Positions 1-64,000 of a stretch of 64,000 nt of DNA are shown in pieces; the first letter of the stretch is position 1; every line of letters begins with the position of its first letter. The notes beneath the pieces are model-generated. The model saw only the letters and a program-made list of their open reading frames with translations. It ran no database searches and was not told the origin of the DNA. Made by a program: the position numbers and the translations under genes. Origin of the DNA: Spinacia oleracea (taxonomy: Eukaryota; Streptophyta; Magnoliopsida; Caryophyllales; Amaranthaceae); NCBI RefSeq assembly GCF_020520425.1, contig NC_079491.1, positions 4,575,143 through 4,639,142 on the forward strand, in the 5' to 3' direction.

Positions 1-1817
1 GATGCTTGTCAAATTTCCTTGTGACATTAATAGATCCAAAGCTCATAATTGGCATCGTAGCTGTAAATCAGGAATAAGTTTCCTACTAGCTTCTCTTTGG
101 ATTATGCCTTGAGTTTAATGTACAAATTGTCATTTCAAGATATCCCACTCGTTAATCAGAACATTGATTTTCTTTGTTGCTTGGATTCATTTCATAAGTA
201 TCTTTTCTTCCTTATTATAAGGCTTAGTTTGTTATTTTGATACCTATAAATTGTGTAGCATTGTATTGAGTGGAACACACAATCAACATTATTATTTTCT
301 CTTCGTAGTTCGTACTACAACGTTTGTTCAAAATTAGCCTTTAGATATTATCACGACTTTAGTGGATCAAGAAGGCATAAGCAAACAATAAGCAACGACT
401 AATTTTCAAACGAAAAAACTAGACGTTGGAACATCAGAATAACTATTTTTAAGGTTGGGGCATTTGGTGAAATAAGTTTAATAATAGGGGTATTTGGTGA
501 AATAAATTTTTAAAAAAGGGGCATTTGGTGAATTATGAAACTAGGCTAACGGCGGACTAACGGACCGTTATCAGTAAGGGTATTTGGGGCATTAAGTCAA
601 TTGTCAGGGGTATTTGGTGAATTATTGGAACTTGATGGGCATTTGGTGAATTACTTCAAAACTCGGGGGTATTTCATGAAATATCCGTTATAGGTTTCAT
701 TTTTCTATAATTGCACCATCTTAGGTTTTGATACTATTCACATATTCTTATATAGTTATTTTTTGTGATTGATACGTAAAGAAAAATATTTTCATGTGGA
801 ATCTTGTTAGATTCATCTCGGTATATACTTTCAAATTAACAAATTTTTATAATTTTTTCAATTGTTTTTGTTAGGGTTCGAACATGGGACCATTAAGAAA
901 TATAGTAGAAAGCTTACCATCTTAGCTAAGTATTAGTTATGTCTTTTAACTCTACTTAAATATATTTAAGTTGGATAGAATTAGTGTGTATTTATACTAT
1001 TTTTTCACACGTGTTATGTTATTTGCTATTTTTCACAAAATAGTGATTGCAAGAAAATGTAATTTTGTTATCATTATTGAAAATGATTTCGAATAATTAC
1101 CATATCTTTTATTGTCCATTTTTCACATATATGGATCATAACATATATACAATAATAACAACCCAAAAAAATTTAAGAACATTATTACTAAAAAAGATAC
1201 TACGTATAGTGACAGATCTTGGATACTGTTATGAGGGGGCAGTAGAAAAATTAAACAGTATAGTATAACTGAAAACACACTACAAAAAATTTTGTGGCGG
1301 GCCCACCCGCGCCATATAGAACATCCGCCATTGACTACGCACGACACACCAAATCCAAATAAAATAAACGATTTTCGGATAGTTATTAAAAAAAAAAAAG
1401 TCAAACTCGCATACCAACGTTTGTAAATAGTGCGTAGAAAAATGCTTCATATAACATTCAACGTGTAGTCCGGGGCATCGCCCAAACGCTAGTTAATGGT
1501 TAAAATAGTGCATTGGCAAGCGTGAAATCTAAGATGGTGCAATTAAAAAAAATGGAGGAAGTATAATTCCGTACAAAGGAGCTTTTGGGCATGAGAAGCA
1601 ACTCTTTTAGAGTTAAATAAACAGGACAAAAGGCAATTACTATGTCAAATATTCTTGACATACTTCCAAAGTAAAGCATATATATTTGTCTAACAAAATA
1701 ACAATTTCCAAATCAAAAGTAGTCCGTACTCCGTATGTGGAACTCGACAAAGCATTTGTTAACCATTTCTCTTTATCTAATTATTCTTATATGTTATCCT
1801 ACATTTCCATATCATAA
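1..1817. other. Intergenic, repeat-rich edge
   Basis: I see no gene here. The stretch holds a G-rich repeat array (about 454-690), a sequence near 1277 that looks like a CACTA-type transposon terminus, and a possible Helitron-type 3' end near 1470-1495 (short hairpin followed by CTAG). The short ORFs show no recognisable domain. Confidence 0.6.
454..690. repeat. Array of seven GGGGYATTTGGTGAA-like units
   Basis: Seven imperfect copies of a 15-base unit (GGGG, then C or T, then ATTTGGTGAA) follow each other at 25-45 base spacing. The array is interrupted once by a short palindromic stretch around AACGGACCGTTA (about 570-580). The last unit reads ATTTCATGAA. I found no terminal repeats or coding potential. 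It may be a fragment of a non-autonomous transposon with subterminal repeats, but the class is not established. Confidence 0.6.
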
Positions 1818-2782
1818 TCACAGCTTCAACCAAATTGTCATGCATAACACTATCAAAATGCTCATCTCTGCATTATGAACATCCAGTTTTGTGGTTGATG
1901 AGGTTAGAGACCTGAAAAAAGTGTAACAAAAAACAAACACTCCATATCAGTATTTTTCGAAATTTTACTCGTCCCCTAATATTGCTTAATAAAATTTTAC
2001 AAAATTATATTCCGTCTTAAAAATATATTGAAAATGTAAAAGCGACACTTGTTTAGGAATAGAGGTTTGTTTATTTGGGAATGGGAATATGAGAAAATTG
2101 AGGATACCTGGACACAGCGTAGGAACATTTATCATAGCCTGCAATAGTTTAAATAAGGTTAGCATTGATGTTGTATGTTAAAATAGTTGGATAAGAATAG
2201 AATAAAGTTAATTACTTGGGTCTTTATTTGTTAATGTAGCAGTTCCACCAAAGTTGCAAGCAATGTCATTGTTACCATTCTGCTGATAGTAGGAGTTGAA
2301 GGCGTAGGAAGCGTGTGACACCAATGTATTAGGCTCGTAGCACTGTCTACCGGATTTGATGGGACCACAATTGGCATTTCCGGCACCACATGCCCAATCT
2401 AATGCTACCTGTAGATCCATCTGAGAGGCCCCAGGAATTGCTACACACCAAGATGTAGTATCCAGGAATGTAGTGTTTCCTTCTGGAGGAGACAGAGTCG
2501 TAACTGGCATTCTTGCTTCTGCCTTTTCTTCCACTCGTCCCTTTGTACATACTTCACATAATTTCATCCACAATTTAATCATCAAACCATAATAACAAAA
2601 TCGAATACTTTGTAAAATAAAAAGAAATAAAGGATCAAATATCAATCTATCTTGCTAGATTGTTGTAAAAAGGTACGTACGTAGATAATTAAGAATGTAC
2701 ACGCAATATAAGTAAGATGAAGCATACCCAGAAAACATGCGATGACGAGCAAGGTGTTGCAAAACAATAATCTCCTTTTCAT
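1818..2782 (-). CDS. X8/CBM43-domain protein, callose-binding (PDCB-like), 4 exons
   Basis: A secreted plant X8 (CBM43) protein, a family that binds 1,3-beta-glucan (callose) at the wall or plasmodesmata. My model has exons 2728-2782, 2216-2551, 2108-2138 and 1818-1911, all with GT-AG borders, giving 171 residues. The start was chosen because it opens a hydrophobic signal peptide (MKRRLLFCNTLLVIACFLV). The X8 core begins at WCVAIPGAS and contains WACG, NCGPI, QCYEP, IACNFGG and DKCSYAV, so all six family cysteines are present; the last one comes from the 31-base exon. The C-terminus ends in a hydrophobic stretch (MSILIVLCMTIWLKL) that could be a GPI-anchor signal. It has no glycosyl hydrolase domain, so it is a stand-alone X8 protein and not a beta-1,3-glucanase. 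The exon 2 acceptor is the least certain junction. Confidence 0.82.
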
Positions 2783-3665
2783 GACCTTGTGAAGAAATTA
2801 AATGTGTCACTGAAAAGAAAATACCATAATACACTCTTTGGGAAGAATATATGAATTTGAGGACTAAATTTAATGTAGGGAAAGCTAAACAAAGAAACTA
2901 AGTCATAAATACAAGTTGAAGCATCACAAGTTTTCTTGTTGCAGAAATAAGGTCTGTCGTCTGATACTCTTTACTTTGATCAAATCAATTGTTTCTTAGG
3001 GAAGGCTAATGGATACTCCATGTACTTTTCCTATTTAATACTCACACCCTTTCTAAATACTTGTGTCTCTCTTCTCAACTTTTGTTTTTTCATAAGGATT
3101 TTTTTTTTTTAAAAATATGAAAAGTAGGCAGCCTGAGAAATTTCCTAAATATTTTCAAATGTTATATATATCAATGACAAACTTGTAAATACTAACGTTT
3201 TGCGGTTTTTTATGTAACACTAGTTAAAGGGACGTACGTTGCACATGTTGGCTTGGTTTTAATGATTTGTTTATAAAGTTGTTTACTTCTACACAATAGC
3301 ATAATGTTAAAATATCATCTATATTATTATCCACCATTTTTTACATTGAAAAAAATACTAAAGTTTTTACGTCTGCAAAATATATAGTTAGAATATTTAC
3401 ATACATTTCCTTACTCTTATATTCATCAAAAGTAGTTACATGTCTAATACAAAAGTGGGACTAAATATATACAGTCAAAAGAAGCTTGGTGAACCTGTAC
3501 ATAGTCAAAAACAGCTTAGTATAGCCTGTTCAAGCTATAGTAGTTAGGTTTTTTTAACTTTCACAAGATGTTCACAGTTAAATACCAAACACTCCGCCTA
3601 ATCCTACATCTGTGTGGAGAAAGGTTAAGAGCAAATATGTCAAGGTTAAGAGCCCAGAACAAAGC
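2783..3665. other. Intergenic region upstream of the X8 gene
   Basis: AT-rich DNA with no supported gene. It should contain the promoter of the X8 gene, but I cannot point to a specific element. Near 3220-3250 is a degenerate sequence resembling the reverse complement of a plant Helitron 3' end (ACTAG followed by a GTACGT/TTGCAC stem). Confidence 0.5.
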
Positions 3666-3727
3666 CTACCCTGCATTTTTCATATCCTTCCAAGACTTTG
3701 GGCTAGTACATAATAAATAAAACTGAC

Positions 3728-4747
3728 CTGGCATTTTGTCAGATAACCCAAGTGAGCGGCAGAGATCAGCAGCTTGACGACGACGTGACACCAAAGGCAC
3801 TAGTTTTGTTAGTTCTTCTGCGTTGAAATCAGACGTAATACAGAAAGTAGCTAGAAGTTGTAAAATTGCATGAGCCTCCAAGGAGTTTCCACTGCCAGCT
3901 CCCATGTCAAGTTCATTGAGTTTTGGCTTCCACGCTTCAGCAAGAGCTTTTGCTCGTGCCTTAACATCTGCAGAGACTATTGCAGAAACAGAGGTTGCGG
4001 AGACCCAAAAGACTTGAATCCTTTTTCGCATCCATATTTGTCACAACATCACCACGGTAGAAGTTTTTCAGCGAATCAAGGACCAAACAAGCAGGGTCAG
4101 ATGCAGCATTCAAAGCCTGTGGTATTTCATCCCTCATTGAAGCAAGGTTCTTGCGGTTGTCAGAATGAAATTATGAAGACCCTCAGCATCCATCTCTTCA
4201 CATAGTTTGATGAGCTCGGGATAAGATGCCACCTCTCCATTTCCATTATCAGCTGACTGCACTTCTGGACTTCCATCTTCAGCTGTTCCACTTGAGTATT
4301 CAGAAGTAATCACAGATACTATAGAATTAGTTGGTGTTTCCTCCATGGTTCCACCCGGACTCTCACTGGTGGCTTCAGAATATTCTTCACACAATACCCT
4401 CCATTGCTTCTCTTTAGCAGTTGAAATAGCAAACACAGCAGCATCCTTTTTCTCCTGAAGCTTCTCTAAAGAAGCCTCCTCCTTCGCCACAACAGCTGCT
4501 TTACGCTTCTCTAGTATCTCTTGTGCTTCCATTGTTTTGATTTCATATTCCTTTTCCTGGTCTTCCAACTCATGAAAACGCCTTTTTAGTGACTTTTCCA
4601 GGCCGTGAAAATGGGCTTCCAGCTCTTCCATTTCATATTTAGGGTAACAGCTCGGTTACTTTCAAGCTCAGCGAATGCTTTCTGAAGTTGCTGTATCTTG
4701 GAGGTCGCAGAGTCCATGAGCACGCCAACAGAATGAGTATCCTCCAT
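3728..4747 (-). pseudogene. FRIGIDA-like 3 (FRL3-type) pseudogene
   Basis: The sequence matches the plant FRIGIDA-like family, nuclear coiled-coil proteins related to the flowering regulator FRIGIDA. The N-terminus reads MEDTHSVGVLMDSATSKIQQ, then the coiled coil HGLEKSLKRRFHELEDQEKE, an acidic spacer, and the core with SGNSLEAHAILQLLATF, VSRRRQAADLCRSLGL and DKMPG before a GT donor at 3727. The reading frame is broken at least three times against the family pattern: a one-base loss near 4626 (after TLNMKW), a one-base loss near 4164 (after LHNFI), and a larger loss with frame change near 4000 that removes the conserved segment after SLLGLR. The downstream exon that should follow MPG was not found. 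I read this as a decayed, truncated copy; an assembly error could explain one break but not all. Confidence 0.75.
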
Positions 4748-5111
4748 TTAAAAAACAACTGGAAAAAGAACAACAATCAATAAAATAAAATCAAAGGGAG
4801 GGAGGGGGGAGATTAGATATATTGGTTTGGCACACAATTTGGGTAAGCATTGTTGTTATAATAATATGCAACAAATAACATCAGAAAAATATCTTAGCTA
4901 CAAATACACAGTTTCATGGACTAAGATTGAGACAAAATGTATTTTAACTCTGTCTTCTTTCAGCAACAATACTACGTAAATTCGTAAACTATAGACACTG
5001 AAAGAAAGGAGTATAATAGACCAATAGCCTTCAATCAGAAATGTCACAGTTTATGATGTACTCGTAGATCTCTAGGCTTAAAATTGTGGAAGGATATCAA
5101 AACTTTCTATA

Positions 5112-5325
5112 TTATACTTTTGCTGAATCGAGTAATGAATTCAATGTGTGCTGAATCCAAATTCGTAAAAGTTTTGTGGTAGCTGGCACAAGCCACATAA
5201 CAAACACGAGTGTGATGGACATAGCAGAAAAAATAACTAGCCAAGATACCTGATCAAACACCAGGCGAGATGACTGTCCAAATTCAAGAAAGACAAAAAC
5301 CTCTGAAAGCGGGCCTCTTTTGCCT
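5112..5325 (-). other. Unrecognised hydrophobic open frame next to the DUF707 fragment
   Basis: An open frame runs from the duplicated DUF707 exon into unrelated sequence, with a membrane-like stretch (SWLVIFSAMSITLVFVMWLV). Homology to DUF707 ends near 5325. I cannot assign a family. It may be chance, or a remnant of another gene's exon fused at the duplication breakpoint. Confidence 0.3.
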
Positions 5326-6130
5326 AGCTGTAAGTTTATGATGAACCTCCGATTTATCAGGATCAAGTGCAGCCTGAGATATCTATAGTCCTTCTTTCTT
5401 CACGACATATAAATAGCTGAAAAAGTTATAGCAGACAGTAAGAAGCAGAACCTTGCTTAAAGGAGCTGACAGAACTTATAGAAGGATTTATTACCGTTTA
5501 ACATTGAAATTTTCAACTTTCAAACCACCTGAAGGGAAGATAATGAGATATATGCTGTTACCAGAAATGTTGTAGACATGATGCAAGACCGGTACATGTA
5601 TATACCATTTAGTTTGATGGGTAGCAACAATGTGCAATGCACGGGTACTCCACCCCAAGTCCTTCCAGTCATCCATATTGCCATCATAATGAAAAAGCAT
5701 CACGACAAAATTGTATCCTACAAACTGCAGGAGGGCAATAATGTACATTCAGTTCAGCAGCTGATAAACAATGAAGCCATAAGTTCAAAGAAAATTGTCT
5801 TCTCACCTTCCTCACGATTCTATCCACACTTTCCTTCTGCTTCAAACCAACAGCCATGGCCAATAAGTTCAGATTTGATTTCTGGGTGATATGGAAAAGG
5901 GACAGACATAAGAAGGAAGAGAAACTCAACAGATGACAGAGGATTCAAAATTCATTTATTGTCATGAATGGACATCCACTGGTATAGTGAAGTAATTGAC
6001 CTACACATAGGATATTGTTGGAAATACACACAAATTCCCATCATTCAACAATCAAAACTAAATTATTGCACACAACATTGTCAGCTACAAAAGTTGGTGC
6101 GAGTTTTATCTTACTACAAATACCAGAGTG
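5326..6130 (-). pseudogene. Partial DNA-level duplicate of the DUF707 gene (exons 5-8)
   Basis: This block aligns with about 14260-15560 in the intact DUF707 gene, including introns, so it arose by DNA duplication and not through mRNA. It contains copies of exon 8 (near 5330-5410), exon 7 (near 5500-5535), exon 6 (about 5600-5725) and exon 5 (about 5800-5885). Exon 7 has lost about 70 internal bases, covering the FLHPDIVSQYSYIFLWDED part. Exon 8 continues into unrelated sequence, and no exons 1-4 or 9-15 are nearby. It also lacks the 403-base MITE that sits in intron 6 of the intact gene. Non-functional as a protein gene. Confidence 0.85.
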
Positions 6131-7153
6131 AGAAGAGAGAGGGTAGAGAAATCAAGTGGTAGGAAAAAGGAGGAGTGGAGGGGATGAAAACCAGGAAGAA
6201 ATGAGAAGAGAGAAGGAAAGCAAAACATAACAAAAAAGAAATTCCTACATGGCAAAAACATTGTTCATTTTTCCGCAAAATGAATAGTAACATGGAGCTC
6301 TCACTTTTATTAAGTTCATAACTATATATTCTTCTAGGGGAGGAATAGAATATTGGATGGTTTCAAAGCACTTCAACACAGCACCAATAATGAAAACTAT
6401 TGTTCATTCCCCTGCCTATTTAGAGTGTTAATATCCAATACCTTAATGTAAACACAATTCATTGACTATAGAAAAATGAAAATACAATAAATATTCTCAA
6501 GAATCTCAACCCATATTCTTCCATAAGGAACAAATCTGAGAAGGCTCTGAGGCACACTTCTTAAGCAAGACAACAACCAGATCCCATCCCATTCTGATAA
6601 AAAGAAATCCAAAATTCCCACAAATTTATAGTTTTCACATCCAAATTACTCCTAACACCTAAAATGGGGCAAAAAGTTGTAGAGTCATGCAGTCAAATCT
6701 ATGAATTTCCACAGATCATTCGAGAAGCCTTCTTGCTCAGCATTCTGCTAAAAAAGTAAAAATCTCCCACCTTTATAGAAAAAAGAAAACAGGCTGACAA
6801 CGTGACAAGATTAACCATAAAACTATTAATTGATTGATTTCCAAACCAACCAAATGAACAGCGAAGATCAGAAGAAACATATAGATCAAGATAGGATATT
6901 AGTTTTAGTCAATTATAGTATTAGTCGACAAAAAAGCTAATCTAATATTTGAACTTGAACACCAACCATCCTTTGCACACCACAAATGAAATTAACAGTA
7001 AAGGCTCAAAAAGTGTGTTAAAAACTTTATAAAATTACTTATGCAAAAATTTGTTTTAGCAACTGGAAGACCATAGGTATGTTTTGTCAGGCACCGGTAA
7101 CTTATAAAGCTGCCCAAAAAAAGGGGAATGGGGCACCAGCCTACCAGCAAAGC
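6131..7153. other. Intergenic, downstream of the STIPL1-like gene
   Basis: AT-rich DNA with no supported gene. The right part probably includes the 3' untranslated region of the STIPL1-like gene. I see no recognisable mobile element. Confidence 0.5.
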
Positions 7154-9766
7154 TCAGTGCCGTCCCGGACCAGAAATGTTCTGCATTTGCCGGAGTTGAT
7201 CAAGAGTAACCAAAGACCATTCTCCATGGCTTTGAGCGTAGATCTTCTGATGTAAGGAGTCCACAGTAATGCTTACACTACCAAAGCTATATACTTGGTG
7301 ATGGTTGTGTAATCTCCCAGGTTTTGGCTTGAAGAGCAAGCCTTGTTGCTGTGCATAGAATTCGACAACTTCTTTTAAGGTCTTAGGCACATCATCTGTT
7401 TGTTGGGAGGCTTTCAATTGAGCCTCGTATTGTCTTTGTTCTTGCACCCTCATATAGCTAATGTTCTCCTTCACGCCAGGCTGAACCATCTCCAAACCTT
7501 CAGCAGCCTGGCTCATCATCTCCAGGCCTTGGTTTAGCTGCATCCGAATACGTTCGTTGGCCAAAAGTTCTGCAGGAAAAAGATCTTTCCATCCATTGTA
7601 CCATTTCAGAACCTCTTCAAAGTTTGGACTTGTACAAAGCCAGTGGTACAAAACTTGCTGCCATTTGTTGAAGAATTGCGACTCCAGTAAGGTAACCATG
7701 TGATGTATGGGAACTGCAGAAGCCCAAGTCATGACCCAGTAAAACTGATCAAGTTTTTGATTAGCAGGATTAACTTGAAATTCCTTCATCACATCTATCA
7801 ACTTCGGAAGGATGGACCGGCAAATAAGTTGTTCCCAACTTGAAGCATCGAATACCGTCTTCCAAGGTGATAGGATAGTATAGGCTGACATATCACTAGG
7901 ATGCCATTTATAAAGAACAGTTCCTAATTTTATACGAATAGCTTGATAGAGAGTCTCCAGCTTCTGTCCAAGCAATGGAAGCCAAGGGTGCACCCACACA
8001 TGGATCGGTATAGTTTCCCTACAAGGTTCCCAAGAATTCACTGCTTCAGACAACTTAGGCATCACAACCATATCAAGAAGTGACTGTAGCACGGACCGTG
8101 GAAGCAACTTCTCCCATGATTCTAGAAACCGGAGCATAGGCTCTGGATCTCTAGCCTGCCATGTGTTTATACCCGCTATTCTAACCGCCGGAAACACTAC
8201 TTCAGCCACCAACTGTGAATATGGAGCTGATGCATCCTCAAAAATGTCATAATCCTCATCTCCCTGCAACAAACCTTTCCACATAGCTATAACATCCATA
8301 CCATGCAATGGGTTCTGAAGTGGGTCCCATCCTTGGAATACTCTAATTAACATAGGAAGAGCAAGTGAACATACTATGCAAGACAAGTTACCTAGCTTAT
8401 ACTCCTCAGGAAACCTCCTCTGGAGATCTCCAAAGGACTTTGCAAGTGACTCTAAAGTCAATTTCCCGGACGTATTCTCTTCCTCAATACGATCTAAAAC
8501 CAGCAAAACCTCCATCATAGAATCAATCTGCTTCTTCTGGCGCACAGCATCTACCTGTAGCATTTCCTTTTCCTTCTGCAATGCAACCACAGTTTCTCTC
8601 TCATTCCTGGAATCCTGATCCACCTTCTGAATGTTAAGCTCTTCCAAGTCTACTATTAATCTAATGTTGTGCTGCAACTCTGGCATGGGAATATCACTTT
8701 CCCTAGCTTTCTCTTCTGCATTCAGATTTTGCAGATTTGTTAACACCCGAACCTGTGGACCCCTCATATCCACCACCTTCTGAAGTACTAACTCCGGCCC
8801 TTGTGCCTCTGCCTTCATAGCCAAAAACTCATCTGGGGTGATAATACTTTCTTTCTTCTTAGCACGAGTTCGAGCTTGTTTCTTCCATGGTTTTTCCTCC
8901 CTCTTCAAAGACACTTGCTTTTCCTCCAATTCAGGTGGTGGAGGTATATTCACCAAGGTTGGCAAACTCTTATTCCCCTGGTAGTCATTAAACCCTAGCC
9001 CCTCCCCCTTTGGCCTCTTCGTTGCCTCGATCGGAGCAACAATACCCTGTTGATTCTTCCCCAACCCACCACCACCATAACCCATCTTCTCTAGCAACTT
9101 CAACCCAATCCCTTTTGTGTGCTTCTCAAAAACCCCCACATTACCATCCAACACATCTGAACCTTTCCTTACCCCTCCCGATTGAGACTTACTCCCCCCA
9201 CTACTGCGCCCAACCAATTTCGCCTTCTCACGCCGTTTTTCTGCCCCTTCCTTGATCTTCCTCCCAAAGCTGGTTGGCAAGAACAACTCTTCATCATCCT
9301 CTTCCCCTTCACCATCATCATCATCCCTCCTACCTCCCAATCCTTTCTCCCCAAACCCCAATCCAGCTCCAACATTCGCCCCAGCACCTAACCCAAACCC
9401 AAGCCCAAGCCCGGGTTTGGACCCATCTGCACCCTCCTCACCCTCAGAATTTTCAATACCCTCTTTGGTATTAAGCTTAACCTCCTCATTAGGAGCAAAA
9501 ATACCAGTGGAAATAAAATTTATGGGTTTCGAGTAATCTGCCTTCTTAATAATCCCCCCTTTTCGCCTCTTGTTCTTCTTCTTCCCAGTTAAGGAACCAT
9601 CATCATCTTCAGAACTACTGGATGCAAATATACCATATGTTGCATCATCCTTAGATTGAACTGTTTTTTCTTTCCGCTTTCTGTAAAAAAATTCTTCCCC
9701 CATATACTGGCCCCCCTCAAAATCATTTTCCATCCCAAATTTCTCCATGTCTTGATGCTCATCCAT
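7154..9766 (-). CDS. STIPL1: TFIP11/NTR1-type G-patch splicing factor (STIPL1-like)
   Basis: A spliceosome-disassembly factor, homologue of human TFIP11, yeast Ntr1 and Arabidopsis STIPL1/NTR1. In that family the protein recruits and activates the DEAH helicase Prp43 to release the lariat intron. The 870-residue frame is uninterrupted, about the length of the Arabidopsis protein. In order: the acidic N-terminal TIP domain (MEKFGMENDFEGGQYMGEEF, then YGIFASSSSEDDDG), a Gly- and Asp/Glu-rich linker, the G-patch at about residues 216-262 (GIGLKLLEKMGYGGGGLGKN), and the long helical GCFC-type region (about 390-680, with WMTWASAVP and WYNGWKDLFP). The start is the first ATG and matches the conserved N-terminus. 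The coding part has no intron; a donor-like AAAG/GTACTT at about 9862 suggests an intron in the 5' leader. Confidence 0.93.
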   Translation of the reverse strand: MDEHQDMEKFGMENDFEGGQYMGEEFFYRKRKEKTVQSKDDATYGIFASSSSEDDDGSLTGKKKNKRRKGGIIKKADYSKPINFISTGIFAPNEEVKLNTKEGIENSEGEEGADGSKPGLGLGFGLGAGANVGAGLGFGEKGLGGRRDDDDGEGEEDDEELFLPTSFGRKIKEGAEKRREKAKLVGRSSGGSKSQSGGVRKGSDVLDGNVGVFEKHTKGIGLKLLEKMGYGGGGLGKNQQGIVAPIEATKRPKGEGLGFNDYQGNKSLPTLVNIPPPPELEEKQVSLKREEKPWKKQARTRAKKKESIITPDEFLAMKAEAQGPELVLQKVVDMRGPQVRVLTNLQNLNAEEKARESDIPMPELQHNIRLIVDLEELNIQKVDQDSRNERETVVALQKEKEMLQVDAVRQKKQIDSMMEVLLVLDRIEEENTSGKLTLESLAKSFGDLQRRFPEEYKLGNLSCIVCSLALPMLIRVFQGWDPLQNPLHGMDVIAMWKGLLQGDEDYDIFEDASAPYSQLVAEVVFPAVRIAGINTWQARDPEPMLRFLESWEKLLPRSVLQSLLDMVVMPKLSEAVNSWEPCRETIPIHVWVHPWLPLLGQKLETLYQAIRIKLGTVLYKWHPSDMSAYTILSPWKTVFDASSWEQLICRSILPKLIDVMKEFQVNPANQKLDQFYWVMTWASAVPIHHMVTLLESQFFNKWQQVLYHWLCTSPNFEEVLKWYNGWKDLFPAELLANERIRMQLNQGLEMMSQAAEGLEMVQPGVKENISYMRVQEQRQYEAQLKASQQTDDVPKTLKEVVEFYAQQQGLLFKPKPGRLHNHHQVYSFGSVSITVDSLHQKIYAQSHGEWSLVTLDQLRQMQNISGPGRH

Positions 9767-10130
9767 TATTTATTGAATTTTAACTAATTAAATAGAGAAC
9801 AACGATTGCAACAAAACCCTAAAAAACCTACAATTTGTTGATAGAATGAAGAGAAGAAGTACCTTTGCTGGTTGTGCACTTAACCTTCTTCCGCTACTCA
9901 AGCGAACCAAGAGGAGAGAGAAATTCCGGGATTGAGAGGGAAAGAGAGGGAGAATTGTGGTGATTTCAATTGAGTGATTTGGTGATTTTTAGGAGGTTTC
10001 AATTAACGACTTCTGTGAATTTCAACTTAATTCGTTAACTGCGTGAGTGGAGAAATTTCTAAAATAATTTTCGAGATTAACCAAATATGGTGGGTGTCAT
10101 TTTCGTAAATGTATTGAAAATAATACTTCC
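9767..10130. other. 5' leader and promoter region of the STIPL1-like gene
   Basis: The minus-strand leader appears to run from about 9960, with a CT-rich stretch (purine-rich on the + strand, 9900-9960) and a probable leader intron between about 9770 and 9861. I could not identify a clear TATA box. Confidence 0.45.
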
Positions 10131-10142
10131 TCCATTTATTTA

Positions 10143-10260
10143 ATTTTTTGGGTGCGAATGAGCCACAAGTATAAATTACAAATGGGAGCGGGGGATTCGA
10201 ACCTGAGACCTATTGTACACAGGCCCTCAGTTTTAACCACTAGGCCAAGGCATCATTGGT
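10143..10260 (-). mobile_element. tRNA-derived SINE, complete with target-site duplication
   Basis: Read on the minus strand, it starts GCCTTGGCCTAGTGGTTA (pol III A box) and carries GGTTCGAATCC (B box), then a tail ending CATTCGCACCCAAAAAA. It is flanked by a 12-base direct repeat TCCATTTATTTA at 10131-10142 and 10261-10272, as expected from LINE-driven insertion. About 118 bases. Other, poorer copies of this family lie near 28990, 30226 and 63360. Confidence 0.85.
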
Positions 10261-10748
10261 TCCATTTATTTATTTTTAATTGTACCATTTTAGGTTTTGG
10301 CACTATTCACATATTCTTATATAGCTAGTTTTTGTGATTTATATGTAAAAAAATATATATTCATGTGGAATTTTGTTAGATTCGTCTCGAAATATACTTT
10401 CAAGTTATCGAATTTTATAATTTTTTCAAATGTATAATGAAAGTTATAAGGCTTTGTTGTGTACGTTACACGCTCCCAAACAGGTTAGCGAGATATTCTT
10501 ATTCAGGTAAGATAAGATAAGGGAAATTCAGGTGAAAACAACGCTACCTTAGCTCTCTCAAACAAATTTCACAAAATCTAGGTGTTAATGTAGAGTAAAA
10601 CGGATTTAAATTAAACATGTTGGGTACATGTCACAAATTCTAATTATTACAAGTAACGTTTCCTTATTTAATTATCTCCTTGGTCACCAAGGCTTGAAAA
10701 CTCCTTGGCCTCCAAGGTTGTAATTCTTGGTTTCCTAGGTCAAGGCTA

Positions 10749-11060
10749 CCTTTTTTTTTTTTTTTTTTTTTTTGAAAGGTAAGATGAATAATACATTAAG
10801 AGTCCCTCCGCTCGAGGGTCACTCCTAAGTAATCACTACAGATAATAGAAAACAACTGCGGGCTATTACAAGGATCTATATACATTTTGTCACTAATTAG
10901 ATGCCCAACATTAGCAATCCAGTCGGCTGCTCTATTAGCTTCTCTACAAATATGCTTGATTTCCCACTTGTCGAACGAGAGGAGGAGTCTTTTAATGTCT
11001 GAATATTCAGTATGCTCCTCTTGTATCTGACGCACAAAAATACACATAAACACACATCAC
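10749..11060 (-). mobile_element. 3' end of a LINE with RNase H-like domain
   Basis: An 85-residue frame (minus strand, stop at 10796) contains WEIKHICREANRAADWIANVG, typical of the C-terminal RNase H-like region (RVT_3) of plant LINEs. It is followed on the minus strand by a poly(A) run, seen as a long T run at 10750-10773. Only the 3' end is present, so it is a 5'-truncated insertion. Confidence 0.7.
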
Positions 11061-11741
11061 GTTCCTACACAATATAAACTAGAGAATCATACCATAATCT
11101 AAAACCCTTCAGGGTTGTACTCTTATACTCCTTTTTATATATCGGATAATTAGTGCTCGTCGTTTGTGGGTTTTTACCTCTTTCGAAAGGATTTTCCCAC
11201 ATTAATTTGCGTATATCTATTTTTCGTTATCTTGTCCCTCTCTTTGTCTATTTTTCTCAATCCTTCATTTGCTTCCGCCTGCGCTTCTAACCCCAACCGA
11301 ACATGACAAGAAATGAACCCAGTAGATAAAATGGATTGAACAATATTTCCGCAGAGAAATTACAAAGTCTGAATTATGGGGAAGCTTCGTCTACCAGGCA
11401 ACAATTGCCACTTTTGTCAAAAAATAATCAACAGAAAGTTGTAACAGGCTATACAGGAAGGGATAAAAAACACCCATCTCATATATATGTATATGTAATC
11501 TGTTTGGATTCATATATATGTATAATGGTATTACAATTTTACATGTTTGGCCTTGTATAAACTATATTCAAGCAAAACCTCCATCTGCTTGTCTGATATA
11601 TATGCAGCAGTAGAATAAGCTGTCTGGAAAATTGATGCTTATCATGGGAGTGTGTTACTTCTGTTACAAAATCTTCTAATATTTCAACTAAAAAGAATAA
11701 GATTGTATTGATCAAAGATATATATCTGTACTTTGTATGTA

Positions 11742-14700
11742 TCAGCAATTCTTCTTCATAGGTCGCTGAAATGGATCGATCCAGCAATCGTCATCTTTCA
11801 CTGCTTTCTTCCATCTATTCTTGAATCTCTCTAAATCTGTTAATGACTGTTTCCGCACCTGCAGAAGAATGATTTTAAATATTCTTTCAAGTTCTTGTTC
11901 TAGTACTTCCCATGCAGAAAAAATAGCATCATGTAAAATTAATTTGAGCAGAAAGTTAAGAAAAACTCAGGATTTCTTAGATATTGTTGAGAGAATCTAT
12001 ATATAAGAAGGAACATTCAGAGTCTTTCGGGACTCACTGAGTTTCTTGCATCAGTTGTTGTCTCGGACGTTGATGTTTCCTGCAAATGTAACATAGATGA
12101 ATAAGAATGTAAGTAATTTCTTCGAATGTTTCAAGAAGACTATATTAGGTATTCATGTAGGTACCCCTTGCGATGAATCCAACGAGGAGGTTTTTTCAGC
12201 TGCCTGAGTTGAGGCTTCAGTATCAGTCTGCATAAAAATATCATAAAGAGTAATGTTACATCTGAACAATATATCACAGCTATGGGTTTCCATTTTCCAT
12301 TGTATGGTGAAGAACAAAACTACTATGTATAGGGAAATTTTGTTTTTTTAAATCCTGCTTTTGGGAATAAAGATGGCTTCGGGTCGCGCACACTGGCCGT
12401 GGGCCGGACAGGTCGGGCTTCGGGTCGAACACATGAGCCTGGCCAGGCGAACCCATTCTACCTCGGGCCGGGCTGGGTCGGAAACTTCAAAACAAAGTCC
12501 ATGCCCGACACAGGCCTTGTCATGCCGGGGCCGGGCCGTTGTGCCTAAGCCTAGTTTTACTATATTATCGTGCTTTGTCGTGTCGGGTCGAGTCGTGTCG
12601 TGCCTTGTCATGCTTTTATCAAAAAAAATCCGGGTCACAATTTCGTGTTCATGCCGGGCCGTGCTTTTTTCGTGCCCATGCAGGGCTGGACTTTTTCATG
12701 TTGGATCGGCCCGGCACGGCCCACAGCCATCTTTATTTGGGAGCGGGAGAGGCCATTGTGTTACAGTCTATCAAGGTATCAGGAGAAGAAAGTAGCATAT
12801 GATTGTAAAACCCTAACTCAAGAGTGCAAAAATATAAGCCATATGGTTGATGCCACAATTCAAGACTCTGAAGTGAACAGCAAAATGAGCAAACTAAGCC
12901 AGTTTCTCGTTAATCGATTTGGATTTATACCTTGTTCTGTGATGTCCCCCCCAGTGTAGGAAGGCCATAGTGAATAACATAGTCAGAATCAACAATGCCA
13001 ATTTTTCTGGTTCTATCTCCCTATAAAACATAAATAATGATAGACATCAGAAATCCGCATATCAGAGAATTCAGGAAATGGAATGAAGAAAAATTGAAAT
13101 ACCTGAGCACAGTAACCAAGCTGGAAATCCACACCCCAGGCATGAACCAAGTCATTCTGCAAAACGTACGAAATTTGAAGGTTGTCATACAACAATCATG
13201 CGTCTGTACCAATTATTCTAATCCACATTCACTAACCAAAGTATCGTGGACATATTGAGCTATATGGCCTTTTTTAAATTTTTTGAGGGGCATGTTTTCA
13301 TGAACTTACATATGTAATATAGTCTGTACTATTGTAAAATGTAATAGTATGGTGAAGAAAACACACCTGGATTATATACCATGCACAGCGCCATGCAGCT
13401 CGGGAGAAAACTGGAGCCATCATCTCCACCCACCTATATATCAGCAGCATTGCTCAATTCCAGATTAAACAACGTATAGACAACTAAGACAAGTGAAACT
13501 CGGGAGTTACCAACCCCATTAACTCAAAAAAAAAGGGGGGGGGGGTGGAAGAAAGGAAGAGAAAGCATCAGATTTTTACCCTGTGCAAGGAGGTTCAGTA
13601 CTATTTTCATCACACTTTCTCCCACCGGGAAGGACTTTGTTGATTCTCCTGCAAGTCCATTAAGATAACGGCAACAAATACATACAGGGGTAAGGATTTT
13701 TTCATAGACACTGGTTTTTAACCGCCAAGCGGAAAAGACAAACACTAAAAAGCTGCAGTCTTAAACAACTGAACTAAGTGATCAAATGAATAAAACTGCT
13801 CAATTTCACAATCAACCATTGGCTCCGTTTGGTAGGGTGTAAAACGCATGGAAAACGATTTTCCCATTTTCAACCATTTTACGTTGTTTGGTTTGGCAAG
13901 GGATGGAAAACAATTTTTCATAACTCCCTAGGTGAAAAACATTTTCCATTTGAAAGGGAGGGAACCCATTTTTCCAACTTTCATCTCCTCTTTACCTCCC
14001 ACTCCCTTCTTCCTCTCAATCTTCACCATCTTCTCCCATTTTTCTTCAAGGAACCAAACAAAAGAAAACTAGTTTGGAATTGTGTTTTCCCTTGGAAAAT
14101 CATTTACACTGAAAACGTTTTACACCAAACCAAACGGAGTCTAGATCTCTCAAAAGAAAGAAAATGTGTTTGTGACTACTAAAAGCAGTCATACCACGGT
14201 AAACTGCCCTATTTAAAATATTTAAAATAAAAGGCTAACCTGTGCACAAGTGCGCCCTTCTGTCTAGCTGTAAGTTTATGATGAACCTCTGATTTATCAG
14301 GATCAAGTGCAGGTTGAGATATCTCTAGACCTTCTTTCTTGATGACATATAAATAGCTGAAAAAATTATAGCAGAAAGTAAGAAGCAGAATTTATAGAAG
14401 GAGCTGACAGAAGTAATAGAAGGCTAGATTACCGTTGTACACTGAAATTTTCAACTCCAAGGTCTTCATCCCAGAGGAAAATGTACGAGTATTGAGATAC
14501 AATATCAGGATGTAAGAAACGCTTTGCAAACCACCTGAAGGGAAGATAATGAGATGTATGTTGTTCCCAGAAATGTTGTAGACATTATGTAAAACTAGAC
14601 CTGGTTATTGGGTGGGTAGGGTCAGGGTCAGTGCGGGTCAAAAGCACGGGTCAAAAGCAGGTCGAGTAATGAAAGGGGTAAATTTAAGCGGGTCAATAAT

Positions 14701-17700
14701 GGACGGATCAAAGCGGGTCAGGGGTCAATAGCGGGCCGATAGTGGGCAAGTCAATAAACAAACAAGGAATTTTTTTAAAGAAAGAGTCGAATGCGAATAC
14801 AAGTGAATACGAAGCTATCCATACAAATTATTATATCATAACTAGTTTAGTTTTCAAAATTATCGTGTTATAACCTTGGCCCTATATTGACCCTATCCAA
14901 TAAAGGCTATGTCCAATAAGATCCCTAACCAATAAGAACCCTATTAACATTACCCAAACCCTATACCCATTAGGCTACCCTGTCCAATAACCAGTTCTAT
15001 GTAAAACCAGTCTATGTAAATACCATTTAGTTTGATGGGTAGCAACAATGTGCAATGCACGGGTACTCCACCCCAAGTCCTTCCAGTCATCCATATTGCC
15101 ATCATAATGAAAAAGCATCACGACAAAATTGTATCCTACAAACTGCAGGAGGGCAATAATGTACATTCAGTTCAGCAGCTGATAAACAATGAAGCCATAA
15201 CTTCAAAGAGAATTGTCTTCTCACCTTCCTCACGATTTTATCCACACTTTCCTTCTGCTTCAAACCAACAGCCATGGCCAACAAGTTCAGATTTGATTTC
15301 TGGGTTATGGAAAAGGGACAGACATGAGAAGGAAGAAAAAGTCATATCAGATAACAGAGGAATCAAACACATTTGAGGTCAAAACACATTTGATGTCATG
15401 CCTCACGAGTTGACGTCCACAGGTATATGTGTAAAGTAATCTAAGCAGGTTGCATTTCCTACTCATTATAAGTTAGTTAAATTATTAACATTGTCAGCTA
15501 ACTAGCTAAGAGCCTAAACTACAAAAACGAGTCAATTGGTACAAGTCTACAAATACCAGTCAGTCAATAGATTCAGTTTCATCTCAATTTGTGAAGATGA
15601 AAGAAATTTAGAGGGCAGGATGCAAGTACAAAAGCTATTTTATTTTATTTTGGTAAGTGAAACTTTATTACTTGAACCAACTGAAAGTTTACAAGAAAGG
15701 AAAGAAGTAGAGACATGTCTCTACCCGGCTTCCTAAAACAACAACTTATACACAGGCACAAAAGCCAAGCAACCTGTAAGCACCGAATAGGCAATTACAG
15801 AGACTGCAACCAGTCCAAATCAGATTGTTTAATCTTCTTCTTTAGACAAGTACAAAAGTTATTGACATCATATTGTATTTGCTAACCTTCTTAACTGGTG
15901 TACCCCACAGTGGTCGCATTTCTAAGTCAGAAGTGCTCGAAATAATACCCTTTGGCAATCCTTCAGTTCCAATAGGTTTACATTGCCCCTGAAAACAAAG
16001 AATACAATGCGAGGAAATAGCGCATGTTAGATAATGGAACATCAATATTGGTATGATGCTACAAGACCATAAAACCCTATTGATTTACATACCTCGCAAT
16101 TCTTCGATCTTGTTCTCAGAAAAATATTTAGTATGCCCTGTGGTGAGAAACTCTGCAATATTATAGTACAGCTCGTATAAGCAAAAGCTCGGTAACATGA
16201 AAACAAATGGAAAACTGCAACGGCCATATATCAAGTGTAAAAAAGTTAAAACAAATGGAAAACTGCAACGGCCATATATCAAGTGTAAAAAAGTTGTCAC
16301 AACTCAAGTACAATCCAAATGGCGTCAATTCTGATTTTGTAGAAGTTCTCTCAAAACACATAACCTTCTTCTTCACAGCTGTAACATTCTTTTTAATTAG
16401 TAATCCTACAACTCAAGTTAAACTTTTTCAGCCCTTGCCTTACTCATACGAGTCATACCTACTCCATAAACCATACTACTTAAAAGTTATAAGTCACCCT
16501 CTATGATGTGTGAGAGGTTTATTTTAGGAAAACAAGTTCACTTTAGCCCTCTTCTTGAATTAGCAAAGACAGTCAGCAAACTGTACAAGGTTGAAGTACT
16601 AAGCCTCAGTGGGTATAAATCAACTACAAAAGGAAAAAATGATCTAGAAGCTGTTATTTTTTTGAGCTTTTAGATTCTCCAGATATTCAAACTTTCTCAA
16701 GAATATCATCATCAATGCAACTAGTTAAGCTGAAAGTCAAAAGAAACCATGAATATGAGCAAACAAGATTTGAGTATTGTAAAAGGAACAGGAGTCACAT
16801 ATGTGGAAAAGTAGTGGACAAGGATGCCAAATGACTGAGTAAGGGAAATGACATTATAAGCTACACACATCAATATAAAATATAAACCATGAGCAAATCA
16901 AACAGTGATACATTACCTCCCCATGATCCGTTACAACGAATGCACTGCCAATGAAAACCGTGGCACAGAGCAAAGCCAGAGTAGGAAGGGACTTTATAGA
17001 AAAGGATCTTCGTCTTTTAGAACCAACAGAAGTCACCTGGTAGATGATATACAAAATTTAAGACCATATATGATAGGTGGATAAACCAATGAATTTCAGT
17101 GCTTATATATAGTTCACATCCCAAATTCCCAACTAATTCTACCATTCATCTAGGAGAAAAACCTCAATAAACCATCTGATATATTTCTTAACCACTATTA
17201 AGGATTGCTATAATGTACTCTATTGAAAAATCAAGCTTTCCGCTTTACATAAACCATCATAACGCAACCAGATTAAAAAATATAAAGGAACCTTGCCATT
17301 TCCCCCACCTTCCTATCTACTACCTCCGTTTTAAATGATCTTTACACTTTCCATTTTAGTCTGTTTCATAATGTTTTTTACACTTTACTTAATTCTATTT
17401 GGACATGAACATTTACCCCTCTTACCCCCAACATTTACAATTTTCCACTCACTTTCTCTTACTACTTCATTCATATTTTTCTACACCCACCCACCTTTTT
17501 ACCCATCTACCATCCTTTATCCATACTTTATTATATCTACCCACCTCTTTACACACTTTCCCTATTTTGTCTTAATATTTGTGCAAATAGTAACCGTAAA
17601 GATCGTTTTGAAACGGAGGTACTACATATATATTGGCACAGAAAATATTTTGCACGTCACTTACATGTTACTTGGTACTGGCTCAAGTGCTCGGATGTAC

Positions 17701-19021
17701 TCTATAAACATTAATACACTGTAACATGGTTTTTGGTAGACCAAACTGCATCTAACAAAAGAATATCCAAACAAAAATTTGCAACATCTTTATTGTTGGT
17801 TGCATTTGTACTACACTCCACTGTCCCATATCAATCAGACAGCTGTAACATGTACACTATTTGGTATGACCTCTGCTTTGGTATGATTAATGCAGAAACA
17901 AAATTTTACATCTAATGCATCGATAATAACCTGACCAATTGTTGCCTGGAATATGGTCGTTTATCCTCACCGGATACTCTAATTGGATTGTTAAGGAAAA
18001 ACATATTCTTCCGGTTAATCTATTCATATGAAACCAATAAGACCCAAAATCCCTTTTTTCTTATGAAACTAATAAGATGGTTCAAAATAGACCTATTATC
18101 AGATTCGCCAAATTCACTCTTGATCCAAATTAGGCTTGGTAGTGGGGTTAACCGTTCAGATTGATGGTTTGTGATTCAGAATTTGCTCACTGATGAGGAA
18201 ATTCCAGTAACACTGGTTTGTCACAAAACTGAAGGTGGCCAAAAAGCTTCATACTAGTACATTAAGATTGTGATTCTTCTACTTCCATACCAATACTAAA
18301 CCCAGTTTTCTCCACTCATTAATCTCAAGACCTGTAAATAGTAGTTTATCATAATAAAGTAGTTATTTTTCTACAAATACTGAACAATGGAAAGTTGAAA
18401 ACCCCATTTTTCTTTCTTTCACCAGTCTAGAAACCACCTTCATATTAGTAATGAAACACAGTTATTCCTCCAAGCCTCCATTTCCATCCAGCTACTAGGA
18501 TTTCGCAACGAAAAATCCGGTTTCCCTCCCTCATCTCTCTTATACTACTAATTGAATTTGATGGTCCCTATACTTTCATCTTGCTACTACTATCGGATAG
18601 TAAAATGAAACCCCATTTTTTCTTTCTCTCATCTGTCTTAAAATGTTCATAATAGCTACTGAAAAAGAGAATAAAAACTGCAACTATGTATAATTACCAC
18701 AAATCCCATGACATTATTTGACCAAACTAGTATTACCATTTATCAATTCATCCAAACTTCATGTCAAACAACAAAAATTAACACAAACATATTTAAAAAA
18801 TTCCAATGTTGCCAAAATAATTATACAATAATCGAATCTAAGTATGCATAACAACTAAGAATATTCGCAGTTTACTAACTAAAGCTTGAGCAACAGCATT
18901 CATATCAAAAACACAAAATGAAAAATCAAAACTTTAATGATTATCATACATTCTTATTATGAAAAAAGAAGAACAATTAATAAAAAAAAGGGGGAAAACT
19001 TACAAACTTGGAGGGCTTCAT
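11742..19021 (-). CDS. DUF707 family protein, 15 exons, complete
   Basis: A plant DUF707 protein (often labelled lysine-ketoglutarate reductase trans-splicing related 1-like; the biochemical role is not known to me). Coding exons: 19004-19021, 16917-17036, 16093-16152, 15887-15988, 15225-15299, 15024-15142, 14433-14534, 14240-14356, 13580-13648, 13367-13433, 13103-13156, 12931-13020, 12165-12227, 12038-12079 and 11742-11858. All junctions are GT-AG and phases agree, giving 404 residues, the usual family size. The N-terminus has RRR then a single hydrophobic helix (LPTLALLCATVFIGSAFVV), so a type II membrane protein of the secretory pathway is likely. Conserved blocks include SDLEMRPLWG, FVVMLFHYDGNMDDW, WFAKRFLHPDIVSQYSYIF, LWDEDLGVENF, GWVEMMAPVFSR, DLVHAWGVDFQLGYCAQ and the tail KDDDCWIDPFQRP. 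At least five introns hold inserted repeats, yet the exons are clean. The small exon-15 start and exons 13-14 are the least constrained. Confidence 0.88.
12367..12736. mobile_element. GC-rich MITE with inverted ends in DUF707 intron 12
   Basis: The left end reads ATAAAGATGGCTTCGGGTC and the right end is its inverted counterpart, GCCCACAGCCATCTTTAT. The interior is built of GGGTCG, GGGCCG and CGTGTCG words and is far richer in GC than its surroundings. The direct repeat at the borders (TTGGGA on both sides) is short, so the superfamily is not settled; a Mutator-like origin is possible. ORFs inside are by-products of the repeat composition. Confidence 0.65.
13821..14141. mobile_element. MITE with GGCTCCGTTTGG ends in DUF707 intron 8
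   Basis: Inverted ends: GGCTCCGTTTGGTAGGGTGT at the left and TTTTACACCAAACCAAACGGAGTC at the right in two short blocks. About 320 bases with no coding capacity. A related half-element is visible near 25077-25140 (ending AAACAAACGGAGCC). Probably a PIF/Harbinger- or hAT-type MITE. Confidence 0.7.
14596..14998. mobile_element. MULE-like MITE rich in GGGTCA, in DUF707 intron 6
   Basis: The 403-base element has inverted ends (AGACCTGGTTATTGG at the left, CCAATAACCAGTTCT at the right) and is flanked by the 9-base direct repeat ATGTAAAAC at 14587-14595 and 14999-15007. A 9-base duplication fits Mutator-like elements. The left part is a run of GGGTCA/GGGTCAA words, the right part a run of CCCTATCCAATAA-type words. 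The duplicated DUF707 fragment near 5580 lacks the insertion. A second, 5'-incomplete copy lies at about 32535-32852. Confidence 0.85.
15624..15858 (-). mobile_element. Short 5'-truncated LINE-like insertion in DUF707 intron 4
   Basis: A roughly 205-base insert has an A-rich tail on the minus strand (TTTTATTTTATTTT at its left edge) and is bracketed by the direct repeat CAAGTACAAAAG at 15624-15635 and 15847-15858. The inserted sequence has no protein match I recognise. The tail plus a long direct repeat indicates target-primed insertion. Confidence 0.65.
16200..16295. repeat. 48-base perfect tandem duplication in DUF707 intron 2
   Basis: The 48-base unit starting AAAACAAATGGAAAACTGCA occurs twice head to tail at 16200-16247 and 16248-16295, apparently without a mismatch. 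It lies in an intron and does not touch splice sites. Perfect identity suggests a recent slippage or repair event. Confidence 0.9.
17321..17621. mobile_element. Stowaway-type MITE in DUF707 intron 1
   Basis: Ends are TACCTCCGTTTTAAATGATC and, inverted, GATCGTTTTGAAACGGAGGTA, with TA target duplication. About 300 bases, no coding capacity. It is one of several Stowaway-like copies in the window. Confidence 0.85.
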
Positions 19022-20202
19022 CTCCTGGGGAAAACGAAAAAAGATAGAAAAACAGTGAATTTGATTCTTTGTAAATAGTGAAAAGGGAAGATAGATTTAG
19101 GAGTGGAGAGTGGCCAAAAAGTTAGGTTGCTTGGCATTGATTAAAGCCAAAAATGGAAACCCAAGAATGTTCAAGGGAGAAGAAAGTGGGGCCCTATATA
19201 AAGCATAAACCTCTGTTACTGTAAATGTAAAGAAGAAGAGATGCAATGCTTCGTGCTCCGTACTCATTGCTACCCATCTTTCCCTTTCCGACATTTGAAT
19301 ATGGAGACTATGGTGCTCAAAAAGGGAGTTAAGTTATGGGGTTTTGGGAAAAAATATTTATTACATATAAATGAAATTGAACAATGAAGCATGTTCTTTT
19401 CACCTTGCACATTTTCAAGTCTAACAAGTAAAATAAAGTTGCAATCAGATTTTATCAGGTCAATAAGTTTCAATCGTGTTTTATAATTGACCAGCTAATC
19501 AGTTTAGATTTTATCCGGCTAATAGAACACATATACAATTGTACATATCACATATGGTAAAGGAGAAGGAGCTTTATTGGGCCGGATTTTTACATGTATC
19601 GATTTGGCATGAGTTGAGTTGTGTTCTTTCTTATCTGTCTAGCTTATTTCTTTGTTTCATAAAAATTAAGTTAAAATAAGATAAGTTTGAGAACAGTCCC
19701 CAAATACTTCATCGGTCTTTTTTACTTGCATCATTTTTCTTTTATGGAAATTGCATATTAGTTGCACCACTTTCTTTCACAGTATGTTTTCACATATTCT
19801 TTTTGGTTTGTTCACACACACTAAACAATGACATTTACTTTTACTATTATTACCTAACTTTTTCCCTCCCTTTTGTTTGTTATCATTAGGCAATTTTGAT
19901 ATTTACAAAATAAATCTTAATTTTGTTCTCGGCCTAAATGGTGCAAGTAAAAAAAAAATTAAGGAAGTACTACATCCGTTTTTAATATAATGCATCATTT
20001 CTCATTAGGGCACTAATCATCAATTAAATTTGACAATATTTTTTCATCATTATGTAAGAAAAATTATAGTTAAGTGAGATATCATTAAATTCTTATCAAT
20101 GCGAGGATTTCAAATATCAACTTTTCATAAATTTACTTATACGCATTAAGAGATATTAATGTCCAAAAAAATGTGATGGACCATGTGCAAAAATAAATAT
20201 TA
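19022..20202. other. Intergenic, upstream of the DUF707 gene
   Basis: Holds the leader and promoter of the DUF707 gene (about 19022-19260). Around 19705-19975 is a degraded Stowaway-like element, seen as ACTTCATCGGTC...ACTTGCATCA at the left and GGTGCAAGT...AGTAC at the right. No gene seen. Confidence 0.5.
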
Positions 20203-20515
20203 GGGGGTGTTTGGTTGCGGATTCTAGGTATGAGCTATGGATTTAGGATGGTCTAAACTCATACCATGTGTTTGATTGGAAATTTTAAGAGATTTAAACT
20301 CATACCTCAAATCCCCAAGGTATGAGAGTAGAAAAACGTAGGGGGGTGAGTATGGCTCATACCTTTACTCTATATCGTATCAAACAAAAGAAAAGAACAA
20401 ACTCGCGCCCCAAATTGAACCAAACACATGGATTAAAAATAAAATTCCAAACTCATACCACCTTAATATCATTCCCGATTCCAACCTTATACCATTTTGC
20501 GAACCAAACGTCCCC
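20203..20515. mobile_element. Tourist-like (PIF/Harbinger) MITE
   Basis: Inverted ends GGGGGTGTTTGGTTGCGGATT-like on the left (given here in part) and GCGAACCAAACGTCCCC on the right, with the 3-base duplication TTA at 20200-20202 and 20516-20518. About 313 bases. The interior repeats the ACTCATACC/GGTATGAG word in both orientations. TTA duplications are typical of PIF/Harbinger MITEs. Confidence 0.85.
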
Positions 20516-20639
20516 TTACATGTATTGTGGAACAGAAAAAGTATAATTTACAAATAAAATAGATTTTGATAAGTTCAAATATGATAAATGAAAAAAAAAT
20601 GAAAATCGAGTAAATAAAACGCTTTTAATAAACTAGGCT

Positions 20640-20790
20640 CTTCAAGAGTATGAGGTGTTAGAACGAGTTTTGAATAGATAAGTTTCAGCCCCCTCCCAAT
20701 TGTTATTGCGGAAAATCGAACACGGGATCCTCCTATCATATTCATATTCATGCTTCAATCACCATTAAATCAACGCATAATTGGTGCAAT
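20640..20790 (-). mobile_element. SINE-like remnant
   Basis: The minus strand carries GTGTTCGATTTTCCGCAATA, a degenerate pol III B box plus the downstream sequence seen in SINEs of related plants. The A box and ends are not clear, so this is a remnant at best. Confidence 0.4.
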
Positions 20791-21482
20791 TTTAAGTTTG
20801 TGAGACTACACTTTTATTACTTTGGGTTTGATATGTTATCTTTTGGTTGACCCATGTTGGCATGTTACTCTTTGTAGATTTTATTAGTCGGTGGTGGACT
20901 AACAGTCTAACAATATCTTACACTTGACACAAAATTAATGGGACAAATATATACTATGGCCCCTGCATTAAATTCCTCGGATTATTTCTTTGTACTTGTA
21001 CTTTACAATTTACATATCATACAATACTCCTTTCGTCTCTTTTTTTTTTTTTTTTAATGCAAATACTCCTTTAGTCTCTGTTTTCTTCATTTCATGAAAT
21101 AATTGAAATAGGAAAAATAAATAAAATATAAAGAAATTATTTTTTAAAATAGGATTCTTTCCTTCTCGTATTTATAATTCTTATTGATAAAAATAAACAT
21201 GAATATTAAGAAAAATAAAATATAGATATTAATAATTGATTTACAAACAGAAATAAAACACATTACATAAAAAAGTAAATTATAATTCATTTTTTTGTCT
21301 TGTTGTGTTTTCAATACATTTTTAATTAATATAATAATATGAAAAAATAGAGAATAAATAGTCAGAAATAATTTTAATTAGGACAACCGATTAAAAAACA
21401 GGACTACGAATATGGGACAAAGCAAAATATAATCCATGATAATGATTTGAGATTGAGACAGGACAAACAGCCATGGGTGTCA

Positions 21483-21883
21483 GGCCCTGTTCGGCAAAAT
21501 TAGCGGTAGCGGGTAGCGGTTAGCGTTTGAGTAGCGGGTAGCGGTTAAAGTAGCGAGTAGCGGTGAATAGTAGCGGGTAACGGTTAGCTGTCAAAGTAGC
21601 GGTAACTAATATGATTGTTCGGTAAAAGTAGCGGTTGATATTATAAAAATAAAAATAAAAGCAAGAATATTATTTAAAACTTTATTATAAATTTGTCAAA
21701 CGCTACCCGCTACCTTAAACGCTACTAATTTTAACGTTTGACAAAAGCTACTCAACCGCTACCTCAATCGCTAACCGCTACCTAAATCGCTACTTTATCA
21801 AACACTTACATATTTTACAAGTAGCGTCTTGACTAGGTCAAAACGCTACCCGCTACCTCAAACGCTACCGCCGAACACGCCCT
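21483..21883. mobile_element. Foldback MITE built of AGCGGTAGCGGG units
   Basis: The first 130 bases are a run of AGCGGT and AGCGGGT words in one orientation, and the last 220 bases repeat CGCTACC/ACCGCTAC words in the opposite one. Outer ends are GGCCCTGTTCGGC and, inverted, GCCGAACACGCCC. The whole would fold into a long imperfect hairpin. Target duplication is unclear, so the superfamily is open (hAT or PIF type). Confidence 0.7.
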
Positions 21884-22544
21884 TAAACTCAGCGTGCGAG
21901 ACAAATTGCCAATCAACGTCAAATCAATGATGTTTCTTAATTCTTATCAAAACGTTATTAGTGGCTGATTGCCTGATTCAATACTAATCTGCCTAACATG
22001 CAACCACTTTCAACCAAAAACCAAGTCAAACAAAATTGTAAACAATTCACAATTTCACACTAACCTGAGGTTCAAATTATCTTTTTCGAAAAATATTTTT
22101 TACTAGACATACCAAAATAATTGTAACATTTTACTACTCCGTAGTTCGTTACATGGTTAATTTGAGTTTACTTACGAAGTACAGAGTATAACTTAAAATA
22201 CCTTACTTATCCCTTCGTGTCAAGTCAAGTTCAAATGTGCAATAACGTAATGTCTATTTTATGGTAAACAAGGAGAGTCGCCGGAGATTAAGAACAAAAG
22301 TTTGCTGGTTGTTTAGGATATATGGAGGTACATTTTGAACATCTCGAGAGACCAAAGCCAAGGCCCTGGAAATGTGCTTTTAAACCGTAAACACTGCTTT
22401 TAACCCGATTGCATGTAAAACTTCATATAATCGGATGTACCTTCTAATTTAGCGGTTAAACCCGTTGACACAAAGGAAACCTTGTTTCCCAAAAATGGAG
22501 AACAAAAATATAGTCTTAGTAACGGAACACATTATATTGCCCTA

Positions 22545-22860
22545 AAAAAAAAAAAGGTCTTGCGCGCACAAGGTGTACAATAAATTTATTGTACACCAAG
22601 ATAACTTTTATACAGTTTTTTGTAACTTTAACCTATTTGTCTGTAACATTTATATTATAAAATTAAAAAGTTGATAGATAAACATTTTAAAGGTTTAAAT
22701 GATTAATTTATACATTATTAGTGATTTTGAAGAAATAAATTTTATTCAAATGAAAAAATTTATCATGAAAAAATAGATAACTTTTACATATATAAATGTA
22801 ACTTTTAAGCATTTTGAATCAACTTTTACTTCGGTGTACAATATTTATTGTACACCCATT
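22545..22860. mobile_element. Repeat with two GGTGTACAATAAA palindromes
   Basis: Begins with an A run and GGTCTTGCGCGCACAAGG, then a perfect 26-base palindrome (22572-22597, GGTGTACAATAAA plus its reverse complement). About 235 bases later comes a near-identical 24-base palindrome (22833-22856). A diverged, incomplete relative lies at about 30040-30225, where the first palindrome is only half kept. No coding capacity; class unknown. Confidence 0.6.
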
Positions 22861-24059
22861 ATAAATAAGAATTTAGTCTCAGATTACACATAAAGAAATA
22901 AAACCGTACGATTGCATAGAGAAATAGAGATTATATATACTAACAAAAATAATTGAGGAATACAATATCTCAAATCCAAGAATTAACACATTCCAGGAGT
23001 TATTCTTATTCATACAAGAAGGATAAAAAGGTGAAAATGTTAAAAAAAAATATTGCATTGACACAGTGTTCCTAATTACCATTTACTAACACAACAAATA
23101 TGTACATGTACTCCAGTTTGATTCTTGTACTGCCCAGAAAAATATCAAATGAAGGACATCTTTTCAACGAAGACACCACCTCGAAAACTCGAACTTTTCA
23201 AAAAAAAAAAGACTTGGAAGGTTACAGATATACAAAATGCAGTTTATAAAATAACTCGTATCCAAATATGCAAGTGTTCAAGAGGAATTAAAAGGGAGAG
23301 GGACTTGGTTTAGTACACCACCTTCAGGCATCCCTTGTAAGTTGTAACTTCAAAAATTACACCAAATTAAGAGAAGAAACTCCTCAAATAAGCCGTCGTA
23401 GTACTCACAAGTCACATTCAAATCCGGGCGGGCCTATCTCCCGAATCTGCGTAATCAGCTAAAAGTAACACCATCATGCTGTGTGAATCAGGATGCCAAA
23501 GTTTACCTCAGAAAAGGTGCAAAAACACAATCAACAATAAACATTAGGGTATTATACTCTTGTGCTTCATCCTTCAAATCATCTGCTCATAAAATGAAAT
23601 CAAAACATAAATATAACCCTCGAGTTCAAGGTGCGTAGGAAGAAAAGTATACACGCACGCATGAATACATCGTAGATGAATATTTAAGGCTTTAAGCTAG
23701 CAGTAATGTACCAGCAACAATGTCAAGGGAAGCATGATAAAATAGTGGCAGTACCTATGGACAGCGTACCAAAAAAATGAGACAATGATGCTCAATAACG
23801 AAGTAAATGGAGCGACAAATTTCAAACCACCGTGCACAAAGAAGAGACTTCAACCATCTGGAACTAGAATTAAGAGCAAAATCCAGTCGAAGGATCGGGG
23901 TTCAAAATTGTTGCCAATAAGGATTGAATGTAAACTGGTCGGAGAGAAGGGCAAATTAAAGCAGGTTTAAATTACAAAGGTCATATTTAAAGATCTCAAT
24001 TCCTAAGAGTCAAGAAGAAGAATTAAGTTGGATTGTAGGAGTGATAGCTCAATACCAGC

Positions 24060-24900
24060 CGGCGAAGGTGTTATGAGGGAAGAGTGAAGTCAGCACCAGA
24101 AGAAAAGGTTAATGGACAAAAGCAGGAAACTAGGTCAGAATGCTTTACATCCAAGTGTATAAGAAGAGAAGGATTACAGTACATGATGGGAGGTTCACAC
24201 ATACTACGTATGTTATAGCTTTTAACATAGAGATCATGTGAGGATCGAGGTACTGGAGAAACCTATGATTTAGGAAAAGGAGGAGGTAACATGATGGTCA
24301 TATAGTATGGCGTAACTAACTAGTCGTGCCCTTTTTGAGAGAAGTGCAAAGTCAGCACCAGAAGAAAAGGTTAATGGACAAGAGTAGGAAACTAGGTGTC
24401 GTTTGGTTCAAATAGGAAGTAGAATTTCCCATGAAATGCAAATACATAGGAAATGAGTTCCTTAATTAAATTCATGGGAACTTGTTAGAGTTGTTTGGTT
24501 AATATGTGTGAAGTAACTTCCCATGGGAATTTCTACTTACCTAGGGGGAACTAGGTAAGCAAATTCCCCCGTTTTGTGGGAAGTTGAAATTCCCATGAAT
24601 TTTCACTTCCCACATTTCATCAAAATATTGTTAACCAAACAACTCACATATAGCTTGTGTAATTTATAGGAATTCTAAATTCCCATGTTTTGTATGCCAA
24701 CCAAACAACACTAAGTCCAAAATGTGTTACATCCCAATGAATAAGACGGGAAGGATTATATACAGTACACACATAGAAGGTTCTCACATATGCTAAAGCT
24801 ACTAGCACACACATAATGTGGATAGAAAAGGAGGTTTCAGAGAGGCATATGATTGAGGATGAGGAGGTAACGTGGCGTTTTATAGTATGATTTGAATGAA
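24060..24900. repeat. Imperfect tandem duplication, second copy split by a MITE
   Basis: The stretch with AGTCAGCACCAGAAGAAAAG at about 24090 recurs at about 24352, and the following sequence (GAAGGATTACAGTACA, then GAGGTTCACACAT, then GGAGGAGGTAACATG) recurs after the MITE at 24750-24870. Each copy is about 240 bases. Copy 1 reads straight through the point (GGAAACTAG/GTC) where copy 2 has the insertion. Confidence 0.75.
24396..24712. mobile_element. MITE with TAGGTGTCGTTTGGTT ends
   Basis: Left end GTGTCGTTTGGTTCAAAT, right end GCCAACCAAACAACAC inverted to it. Flanking trinucleotides TAG and TAA are compatible with a PIF/Harbinger-type 3-base duplication that has drifted by one base. The tandem copy of the host sequence 300 bases upstream provides the empty site. 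No coding capacity. Confidence 0.75.
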
Positions 24901-25540
24901 AAGCTTATGTTTGCTGTGATATATGCTCTGGTTATTTCAGGTGTAGATCATCTAAGATATATATGAGGTGGGGGTTTGGTAAGCTAGGGCCTTTAAAGCA
25001 AGTCTTGTTTTTTGTGTTTCTTTTAACATTACCATACAATCTCAACTTTCTCATATTGCCCCTTTTTGTTTAGAAAACTTGGGTTTTCCGGGAAAACCAT
25101 TTTCCAGGAAAGTGTTTTCGGTCAAAACAAACGGAGCCTTAGAGGGCCCTAGGAGACACTTTGTGACATAATTCTTAAATAACAATCGCGCCTAGTAACT
25201 ATGACTAGAGTAGAGTTTCTTATCAAGAGTCAAGAACTAGCTTACTATTCCAACTTGCTACTAAATGTTGTCCAGGTGCATATCAATTTGACACGGAAAC
25301 AAACCAATTTGTGTAGGAAACAAATCCGTGCAAGAGAACAAATTCTTGAAGGAACGGTCAAAGAATAACATGCAACAACTGCAAGATAAATATGAATGTC
25401 TATCCACTCACATGAAGATGACAAACCGTGGATATAATCATTCCCGGATCAGAAAGTAGCACTATGAAATTCCTGATCAAGCTTTCCATGTGGACATGTT
25501 GTCGAAGCGTATGAGGACGGAAGAAAAAAGAACTGCCTCC

Positions 25541-25630
25541 ATCTTTAGATTATATAACGATGCGAGACAGCACGCATGTGCGTGAATGCTGACAAGCGTG
25601 CTCTCTCTCATCGTCAAACAATCTTTAGAT
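25541..25630 (-). ncRNA. MIR535: MIR535-like microRNA precursor hairpin
   Basis: On the minus strand the 5' arm at 25617-25596 reads U followed by UGACGAUGAGAGAGAGCACG and a final C. It differs from the widespread plant miR535 (UGACAACGAGAGAGAGCACG plus C, from memory) at two bases, both transitions. After a 20-base loop, the 3' arm at 25575-25553 reads GCGUGCUGUCUCGCAUCGUU, complementary to the mature arm except for about three mismatches. The stem continues outward through AUCUAAAGAU on both arms with a few mismatches, giving a compact hairpin of about 90 bases. miR535 belongs to the miR156/157/529 superfamily, whose known targets include SPL transcription factor mRNAs. Expression cannot be judged from sequence. 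A short peptide frame also crosses the hairpin, but it looks incidental. Confidence 0.85.
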
Positions 25631-25639
25631 GAATTATCA

Positions 25640-28430
25640 TAGCAGTAATAACCTGCAACAGAGGGATGATAATCAATCATGAGAAAGCTAGGATAACAGA
25701 TGGAAGTGTCAACACAGATACAAGTTCTCAGACTACAACACATATCTTATCATCAATACAAAGAACTGTAAAGGACAGACTCCAAGATCTTCTAATTTCT
25801 CAAGGTTAAAGCAATCAAAGAGGTGTACAAAGCAGAATTATTGATTGGAGCAATATTGAAAACACAAGTATAATATACATTCTTGTTAGTACATGACCCC
25901 GCAAATCTAATACTCCGGAAGTGTAATTACCATAAAAGTAACCAAATACAGGCATACAGCACATATATATCACACGCTTTGCAAGACATCAACAAACCAC
26001 CTCGAAGTAGAAAGAAGCAATATGATTAACAACATAATGCAACCATGATTTCTCTCTTTTTATAGTTACCTTAAAAACGTATTGGCCTAAATGATCAAGA
26101 AATAAATGACACAAAGAAGCTCTCTTCTATAGTAACAATAATACTAACGTAGTCTATAAAATGACAGTGAATTGACTCATACAATTGTCACATTGTTACA
26201 ACCCCTCGTGATTATAAGAATTAGTACATGATTTACAATTCCAGCTCAAACTTGAGGTCACCTTCAATTTGTGGAGGTATGTAACATGGATTCCAATTAT
26301 GCTATGATTAATTATTTTTAGGGGTGATATGATTTTCAAGCAGCATAATGAATCTCTGAAACTTGCTTTTTTTATGCTGTTACATATGTAGACACAAGAT
26401 ATTCTACATTAATTCCTACACCCATAAGTCCATATGTCGTTCAGCTTAGCCAATGCGACAAAACAAATAAGCCTGACAAATGCAAGATCACTAAGGTCAA
26501 AAACATTTAAGAAATGAAATATTAAAAAAAAAATTGATACGAACATGGAAAATCTAAAGAAAAAGTAATGAAAGGTCTGACCTTCCAAGTAAATTTAAAA
26601 CTTTGATGTGCATGCGTGTGCCAAAGTTTAACGCTGTGAAATTTGAGACAATAATTGATCATATCGTGATTTTCTTTTATCTGGAAGACCGGAACATGAT
26701 CCTTAAAATAACAATGACAATTCAGGGAGGCAGGGAGTAACAAGGATAGATAAAGTTTGAAATTTCTGCTATGACACCCTAAATCTTCAAAACGGGAGGT
26801 CCTACTCCTCCGCCCCTAAAAGATTGCATGTATTCCTTTCCAAGGCGTCCCTTTAAGTTTGTCTCATACCTTAAATGGTAAATTTTCTCACTCTCTATCT
26901 CTCTATCTCTCCTCATGGGCCCACTTTACCAACTCATGTGCAAAACTTAGACCCAAATAAAGTGAAGTTTGCTCTATGGAGCAATCTTTTAGGGTCGGAG
27001 GAAATAGCTAATAGATGCAAGTGCTATGTTTCATATGCTAAAATCACAAGTTGATGTTAATCAATCCCTCCATTGGAACTAATTGTCAAGTATATTATTA
27101 CGGGATGCGTTTAATTTTGACCACACTATACCAAATTTGACCATTATGGCTTCCACAAATACTACTGGAAAAACTTAGATTAACAACTACCACACAACTA
27201 GAAGTCTAGCATATAGGTGAAGGTCAACGAAAACATCGATATCACATGCATATAAGATTTGATTAATCAACTACTAAAACTTTGAAATCCCACAAAATTA
27301 CAATTGCCAACATACAATAACAAGACAATTCACCACAATTTACCATCTGTGCAAATCACTAGACTGGTGAAGGATTCCGATATATATCATCAAATTAAGC
27401 CACCTCAATTGATCAAATAAAATCTCAATCAATTACCATTACAATTGAAAGTAAAAATCAAGCATAATCCAATGACAGATAACTTTGACCAGCATCAAAC
27501 TAGATTAAGAAAATTATAATTACACAAAATTAAACAAAACAATTGCAAACAGCACAAATAACTGGAACTAAGAGCATACCAGAAACCCTAGATTCATGGT
27601 TGGAATAATGGAATTAATCAATTATTGCATCATAAAGTACAGCAATTGTACAATAATGGAAACCCATTACATCAAAATACATACCTATAAAAGGAAATAT
27701 TAAGGAAAACAACCTAAACAATAAAACATCATTAACCCCAGAAGAAGAAAACATGATTGACATTAAATCATTAATATAAAAAATCAAATCCAACCCATGC
27801 ATAACTTTATATTAACACTACCAATGTGTTATTGTCCTAGAGTCAAAGATTGAGCTCTATATACGCTATGTCACGTGTTAGAATCCTTCCCTATTTGTAA
27901 TTTATTCATACCCAAAAAATTAGATTAAGACTAACAATTAAGTAATTAGCCAAACCCCACAAAAATTCATCTCCTAAACTTTAAACATGAAAATTAAATC
28001 TTTAAATAAGAACACAAAATCACACCATTTTAATCATAGGGAACTACAAAATAATGCACAGCAAAAATGGAAGAAAATAGCAGAAATGAACCTTGCTTGT
28101 TGCTCATCAACTCTGGTAGATGAGAGAGAAAGAAGAGAGAGAAAATAGCATTGAGAAGAAGAGTGCAGTTTTTTTTTTTGGGTGATTTTCTGGGGAATTT
28201 TGTAGGTTTAGAAAATCGAAAGGACAGAGTAGTAATAAAAGAGGAAAATAAAAATCTAGTGTGGTAAATTGACGGACAGCTAATATGGGACCCACTTGAA
28301 AAGTAAAACATGTCGAAATAAGAGAGGTCCACGTGTAGGGATGTCTAATCAGGTGTTGCCACGTAAGAGGATGTACGGGAAGAAAGGTACACTCTGCTAC
28401 ACAGAAGAGGAGATGATAAGATTCAACGAC
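25640..28430 (-). other. Probable upstream transcribed region of the MIR535-like gene
   Basis: No protein gene is supported over 2.8 kb. A pyrimidine-rich leader-like stretch on the minus strand near 28090-28170 ends at a donor-like AAGCAAG/GTTCAT, and a TTTCTG/GTATGC donor lies near 27580, so a spliced primary transcript from about 28.2 kb to the hairpin is possible. This is an inference; the exons cannot be placed without RNA data. A Stowaway-like MITE lies within it. Confidence 0.35.
26803..27006. mobile_element. Stowaway-like MITE
   Basis: Ends TACTCCTCCGCCCCTAAAAG and, inverted, CTTTTAGGGTCGGAGGAAATA, with TA at both borders. The adjacent inner words GATTGC and GCAATC also pair. About 204 bases. 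Confidence 0.75.
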
Positions 28431-28989
28431 CAAATTATTAGTTTTATTACGAAGTACTTAAATTAATTAATCATTTATTTATTTATTTGATTGATTAAGA
28501 CAAGAAAGAGTACAACAACATTATCATGTGTGATGCACGATCCAATGTGGGTTGATTGGTAAGTGGAATGAATTAATTAACGGTATGATTAAAATTTAAT
28601 TAATTAAATAAATAAAAGTTGAAGAAAGGTACATTTCATAGAACCCTAATTTTGAAAAGGGGGGAAAAGAAGATGGGTTGGTTTATTAGATTATTGATCT
28701 GAATGGAAGGTACAATTCGACCTTCTTTTAGTATTTGTTGGTGTGTGAGTTGTCGACCTTTTGTGGGTGGTGGCCTGGTGGGGTGATTTTTGGCTAATCA
28801 ATTTGATTACTCTCTTCGTTCCTATCTTTGTCTCATACTTTGTTTTTATTTTGGTCCGTCTTTTAAAGATTATTTTATTTTCTTATATAGTAACAAGTTG
28901 TTATTATTTACACATTTGCGCACACTTGTAAAAGGAAAAAAAAAAAACCATAACTATTCACGTCTCCTTGTAATATTTTGTTCCAACCA

Positions 28990-29117
28990 ATAAAGTCTTG
29001 TCTAGTGGTTAATACTGAAGATCTGTGTACGACAGCCGACAGGTCTCATGTTCGATTTTCCACACCCCCATTTGCAATTTATATTGCCATTTATGGCACA
29101 TTCGCTCCCCAAAAAAA
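28990..29117 (+). mobile_element. tRNA-derived SINE
   Basis: A-box-like TCTAGTGGTTAATACTG at the left, B-box-like CATGTTCGATTTTCC about 45 bases downstream, and the family tail with GCACATTCGCTCCCCAAAAA. It is diverged from the intact copy at 10143-10260. Flanking duplication not resolved. Confidence 0.65.
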
Positions 29118-29212
29118 TATCTCCCTTTATCCCTAAATGTTTGTCCCACTTTTCGCAAGTTCCGTAAAAATCTTTAATTATATACGCGTAAAAAGTTCAT
29201 ACTCTAAAATTA

Positions 29213-29569
29213 TACTCCCTTCGTTCCTAAATAAGTGTCACATTTGGGCTCGGGCACGGTAATTAATAAAGTTGTAAAGTGTGTAAGAGTTAATGATTGA
29301 GAATGTTTTTTTTGGGGAAAGGATAAAGTAGATAATTGTTTAATTGAATAAAGTACAATAAAAGTGTATGTGGGGATTGAAAAGTGGAAAAGTGTAGAAT
29401 GCGTAAGTAAAAGTAATTATGATTTATAGAAAAGTGGTAAAAGTGTATGAAAAAATGTGAAAAGTGTATGGAAAAGTGGGAAAAGTACATGTTTAAAAAT
29501 AGAAATGTGACACTTATAAGGGAACACCAAAAATGGAAATGTGACACTTATTTAGGAACGGAGGGAGTA
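29213..29569. mobile_element. Stowaway MITE, well preserved
   Basis: Ends TACTCCCTTCGTTCCTAAAT and, inverted, ATTTAGGAACGGAGGGAGTA with TA duplications; the pairing runs on through AAGTGTCACATTT. About 357 bases, with an extra internal copy of the AAATGTGACACTTAT terminal word near 29500. Confidence 0.88.
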
Positions 29570-30225
29570 CATTGAATCGAGTCTAACAAGATTTCATTTG
29601 TTATAGGTTAGTGATAACCCATGGTCAAACTTCTTACAAATGTAATAGGGCAAACATTTAGGGACGAACAAATAAATCACAATTTGTTGATTTATGGGGC
29701 AAAACAATAAGGGTGGATGGAGTAATTATGGGGCATCTTTAATGAGACATTTTTTAATATAGTTAGTGGCTTAGTGGAAAATGTGTAAGAAGTGGGGAGT
29801 GATGAGTGGGGGTGTGAAATTTTAAATGATTTTTTTGTAGGGAGTAGGATGTATGTGGGTTAATAGGTAAGTGTGAGAAATAATATATTATTGGTAAATA
29901 TTTCCATTTATAGAAGCGGTACTGTATTAAGGGACGACCCGAAAAGGAAAGAGGTGCGAGTATTAAGGGACCGATAGAGTACAGACTTTCTGAGCCGTTG
30001 TGACAATAAATACAACATAACTACAAACCTACCGAAGGGGCAAAAGGTCTTACACGCCCAGGGTGTACAATAATCGAGATAACTTCAACCCAATTTTTTA
30101 TAACTATTAAGATGTTTTTATTAACTTTTATATTATAAAATATTATGAAAAAATGTTGATATAAAAACATTCTAAAGGGTTAAATAGGTAGCTTACTACA
30201 TTATTCGTCATTTTGAAGGAATAAT

Positions 30226-30306
30226 TTTCAAGTTCGAATCCTCCCGCACCCATTTGTAATTTACATTGCCCTTATAGGCTCGTGACTCATTCGCACCCAA
30301 AAAAAG
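30226..30306 (+). mobile_element. SINE 3' half
   Basis: Starts near the B box (AAGTTCGAATCCTCCCGCAC) and keeps the family tail ending TCATTCGCACCCAAAAAAAG. The 5' half with the A box is missing; in its place is the palindrome-type repeat at 30040-30225. Confidence 0.65.
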
Positions 30307-31284
30307 AAGCAACAGCAGGAGAACAGAGGGAAGACTCGATAAGCAAAATCAGATTGCGTGCAAGATTTTGTTAAAAATTAAGCTACATGGCATGACAACA
30401 GTATATTAGCAAAATTCTGGAACGAAAATAAAAGGATTTCAGCAAAATTCTAGTAATGGAAAACATGATTTCGAGTAGAACTACAGGACACAAGATCAAA
30501 TTCATAGGATCAATAGCTTTTGTACTCATTCTTCAATCAAAGGGGATGATTCACTTGGGATCATCAAATCTTCACCTGAATCATGCAACAAAATCTCCAG
30601 AACCTTGTAAAAACTGTCCTCTGCATCCAGTAGTCTTCGCGTCATGGAAGTATATCAGTGCTGCTGATTTGTACTTCAATGTCTTCCACAAATTACCTAC
30701 ATTACAAAATTACATCCATGATAGATTGATAAGAATTTGCAAATTGCCAGAAACTTCAACGGATTTATGTTCTTAGTTTGCAGACTCGTTTATGCAGAGA
30801 GTATACTTTAAGGTTTCAGGTGTTGTGTGGTTTGGTTGATATATTATGTACAGAGGAAATATTTTAAGACATCAAAATGTGATGTAATTACTAGTCTGTT
30901 GCCCAAGCCATGCCTCGGGTTGCTACTTTGAAAAGTATAACTGTATATATTCGATTTTTTATTAAAAAAAAACTTGCCTAAAAGAACATTGTTATTATGT
31001 CGCAAATGGAAGGAAAAAAATTCAAAAACCACAAAATTCAAGTTGCTAAGTTATTTCTTTAATGAATTTGAAGTGTCTTAAAGCACAACAAATACTTGGC
31101 TAAGACTTATTATTTAATACTTGTTGCTAACAAGTTCGAATCTTTATAGTAACACATTTTTGTTGTCACGATAATTGCTAAATATGTAATGTGGCACGGT
31201 TTTAGTGCTAAAATATTGTTACATGTGGGCCTGTGGCACTTATACTTTCTTATAAACGTTTTTCAATGGAGTAGTATAGACAGA

Positions 31285-32854
31285 TTACCTCAAGACACTT
31301 TGTTGCCTCCCGTCTGGGATAGCAAACAGAACAATTGGCTTTGAACGTCTCACAAAGGGAACATCACATCTGAAGTACCCTTTCCTCTCTAATTGAATAA
31401 CTTCTCCGTGTTTCAGATTTCTCAAGTTTGCATCTCCAATAGCCAAAGTCTCTTTCTTTGTGACAGGATTCAACACACCAAGGAAATCCTCATCACCGTC
31501 CGCCTGAATCAAGTTTAACAAGAAGATTGGTCAGAGAAACAACTTATATAGTTATATCCCTCCTAATTTGAAGAGGAAAGATAAAGCATTTACTTGTTTA
31601 TCAGAAAAAAATGGAAAAATAAACTCCCTCAGTCCCAATTTATTTTTTACGCTTTCTGTTTCTAATGTCCCATTTTAATCTCTACACTTAGAATCTTTCC
31701 TTTTATATTGTATAAAAGTCCCTAATATTCTGTCACACATCGTGTCAAATGATTATTTCAACCAATCAAATTCATTTTGGTTATTTTTAACATTAAATCA
31801 ATCACTTTCCCATTAAAACATTAATGTCAAATTTTTGATAAAAGTGAAAATATTAGTAATACACGTAATTTGCATTGTTTAAGTTAAACAAAAAAAGATG
31901 GAAACATTAAAAAGTTAAACAAAAAAAAGAATCTTTATCCACATTAATTATTTGTTAAATCGCATGCATGATAATACCAAACGTAAAATATAAAAAGGGA
32001 CGGAGGGAATACCTTCTTCTTTGTAATTAAGTAATCAAACTCCACAAGCTGAAGTTTAACTAACTCATCTATCTCAGGCAACCAGGTTAGCTTCAACTTA
32101 GTGGTCTTGACTGATCCATCGAGATTCAGAACCCCTATTAACTGTGTAACTTTACCAGCGTCGTCCTTCTTAATCTCTTTAATAATGGCATTCCCCCAGT
32201 CCATCAAAGTCACTTCTTCATTGACAGAGATGGCCTCTGCGTCGGCATGATCAATCCATATGTTCTTCGTGAACGTTGTGCACTTCTCTCCAGCACCTTC
32301 GTACTTTTTATGACGGGGTATGATCCGTGCAAATGGTTGCTCAGGCCCATCAGTTAGAGTCACCATAACACGGCTCTCCTCTGTTACTGCAGTGTGTCTA
32401 GCACACACAGGATCAAAGATCTTTTTGTTTATGGACCACAGCTTATCCCATTCCATGAGATTGAGATTTTTGGAAGCCCCCTGCAGAAAAGAAAAAACAG
32501 ACAAGGAACAGAATTATACAAGGAGAAATATACAGTCAAAAGCGGGTAGGGTGATTAAATGGTCAATTTTAGCGGGTCCGTAGTGGGCGGGTCACGGGCC
32601 AATAACGGGCCGATTGTGGGCGGGGACAATAATCGAACAAGGAAAGTTGGAAAAGAAATAGAGTTGTATGCGAATACAAGTGAATACGAAGCTATCCATA
32701 TAATTTTTTATATTATGACTATTTTAGTTTTCAATTATACTGTAATAAGTTTGGCCCTATATTGACCCTGTCCAATAAGAACCCTACCCAATAAAAGCCC
32801 TATTAACATGACCCAAACCCTATACCAATTGGGCTACCCTGGCCAATAACCATG

Positions 32855-32890
<36 letters not shown>

Positions 32891-35800
32891 TGTACGGAGG
32901 ACAGTACAAGCTACTAATTGCAGAACATAATTAATTTGTTGCCATCTCACCTGTTCAAGTATGAACTGGATTAAAGCCTCAATTTTGAGCCCTCTACGGA
33001 CAATGCCTTGCACAGTGGGAAACCGAGGGTCATCCCAGCCATCAACCTTTCCATGTTGAACAAACCAGAGAAGCTTGCGTTTGCTGAGAAGAGTGTAGAC
33101 CATATTCAGTCTACTAAATTCATATAAATGAACTTTTCTTAGTCCCATATCCTTTTGAATCCAGTCATATTGAGCATTGCGATCATGATATTCACTAGAC
33201 CTAAGAGCATGTGTTATTCCTTCCACGGAATCTACAAATGGACAGGCAAAGTCATAAGTAGGGTAGACCTTATACTTGGACCCTATCCGATGGTGAGGCA
33301 TTGGATTGCATCTGTAGTAAACAGGGTCACGAAGGGATTTGTTTGGATCCTGCATATCCAGCTTGCCTCTAACGCAACACATTAAACCCCTTTCAGATCC
33401 GGCAATCATTTCCTTCCATAGCTCTAGGTTCGTTTCCACACTGTTATTCCTGCATTTTGATTCAATCCCTTCCCCTCTTTCATACTGCATTTGCTCACGT
33501 GGTGAATCATCAACATATGCTTTACCCTGTCGGATCAAATTCTCAGCCATTTCCATCAACTCAGGGAAGAAATCAGAAGTATATGTAACCTTATCATAAA
33601 CAATGCCCAAAGTCTCAATATCCTTGAGAATGTTGTCAACAAACTCAGTACTCTCTTTGGCTGGGTTTGTGTCATCAAAGCGCACAATCAGACGTCCTTT
33701 ATACCTTTCAGCAAAATATTTATTCAACAATGCTGCTTTTGAGTGTCCAATGTGAAGATACCCACTAGGCTCTGGAGCAAACCTTAGACAAACTTTCCCA
33801 ATTTCAGCATGAGGAAGGTCTATTTCAGACTGGTTAGATGTTTTCACCTTCTCGTTGATATCACCACCACCAGTGCTCTTTGATTCATTTCGAGACTCTT
33901 GGTCTTTCAATTTCGCACTCGCGGGCTTCCCCTGGCCCTTTTTCCCAACATATGCTTGCAAGATCTCACTCAAAGCACTGAATTCAGAGGTTAGCGAGTT
34001 GTACCAACGAACCAAGTTTCGGTATTTCTTGTTAGACTTTATCAAGCTTTCCCACCTTGGGCCAGTACCTACATAACAAAACTTCAACAAGTTCAAAATG
34101 GAAAATATCTACAGAACCTACATTGTAAATTCCAATGTACTAGATAACTATTCAATGAATATTGAATACTTGAACATATTTTTTTCACAACTAAAAAGGA
34201 CTTTTTTGACCCCCCCCCCCCACCCCCCCCTCAAAAATCCAACCTGGATCGGTTCACCTAGCAGGCTGGCAACTAGGTCCTATGGTCCATTCATGGAAGC
34301 TCAAGACACACATATATATGTATATAAGTTAAAACTGACAGCCAGATCTTCAACTCCTATGTAAACAGCTCAAGCAAAAAAACCAAGAATTGACAAACCA
34401 ACTATTCGATACAGGTGTTAGCACCTAGATTGAGGCAACCAATAGTTATTCTAATAAAAATCTTTTGAAATAAGGTGCTTCCCTGTCACTGAAAATTGGT
34501 GAAGACCTATCTCAATTCCAGAGGAATAACTTATAGATTTTAACTCCCCCAAACAAAAACTTATCACAGGCTGATATATAAGGGGAACAATGCAAATGGT
34601 TGATGCTGTGATTTTAACATTCAGAGTATATCCTCAACCAATGATATATATGAGCACATCCTCTACCTAAATCACAGGAAACACCACTTCCGCCATTATT
34701 AAGATATTTCTTGTTCAGCTTTACTGCTAAAGTCTCCATCATCAAATGTCTATCGCTCTTATACGTGTATGCAGAAATTATCTACTGTACAAAGTGTGAT
34801 GTGGGCAGAACAAGGAAAGTGATTTTACCAATTTGAAAATGGAAACATTATGATCGTGAATCATATAACATATTAACATCTACCCAAAAACAATTAAGCA
34901 CGAGTATATATATATCAGACATGCTCTTCGGAAGCTTAAAGTTTATGAATCTAGTTCAGAGTTTCCTCACTTAGATCACACACACCCCTAGGTCCCTAAC
35001 TACACGAGTGCCATTGGGCCAATATGAAAATTGCATAATCACTTAGGTAAGCATAAAAACACATCAGAAATTTAAAGAAAAATGCACAATAAAGATTTAC
35101 TAAAATATTAATATCTCTACCAGCAAGGGCAGCCCACAATGCGATGTCAGCAATTGATACATCATAGCCAACCAAAAAAGTGTTAGCCGATAAATAGGTG
35201 TCCAGATAGTTGCAACCAGATTCAAACTCAGATCCTTTATCAAGAATGGGTACACAATCCAACATTTGATCAATCTGTAAAGGAATGCATGCAGAATTAG
35301 AACAGAATTCAGGCTAAAGCCCCTGTAGTCTCATAAAAAAACCAAAATATGTTTAAGGGGGAAAACCTGTCCAGTCTGTAATAGATTCTTCCCATAAATA
35401 GTCCGGTTAGTCGCAACTCTGCCTACATAACGCAGTAAAACAGAAGTTCCACGGAGCATAGACCTATTGTAATAGTCAGAATACCAGTAATTAGTTATAA
35501 AAGTGGCTTTGGTACGTCGTTGGGAAACAAAGTTTTCGTCAAATGATAAAATTGCAACACGTTTGCAGAAGAACCCAAGTAGTATAATTAATTTCCCGGT
35601 GACCCCAAAGTAATGTCACATATCAATTTCAAGTATAAGAGACGGGCATGTATATGCAAATCGCTGGATAAAATATGTCATGATCCCTCCCCATCTCTTC
35701 CCCAATCACTTTTAGTTTGGTTGGATACAAAGAGAAACGCGTGAAACTATACAAAGCCTTCCTAACAGCAATGAGTTCAATCAAACTTCTCATACATCCT

Positions 35801-36406
35801 GATGAAGCAAAGGCACGTTTATAAAAATCAAACTCTTACACCTAATTAGTTAACTATTAGAAGTAGCATACAAACAAACCAATGCCTTTTCTTGAACTAA
35901 CAGCTTAATTGATACCAAACCCTCAATAATTAACGGAATGGTCATTCATTTGTGCATAATTCTGCACCGAACACCCAGTAAAATTACACACAAATTCATT
36001 ACCGATCCCTTAGTTAATACTGTAACCTTATAGTACATTTAAAGCAATCAGAAAAACAACTACTAATTCCATTCCAGTAAACCCAGTTCTCATCTAGCAG
36101 TAATGTATCAAAAGGGATTGCATAATACAAACTCAACATCGCCAATTAAGAAACAAGTACCTAATTAATTGCAGAAAAAACATCTAATTGTTCGCTAAAT
36201 TGCAAATAAAGTAGTTAAAAATAAACTAAAACAAAACTGCAAGAATCGAGCTGTGAAGAATTTTACCCATCCGAGAAGAGAAACTGAGGAACGGAACCAG
36301 ATGGAAGAGATGGGTCAAGAGAGAGAGAAATCCCAGAAATTTTAGCAGCAGCAATGACCGATAATGGAGGATTATCAGCTGGAAATAATAGCTTATCAAT
36401 CTCCAT
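31285..36406 (-). CDS. Cytosolic glutamyl-tRNA synthetase, 6 exons
   Basis: Charges tRNA-Glu in the cytosol; class I synthetase of the eukaryotic GluRS/GlnRS type. Exons 36267-36406, 35367-35463, 35121-35274, 32951-34068, 32013-32480 and 31285-31503 join in phase with GT-AG borders to 731 residues, close to the usual plant cytosolic length. The N-terminus is a GST-like domain (NTFLVGYDVSIADIALWAAL). The catalytic core starts at VCLRFAPEPSGYLHIGHSKA, with the HIGH signature near residue 233, then DDTNPAKE. The KMSKS-like loop is LSKRK, near residue 455, followed by GWDDPRFPTVQGI. The anticodon-binding beta-barrels follow (DPVCARHTAV, WIDHADAEAI, ADGDEDFLGVLNP). Introns carry a GGGTCA-type repeat, a TA repeat, C runs and a Stowaway-like MITE that touches the last donor. 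Confidence 0.93.
31620..32011. mobile_element. Stowaway-like MITE filling the last GluRS intron
   Basis: Ends AACTCCCTCAGTCCC at the left and GGGACGGAGGGAA at the right, with TA at 31620-31621 and 32010-32011. The right TA supplies bases 2-3 of the intron's 5' splice site (GT at 32012-32011). About 390 of the 509 intron bases are MITE. Confidence 0.75.
32535..32892. mobile_element. Second copy of the GGGTCA-rich MULE-like MITE, plus TA repeat
   Basis: Bases 32535-32852 match the 14596-14998 element in order (GCGGGT words, GAATACAAGTGAATACGAAG, ATTGACCCTGTCCAATAAG, GGGCTACCCTGGCCAATAAC). The left inverted end is missing and no target duplication is evident. Directly beside its right end is a TA dinucleotide repeat (about 32854-32892). 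It lies in GluRS intron 4. Confidence 0.8.
34207..34233. repeat. C-run low-complexity tract
   Basis: Two C runs separated by one A, in GluRS intron 3. The G-rich strand could form a quadruplex. Run length is likely unstable between assemblies. Confidence 0.8.
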
Positions 36407-38739
36407 TTCTTTCTGGCTCAATCTTCAAATTTGAATACTTTTTCCCCGATTTGGGATTTCGAAGTAAACCCTGTCTAGGGTTTTAAGGAATGCAGAAAAA
36501 TCGATTGCTTTACGAATTACCCAGCAATTTCAAGGAATCTGCAATTTTGTTGAAAAATGAGAGCTCGTTGTATTCTGTGAGATGGTGGGCGATGGGTTTT
36601 TTTTGCTACCGTTGGATGTTTTGGACCCTAACAAATGGTTTCATGTTTTCAGCCCAATCTCATTTTTTTCCTTTTCTTACCAACCAAAAAAAGAAGTGTT
36701 AATAACTTAATATGGATTGAAAATCCCCTCACAAAAGAAAAGGGAAAAATAAAACTATGGATTGAAAATAACGAAACAACAAAGCTAATCAAGTTAAGAA
36801 ATTGATCACATGAAAAACAATTTCTGATAGCACGCACTAAAATTCGGAAAAACTCAATTAAACAAGTGTCAAAAATATGATACTTCAACATTAATTCGAG
36901 AAAAATCATGTTGTAGCACGCATCACTTTATTATGATGATATCAATAATCACCAAGTATTAGGTATAGTCCGTGAGAGAGTCACCTAGTATAAATGATGT
37001 AGACGAGATTTGATATCATATCTTAGATATTATTTCATACTACCTTTAGATTTTAACAAACCAAATTGTCTTATCAATTTTATTTTATTTTTAACACAAA
37101 CCGTCGAAATTATATTAATTACTTACTAAAATGTACAAGAGAAAACATCCTCATAACAGGAGGTAATAAAAAAACATACTAACTAGATATCGAACATTAA
37201 ACCCCTGAATAACCCCAATCGTACTTAAAAACTTGATAAAAAGGGGTGTGAGCCATTTCCAACAAAATTGTCTTATCAAAATTCTTGTCTTGAGCATTTT
37301 AACACCTTCAAGCGTAACGAGTTTAAGTCCACTTGACTCTCTTTCATGACTATGGTTAATGCAATTTGTTTTATGGGTTGTTAAACATATTGTTGAGGTT
37401 GCATGCTTACATTATACCAAGAGTGAAATTAGGGGGCTGGCGCCTAATTGGGGTCATGAGTCATGACCTCCACCTTATCAACCAAATATTTGTTGAATAT
37501 GTTTAGTACAATATATTACGGAGTACTAAATAAGATGTTAGCTCAGTTGGTTAACAGACTTGTGAAAAAAGCTTTATGCTACCATCTAATCCTAGATTTG
37601 AACATTGTTCAGCCGTTTTTAACTCGCAAATGGTGAAAATAATAGATGAAAGACATCCTAATTACAAACTACAATTATTTAAGTCTATCTTGGGGGGGGG
37701 GGGAAGAGAAAAGTGGTCAAAGTTTTAAAACCGTTAAAACAAAAGTCTTGATCCCACTTTTGCCATCCCTTGTACATTTTCAAGAGTACATATTTTGTTC
37801 ATATTGCCTATTTCACTATTACACTTATTTACACATTTACACACATGAGAGTGGTATTGGGTGATTTTCAAACGCATTTAGTTCTCTACTGTCAAAGTTG
37901 AAAAGTCACAAAATTACATAGTCTCTATGACGCACAATCCTTGAAAATCAATACAAAACAAAATCAAGTTGAGATGAATAAGGTGGTAGTTGAGTCATAA
38001 TGTTAATAATTTAAACAATTACACGGAAGTATCTAACAAATAACGATTTTTCCTCTATTTTTAATCTACACAATTTATCTTTTGGTACTATATGCATACT
38101 CCAATTTGGTGATTGATACCTAATACATAGGAAAACATAGTCATAAATATATTGTTAGAAAATTGCTTCAATATAATTAAGTTTCCAAATATCAACATTT
38201 TTAGTAATGTGTCCATATTACTCCGTACTCCTTAACAATAAAAGAACAATGGTCCAAATTTTACACCTACATAGCTAAAAAATTAATACTCCGCAATCAC
38301 GAATTCATGGTAAAAAATAAAAGTCAAATTACAAAGATTTTAAAAAGACGGAGTTAATATTGCTCAAATCATTCGAATAGGTAAATGACAACATACACTT
38401 AGGACATTCAACTTCGACTCATCAAGATTTAGATTCATTTTTAGACATTGAAATTTAGACATTGAAATTTGGCATTTTATTCATTTTGACAAGATTGATC
38501 AAAGTTTTGTGAGAAGACGTGATTAATTTTACAGTGTACTACTTTTTCTTTTTACCTTTTTCAAATGGCAACATGCACTTTAGGGTTCTTAGGACAAGAA
38601 CATCAAATTAATTAAGATTCCTACAACATTAAAATTTAAAATCGAAACGGCAGAGTAATTAGCTACTCCGTTTTTAGCTGTCTTCTCAATAACACCATCA
38701 CTCTCCCATCTTCATCACCTACGCCACCAGTCTACCACC
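36407..38739. other. Intergenic between GluRS and the membrane-protein gene
   Basis: The first 150 bases should hold the GluRS leader and promoter. Near 37530-37610 is a tRNA-like stretch (TTAGCTCAGTTGGTTAACAG, then GATTTGAAC) that may be an old SINE. A G run lies at about 37692-37703. The last 100 bases include the CT-rich leader of the downstream gene. No further gene seen. Confidence 0.5.
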
Positions 38740-39443
38740 ATGGAAGAGTAAGCAACTTTCTCTCTCTTCAATTCAATTCAATCTCTGTAAATCAAATCAA
38801 ATCAAAATTCCACCTTTTTATTAAAATCTAACACTAACCCACATTTTCTCTCTTGATAAATTGCAGATCGGACTTCTACCCAGATCGCAGACCCCAACAA
38901 ACGGACCCCACATACTCCTCCTCCGCCACCTCATACACCACCACAAGCGTCCACGTCACCGCCCTAGACGGCCTCGTAAACGTAAACTCCCTCTTCACAA
39001 TCGCCGTCTTCGTCGGCCTCTCCCTCACCACTCCTGGCCAACGCAGCCTCGAGAATCGCTCCTCCTGCGACGCCGGAATCGATGTCGCCAGAAAGCTCCT
39101 CGTATTCGAAGTCGTCTCCTTCAGCTTCTTCCTCTTCTCGTCGCTGGTTGCACAAGGATTAAAGCTCGCAATCAACATACTAAACAGTAAAGATGTTGAT
39201 GAGGTTTTCAGGGCCCACATAAACACGAAAGTATTGAGGGTGGGGATGCTGGGTTCTGCAATTGGGAGTGTGATGGGGTGCTTGTTCTTGATGTTGTCAA
39301 TGGTGAATGTGATTGAGATTAGGTTGGGTTTGTTGAGTTGTGGGAGTAAATCTGCTACTCATGCTGTTGCTGCTTTGGTTACTCTTGTTACTTCTGCTCT
39401 TCTTGTTTATATTTCCACTGCTCTTTATGCTTTCATGCATTGA
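38740..39443 (+). CDS. Small four-helix plant membrane protein, 2 exons
   Basis: A plant-specific integral membrane protein of 194 residues; from memory it resembles proteins labelled maternal effect embryo arrest 60-like, but that label is weak. Exon 1 is only 38740-38747 (ATGGAAGA before GTAAGC) and exon 2 is 38867-39443; the acceptor TTGCAG at 38866 gives MEESDFYPDRR. The cytosol-like N-terminus is Ser/Thr-rich, then VHVTALDGLVNVNSLFTIAV starts helix 1 (about 41-57). Helix 2 is about 82-105 (VSFSFFLFSSLVAQGL), helix 3 about 126-150 (GSAIGSVMGCLFLMLSMV) and helix 4 about 167-192 (VAALVTLVTSALLVYISTAL). The 3' end is clear. An open frame also exists from an in-intron ATG at 38853, which I reject in favour of the spliced start because the leader has a good donor and acceptor. 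Confidence 0.75.
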
Positions 39444-41207
39444 TTTGATGATGTAGTTCCCCTTTTTGGGGGGTTTCTTGTATAAAAATTCGAACACGTT
39501 TGTGAGATTTTGTGCTGTTTTTGATTCTTTATTCTCAATTGTTGCTTCTTTAAACAAGTTTACGTGCATTATGAACTGTTAATAATGCCTTTGATTGGTA
39601 TTGAGGGGCGAATTGACTCGCTTCTGTTGGGGGAAATAATTTTGGCACATCAAAAATATGATTTTGGCATTTACCTGTGCTTCAAGTACAAGGTGGTGTG
39701 CCAAAATCAGTTTTCTTGCTGTTGGATATCCTAGGCCTTTGATCGGTGTCTCGGGGCGAATATGAATAAACTTGCCTTCATTTGACTCGCTTCTGTTAGG
39801 GAAATGATTTTTGCACATCAAAAAATTGTTTTTGGCATCGTGAGACATAATTTTTTGTGCTTTAATCCGCAAGGTGGTGTGCGAAATATCCTAGGCCTTT
39901 GATTGGTGTCTCGTGGCGAATATGAATAAATTTGTCTCATTCTAGCTCTTGATTACTCGCTTCTGTTAGAGAAATGATTTTGGCACATCAAAAATTTGAT
40001 TTTGTCATTATCAAACACGGGTTTTCTTTGTGCTTTACTCACAAGGTGGTGCGCCAAAATCAGTTTCCCTTCTGTTGGATAGCCTAACTACTGTCTACTA
40101 TTGTAGCATTTTGGTGTACTTTAAAGTCTGTCTCATTAGCTTGGCGAATCCCGGTTCCGACCTGTTTGGCTTACTCACATTATAGTTTGGCATTACATAC
40201 AATGAGTTCGATTTACGCGCTTTAATGGAAATCTGTGTTCTTCTGAAATCAAGTATTTTGCTTATCCTGGAATTTCTGATGTGCTTTGAGGAGTCGGACC
40301 ATTGCTCATGGATATGTCCTATCTTTTATAAATATGATTTTCAAGATTCATAAGAATACAAAATTATAGACACCTAAAAACCTAAGCTCTACAATGGCAT
40401 GTATACCATACATCTCATTCATCAAATGTACAGAAAATAGCTTTACAAATGTCTGTTTTGATGCCCTGGGAAATAATTTTCACACTTTGAACAATGTACT
40501 CGGCGTTTCTTGCAAGATGATTAGAATGTTCCTCCATATCCTTTAACATCATGTTGAGCTGTTCCTGCAGCATTGCACACACCACTTTCTCTCAAATCTT
40601 TTCATCTTCGTTGTCCTGAAAAAGATCAAAGAATCAATCAATTCTGATCAATTCATAGCAAGACACAACCTCAGTTCTTGAAACAGTTCTGAACATACCG
40701 CCACAAAGAACTACCACCAAGTTAGGACCTAATACTACAGATATTTATAGAAACTATCACTTGCTAATTGCATAATTCTAAGGATTTCTGAAAGATGAGT
40801 AGCACAGTAATGCACGTAGTCAATAATTAGCACCAAAAATGGTGGAAGTTTCCTGGGACCATGCAAAACAGAAAGAGTGACATTTAGCTAAGTAACTTGT
40901 CTATGTTTTTCAGTGTTCTTTTCCAATCTTCCTATAAGCTGAATTTTCAACCAAATCACCAAACAAGTGAAACAACCAAGAAACTTTTTCAATTTAACTG
41001 TCAGCAAATGCACAAACATCCTATCTAACGCTGACGCTGAAAGATTGAAGAGATAACCAGACAAGCAGATGACCCTCAGCACGTAGTTGACAATTATATA
41101 TGAAGTAGTGAAGTACTTTGTAATTACCAGCTTATACATGACATAAAATTACACAAAATGTTTGCAAATGCAGTGACACTTAGAGGCATAACGCACAACA
41201 CACCTTT
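39444..41207. other. Intergenic with tandem MITE array; possible 3' part of the small gene
   Basis: The left part contains the 39.6-40.1 kb tandem array. On the minus strand, 40437-40592 encodes MLQEQLNMMLKDMEEHSNHL and onward (52 residues, helical and coiled-coil-like, stop at 40437). It is preceded in the same frame by a stop and DNEDEKI. It may be a 3' exon of the small gene upstream. Nothing else supported. Confidence 0.45.
39615..40095. repeat. Three tandem units of about 170 bases containing a short MITE
   Basis: Units start at about 39615, 39784 and 39954 with ACTCGCTTCTGTT. Each carries AAATGATTTTGGCACATC followed, 70-90 bases on, by its inverted partner GTGTGCCAAAATCA (the middle unit is damaged), then a spacer with CCTAGGCCTTTGAT and GGCGAATATGAATAAA. 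Single related MITE copies lie at about 47797-47872 and 50138-50275. Confidence 0.75.
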
Positions 41208-44200
41208 TCACATATAGTCATTCCTGTATCTATAATGCTCCCTTCGGTATGATCCAGCTAAACAAACCAATCAAATCCAAGATTATCATCTGTCAAAAGA
41301 GAATCTACATCCACACGGCCTGACTGGAAACCAAATTCTATTCCACCTGCTCTAACATAAAGGACTGCTAGCTAGTGAGTAACAATTCAACAACAGCCAG
41401 ACGCTAGTCTCTCACAAACACCTGCATGCAAATGCTTGCAGCCTCACCTTTGCAAAGGACAGAAAGCCGTTCTACATATACCTCAAAGGTGTACTTTTCT
41501 CCTTTTTCAAGGGGAATTGTAAAGGGGCCCATCTAAAGGAACAAAAGTTTGATAATTTCAACTATCATTCTCGAGGTAACAGTAGCTTACGCGAACAACA
41601 TTTGCCTAGATAGCATGCCTACTGAAGAGATAAACACAGGTTCAGACTAAAATCTAAGCCATATTACAAGTTAACATGTTACTGACCTAAAATCAACAAA
41701 ACCGTATTTGGAATTGCGTTTGAGAGGGTTCGAAGCAGGAACCTCTCCCTCGTCTTCGACGCCATGGCAAGACCTCGCAATCGCAATTCACAGAACCAGA
41801 AGGGGAAGCAATCTGTGCAAGCTTCCTCGAACCGACCTAATACTCGTGCAAATGCAAAGGAACAAATAAGCTCAGCAATAATGAGCAACAATGGCGGTTC
41901 TGAAAAAAATAAGAAAAGTGACGATGAGCACCCAGAAATTGATTACTCTCAGGAGAACCCGATTCTCACTCCAAAGACTGCACTGAGAGATTTGCAACAC
42001 CAATCTCAAGTTCGTGATGACTTTAATGCCTGGATTAATGGCCTCAATTCAGGTACTGATGTTCGAACCCATTTTCAATCGAAAACTGGCGGGAATGATA
42101 ATGTGATGAACTCGACAATTAATATGTGCAATTTGCCTCATAATAATGACAATACCACCATGCCTTTTGTGATTGATTGTGATAATCTAGATGATAAACC
42201 CCCCTGTTTGTATTGATGATGATGATGATATAGCAGAGGAAGTTAGTTTTTGGCAATCTGCTGTTGTATGCTATGTGTTAGGTGCGAACCCACCCCAATA
42301 TGTGATGGAGGGTTTTTTTCATAGAATTTGGGGGAAATTGGGTGTTGACAAGGTTTCTCTGGTTGGGAAAGGGATTTTTCTAGTTCGTTTCACCACCATG
42401 GAGAATTGTGCTAAAGTGCTTCAGGGTACTGCTCAATTCTTTGACTCTAAGCCTCTGATCATTAAGCAATGGTCACATGATATGGCTTTGACCAAAGAAA
42501 CAGTGAAAACTATCCCAATCTGGATCAAACTGCCTGGTTTGGAGGTAAAATATTAGGGAGAGAAGAGTCTAAACAAGATTGCTAGCCTGGTGGGATCAGT
42601 GATCAAAGTTGACCAAGCCACTTTGAAAAGGGACAAGTTGATGTTTGCTAGAGTCCTGGTTGAGGTTGAGATTGCTCAAACCTTCCCCACCAACATTCCG
42701 TTCATGAATGAGAAGGGTATCCTGCTTGATCAACAAGTAGTCTATGACTGGCTTCCCATTACTTGTACCAAGTGCAAGGGCATGGGTCACCCAGCTGATA
42801 AATGTGTAGCTAACACAAAGAAGCCAGTGGTTAGAAGGGAATGGGTTCCAAAACAACAGGTTGCTCCACCAACAATTGCTACAAACACCTGTTCTTGAGG
42901 CACAGGATGAGGGATTCATTCAAGCTACAGGATTCAGTAGGCAAAGATGCCATGAGTTAAGACCAGTTCAAACTAGGAACAGCTTCATTGTTCTTCATGG
43001 ATTGGATAACCTAGATGAGGTGGTGTCAGATGATATTGTGATGAGAGAAAATGGGGATGCATTAGGTCAGGGGGTGAGATCCCCTGTACCTAATGGATAA
43101 CATTCTTTGTTGGAATGTGAGAGGACTGAACAGGAGGGATAAACAACTAAGGGTGAGGAAGTTCATTCTTTCTCATCAAGCAAAACTGTTCAGTCTCCTT
43201 GAAACTAAGGTTAGAACTCCTAAACTGGGGGATCTATACCTTAAAGTGTGTCCAGGGTGGTGTTTTACTACCAACCTAAGTCAGCATAAAAATGGGAGAA
43301 TAGTGGTAGGATGGGATCCTGTTTCTTTTGGTGTTGATGTCAGATTCATGAGCTCTCAAATGGTGCATTGTCTTGTTACCTCCAAACCTACTGGTCACAC
43401 TTTCTGGTGCAGCTTCATTTATGGGCACACTGATAAGAAAGAAAAGGAGGTTTTATGGAAGGATCTATCTCACATTGCTACCTCAATGTCCATTGCCTGG
43501 GTGATCATGGGTGATTTCAATGCCATCATGGCTATTAAAGATAGGGTGGGCTCTCCTGTTAGATGGGGGAAAATCCAACCAATGAGATCATGCATGTCTT
43601 CCTGCAACCTTGCTGAAATTAAAACTATGATGGGGAGGCATTTCACTTGGACAAATAAGCAGGATGGTGCAGCTAGAGTTTTTACTAGGATTGATAGGGT
43701 CCTAACTAACACTCAATGGGAAGATATCTTCACTACTGTTGAGGCTATTTATTTGCCAGAAGAGGAATTTGATCATTGTCCAATGATCATGAGTTGTTAC
43801 AGAGTGGTTCACCAGAAAAAGCCTTTCAGGTTTTATAATATGTGGGTTGATTCTGAGCACTTTATCCCCATAGTTCAGTCAAACTGGAACAAGCCAGTCC
43901 ATGGTTGCCACATGTTCAGGGTTATTCAGAGATTGAAGTGGATTAAGGCTGACTTGAAACTACTAAACAAGAATGGTTTCAGCTCAGTTGAGGCTACTGC
44001 TATCAAAACACACAATGACCTTGTGCTTGCACAAAATGCACTTCATGCTGCCCCTATGGACAGTGTTCTAGCCTCAGTGGAGAAAGCTGCAAATGAGGCT
44101 TATAGAATTACTCATCACAACTATCTTTCTTTCCTTCAGCAAACAACCAAGTTACAATGGCTCCAGTTGGGGGATGAAAATACCAGACTGTTTCACATGA

Positions 44201-47200
44201 GTATTAAACACAGAAGGAGACCAAATAAGATCCATGATCAGGAGGGTAATTGGATCCAAACTAGTGATGGGGTGCAGCAAGCCTTCACTCAGTTCTACAG
44301 TACTCTCTTTGGTGATTCCCTGAATACCAGGACCCAGTAAAAGCAGTGGTGATAGACCAAGGTCCAAGGCTCGCTACAGAGCATCTAGCTAGCCTCTCTA
44401 CTACTACAGGAGAAGGATATTAGGAGAGTGCTTAATGCAATTCCAAACAATAAGGCACCTGGGTTGGATGGTTTCAATAGCAGGTTTTTCAAAGCTTCCT
44501 GTCCCATCATAAAAGATGACTTGTGCCTAGCTATTTAAGACTTCTTCACCACAGGAAAGATTCTCAAGGAAGTGAATGTCACTTCTATTTCTCTTGTTCC
44601 TAAAGTTACAGTCCCAAACTATGTTGGTAACTTTAGACCAATTGCCTATTGCTCAGTAATTATTAAATGCATCTCAAAATTGATGTGTGACAAGCTTAAA
44701 CAAGTGCTACCAGATATCATGTCACCCACTCAGGGAGCCTTTGTTGCAGGAAGATCAATCTTGCATAATTTGATGATTTGCCAAGATATCATCAAGTCCT
44801 ATACTAGAGGCAATGCCAAACCTAGTTGCAGGATGAAATTGGACCTCAATAAGGCCTATGACCCTGTAGAGTGGGCATTCATAGAGGAAGTCATGAAGGA
44901 GTTTGGCTTTCCTCATCACTTTATCCAGTTGGTTATGACTTGTTTGACCACCACTCAGTATTCTCTCCTCATAAATGGTGTTCCTTCACCCCTCATTCAA
45001 CCTAAAAGAGGTTTAAGACAGGGGGACCCCCTTTCCCCCCTCTTATTCACTCTCTGTATGGAGTACTTTTCAAGAATTATGAAGCTGGTTGCCTCTCATC
45101 ACAATTTCAAACACCACTCAAGATGTAAGACAGTCAATCTCAACCACTTATATTTTGCAGATGACCTCTTGCTCTTCTGTAATGGAGATGTAACTTCCTT
45201 TCAGCTTATGTTGGAGGGTCTCAAGCTGTTCTCTTCTTCTACTGGTTTAGAGGTTAATCCTAGTAAATCTTCTATCTACTGTTGTGGGTTGTCAGCTCAC
45301 ACCAAAAACATCATCACTGGTCTATCTGGCTACAATATTGATAATTTCCCCTTCAGATACCTAGGGGTTCCCATTAGCCCCAAGAAAATTCAGCTGGGTG
45401 ATTACAATTTGTTGGTGGAGAAGATGGTGGCTAGGATTAAAGTTTGGAGCTCAAGACATCTGTCTTTTGTAGGGAGAATGCAACTGGTGAATTCAGTTCT
45501 CATGAGCATAAGTGTGTATTGGTGTCGGCTGTTTCTCCTCCCTAACATTATCATCAAGAAAATCAATGCCATTTGTAGATCATACCTGTGGTTTGGAGTA
45601 TATGGTGATGGTAGACCTGGTAGTGTAAACTGGGACAAACTTTGTGATTATAAGGAGCAAGGTGGTCTAGGGTTCAGAAATTTAGCTTTATGGAATCAAG
45701 CAGCTATGGGAAAGTTGGCTTGGGCAATTGAGCAAAAACAAGATAACTTATGGGTGAAGTGGATACATGCTCTGTATGTAAAGAACAAGAATTGGCAGCT
45801 GTTCTCTCCATCCCTAACTGCTAGTTGGCCTGTGAAGCACATTTGCAAGGTCAAAGGGATGTGTACTGAAAAGCTTAATGGTCCTAGCTGGCTCACTGCT
45901 GCTAAATACTCTATTAAGAGTATGTACATCAAGCTTTGCACTCCATCAGAAAGAACCCAATGGGCCAGGTATATTTGGAACAGACTGTCTGTCCCTAAAC
46001 ATAGGTTCTCCCTGTGGTTAGCTTTGTTGGATAGGCACAAAACCAAGAGTAGACTTCATCAATATGGCATAAGCACTGATCATCTGTGTGCCATTTGTAG
46101 TTCTGCCCCCAGAGACCAGTACTCATCTTTTCTTTGACTGCTTCTACAATCTTGGATGCTTGATTGAAATTACAGACTGGTTAGGTCTGTCTTGTGCACC
46201 AGGAAGAATGTTCTTCAGGTTCTGAATTGGACTAGAAGATACTGCAAGAGTGCCTTTAAAAGAAAGATCATCTTTGCTGCTGTTGCAGGTTTGGTTTATG
46301 CAATTTGGAGAGCTAGGAATACTTCAGTTTGGGAAGGGGCAGTGCCAACTGCTGCTATTGTCATTCAATCTTTGAAGTATAGTGTTAAACATACAGCTAT
46401 TCAGCTGTGTCAAGATAGACTTAATGAGTTAGATAAGAGCTGGTTGTATGCTTTATAGTTAGCTCTAGGGCTGTTCAGTCTCAGTGTGTTGAGACTTTGC
46501 TGTGTGTGGCAGTGTTTCCTTGGCTCTTTGCCTGGTTGCATTGTCTAGGTTGTAACCAGTTTTCAGGTTATAATATATTTCTCTCTTGCTTGTCAAAAAA
46601 AAAAAAAAAAAAAAATCAACAAAACCACAAAAGACAAGCCAGTGTCACATTTAAAAAACGTAGACACGATAAGTTGTTAAAACATGGGTGAAATCTAGTC
46701 CTGCGAAACATAAAATGTAAGAAAACCAGAAATGAGAACACTAAAACTTAAACATTAGAAAGCATCAATGTGCTATACGCGAAGAGGAAATAGAATTCTA
46801 GAGAACAGCAGAGATGAAAGAACACAAGAATGGCAAAATTAAAAAGAAAAGTGGAACATTCAGAATATTTAACATTAGAAAACGCACCACTGTATGAGTT
46901 ATGAACACACTTCGGCGACTACAGGCAGGGGACACTACCAATGGATGGCTATGCTCCTTCACTAAATAGGTTGAGATCCATTTCTCGGACTAATCTTCCT
47001 CTACCACAATCAACGCTCTAAATCCTTCTCTAGTAGCAGCTCTTAATCTTCTACTATCATTCAGTTCAGGTTTCACTCTCGGAAAACCCTCTTAATACAC
47101 ATGAGCCTAAGCCAAGCAACTGATACATCACGCATAGAATGATAAAATTCATCAACATGAATGATGAAGCACTCGCGAGTTGCATATGCATCATAAATTG

Positions 47201-48478
47201 ACTATGCGGCTTCTTCAGATTCAAACTTGATCCGTCGCAGAATTATCTTAGACAGTTAGTTGCAGTTCTTTATCATCAGATCTCTCTTATCATTTCCCCA
47301 TCATCATCCATTAAACCCTACTTGGTAGTTCATCTACTGCCAGTCTGCCAGTTTGATACATTATTACCATACAAGAAATCCCCAAATCAATATGCAAATA
47401 CATTTTGAACTTTGACTTTGAAAACTATACTATTGTTTACAGATGAGGGGAACACATAAGAATTCCATAAGACGAAAGAAACAATCCAACAATGGACAAA
47501 GTATCCATGTCAGCTATCAACTTTAACAAGTGCTTAATTAATGGATAGTTCAAGGACCACGGGCGTCAAAAACAGGACGAATACCTAGATCAATCCCCAT
47601 ATTCTGCATATTTCTCAAACATGTTCTCTCTCAAGCTGGTTTTAAGAATTTACACAATTAGAATCGAAAGCCAATTTTCTTCTTCTAATTTGCTACATTT
47701 CCAGAGTGAAATCAGACACAGTTATGATTTAAATGGAGTAATTCCCTCAATCCAAACTTCTGACCATGTTTATAACATCTTTCTTGTCATGGGAAACTGA
47801 TTTATGCACACCTTTGTGCGAGTAGAGCACAGAAAATTGTGCTCACATTGGGTGTGCCAAAATCACTATTTGGTTTTCATGGATAATTCAATTCATTCTA
47901 GGTGAAGCCAAAACCTAGGCATTTGGAAGATAGAACTCAACAGCCATATCAAGTAAACATCACAATAGCCCTTCAATACACTCAACAATGGGGGAGAGAA
48001 AGTGAATTAATCAACAAAAATGTGTCAAGAAGCACTAAGAAAGTGGCACATTTGGCAAAGAGGTATGTGGAAATATGATCAGAATATCACCAACTAGAAG
48101 AAATATTGTAATATTCCTTTGTCCACATACACCAAAATACCAAATAGTAGCTTCCTATTCCTATAGGAGATATATGTTGGAAGCAATACCCTGCTTATCT
48201 TGACTAAAACCTCTTAGTTCACTTCAGGTTTCTTTACATTTTGCATCAAGTAACCTATGCCAGTTTATTTTTTTGTCAAGTCCAAAAGAGTATAACAATT
48301 AAAGACTAGCCTCACCATTTCTTTTATGTAACATGCACTTACCAATTGTCATACGAAGTATAAACTATATCAAACATACCTGAGACTTAAGCTGCAAAAA
48401 CAAGACCTGCCCCATTATAGTTTCGCAACTGTAGTGCACGACTCCATGCTTCAACCCTTCTCCTCCTTCTCCACTCAT
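41208..48478 (-). CDS. Small unrecognised protein, about 77 residues, huge first intron
   Basis: I do not recognise this gene. A plausible model has exons 48380-48478 (MSGEGGEGLKHGVVHYSCET and on to LKSQ), 41448-41532 (MGPFTIPLEKGEKYTFEVYV then ERLSVLCK) and 41208-41257 (ending YRREHYRYRNDYM), all with GT-AG borders and matching phases. An alternative acceptor inside the last exon (ACCGAAG/GG) would instead give GSIIDTGMTICEK and continue at a GT donor to DNEDEKI and a stop near 40600. Intron 1 is 6.8 kb because a whole LINE inserted into it. It starts 0.5 kb downstream of the isomerase gene, on the same strand. Without RNA evidence the exon chain stays tentative. Confidence 0.45.
41764..43100 (+). 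pseudogene. LINE ORF1 (DUF4283 and CCHC zinc knuckle), broken
   Basis: The RNA-binding ORF1 protein of plant L1 elements. The N-terminus is basic (MARPRNRNSQNQKGKQ). The DUF4283-like region is FWQSAVVCYVLGANPPQYVM to WSHDMALTKETVKTIPIWIK. The knuckle is CTKCKGMGHPADKC (CX2CX4HX4C). Three breaks are seen: a one-base change in the C run at about 42198-42203, a TAG stop at 42554-42556 where Trp is expected (VKYWGEKSLNK), and a frame change near 42890. The C-terminal part ends at 43100, overlapping the ORF2 start. Confidence 0.85.
43093..46457 (+). pseudogene. LINE ORF2 (endonuclease, reverse transcriptase, zf-RVT), broken
   Basis: The replication polyprotein of an L1-type LINE. The endonuclease part (about 43093-43800) shows ILCWNVRGLNRRDK, MGDFNAIM and RIDRVLTN. 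The reverse transcriptase (about 44600-45450) shows FRPIAYCSVI, QGAFVAGRSILHNLM, MKLDLNKAYD, GLRQGDPLSPLLFTLCMEYF and the catalytic YFADDLLLF. A terminal zinc-binding region follows (LCAICSSAP, then THLFFDCFYNLG). Breaks: frame changes near 44335 and 44400, a TAA stop at 44536-44538 (LAI/DFF), and a frame change near 46110. No RNase H domain, unlike the fragment at 10.8 kb. Confidence 0.9.
46627..48379. other. Remainder of the large intron, right of the LINE
   Basis: No exon could be identified here. It holds a copy of the TTTTGGCACA-type MITE at about 47797-47872 (ends GGGAAACTGATTTATGCACACC and, inverted, GGTGTGCCAAAATCAC). Otherwise AT-rich sequence without clear features. Confidence 0.5.
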
Positions 48479-49009
48479 TTTATGAGCTCTTATGCATAAG
48501 TCAGACAAACTATTGATGAAGACTAAAATGACTTTTCAACAACAATTCAGCAGTTCACATTATTCTACAACAGAAACTTAAAAGGAAAAAACTGCATTTC
48601 CAATTATCATACATTAGCCTACCACAGATGATCAGTGAGTCGAAAAATGATAATACCATACCTTGTTACGAGAAAATTTCATCAGAGTAAAGTTATTCAT
48701 GGGAGAATTTCATAAAAATAAAACATACCAAGATTACCAACTAGACGAAGATTAAAGCCTCGAAACATACAAACAAGACTGAAATTAAACACATAGGATG
48801 GGATAATTTCACAAAATGAAACATTGTTGAACCAAACAGAATACTATTATTATTGAATGATATTAACTTCATAACTTGATTACATGCACACAAGACGGGA
48901 ACATTCCATAAATTGATACATACAACAAGACTGAATGACTGATGATATAAAACATATATTATTGGAGAATTTGATAAAAATGAAACATACAAACAAGAGG
49001 AATCGAAGA

Positions 49010-49747
49010 TTAAAGCCTTGAAGCAACAACAGCCTTCCTAGTTAACCCCAATTCTTGAGACAAATCAGGGAACATCCCTTTCCTAATCTCAGCATAAACC
49101 TCCCCATTCCATTTCTTTTTGATCAATTCCTCCGCCAATTTCAAGCCTCTTTCAAAAACACCACTTTCCAAAGCTTCATCCACAATACCCATTTTCACTC
49201 CTTCATCACCCCTTACTTTCTTCCCTCTCATCATAATCTCTCTCCTAGCTTTCCACCCAACCTTCTCCCTAAAAAGCACATTGAAATACTCCGGAAAAGT
49301 CATCCCAATATCAACCTCACTCATATACAACACCCCTCTATCCTTCCTCATCAACATATAATCATGCGAAAGCGCAAGCGCGAAACCCGCCGCCGCCGCA
49401 TGGCCGTTAATTGCCGCGATCGTCGGCATCGGAAGAGAAATAAAATCGGCAATCAAAGGCTTGAAGGAGTCGACCATAAGATGAAGGTTGTTGAGGAATT
49501 TCCCGGAGGATTGGGCCCACCGTAAGTCGAATCCATTAGAGAAGAATTTACCGGTAGTGGTGGTGATGAGGGCGAAAGAGGTGTTAGGTGAGGCGGTGGC
49601 TTGGGATTTAATGTCGGAGATGGCGGAGCGGATGGATGCGATTAGTGTCGGGTTAAGGCGGTGCTCGTCGTTTACGTCATCGTTGTTGGTGGTTAGGGTT
49701 AGGATGAAGATGTTGCCGCGTTTTTCTACACTGCACATTGCGTTCAC
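49010..49747 (-). CDS. Peroxisomal enoyl-CoA delta-isomerase (ECI), intronless
   Basis: A crotonase-fold delta3,delta2-enoyl-CoA isomerase, needed for peroxisomal beta-oxidation of unsaturated fatty acids. 245 residues, no intron. The oxyanion-hole segments are FFSNGFDL (residues 68-75) and NGHAAAAGFALALSHD (114-129). The probable catalytic glutamate is E144 in YMSEVDIGM, the position used by ECI enzymes. The C-terminus is SRL, a canonical plant peroxisomal targeting signal (PTS1), which supports the compartment and the stop position. The start was chosen as the first ATG; a second Met at residue 4 is also possible. The gene shares its strand with the small gene that begins 0.5 kb downstream. 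Confidence 0.9.
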   Translation of the reverse strand: MNAMCSVEKRGNIFILTLTTNNDDVNDEHRLNPTLIASIRSAISDIKSQATASPNTSFALITTTTGKFFSNGFDLRWAQSSGKFLNNLHLMVDSFKPLIADFISLPMPTIAAINGHAAAAGFALALSHDYMLMRKDRGVLYMSEVDIGMTFPEYFNVLFREKVGWKARREIMMRGKKVRGDEGVKMGIVDEALESGVFERGLKLAEELIKKKWNGEVYAEIRKGMFPDLSQELGLTRKAVVASRL

Positions 49748-51346
49748 TCGTATTTTTCTGGTTGATGAATAAAAGTATGAAACTCCGTTAAAAACTGTTT
49801 ATCGCAGCTAAAGCAAGAAGACGGCGGATTTTAGCCGTTTGATGGGATGGATTAGATGAGAAATTTGTGTCACTAAACAAGATTAGGAAATAGACATAAA
49901 CTTGTTTAGTAATGCAATGACTTTTTGAAGATTTGCAAGATCAAATGTTACGATGACGGTTCAAATGGCTTGACTTACAAGTTTTTATGTGGCGATCGTT
50001 GACTAAACTATCGCTTCTTTGGTGACGACGGACGAGATAAGAGAACGTTTTATTCAGAATAAAAAACGGTATTATTTGGTGCTTAATGAACTGAGGAAGG
50101 TAATAGAGGATAAATGAGAAAGAGAACATTTAATATGGGGAAATAATTTTGGCATATCAATTAGCATTTAGTTGACATTGACATACATCAGCATCATGTA
50201 AGTAGAACATAATTTTCTATGCTCTCACAAGGGGTGTGCCAAAATCAACTAATTGGTGTGGCAAAATTAATTTCATTTAATATGTGGTGTTGTTTGGGTG
50301 CTATTTAGCCATTGTATCGTTCTTCCTTCTTTAACGATTGTTCAACAATTTCTTCCTCACTATTACAGGGTCATGTCACCAACCCCCCACCCCTCCCATC
50401 CCTCCCCATTGACATGTCGTTGTTGTCAATCCTCCATTGACATCGCCACCCCACCGCCTCCCTTCTTCGTGCCTCCGCCAACCTCCCTCCCTTCCCTTAT
50501 TGCCTCACCACCTTAATAATAGGTAATGTTTGATGTTTAAAGATTAAATTAGACCATGGAAACTTCAAAATTTGAGTTTACATAGTCGAATTCGTCTATT
50601 AAAAGCTAATGATGGTTGGTGGTTTGGCGTAGGTTTCGGGTGGACTAGTGGATGTAAATGTGTTTGGGGCAGTGGCTCGTGAGTAATTTTTTTGGTGGTG
50701 TGCGAGTTGTTTTGTTACTTTTAGGCGTGTTTGCTGCAAGTAGGTGTTGCATTGTTTCCGCTTAAGAGAACCACCACACGCTTTGTCGCCGCTCATGACA
50801 ATCGTCATAATCACCTTGAGAAATATGATTGTGTTTGGTTGTTAGAGGATTTAGCCAATTTAGAGGTTTTAGCAGTTCAATCCTCTAAATTAGGTGTTTG
50901 GAAGTAAACGGGTTGAAATAGAGGACTGGGATGAATCCTCTAATTCAAAAAAGTTGTTCCAAACAACTTCATCAATTAGAGGATTGTATTGGATAAGTTG
51001 AAAAGACGATTTAGTCTTCATGTTTTCTTAAATCATGCCCTCAGATTTGTCATTTGACTCACCGATTCGAAATAGAAATATGGTTGATAATTTTATTCAC
51101 TTTAGTTACGGAGTACTTAACTTTACTACTTTGCTTACTTTTTTTTAAAGTTAACTAGACATTTTTCTTAAATAGATGATGTATAGTATAATTTTAAAAA
51201 TAAAAAATTTGAGTTTCTTATATGAATTAATGTAAAGTACTTTTTTTTCTTAGTCATTCTTATTTTGCAAATTAATTATTTGATAATTTATTTTCGTAAA
51301 AGTTATTAGTGGGATTAATAAATTGTCAATATTATATAAAAAAAAA
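49748..51346. other. Intergenic upstream of the isomerase gene
   Basis: Contains the isomerase promoter (no specific element recognised) and a lone TTTTGGCACA-type MITE at about 50138-50275. A half MITE with GTGTTTGGTTGTTAGAGGATT and inverted AATCCTCTAAT words lies around 50830-51000. Short frames show no domain. Confidence 0.5.
50138..50275. mobile_element. Short MITE, single copy of the 39.6 kb family
   Basis: Left end GGGAAATAATTTTGGCATATC; inverted partners GGTGTGCCAAAATCAACT at about 50227 and GGTGTGGCAAAATTAATTTC at about 50252. The interior has the CTCACAAGG word shared with the 40.03 kb unit. Confidence 0.65.
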
Positions 51347-52074
51347 CTAGGTTAGGTCCCGTGCAATGCACGGATGAGACTAAACAATTTTTTCTCTATT
51401 GTAACTAATTTATTTAAAATAATTTTTAATGAAACAAAATTATATCAAATTTTATCATGGATTGTTGAAAAATTAGAGAAAATTGTTATTTATTAATTAT
51501 AAAGGAATTAGTGCATTCTTAGATGTTTAGGGTTTCGACATAAATACTTAAGTTGGGCAAAAAAAAAAACTTATCGTACTTTTATTAGGTAACCGTTTCT
51601 TTTAAAATTGAATGATATTTGTAACTTTAACCATACCCGTACCCGCTACATAAAATGGAAGAAAATAATATAAAATATTGCTTGTTTGGATATGGACATA
51701 CAATAAGACATTTTTTTTAAAAAAATATTGCATGTAGGCTAAGAATATAATTATTTTTTTGAAAAAGGTTTATGAAAATGAAAACACTGTCTTGCTATTA
51801 CGGAATAGCAACTTACTACATATATTATAAAAATAATAATATCATAAAAATTGTGATTTTCCTATTTCTGACAATTATTTTTCAAATTAATACTAGTATA
51901 TTTTGTTAGATTCTTGCCATAAAACACATGAAATCATAATTTTGGAAATAAAAAATAAAAAATATAGATATTTTAAAAGATTCTTTAATTAAAATTTTGT
52001 TTTTAAAAAAAAATCTAGGGACACATCAGGAGATGACACGTGTCATTCTTGGTGTGTCTTTTAGTATATAGTAT
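51347..52074 (-). mobile_element. Helitron-like element (reverse orientation)
   Basis: Its 3' end lies at the left: on the minus strand a CCGTGCATTGCACGG hairpin is followed by GACCTAACCTAG and then T, the Helitron pattern of a hairpin about 10 bases before CTRR. The opposite end, near 52060-52074, reads TATACTAAAAGACACACC on the minus strand, like the 5' end of common plant non-autonomous Helitrons. No coding capacity. Confidence 0.55.
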
Positions 52075-52872
52075 TTAGTTATTTTCATGTTAGTACATTT
52101 TATTCCCATAAAAATCTAACAATAAATTTCCATATTTTTAACAATTAATAATTCCCCATAATTAAACAAGTCATGTCATTATTGGTAATTTTACATAACC
52201 AAACAACTATTATGTATCAACTATTTACCAAACACTTTTTATATAACCATCCAATACAACCAGCTAGTCAAACAAGCTAGTACCAACAGTTAGTCAAAAC
52301 TATTAATACAATTTCGCTACAACTAATAGCTAACCGCTAATTGCTAAACAAGACCATAGACTCAAAAAGGGTTTAATTAAGGCGCATAACTTACACCGTT
52401 GCACGTTACAAAGCAATACCAAATTTGTTGATGAAATACCAGAATTCTGATGTGTGATATCTTTTTTACAAAAAAATACTCCATACTTTTATATATAAGT
52501 ATTTTTTTAGGGAATTATATTGTTTTAGTGTTTTCATATGATACTTCGTAAAAGTTTGTTTCTAAGCCATTTTTATTACGGAGTATTCACTCCGTTTCTT
52601 TTTGTTTGTTACGTTTGGACTTTTGCACGTTTATTAACGTATAATAAAAATTCTTTTTCTTTTTTGTTAAAAAAGTAAACCCAAGTAAAACTTCAATTCA
52701 CTAATCATTACAACAACCAATAAGATTGTTTTACTTATCAAAATGCACCAATAGTGGAAAAGCATAAAGATTGCTAACTTTACATACTTGAGAAATTGTA
52801 AAGAAATTTAATGAGTTAAAAAAATTGGACCAATTAAAATTAAAAGTTGGCACAAAAAAAATGATTGTATAA

Positions 52873-54073
52873 TCCAATATACATATATAAAGGAGGCATA
52901 TTTGCTGAAAGATTAGAGCGCCACCTAGGATTACTAATGGTTTCGGCCAATGAAAAATAAGATTTCTAATTTCTTTTTGAATTAAAAAAATCAAGTGCCA
53001 TGTAGATAATTAATTAGGTGCCACGTAGATATTTTAATTAATTAATTATTAATATATACAACTCCATCGAAAATCAAACACTCTAATAATTAAAAAATAA
53101 TCGATTGTCACGTAGAGAATTAGTTAGGTGCCACATAGATATTTTAATTAATTAATTAATTACCAATATATACAACTCCATCTAAAATCAAACATTCTAA
53201 CAATTAAAAAATAAATCTAAAATAAAATTCATCCAAAATCAAATAATAATCTAAAATAAAATAAATAAAATTCAATTTAAAAGTCAAACATTAATCAAGT
53301 ATTAGAGCGCCACGTAGAAAAATCTAATGGCTTCGGCCAATGGAGGAATATTTGCTGAAATATTAGAGCGCCACCTAGGATTACTAATGGTTTCGGCCAA
53401 TGAAAAATAAGATTTCTAATTTCTTTTTGAATTAAAAAATCAAGTGACACGTAGATAATTAATTAGGTGACACGTAGATATTTTAATTAATTAATTACTA
53501 ATATATATAACTCCATCGAAAATCAAACACTCTAATAATTAAAAAATAATCGATTTCCACGTAGATAATTAATTAGGTGCCACGTAGATATTTTAATTAA
53601 TTAATTAATTACTAATATATACAACTCCGTCTAAAATCAAACACTCTAATAATTAAAAAATAAATCTAAAATAAAATTCATCCAAAATCAAACAATAATC
53701 TAAAATAAAATAAATAAAATTCAATTTAAAATCTAACATTAATCCAATATTAGAGCGCCACGTACAACAATCTAATGGTTTCGACCAATGAAAATAAGAT
53801 TTCAAAATTAATTTTGAATTAAAAAAGTCCAGTGCCACGTAAAAAAATGATTAAGTATCACGTAGATATTTTTTGTTAATTAATTATTAATATTACGCAT
53901 ATACAATTTCATCCAAAAACAAACACTCTCATAATAAAAAAAAATCTAAAATGAAATTCAATGCAAAATAAAAAACTAATTTAATCTCATATATAAAAGT
54001 GGTATATACATAGGATTTTTATTTAAACATAACAATTTAATAGAATTCGTGCATCGCACGGGCTAAAATCTAG
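52873..54073 (+). mobile_element. Non-autonomous Helitron with internal 448-base tandem duplication
   Basis: Starts A/TCCAATATACATATATAAAG (5' TC after A) and ends with hairpin CGTGCATCGCACG, then GGCTAAAATCTAG before a T, as Helitrons do. The interior contains two long units starting at about 52893 and 53341 (TATTTGCTGAAA, then TTAGAGCGCCACCTAGGATT) and a third partial one at about 53741. Shorter subrepeats include GGTGCCACGTAGATATTTTA. No coding capacity. Confidence 0.65.
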
Positions 54074-54681
54074 TATATATATAAAGGAGTCATATTTGCT
54101 GAATTATTAGAGCGTCACGTAGGATTACTAATGGTTTCGGCCAATGAAAAATAAGATTTCTAATTTAATTTTGAATTAAAAAATTCGAGTGCCACGTAGA
54201 TAATTAATTATGTGCCACGTAGATATTTTAACTATTTAATTATTAAATATACAACTCCATCCAAAATCAAACACTCTAACAATTAAAAGAATAAATCTAA
54301 AATAAAAATCATCCAAAATAAAAAAACTAATCTAAAATAAAATTTAATCCAAAATCAAACGTTAATCTTATATTAAAGCGCCACGTAGGAAATCTAATGG
54401 TTTCGGCCAATGAAAAGTAAGATTTCAAAATTATTTTTGAATTAAAAAAGTCGAGTGTCACGTAGATATTTTTATTGATTAATTATTAATATTACGCATA
54501 TATAATTTCATCCAAAATCAAACACTCTAGTAATTAAAAAATAAATCTAAAATAAAATTTAATTCAAAATAAAAAACTAATCTAATTTACTACTTAATAT
54601 ATAAAATATATCAGTTGGTACAAGAGTTTTATTTGAACTTAAATTTAATAAAAATCGTGTATGGCACAGGCTAAAATGTAG
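54074..54681 (+). mobile_element. Second Helitron-like copy, abutting the first
   Basis: Begins TATATATATAAAGGAGTCAT directly after the CTAG of the previous element and carries the same order of words (TTATTAGAGCGTCACGTAGG, GTTTCGGCCAATG). It ends in a decayed hairpin (CGTGTATGGCACA) and GGCTAAAATGTAG. Head-to-tail position next to its relative suggests end-to-end insertion or a rolling-circle read-past. Confidence 0.6.
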
Positions 54682-55461
54682 TAAGTTTATAAAAGTAAAG
54701 ATTCTAACGTTGCAAATGTTGCAAATTAAATTGGTAATTTTTGGCAAAATTTTCCCAAACTTTGGGTAGTTTTGGAAATTGAAGTTTTATTGTAAAAACA
54801 AAAACAAAATGCAAAAAGTAAAATAAGAAAGAAAAAAACCAAATTAATTTTCTCTCTCCTCCAACTCGCATCTGCTATTCATATGTTCATCCCCGTCTTC
54901 GCCCCCTCTTAAAACCCTCTAACACAACCACCATTCTCTAGTTATATCACCGCCTCTCGTCGGCGGCGCAACCTCTAGGTCGGCGTTTTGGAATTTCAAT
55001 CCCGGGAGCTCTTCTTCTCTGCCGCTGCTATTCTCGGTGTTGACGATAGTGTATAGCTTCTTTCTCTCATCTATTTTCTTTACTTTTCTATTTCTTTTCG
55101 ATTTTTTTTTGGAATTTCTGTTGATTTTATTTGCACTTAATAGATCCAGAAAGTGTTTAATCTCATGTGAGGATGATGAACTTTTCCTGATGTGATGTTT
55201 CAAATGATGGAATCTTGTTCTTGAATAGGTTGTGTTGGCTTTGTATTGTGTTGTTTTATTTCTAATTAGTCTTTTACTTAGTTCATAATTTTACTGGAAA
55301 ATCATATTATGCTTTTCTGGTTTGTTGTCTTTCGTTTTAGCGCAACACTAATTTGGTATTTTTCCGGCTGCAGTTGTAAGTGGTGAGTTCCCGGGGCCCT
55401 AATTTTCGTGAAATAATATAGTTGATTTGTTGTTGAATTGATTGGTAGTACCTAACTACCT
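54682..55461 (+). promoter_or_regulatory. Promoter and 5' leader region of the RH42-type helicase gene
   Basis: CT-rich leader sequence begins around 54850 (TTTTCTCTCTCCTCCAACTC). A leader intron is likely between about 55030 and 55374, where TTTCCGGCTGCAG looks like an acceptor; its donor is not certain. I could not name a TATA box. Confidence 0.4.
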
Positions 55462-58400
55462 ATGGGGGAATCAGAGGATGTGAAATCGAAGTCGAGGAAG
55501 GAAGATTCTGAGACAAAAGAGGAGTCGAAACGGAGTCGTGTGCGTGAACATGATAAGGAAAGGGATAAGGATAAGGGAAGGAATGGGGAAAAGGAGAGGA
55601 GGAGAGACAGGGAGAAAGAGAGGGATAGGGAGAGTAGGCGGTCTGAGAGAGATAGGAGTGTTGATGATAAGCATAGGGAGCGGGAAAGAGAGCGAGATAA
55701 AGGGAAGCACAGGGATAAACACAGGGATAGGGATAGGGAGAAGGAGCGGAAAAAAGACCAGAAGGATAGGGATGGGGATAGAGAAGATAAAGAGAAAGAG
55801 AGGGACAAGGAGAAGGCAAAGGAAAAGGAAAGAGAACGAGAGGAAAGAGAAAGGGAGCGGGAGAAAGAAAGGGAAAGGGAAAGGGAAAGGGAGAGGGAGA
55901 GGGAGAAAGAACGGGAAAAAGAGAGGGAGAGAGAAAGGGAACGGGAACGGGAGAGGGAGCGCAGGGAAAGAGAGAGGGAGAGAGAAAGAGAACGCGAGAG
56001 GAGAGAACGAGAAAAGGAGAGGGAGAGGGCAGAAAGAGATAAGGAGAAGGAGAAGGAGAGGGAGAGGGAGAGGAGGCGTCGTGAAGCAGCAAGTGATGAC
56101 AGTGGTGATGAGAGGAAGGACAGAGATAGGAAACGGCGAAGGAGAGATGATGAGAACAAGGAGAGAGAGCGAGAAAGGAGCAAATCAAGAGATCGAGAAA
56201 AGAGCAGATCACATAAGCACCGAAGTGGTAGTGTGGACAGCCAGAAGAAGAAGGGTGATGATGAGCCTGACAGAAGTCAGGAGATAATGGAGAGAAAGGA
56301 ACAAGACATGGAAGAGGAACAAAGGAGATTGGATGATGAGATGGAAAAACGGAGGAGGAGAGTTCAGGAATGGCAGGAATTGAAAAGGAAAAAGGAAGAA
56401 GATGAAAGAAAGCAGCTTGGGGACGCAAATGATGAAGAACCTAAAGCAGGTAAGAACTGGACATTAGAAGGCGAATCGGATGATGAAGAAGCTGCTACAG
56501 AGGGGCAATCAGATGCAGATATGGATGTCGATAGAGATTTTAAACCGCCAACTGAAGCTGGAGACCCCATGGCTATTGATGTTGAGAATGAGAATAAGCT
56601 TGAGAATGTGTTACCTAATGGGGGTGCTGATGTACCTGAAGAAGATGATATTGATCCTCTGGATGCTTTTATGAACTCTATGGTGTTGCCTGAAGTAGAG
56701 AAGCTGAGTAGTTCTGTGCTTGATACAGAGAATGCTGAACTGAATGGCAAGGAGGAAATTGTTGAACAAAGCAATGTTGAGGTCTCTAAGAAAGCACCAA
56801 AAAAGTATCTTGGAAGAATAATGCCTGAAGAGGATTCTGACCCTGATTATGAGGATCAAGAAGATGGTGGAACAAACTTAGAGGATGAAGATGATGATGA
56901 GTTTGTGAAAAGGGTGAAGAAGACTAAAGCTGAGAAACTAGCCCTGGTTGATCATTCGAAGATTGATTATATAGACGTCAGAAAGAATTTTTACATTGAA
57001 GTAAAGGATATTGCAAGGATGGCTCTTGAGGATGTTGATTCTTACAGGACGGAGCTGGAGCTGAAAGTTCATGGAAAAGATGTTCCAAAGCCAATCAAAA
57101 CCTGGCACCAAACTGGGCTGACAACAAAAATTTTGGAGGTGATTAGAAAGATGAACTTTGAGAAGCCAATGCCAATCCAAGCTCAGGCTTTGCCTGTAAT
57201 TATGAGTGGTCGAGATTGCATTGGTATTGCAAAAACTGGTTCGGGAAAGACCTTGGCTTTCGTGTTGCCTATGTTGAGACATATAAAAGATCAGCCACCT
57301 TTGATGTCTGGAGATGGTCCAATAGGACTTATTATGGCCCCTACAAGAGAGCTGGTCCAGCAAATTCACAATGATATTAAGAAGTTTGCCAAAGTAATGA
57401 ATTTGACCTCTGTTCCTGTATATGGTGGCTCTGGTGTTGCGCAGCAAATAGGTGATCTGAAGAAGGGAGCGGAGATTGTTGTATGTACCCCTGGTAGAAT
57501 GATAGATATACTGTGTACAAGTAGTGGGAAAATCACGAATCTTAGAAGAGTCACTTTTTTGGTAATGGATGAAGCTGACAGGATGTTTGATATGGGTTTT
57601 GAACCTCAGATAACGAGAATTGTCCAGAATATAAGACCGGACCGTCAAACTGTTTTATTTTCCGCCACCTTTCCTCGTCAGGTTGAGGTTTTGGCAAAGA
57701 AAGTCCTGAATAAACCGGTGGAAATCCAGGTTGGTGGGAGGAGTGTTGTCAACAGCGACATAACTCAAATGGTAGAAATGAGGCCTGAAAATGAAAGGTT
57801 TCTTAGACTACTGGAACTACTTGGGGAGTGGTACGAAAAGGGGAAGATTCTGGTGTTTGTCCAATCTCAAGATAAATGTGATGCCTTGTTCCGGGATTTA
57901 CTTAAGAGTGGTTATCCCTGTCTTTCTCTTCACGGGGGAAAAGATCAGGGGGACCGTGAATCCACCCTCGCTGATTTTAAGAGTAATGTTTGCAACTTGT
58001 TGATAGCTACCAGCATTGCTGCTAGGGGTCTGGATGTGAAAGATCTCGAGCTAGTTCTTAATTATGATGCCCCTAATCACTATGAAGATTATGTTCATCG
58101 AGTTGGCAGGACAGGTCGTGCTGGACGCAAGGGGCATGCTATTACTTTTATCTCTGAAGATGAAGCAAAATATGCTCCTGATCTAGTAAAAGCATTGGAA
58201 CTCTCAGAGCAGCCTGTACCACAGGATCTGAAATTACTTGCTGATGGGTTCGCGGTAAAGGTGAAAGAGGGTCTTGAGCAAGCTCATGGAACTGGTTTTG
58301 GTGGAAGTGGGTTCAAGTTTGATGAGCAAGAGGATGAAGCACGGAAAGCTGCAAAGAAAGCACAGGCTAAAGAGTATGGATTTGAGTTTGACAAGTCGGA

Positions 58401-58956
58401 TTCAGAGGATGAGGATGATGAAGTCCGCAAGAGGTCAGATGTTACTGTACCAACCCCTGTTCTTGGTGGGCAAGGGCAACCAGATACCACAGGGCATAAT
58501 GTCTCAGGGCAAGGCACAATTGGCTCAGTTCCTGGCTCTATTCTGTCGTCTATTAACTCATCAGATAATCCCGCTTTGGCAGTTGCGGTTGCTGCAGCAA
58601 TGAAGTTACAACAGAACTTAGCCAAGCTGCAACAAGATGCAATGCCTGAGCATTATGAGGCGGAACTCGAGATCAATGATTTCCCACAGAACGCTCGATG
58701 GAAGGTGACCCATAAGGAGACTTTGGGTCCTATTTCTGATTGGACTGGAGCTGCCATTACAACTAGGGGCCAGTATTATCCTCCTGGAAAGATTGCTGGT
58801 CCTAATGAACGCAAACTTTATCTGTTCATCGAGGGACGTTCAGAGCATTCAGTCAAGACAGCTAAAGCGGAACTGAAGAGAGTTTTGGAGGATATCACTT
58901 CACAAGCCATCTCTCTTCCAGGTGGTGCCCAACCAGGCAGGTATTCTATTCTCTGA
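55462..58956 (+). CDS. RH42: DEAD-box RNA helicase of the PRP5 type (RH42-like)
   Basis: A nuclear ATP-dependent RNA helicase, homologue of yeast Prp5, human DDX46 and Arabidopsis RH42/RCF1. The family acts on U2 snRNP at branch-point recognition during spliceosome assembly, and the Arabidopsis member is needed for cold tolerance. The single uninterrupted frame of 1164 residues matches the usual plant length. Residues 1-270 are an Arg/Glu/Asp/Lys-rich RS-like tail, then acidic linkers. The helicase core holds the Q motif (PMPIQAQALPVIMSG, about 565), AKTGSGKT (about 590), PTRELVQQ, TPGRMID, DEAD (about 702), SATFPR (about 733), ATSIAARGLDVKD and HRVGRTGRAG (about 879). The C-terminus contains the family's conserved domain (ELEINDFPQNARWKVTHKET). 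The start is the first ATG after the leader and fits the family N-terminus (MGESEDVK). Long antisense frames here mirror its low-complexity tail. Confidence 0.95.
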   Translation: MGESEDVKSKSRKEDSETKEESKRSRVREHDKERDKDKGRNGEKERRRDREKERDRESRRSERDRSVDDKHRERERERDKGKHRDKHRDRDREKERKKDQKDRDGDREDKEKERDKEKAKEKEREREEREREREKEREREREREREREKEREKERERERERERERERRERERERERERERREREKERERAERDKEKEKERERERRRREAASDDSGDERKDRDRKRRRRDDENKERERERSKSRDREKSRSHKHRSGSVDSQKKKGDDEPDRSQEIMERKEQDMEEEQRRLDDEMEKRRRRVQEWQELKRKKEEDERKQLGDANDEEPKAGKNWTLEGESDDEEAATEGQSDADMDVDRDFKPPTEAGDPMAIDVENENKLENVLPNGGADVPEEDDIDPLDAFMNSMVLPEVEKLSSSVLDTENAELNGKEEIVEQSNVEVSKKAPKKYLGRIMPEEDSDPDYEDQEDGGTNLEDEDDDEFVKRVKKTKAEKLALVDHSKIDYIDVRKNFYIEVKDIARMALEDVDSYRTELELKVHGKDVPKPIKTWHQTGLTTKILEVIRKMNFEKPMPIQAQALPVIMSGRDCIGIAKTGSGKTLAFVLPMLRHIKDQPPLMSGDGPIGLIMAPTRELVQQIHNDIKKFAKVMNLTSVPVYGGSGVAQQIGDLKKGAEIVVCTPGRMIDILCTSSGKITNLRRVTFLVMDEADRMFDMGFEPQITRIVQNIRPDRQTVLFSATFPRQVEVLAKKVLNKPVEIQVGGRSVVNSDITQMVEMRPENERFLRLLELLGEWYEKGKILVFVQSQDKCDALFRDLLKSGYPCLSLHGGKDQGDRESTLADFKSNVCNLLIATSIAARGLDVKDLELVLNYDAPNHYEDYVHRVGRTGRAGRKGHAITFISEDEAKYAPDLVKALELSEQPVPQDLKLLADGFAVKVKEGLEQAHGTGFGGSGFKFDEQEDEARKAAKKAQAKEYGFEFDKSDSEDEDDEVRKRSDVTVPTPVLGGQGQPDTTGHNVSGQGTIGSVPGSILSSINSSDNPALAVAVAAAMKLQQNLAKLQQDAMPEHYEAELEINDFPQNARWKVTHKETLGPISDWTGAAITTRGQYYPPGKIAGPNERKLYLFIEGRSEHSVKTAKAELKRVLEDITSQAISLPGGAQPGRYSIL
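55555..56085 (+). repeat. Purine-rich low-complexity coding tract
   Basis: About 530 bases of the helicase coding strand are almost pure purine, made of GAGAGGGA, GAAAGG and GAGAAAG words encoding alternating Arg-Glu/Lys-Glu. Slippage-prone DNA, yet the frame is kept. It produces serine/leucine-rich false frames on the opposite strand. Confidence 0.9.
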
Positions 58957-61900
58957 TAAACCAGAGTCCTACTTGTACTGCTCTCATGGTAGTACATTGG
59001 TCTTCTTGAGATTGGAATCACTATTTGATGCTGCTGCTGTACCATCCTTTTACTTCAATTTACTTTGCTGACATTTTGCTTAATTTTTGTAACATCAAAT
59101 CTGGTAGCGGTTTCTTTGATGCTTCTGTTGTGATGGTCTAACCTTGGTATACTATTCATCTTGATATCTGAATTGTGCTTGTGACAAGTAGAAATACATA
59201 GAAATGTGTGTCAGATTAGGGGCATAAAGATATTCATGTGCAGATGAAGCTACCAAGATGTTCTCCATTTTATGTTGTTTTCCTGGACTTATGTTTGTAG
59301 TTCACTAATTTGACTAAACAGTTCAGCATTTGAATATTTTTCTTTGATCTCTGGTAGTCCGTGCTTCTTTTGATCGATTTTTTTTCTTTTTTTTTTCCTC
59401 GCTTTCATCTTTGCCTTGAGCTCGAGGGAGGATCAGAGGAGACGTCTGCCTTTTGTCGGGGGTGGCTTCTTTTGTGTTTGCGTGGCTTCTGGAGGCTTCT
59501 TGAAAGCAAATTGGTACTTGCATTCTGCTTCAAGCCTTCAATTGTGATGGGTGTCATTCACATTGTTGATTTCTTGATAATTTGTACAGGGTGAAAGCTC
59601 ATATGTTTTATTGCTGATTGTAGGTCAAAAGTTCGGAAAATCAGAAGCACTTTCATGTCTATGCTTAAAAGGCTCCCTCCCCCAGAAGTATCTTTATATT
59701 CCTATTACATTGTATGCAAAACATACTAGGATTAGTTAGGTTGTGAGTTTCTGATCAAGGTGAAATTCAGATTCTGATTTGTTTTCTGCTCATATGTTAT
59801 GAACCTCTTGGTTACCTTGTTTGTTTGTTTTTTTCTGTCAAAATCTTGTTAGCTTTTAGTTTAGGTTTGGTAGTTTGGTTGTATAGGAATGAGGAGCCTG
59901 ATGAAAAGGATGTATAATGTATAGATTGACATGATAATCAGGCTTTAGACAGTGTCCTGGTTTAACATGTTATTGGACAAGTTGAACACTAGGTGTGCTG
60001 GAATCGGATGTTTGGGTATTTATGTAGGGGATCTTTGAGACCGTGTTGTGAATCCTTGGGTATTTATGTAGGGCGATCTTTGAGACCGTGTTGTGAATCC
60101 AGAAATAAGGTGATCTTTAAGGGGCGGAGGGAGTACTTAGTTACTGTTAGTGGTTATCTGGGTGATAGAGATACACATAGAAATCCAACTTGGGATCTAA
60201 GTAGAGACCTGGGGAGTTTGGTTGGCAAAGTAAACACAAGTAGTGAAAGCTGTTTACTTAGTCTTCATAGGTAAGTGGAATTGCTTTCCACAGTTGCTAC
60301 ACTTCAGAAACATTAGAAGTTTAGAACTCATCTTGAGCATTGACTATTTGAGTTTACTGTTAGATTATTATGTGTTTCCATTTTCCAGTGTTAAATTTGT
60401 TGAGGATCTTTGGAGTTTTTATTTCTCCAAGGTTGTGGATGGTGTTCTGATTACCCTAACGGCCCGTATAGTAGCCGGTAATAAATGGTGGGAATGAGAA
60501 TAAATCTTAGTCTTATTTGGCAAGAAAATAACATCATGATGTCATGGTAATGAAATTTGTCTCAAATTTGGTGTTTTCCTTCGTAAATTTGCATTTCCAC
60601 CTAATACCACTCCCCCAGAGGTAATGGATGGTAATAGAAATTTATAAAGAAAAAGAGATAATTTTGATTGAACTAGCATTAGCAAGGGAATGTATATTGA
60701 TTTTCCTTACAAATTTACATACATATTCATTCCCATTAACGCCATTTATGGCCGGCTACCAAACGGGCCGTAAAGGTCGCAGATGGAGTTTTGAAATCCA
60801 TAATTCCATATGTTTGAAGATAGATACTCTTCTGTTCTTTTTGGCTTAATTTCAGTTCTAGAACTTATTTTACGGCTCAACTCAATTCAGCTTATTATTA
60901 TTATTGTTGTTGTTGTTCTTGTTGACTTCTTGCTCAGTTCTGGTGGTCAACTTCAGTAGATTATGTCACTTGTATACTGAAATGATGTCTTTTGGGTCTT
61001 ATTATTGTCAAGTAAAATGTACATCAGCCTACCCAGAGATTGGCTTTGTGAATTTTCTTCCTCTTTCATGGAGGGGGTGGCACACTGGCACATTATTCAT
61101 AATCGTACGAACCACAATAAGTTGTTTTAATTGTCGTTTAAGGTTAGCATAAATTTCAAATTTCAAATGCGAGTTAGTTATTACATATGAGATTAAAATT
61201 GATTAGTATGATTAGTCGATTACATAGATGTCTCGACACAATTACATCGATGTCTTAAACAAACAATAATTGACTAATCGTGGACACAAAGTTGTGGCAA
61301 AAACAGATAAGAATTTTTCAATGCATACGAGCATTGCGCGGTGGTGGGAAAATACTTCACTATGCAGAAACGAAATTATATAAAGGGGTGGACAAATAGT
61401 AGAGTTGGTAGTCTCTGATGCGATACTACACAGACACGAAATTATTGAGAGAAAACACGAAATCGACACGACATGAAACTATCCTGGAACACCATCCATT
61501 TAGATTATATTATGCAATTACTTTTTAGATTTTTATGAATAACACCATACCAAACACGAAAATGATCTGATACGACATGTTTGTTAGTACAATACATTTA
61601 CAACAATTAGATGGGTATTTGAAGTGTGAATATAATCCCAATGAAAATACAGAACACCTAAAGGTTATGCTAAAACATGATTAATATGGTTATTTCTTTT
61701 ATAAATCATTCTACGGAGTACTATGGTTACGAATCTATTTAATTACATTTACATTTTAAAAAAAAGAGAACGAAAATAAGTTTAAGAGAAATCAACAAAT
61801 AAGAAAAAGATGAGACAATTACTACAAATCTCAATGTGAATAAAAACCTCAACATTGATAATCTAGAATCTTACAAGAATCAAAAATCAACATTTGTTCC

Positions 61901-62124
61901 ATGAATTCATACAATTAATTGAGAGGCCTTACTAGTTTATGATCTCTTCCCAATTCAATACATCCCCCACTATTAAGGAATACACATTTCTCCTTTGAAA
62001 TGTTCCTCTTGTTTTACATCTTTTAAACTTTTTTGTTTCCATATAACGACGAGTATAACTGGACTGACGGCAATACCTTTTCTTTTTTGCTTTTTTTTTT
62101 TCCGAAGAAAAAACTTCAAATCTT
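58957..62124. other. Intergenic between the helicase and the calmodulin-like gene
   Basis: The first few hundred bases are the helicase 3' untranslated region. A near-duplicate phrase (GTATTTATGTAGGG...GACCGTGTTGTGAATCC) occurs twice at about 60016-60052 and 60060-60098. A lone Stowaway right end (GGGGCGGAGGGAGTACT) is near 60120. A Tourist-like MITE lies at 60460-60770. The frames found show no domain. Confidence 0.5.
60460..60770. mobile_element. Tourist-like (PIF/Harbinger) MITE
   Basis: Ends CGGCCCGTATAGTAGCCGG and, inverted, CCGGCTACCAAACGGGCCG, with TAA at 60457-60459 and 60771-60773. The interior has CATTTAT and ATTCCCATT words. About 311 bases without coding capacity. Confidence 0.85.
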
Positions 62125-62580
62125 CTATGCACCTAAAGCAGCAAATCCACCACCTTTCATCATTTGCTTAAACTCTTTATAATTAACCATTCCATCACCA
62201 TCAACATCCACTTTGCTAATCATCTTCTTACAATCATCAATTGTTCTTCCTTGTTTTAACCCTAATGATTGTAAAACCGATCTTAATTCCTCAACGGTAA
62301 TAAAACCGTCACCGTTTTGATCGAACACGTTGAATGCCTCCCTCATGTCTTCTTCCTCGTCCCTTTCGTCCATTATTGTTTGGTATAATGCTCCAAATTC
62401 TTCCATGTCGACGAAACCGTCTTTATTTACGTCGATTTTTTCGATCATTTGAGAAAGCTCTCTATCTGGGATGTATATTCCCAAATTTTGTAGGGAGTCG
62501 TTTAACTCCTTTTTTGTGATTTTTCCATCTCCATTTCGATCAAACATTTGGAAAACTCGTTTAAGCTCGGCTTGATCCAT
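62125..62580 (-). CDS. Calmodulin-like protein with four EF hands (CML3/5/7 type)
   Basis: A cytosolic Ca2+ sensor of 151 residues, close to calmodulin length, intronless like most plant CMLs. Four complete EF-hand loops begin at D14 ([12 protein letters not shown]), D50 ([12 protein letters not shown]), D87 ([12 protein letters not shown]) and D125 ([12 protein letters not shown]). Each has acidic residues at positions 1 and 12, so all four should bind Ca2+. The linker between the two lobes is very acidic ([14 protein letters not shown]). The C-terminal tail [14 protein letters not shown] is typical of the CML3/5/7 group. There is no signal peptide or myristoylation glycine, so no reason to place it at a membrane. 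The start [14 protein letters not shown] fits the family exactly. Confidence 0.92.
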
Positions 62581-64000
62581 CTTTCTTTTTTATAATAAAC
62601 TAAATTTCTCCAAATAAACAAACAATGATGTTTGTTTTACGTAACTTTCTTTTATATGTAGATGATATCTATATCGAATCTCCGAATTTTGGAGATGATT
62701 AAATTTTGATTTAATGGTTTCGAAACGAAAAATCGAGGTTTTGAGAAAAGGGTCAAATTGAAGAAATGCAAGAACCAATTATGGGAAAATTGATTAAGGG
62801 GATGGAAAAAATTGTTTGAGAAAGGAGGGCCAAAAAATTTATACCCCTCTAAAAAAAAGAATTAGATGGAAATTAGTTGGAAAATTAAGAGAGAAAGCAA
62901 GAAATTCGTTAAGTCGTTGATTTTTTATGAAGAAGCTAGTTGGAAATATATCCAATTTAAAAGGGGTTAGATCATGCAATTTATCACAATTATTTAATAA
63001 TTTTATTTGAGGAGTTGGAATTGGCGTGTATTTAGTCGTGGGAAGCTTGTTCTTAATTCATGGAGTCCATAATGTAATGAATTACTTGGTCTATAATTGC
63101 ATGTGTTTGACCTTAATGATTGAGAAATCTATAACTTAAATACTCTTGTTTTGGACTTGGTATGGTAAAGTACATGTGTACAACCGTACAACTAACTTTT
63201 TATCGTGTATGTACGTGGATGTCAACTAACCTAGTTGATAATTTTGAATAGCTTACATGACTGATACATAAGATCTTGGATCGAATCACGTCTGCATTAA
63301 TTGTTGGCTTGCTTTTTGGCTCTCTTTACACCCAAAAAAACTTCTTTATTGCGTGCAATTTTTTATTTTTTATTTTGTGTGCAAATGAGCCACAAAGACA
63401 ATGTAAATTTTAAACGGAGAATGCATAATTCTAACTCACCAGTTACTGCCTATTGTATACCGGCCCTAAGTCTACAATGTCGAATTCGTTGACAAAGAAG
63501 GATTAAAGAATTTGAAAGGAGGTGTGATAAACGTCTTTGCCTATATATAGGAAGACTTGGTATAACCTTTAGTAATTAGTATGTAGGGTTGTGTTTGTTA
63601 ATTTGTTTACCAAGTCAAATTGGAAAGCTCCTCATGATTGAAATTTTAAGTCAAATATGGACTGAATTATTTTCATTTTTTTATAAAAGCTAGCAAAAAC
63701 TCCTGACAATTGTAACTTCAAGTCAAGTAAGTTTTGTAGGTTAGTTTTAGACTTAAGTAGCCCTTACTAATTTATGATATATGCATTGTTTAATATAAAT
63801 AATACATTGTGATTTTTATCTGAATGAGTTATGGGGAATTCACCTTGTGACTTGGAGGTTACAGGGTCGGGCCCCATCAGATGTAAGATACTTGAGACTT
63901 GAGAGTAGCCCAAGCGAAAATATGGATAGCTGGGTTGGCTAACATGTGTTAGATGTTAATTCAGTAGATTCCTTTTTCTTACCTATTAAAAAAAAATTAA
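62581..64000. other. Upstream region of the calmodulin-like gene and window edge
   Basis: Holds the promoter of the calmodulin-like gene. Around 63355-63485 is a degenerate SINE on the minus strand (ends GGCTCATTTGCACACAAAAT, with poor pol III boxes). Around 63825-63990 a + strand sequence with GACTTGGAGGTTACAGGGTC and an A-rich end may be another SINE family. No gene seen. Confidence 0.45.

Follow-up and report, generated by a model that had tools for sequence, protein, structure and literature searches.

The closest described counterparts of the spinach locus reported here are miR535 genes and small RNAs from other plants, including ice plant and pokeweed, both members of the Caryophyllales. 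miR535 is related in sequence to miR156 and miR529. Its canonical mature form is printed for pitaya and, in the accessible part of the corresponding report, for grapevine, whose miR535 precursors were called the first identified in core eudicots by their describers. A variant, which is exactly the 21-mer found in the 64,000-nucleotide stretch of Spinacia oleracea DNA analysed here (the window), has been published from rose, strawberry, ice plant, pokeweed and curry leaf (Murraya), as documented in the sections at hand of these reports. The same sections name it miR535 in pokeweed, strawberry, curry leaf and one rose study, and give it as a novel miRNA in ice plant (mcr-miR3; PMC4977306) and in the other rose study (rhy-miRC9; PMC3655976). 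They also record 1991.70 RPM for the 21-mer in pokeweed, where miR535 is given as one of the most abundant of 24 conserved miRNAs, 24,750–67,950 reads in rose, 27,761–30,627 reads in strawberry, 65.4 and 50.4 RPM in ice plant, for which the star is in print, and apparently a single read in curry leaf. In Beta macrocarpa, a species of the Amaranthaceae, miR535 accounted for more than 10,000 reads and the form miR535d_1ss7CT is listed among its miRNAs. This name denotes the window sequence and is printed together with it in the available part of the strawberry study; the Beta form is thus the same mature form by name only. Pitaya, which likewise belongs to the Caryophyllales, has the canonical form, so that the variant is not the sole form in that order. 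Broad searches of the CC0, CC BY and CC BY-SA literature on Amaranthaceae and their kin yielded no miR535 among the matches listed (30 of 7,348 and 20 of 971).

The targets described for the family include SPL (squamosa promoter-binding-like) transcripts. In banana, cleavage of SPL by a miR535 form other than the window variant was detected in the degradome and by 5'-RACE for two SPL genes, and the SPL site cut by miR535 there can also be cut by miR156; SPL cleavage by another such form was likewise reported from the camphor tree degradome. For rice, suppression of SPL7/12/16 is cited in the portion of PMC7601473 at hand. In the experiments of PMC7601473 itself, raised OsmiR535 consistently lowered only OsSPL19 of the seven predicted SPL targets, while OsSPL2 and OsSPL18 went up.

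A search of the whole window at the curated Rfam thresholds returned a sole match, RF00714 (MIR535), at 25625–25548 on the minus strand (E 4.1e-11). The match spans the complete model (1–95 of 95) with 64.4 bits, only 0.4 bits above the gathering score of 64. On the plus strand the same hairpin reaches 46.9 bits with MIR535 (laxer thresholds, 401-base stretch), and for this reason the minus-strand assignment is right; a plus-strand gene is ruled out by this score and by a weaker fold of −41.3. Over the whole window, E values up to 0.1 bring in just one further match, a weak hit to TeloSII_ncR30 (27.4 bits versus 86). The features of the locus are as follows.

25538–25633, minus strand: MIR535 foldback, whole predicted stem-loop (fold −50.9 kcal/mol, z −7.61)
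25548–25625, minus strand: match to Rfam RF00714 MIR535 (64.4 bits, gathering score 64, model 1–95 of 95)
25596–25616, minus strand: miR535-5p mature 21-mer UGACGAUGAGAGAGAGCACGC, identical to published small RNAs (19 of 21 positions paired)
25576–25595, minus strand: 20 nt between the mature arm and its partner, upper stem plus loop (from the fold)
25553–25573, minus strand: predicted miR535* on the 3' arm with a 2-nt 3' overhang (from fold geometry and the register of the ice-plant star)

Structurally, a plant microRNA gene is recognized by a short foldback, few duplex mismatches and the possibility of 2-nt 3' overhangs, and in terms of expression by precise 20–22 nt reads from both arms. 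The locus conforms to the structural part of this definition with a 96-nt foldback, two mismatches and a duplex without bulge. The RNA of 25633–25538 (minus strand) folds into one continuous stem of −50.9 kcal/mol, compared with a mean of −26.17 kcal/mol for 200 dinucleotide shuffles, none of which is as stable (z −7.61). Among 6390 folds of 111 nt calculated at steps of 20 on both strands of the whole window, the most stable one (−49.1) lies over this hairpin. Upon addition of 100, 200 or 300 nt of flank per side the miRNA stem is kept and the outermost seven pairs are exchanged for others. The arms are also recognizable as an inverted self-match of 74% in blastn (25540–25631); an inverted-repeat search with a 9-base seed found none at the hairpin, because perfectly matching runs between the arms fall short of the seed length.

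The mature arm, 25616–25596, reads exactly TGACGATGAGAGAGAGCACGC; relative to the canonical form it carries two transitions, A5>G and C7>T. Within the duplex 19 of 21 mature positions are paired; the two mismatches, A9 opposite G and G14 opposite G, are single ones and position 2 forms a G-U pair. A star at 25573–25553 is predicted from the 2-nt 3' overhang geometry. It shares its register with the ice-plant star, as printed in the available part of that report, and differs from it at 5 of 21 bases. The ice-plant mcr-miR3 is thus alike in its identical 21-mer and unlike in its star and in its label, which is that of a novel miRNA rather than miR535; for pokeweed miR535, the available part of the report likewise gives a 21-mer identical to that of the window. 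In common with the RF00714 family the window hairpin matches the full-length model on the minus strand and carries the mature sequence on the 5' arm, whereas its loop is much shorter than the model consensus. The first-pass annotation, made from the letters of the sequence, had proposed a MIR535-like precursor on the minus strand, and the Rfam scores on the two strands and the fold z-score bear this out. Its account of the mature arm with two transitions, of an opposite arm 20 bases away (25595–25576) and of a stem extending outward (to 25633/25538) holds, as does the continuity of the stem, a break in which it had named as a refutation; its estimate of about three mismatches between the arms comes close to the two mismatches and one G-U pair found.

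To assess the consequences of the two variant bases, the conserved SPL site (sequence from PMC3727082) was set in 200 random flanks and paired with each of the 16 possible versions of the mature sequence at positions 5 and 7. The window form ranks 7th of 16 with a mean duplex energy of −31.08, followed by the miR535d form (9th, −30.68) and the canonical form (12th, −29.68), and miR156 reaches a mean of −33.8 at the SPL site in random flanks. Pairing of the window form with this literature-derived site is therefore computed to be as stable as that of canonical miR535. It involves one bulged target base and one mismatch, in contrast to miR156, which pairs with the site without a bulge. In a home-made, unpublished mismatch score, in which the two 3'-terminal bases were barred from pairing, the window, miR535d and canonical 21-mers all receive 8, compared with 6 for the 19-nt curry-leaf form and 1 for miR156. 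The changes at positions 5 and 7 neither break nor greatly improve the pairing with the SPL site. The earlier suggestion that these bases, as part of the seed, could shift the targets is not borne out by the computed pairing, which they do not worsen.

The hairpin, the family match, the duplex geometry and the exact agreement of the mature arm with small RNAs sequenced from other plants form the basis for reading the locus as a MIR535 gene, and on these grounds it is almost certainly a plant MIR535 locus. A decayed or silent copy, in which the hairpin is kept and the locus is untranscribed, would be compatible with the Rfam score just above the threshold and with a star that departs from that of ice plant at 5 of 21 bases. 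Such a copy is nevertheless very improbable, given an unbroken stem with a strong z-score and a mature arm that matches, base for base, small RNAs expressed in several species. Practically negligible is the likelihood of a MIR156 or MIR529 gene, or of a transposon hairpin or a GAGA-rich inverted repeat formed by chance. MIR529 (RF00908) matches weakly on both strands of the 401-base stretch, with 22.7 bits on the minus and 26.0 bits on the plus strand; these scores are far under its gathering score of 75 and rule out a MIR529 gene, and MIR156 gave no Rfam match at E values up to 0.1 in the whole window. The repeat or transposon alternative conflicts with the single copy in the window. A search for the 21-mer allowing up to three mismatches returned one site and, on the plus strand, the opposite arm of the same hairpin (mean of 100 shuffles 0.00). 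Neither this pattern nor a fold of this stability arises in shuffled sequences, and a chance or GAGA-repeat origin is thereby ruled out.

A further alternative accepts a real miR535 and departs from the favoured explanation in the target only, in that the main targets in this lineage would be other than SPL. It is suggested by the entries for the exact variant in the accessible parts of the respective reports: HMGR1 as sole target in the strawberry degradome (category 2, p 0.07), ITR3 and a P450 as predicted targets in ice plant, and flavone synthase in rose; an SPL gene is absent from the target entries contained in these parts. For a near form, the section at hand of a sweet cherry study gives PWP2 as predicted target and cites a rhomboid-like target in Poncirus. 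In the Beta macrocarpa report, none of the four main-text mentions of miR535 falls in the degradome target table. Yet the entries for the exact variant are weak or are predictions, the rose table is restricted to the flavonoid pathway, and in computed duplex energy at the SPL site the variant does no worse than the canonical form. We consider predominantly non-SPL targets rather unlikely, and still less likely the more specific proposal that the G5/U7 form of some Caryophyllales and Rosaceae drifted from SPL to other targets, which, if true, would mean that some eudicots turned an old SPL regulator to a new function. By membership of the family, SPL is probably the main target of the window miR535; we infer this regulation, because SPL-site pairing involves one bulge plus one mismatch and SPL is missing from the target entries given above for the variant.

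In the favoured MIR535 reading, a minus-strand transcript would fold into the hairpin, from which a Dicer-like enzyme would excise the 21-nt duplex. The 5' arm would then be loaded into an Argonaute, and the loaded miR535 would cut or repress mRNAs, most likely those of SPL genes, at the site it has in common with miR156. The locus is an ordinary member of a known family; its annotation is sound, and its exact mature sequence is already published, from Caryophyllales among others, and is not new. The first-pass annotation had seen special interest in a copy from an Amaranthaceae-like plant; this is taken away by the mature sequences published from Caryophyllales and, by name, from Beta. With family and mature sequence on record, the finding is no surprise. 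It is of use to annotation in that the locus is now placed with coordinates, strand and predicted star.

The surroundings were analysed by Pfam scans of all six frames in 15501–34500, of the minus strand also in 10001–16500, and of eight chosen open frames elsewhere. In 15501–34500 the six-frame scan gave no hits other than domains of a tRNA synthetase (minus strand, the final one ending near 31363) and the first part of a DUF707 domain (minus strand, about 15985–15827), which continues into the adjoining stretch. The hairpin lies about 5.7 kb from the former and about 9.6 kb from the latter, with no recognised domains between. The longest open stretch across it comprises 89 codons and has no Pfam domain, by which a coding origin is ruled out. 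According to the accessible part of PMC2831844, plant MIR genes are typically separate genes. Ten TATA-like words in 25500–29500 and two acceptor-like sites in 25620–25800 were found, none of them decisive. A splice-acceptor-like CAG (25655–25653, minus strand), preceded by a pyrimidine-rich tract, lies 36 nt upstream of miR535-5p; the MIR535 primary transcript may be spliced.

Several other elements were noted in the window. Glutamyl-tRNA synthetase domains extend over 31363–33796 in three frames on the same strand as, and upstream of, MIR535, the class I synthetase being called glutamyl type by its best solved relatives. tRNA genes were not detected by a scan with the bacterial code, and a comparison with viral contigs gave 0 matches. 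A second strong hairpin at 24494–24624, with 111-nt folds down to −46.8 kcal/mol and an inverted self-match of about 70%, is possibly a small transposon-like element, and several stable 111-nt folds occur at 12381–12751 near a 27-bp tandem repeat. A LINE-like retrotransposon occupies 43078–46137 (plus strand); its frame 44539–46137 encodes reverse transcriptase and zf-RVT domains and is preceded by a 420-aa open frame (43078–44340). Finally, a 1166-aa open frame at 55456–58956 (plus strand) combines DEAD-box helicase and KH domains with a charged, repeat-rich N-terminal part.
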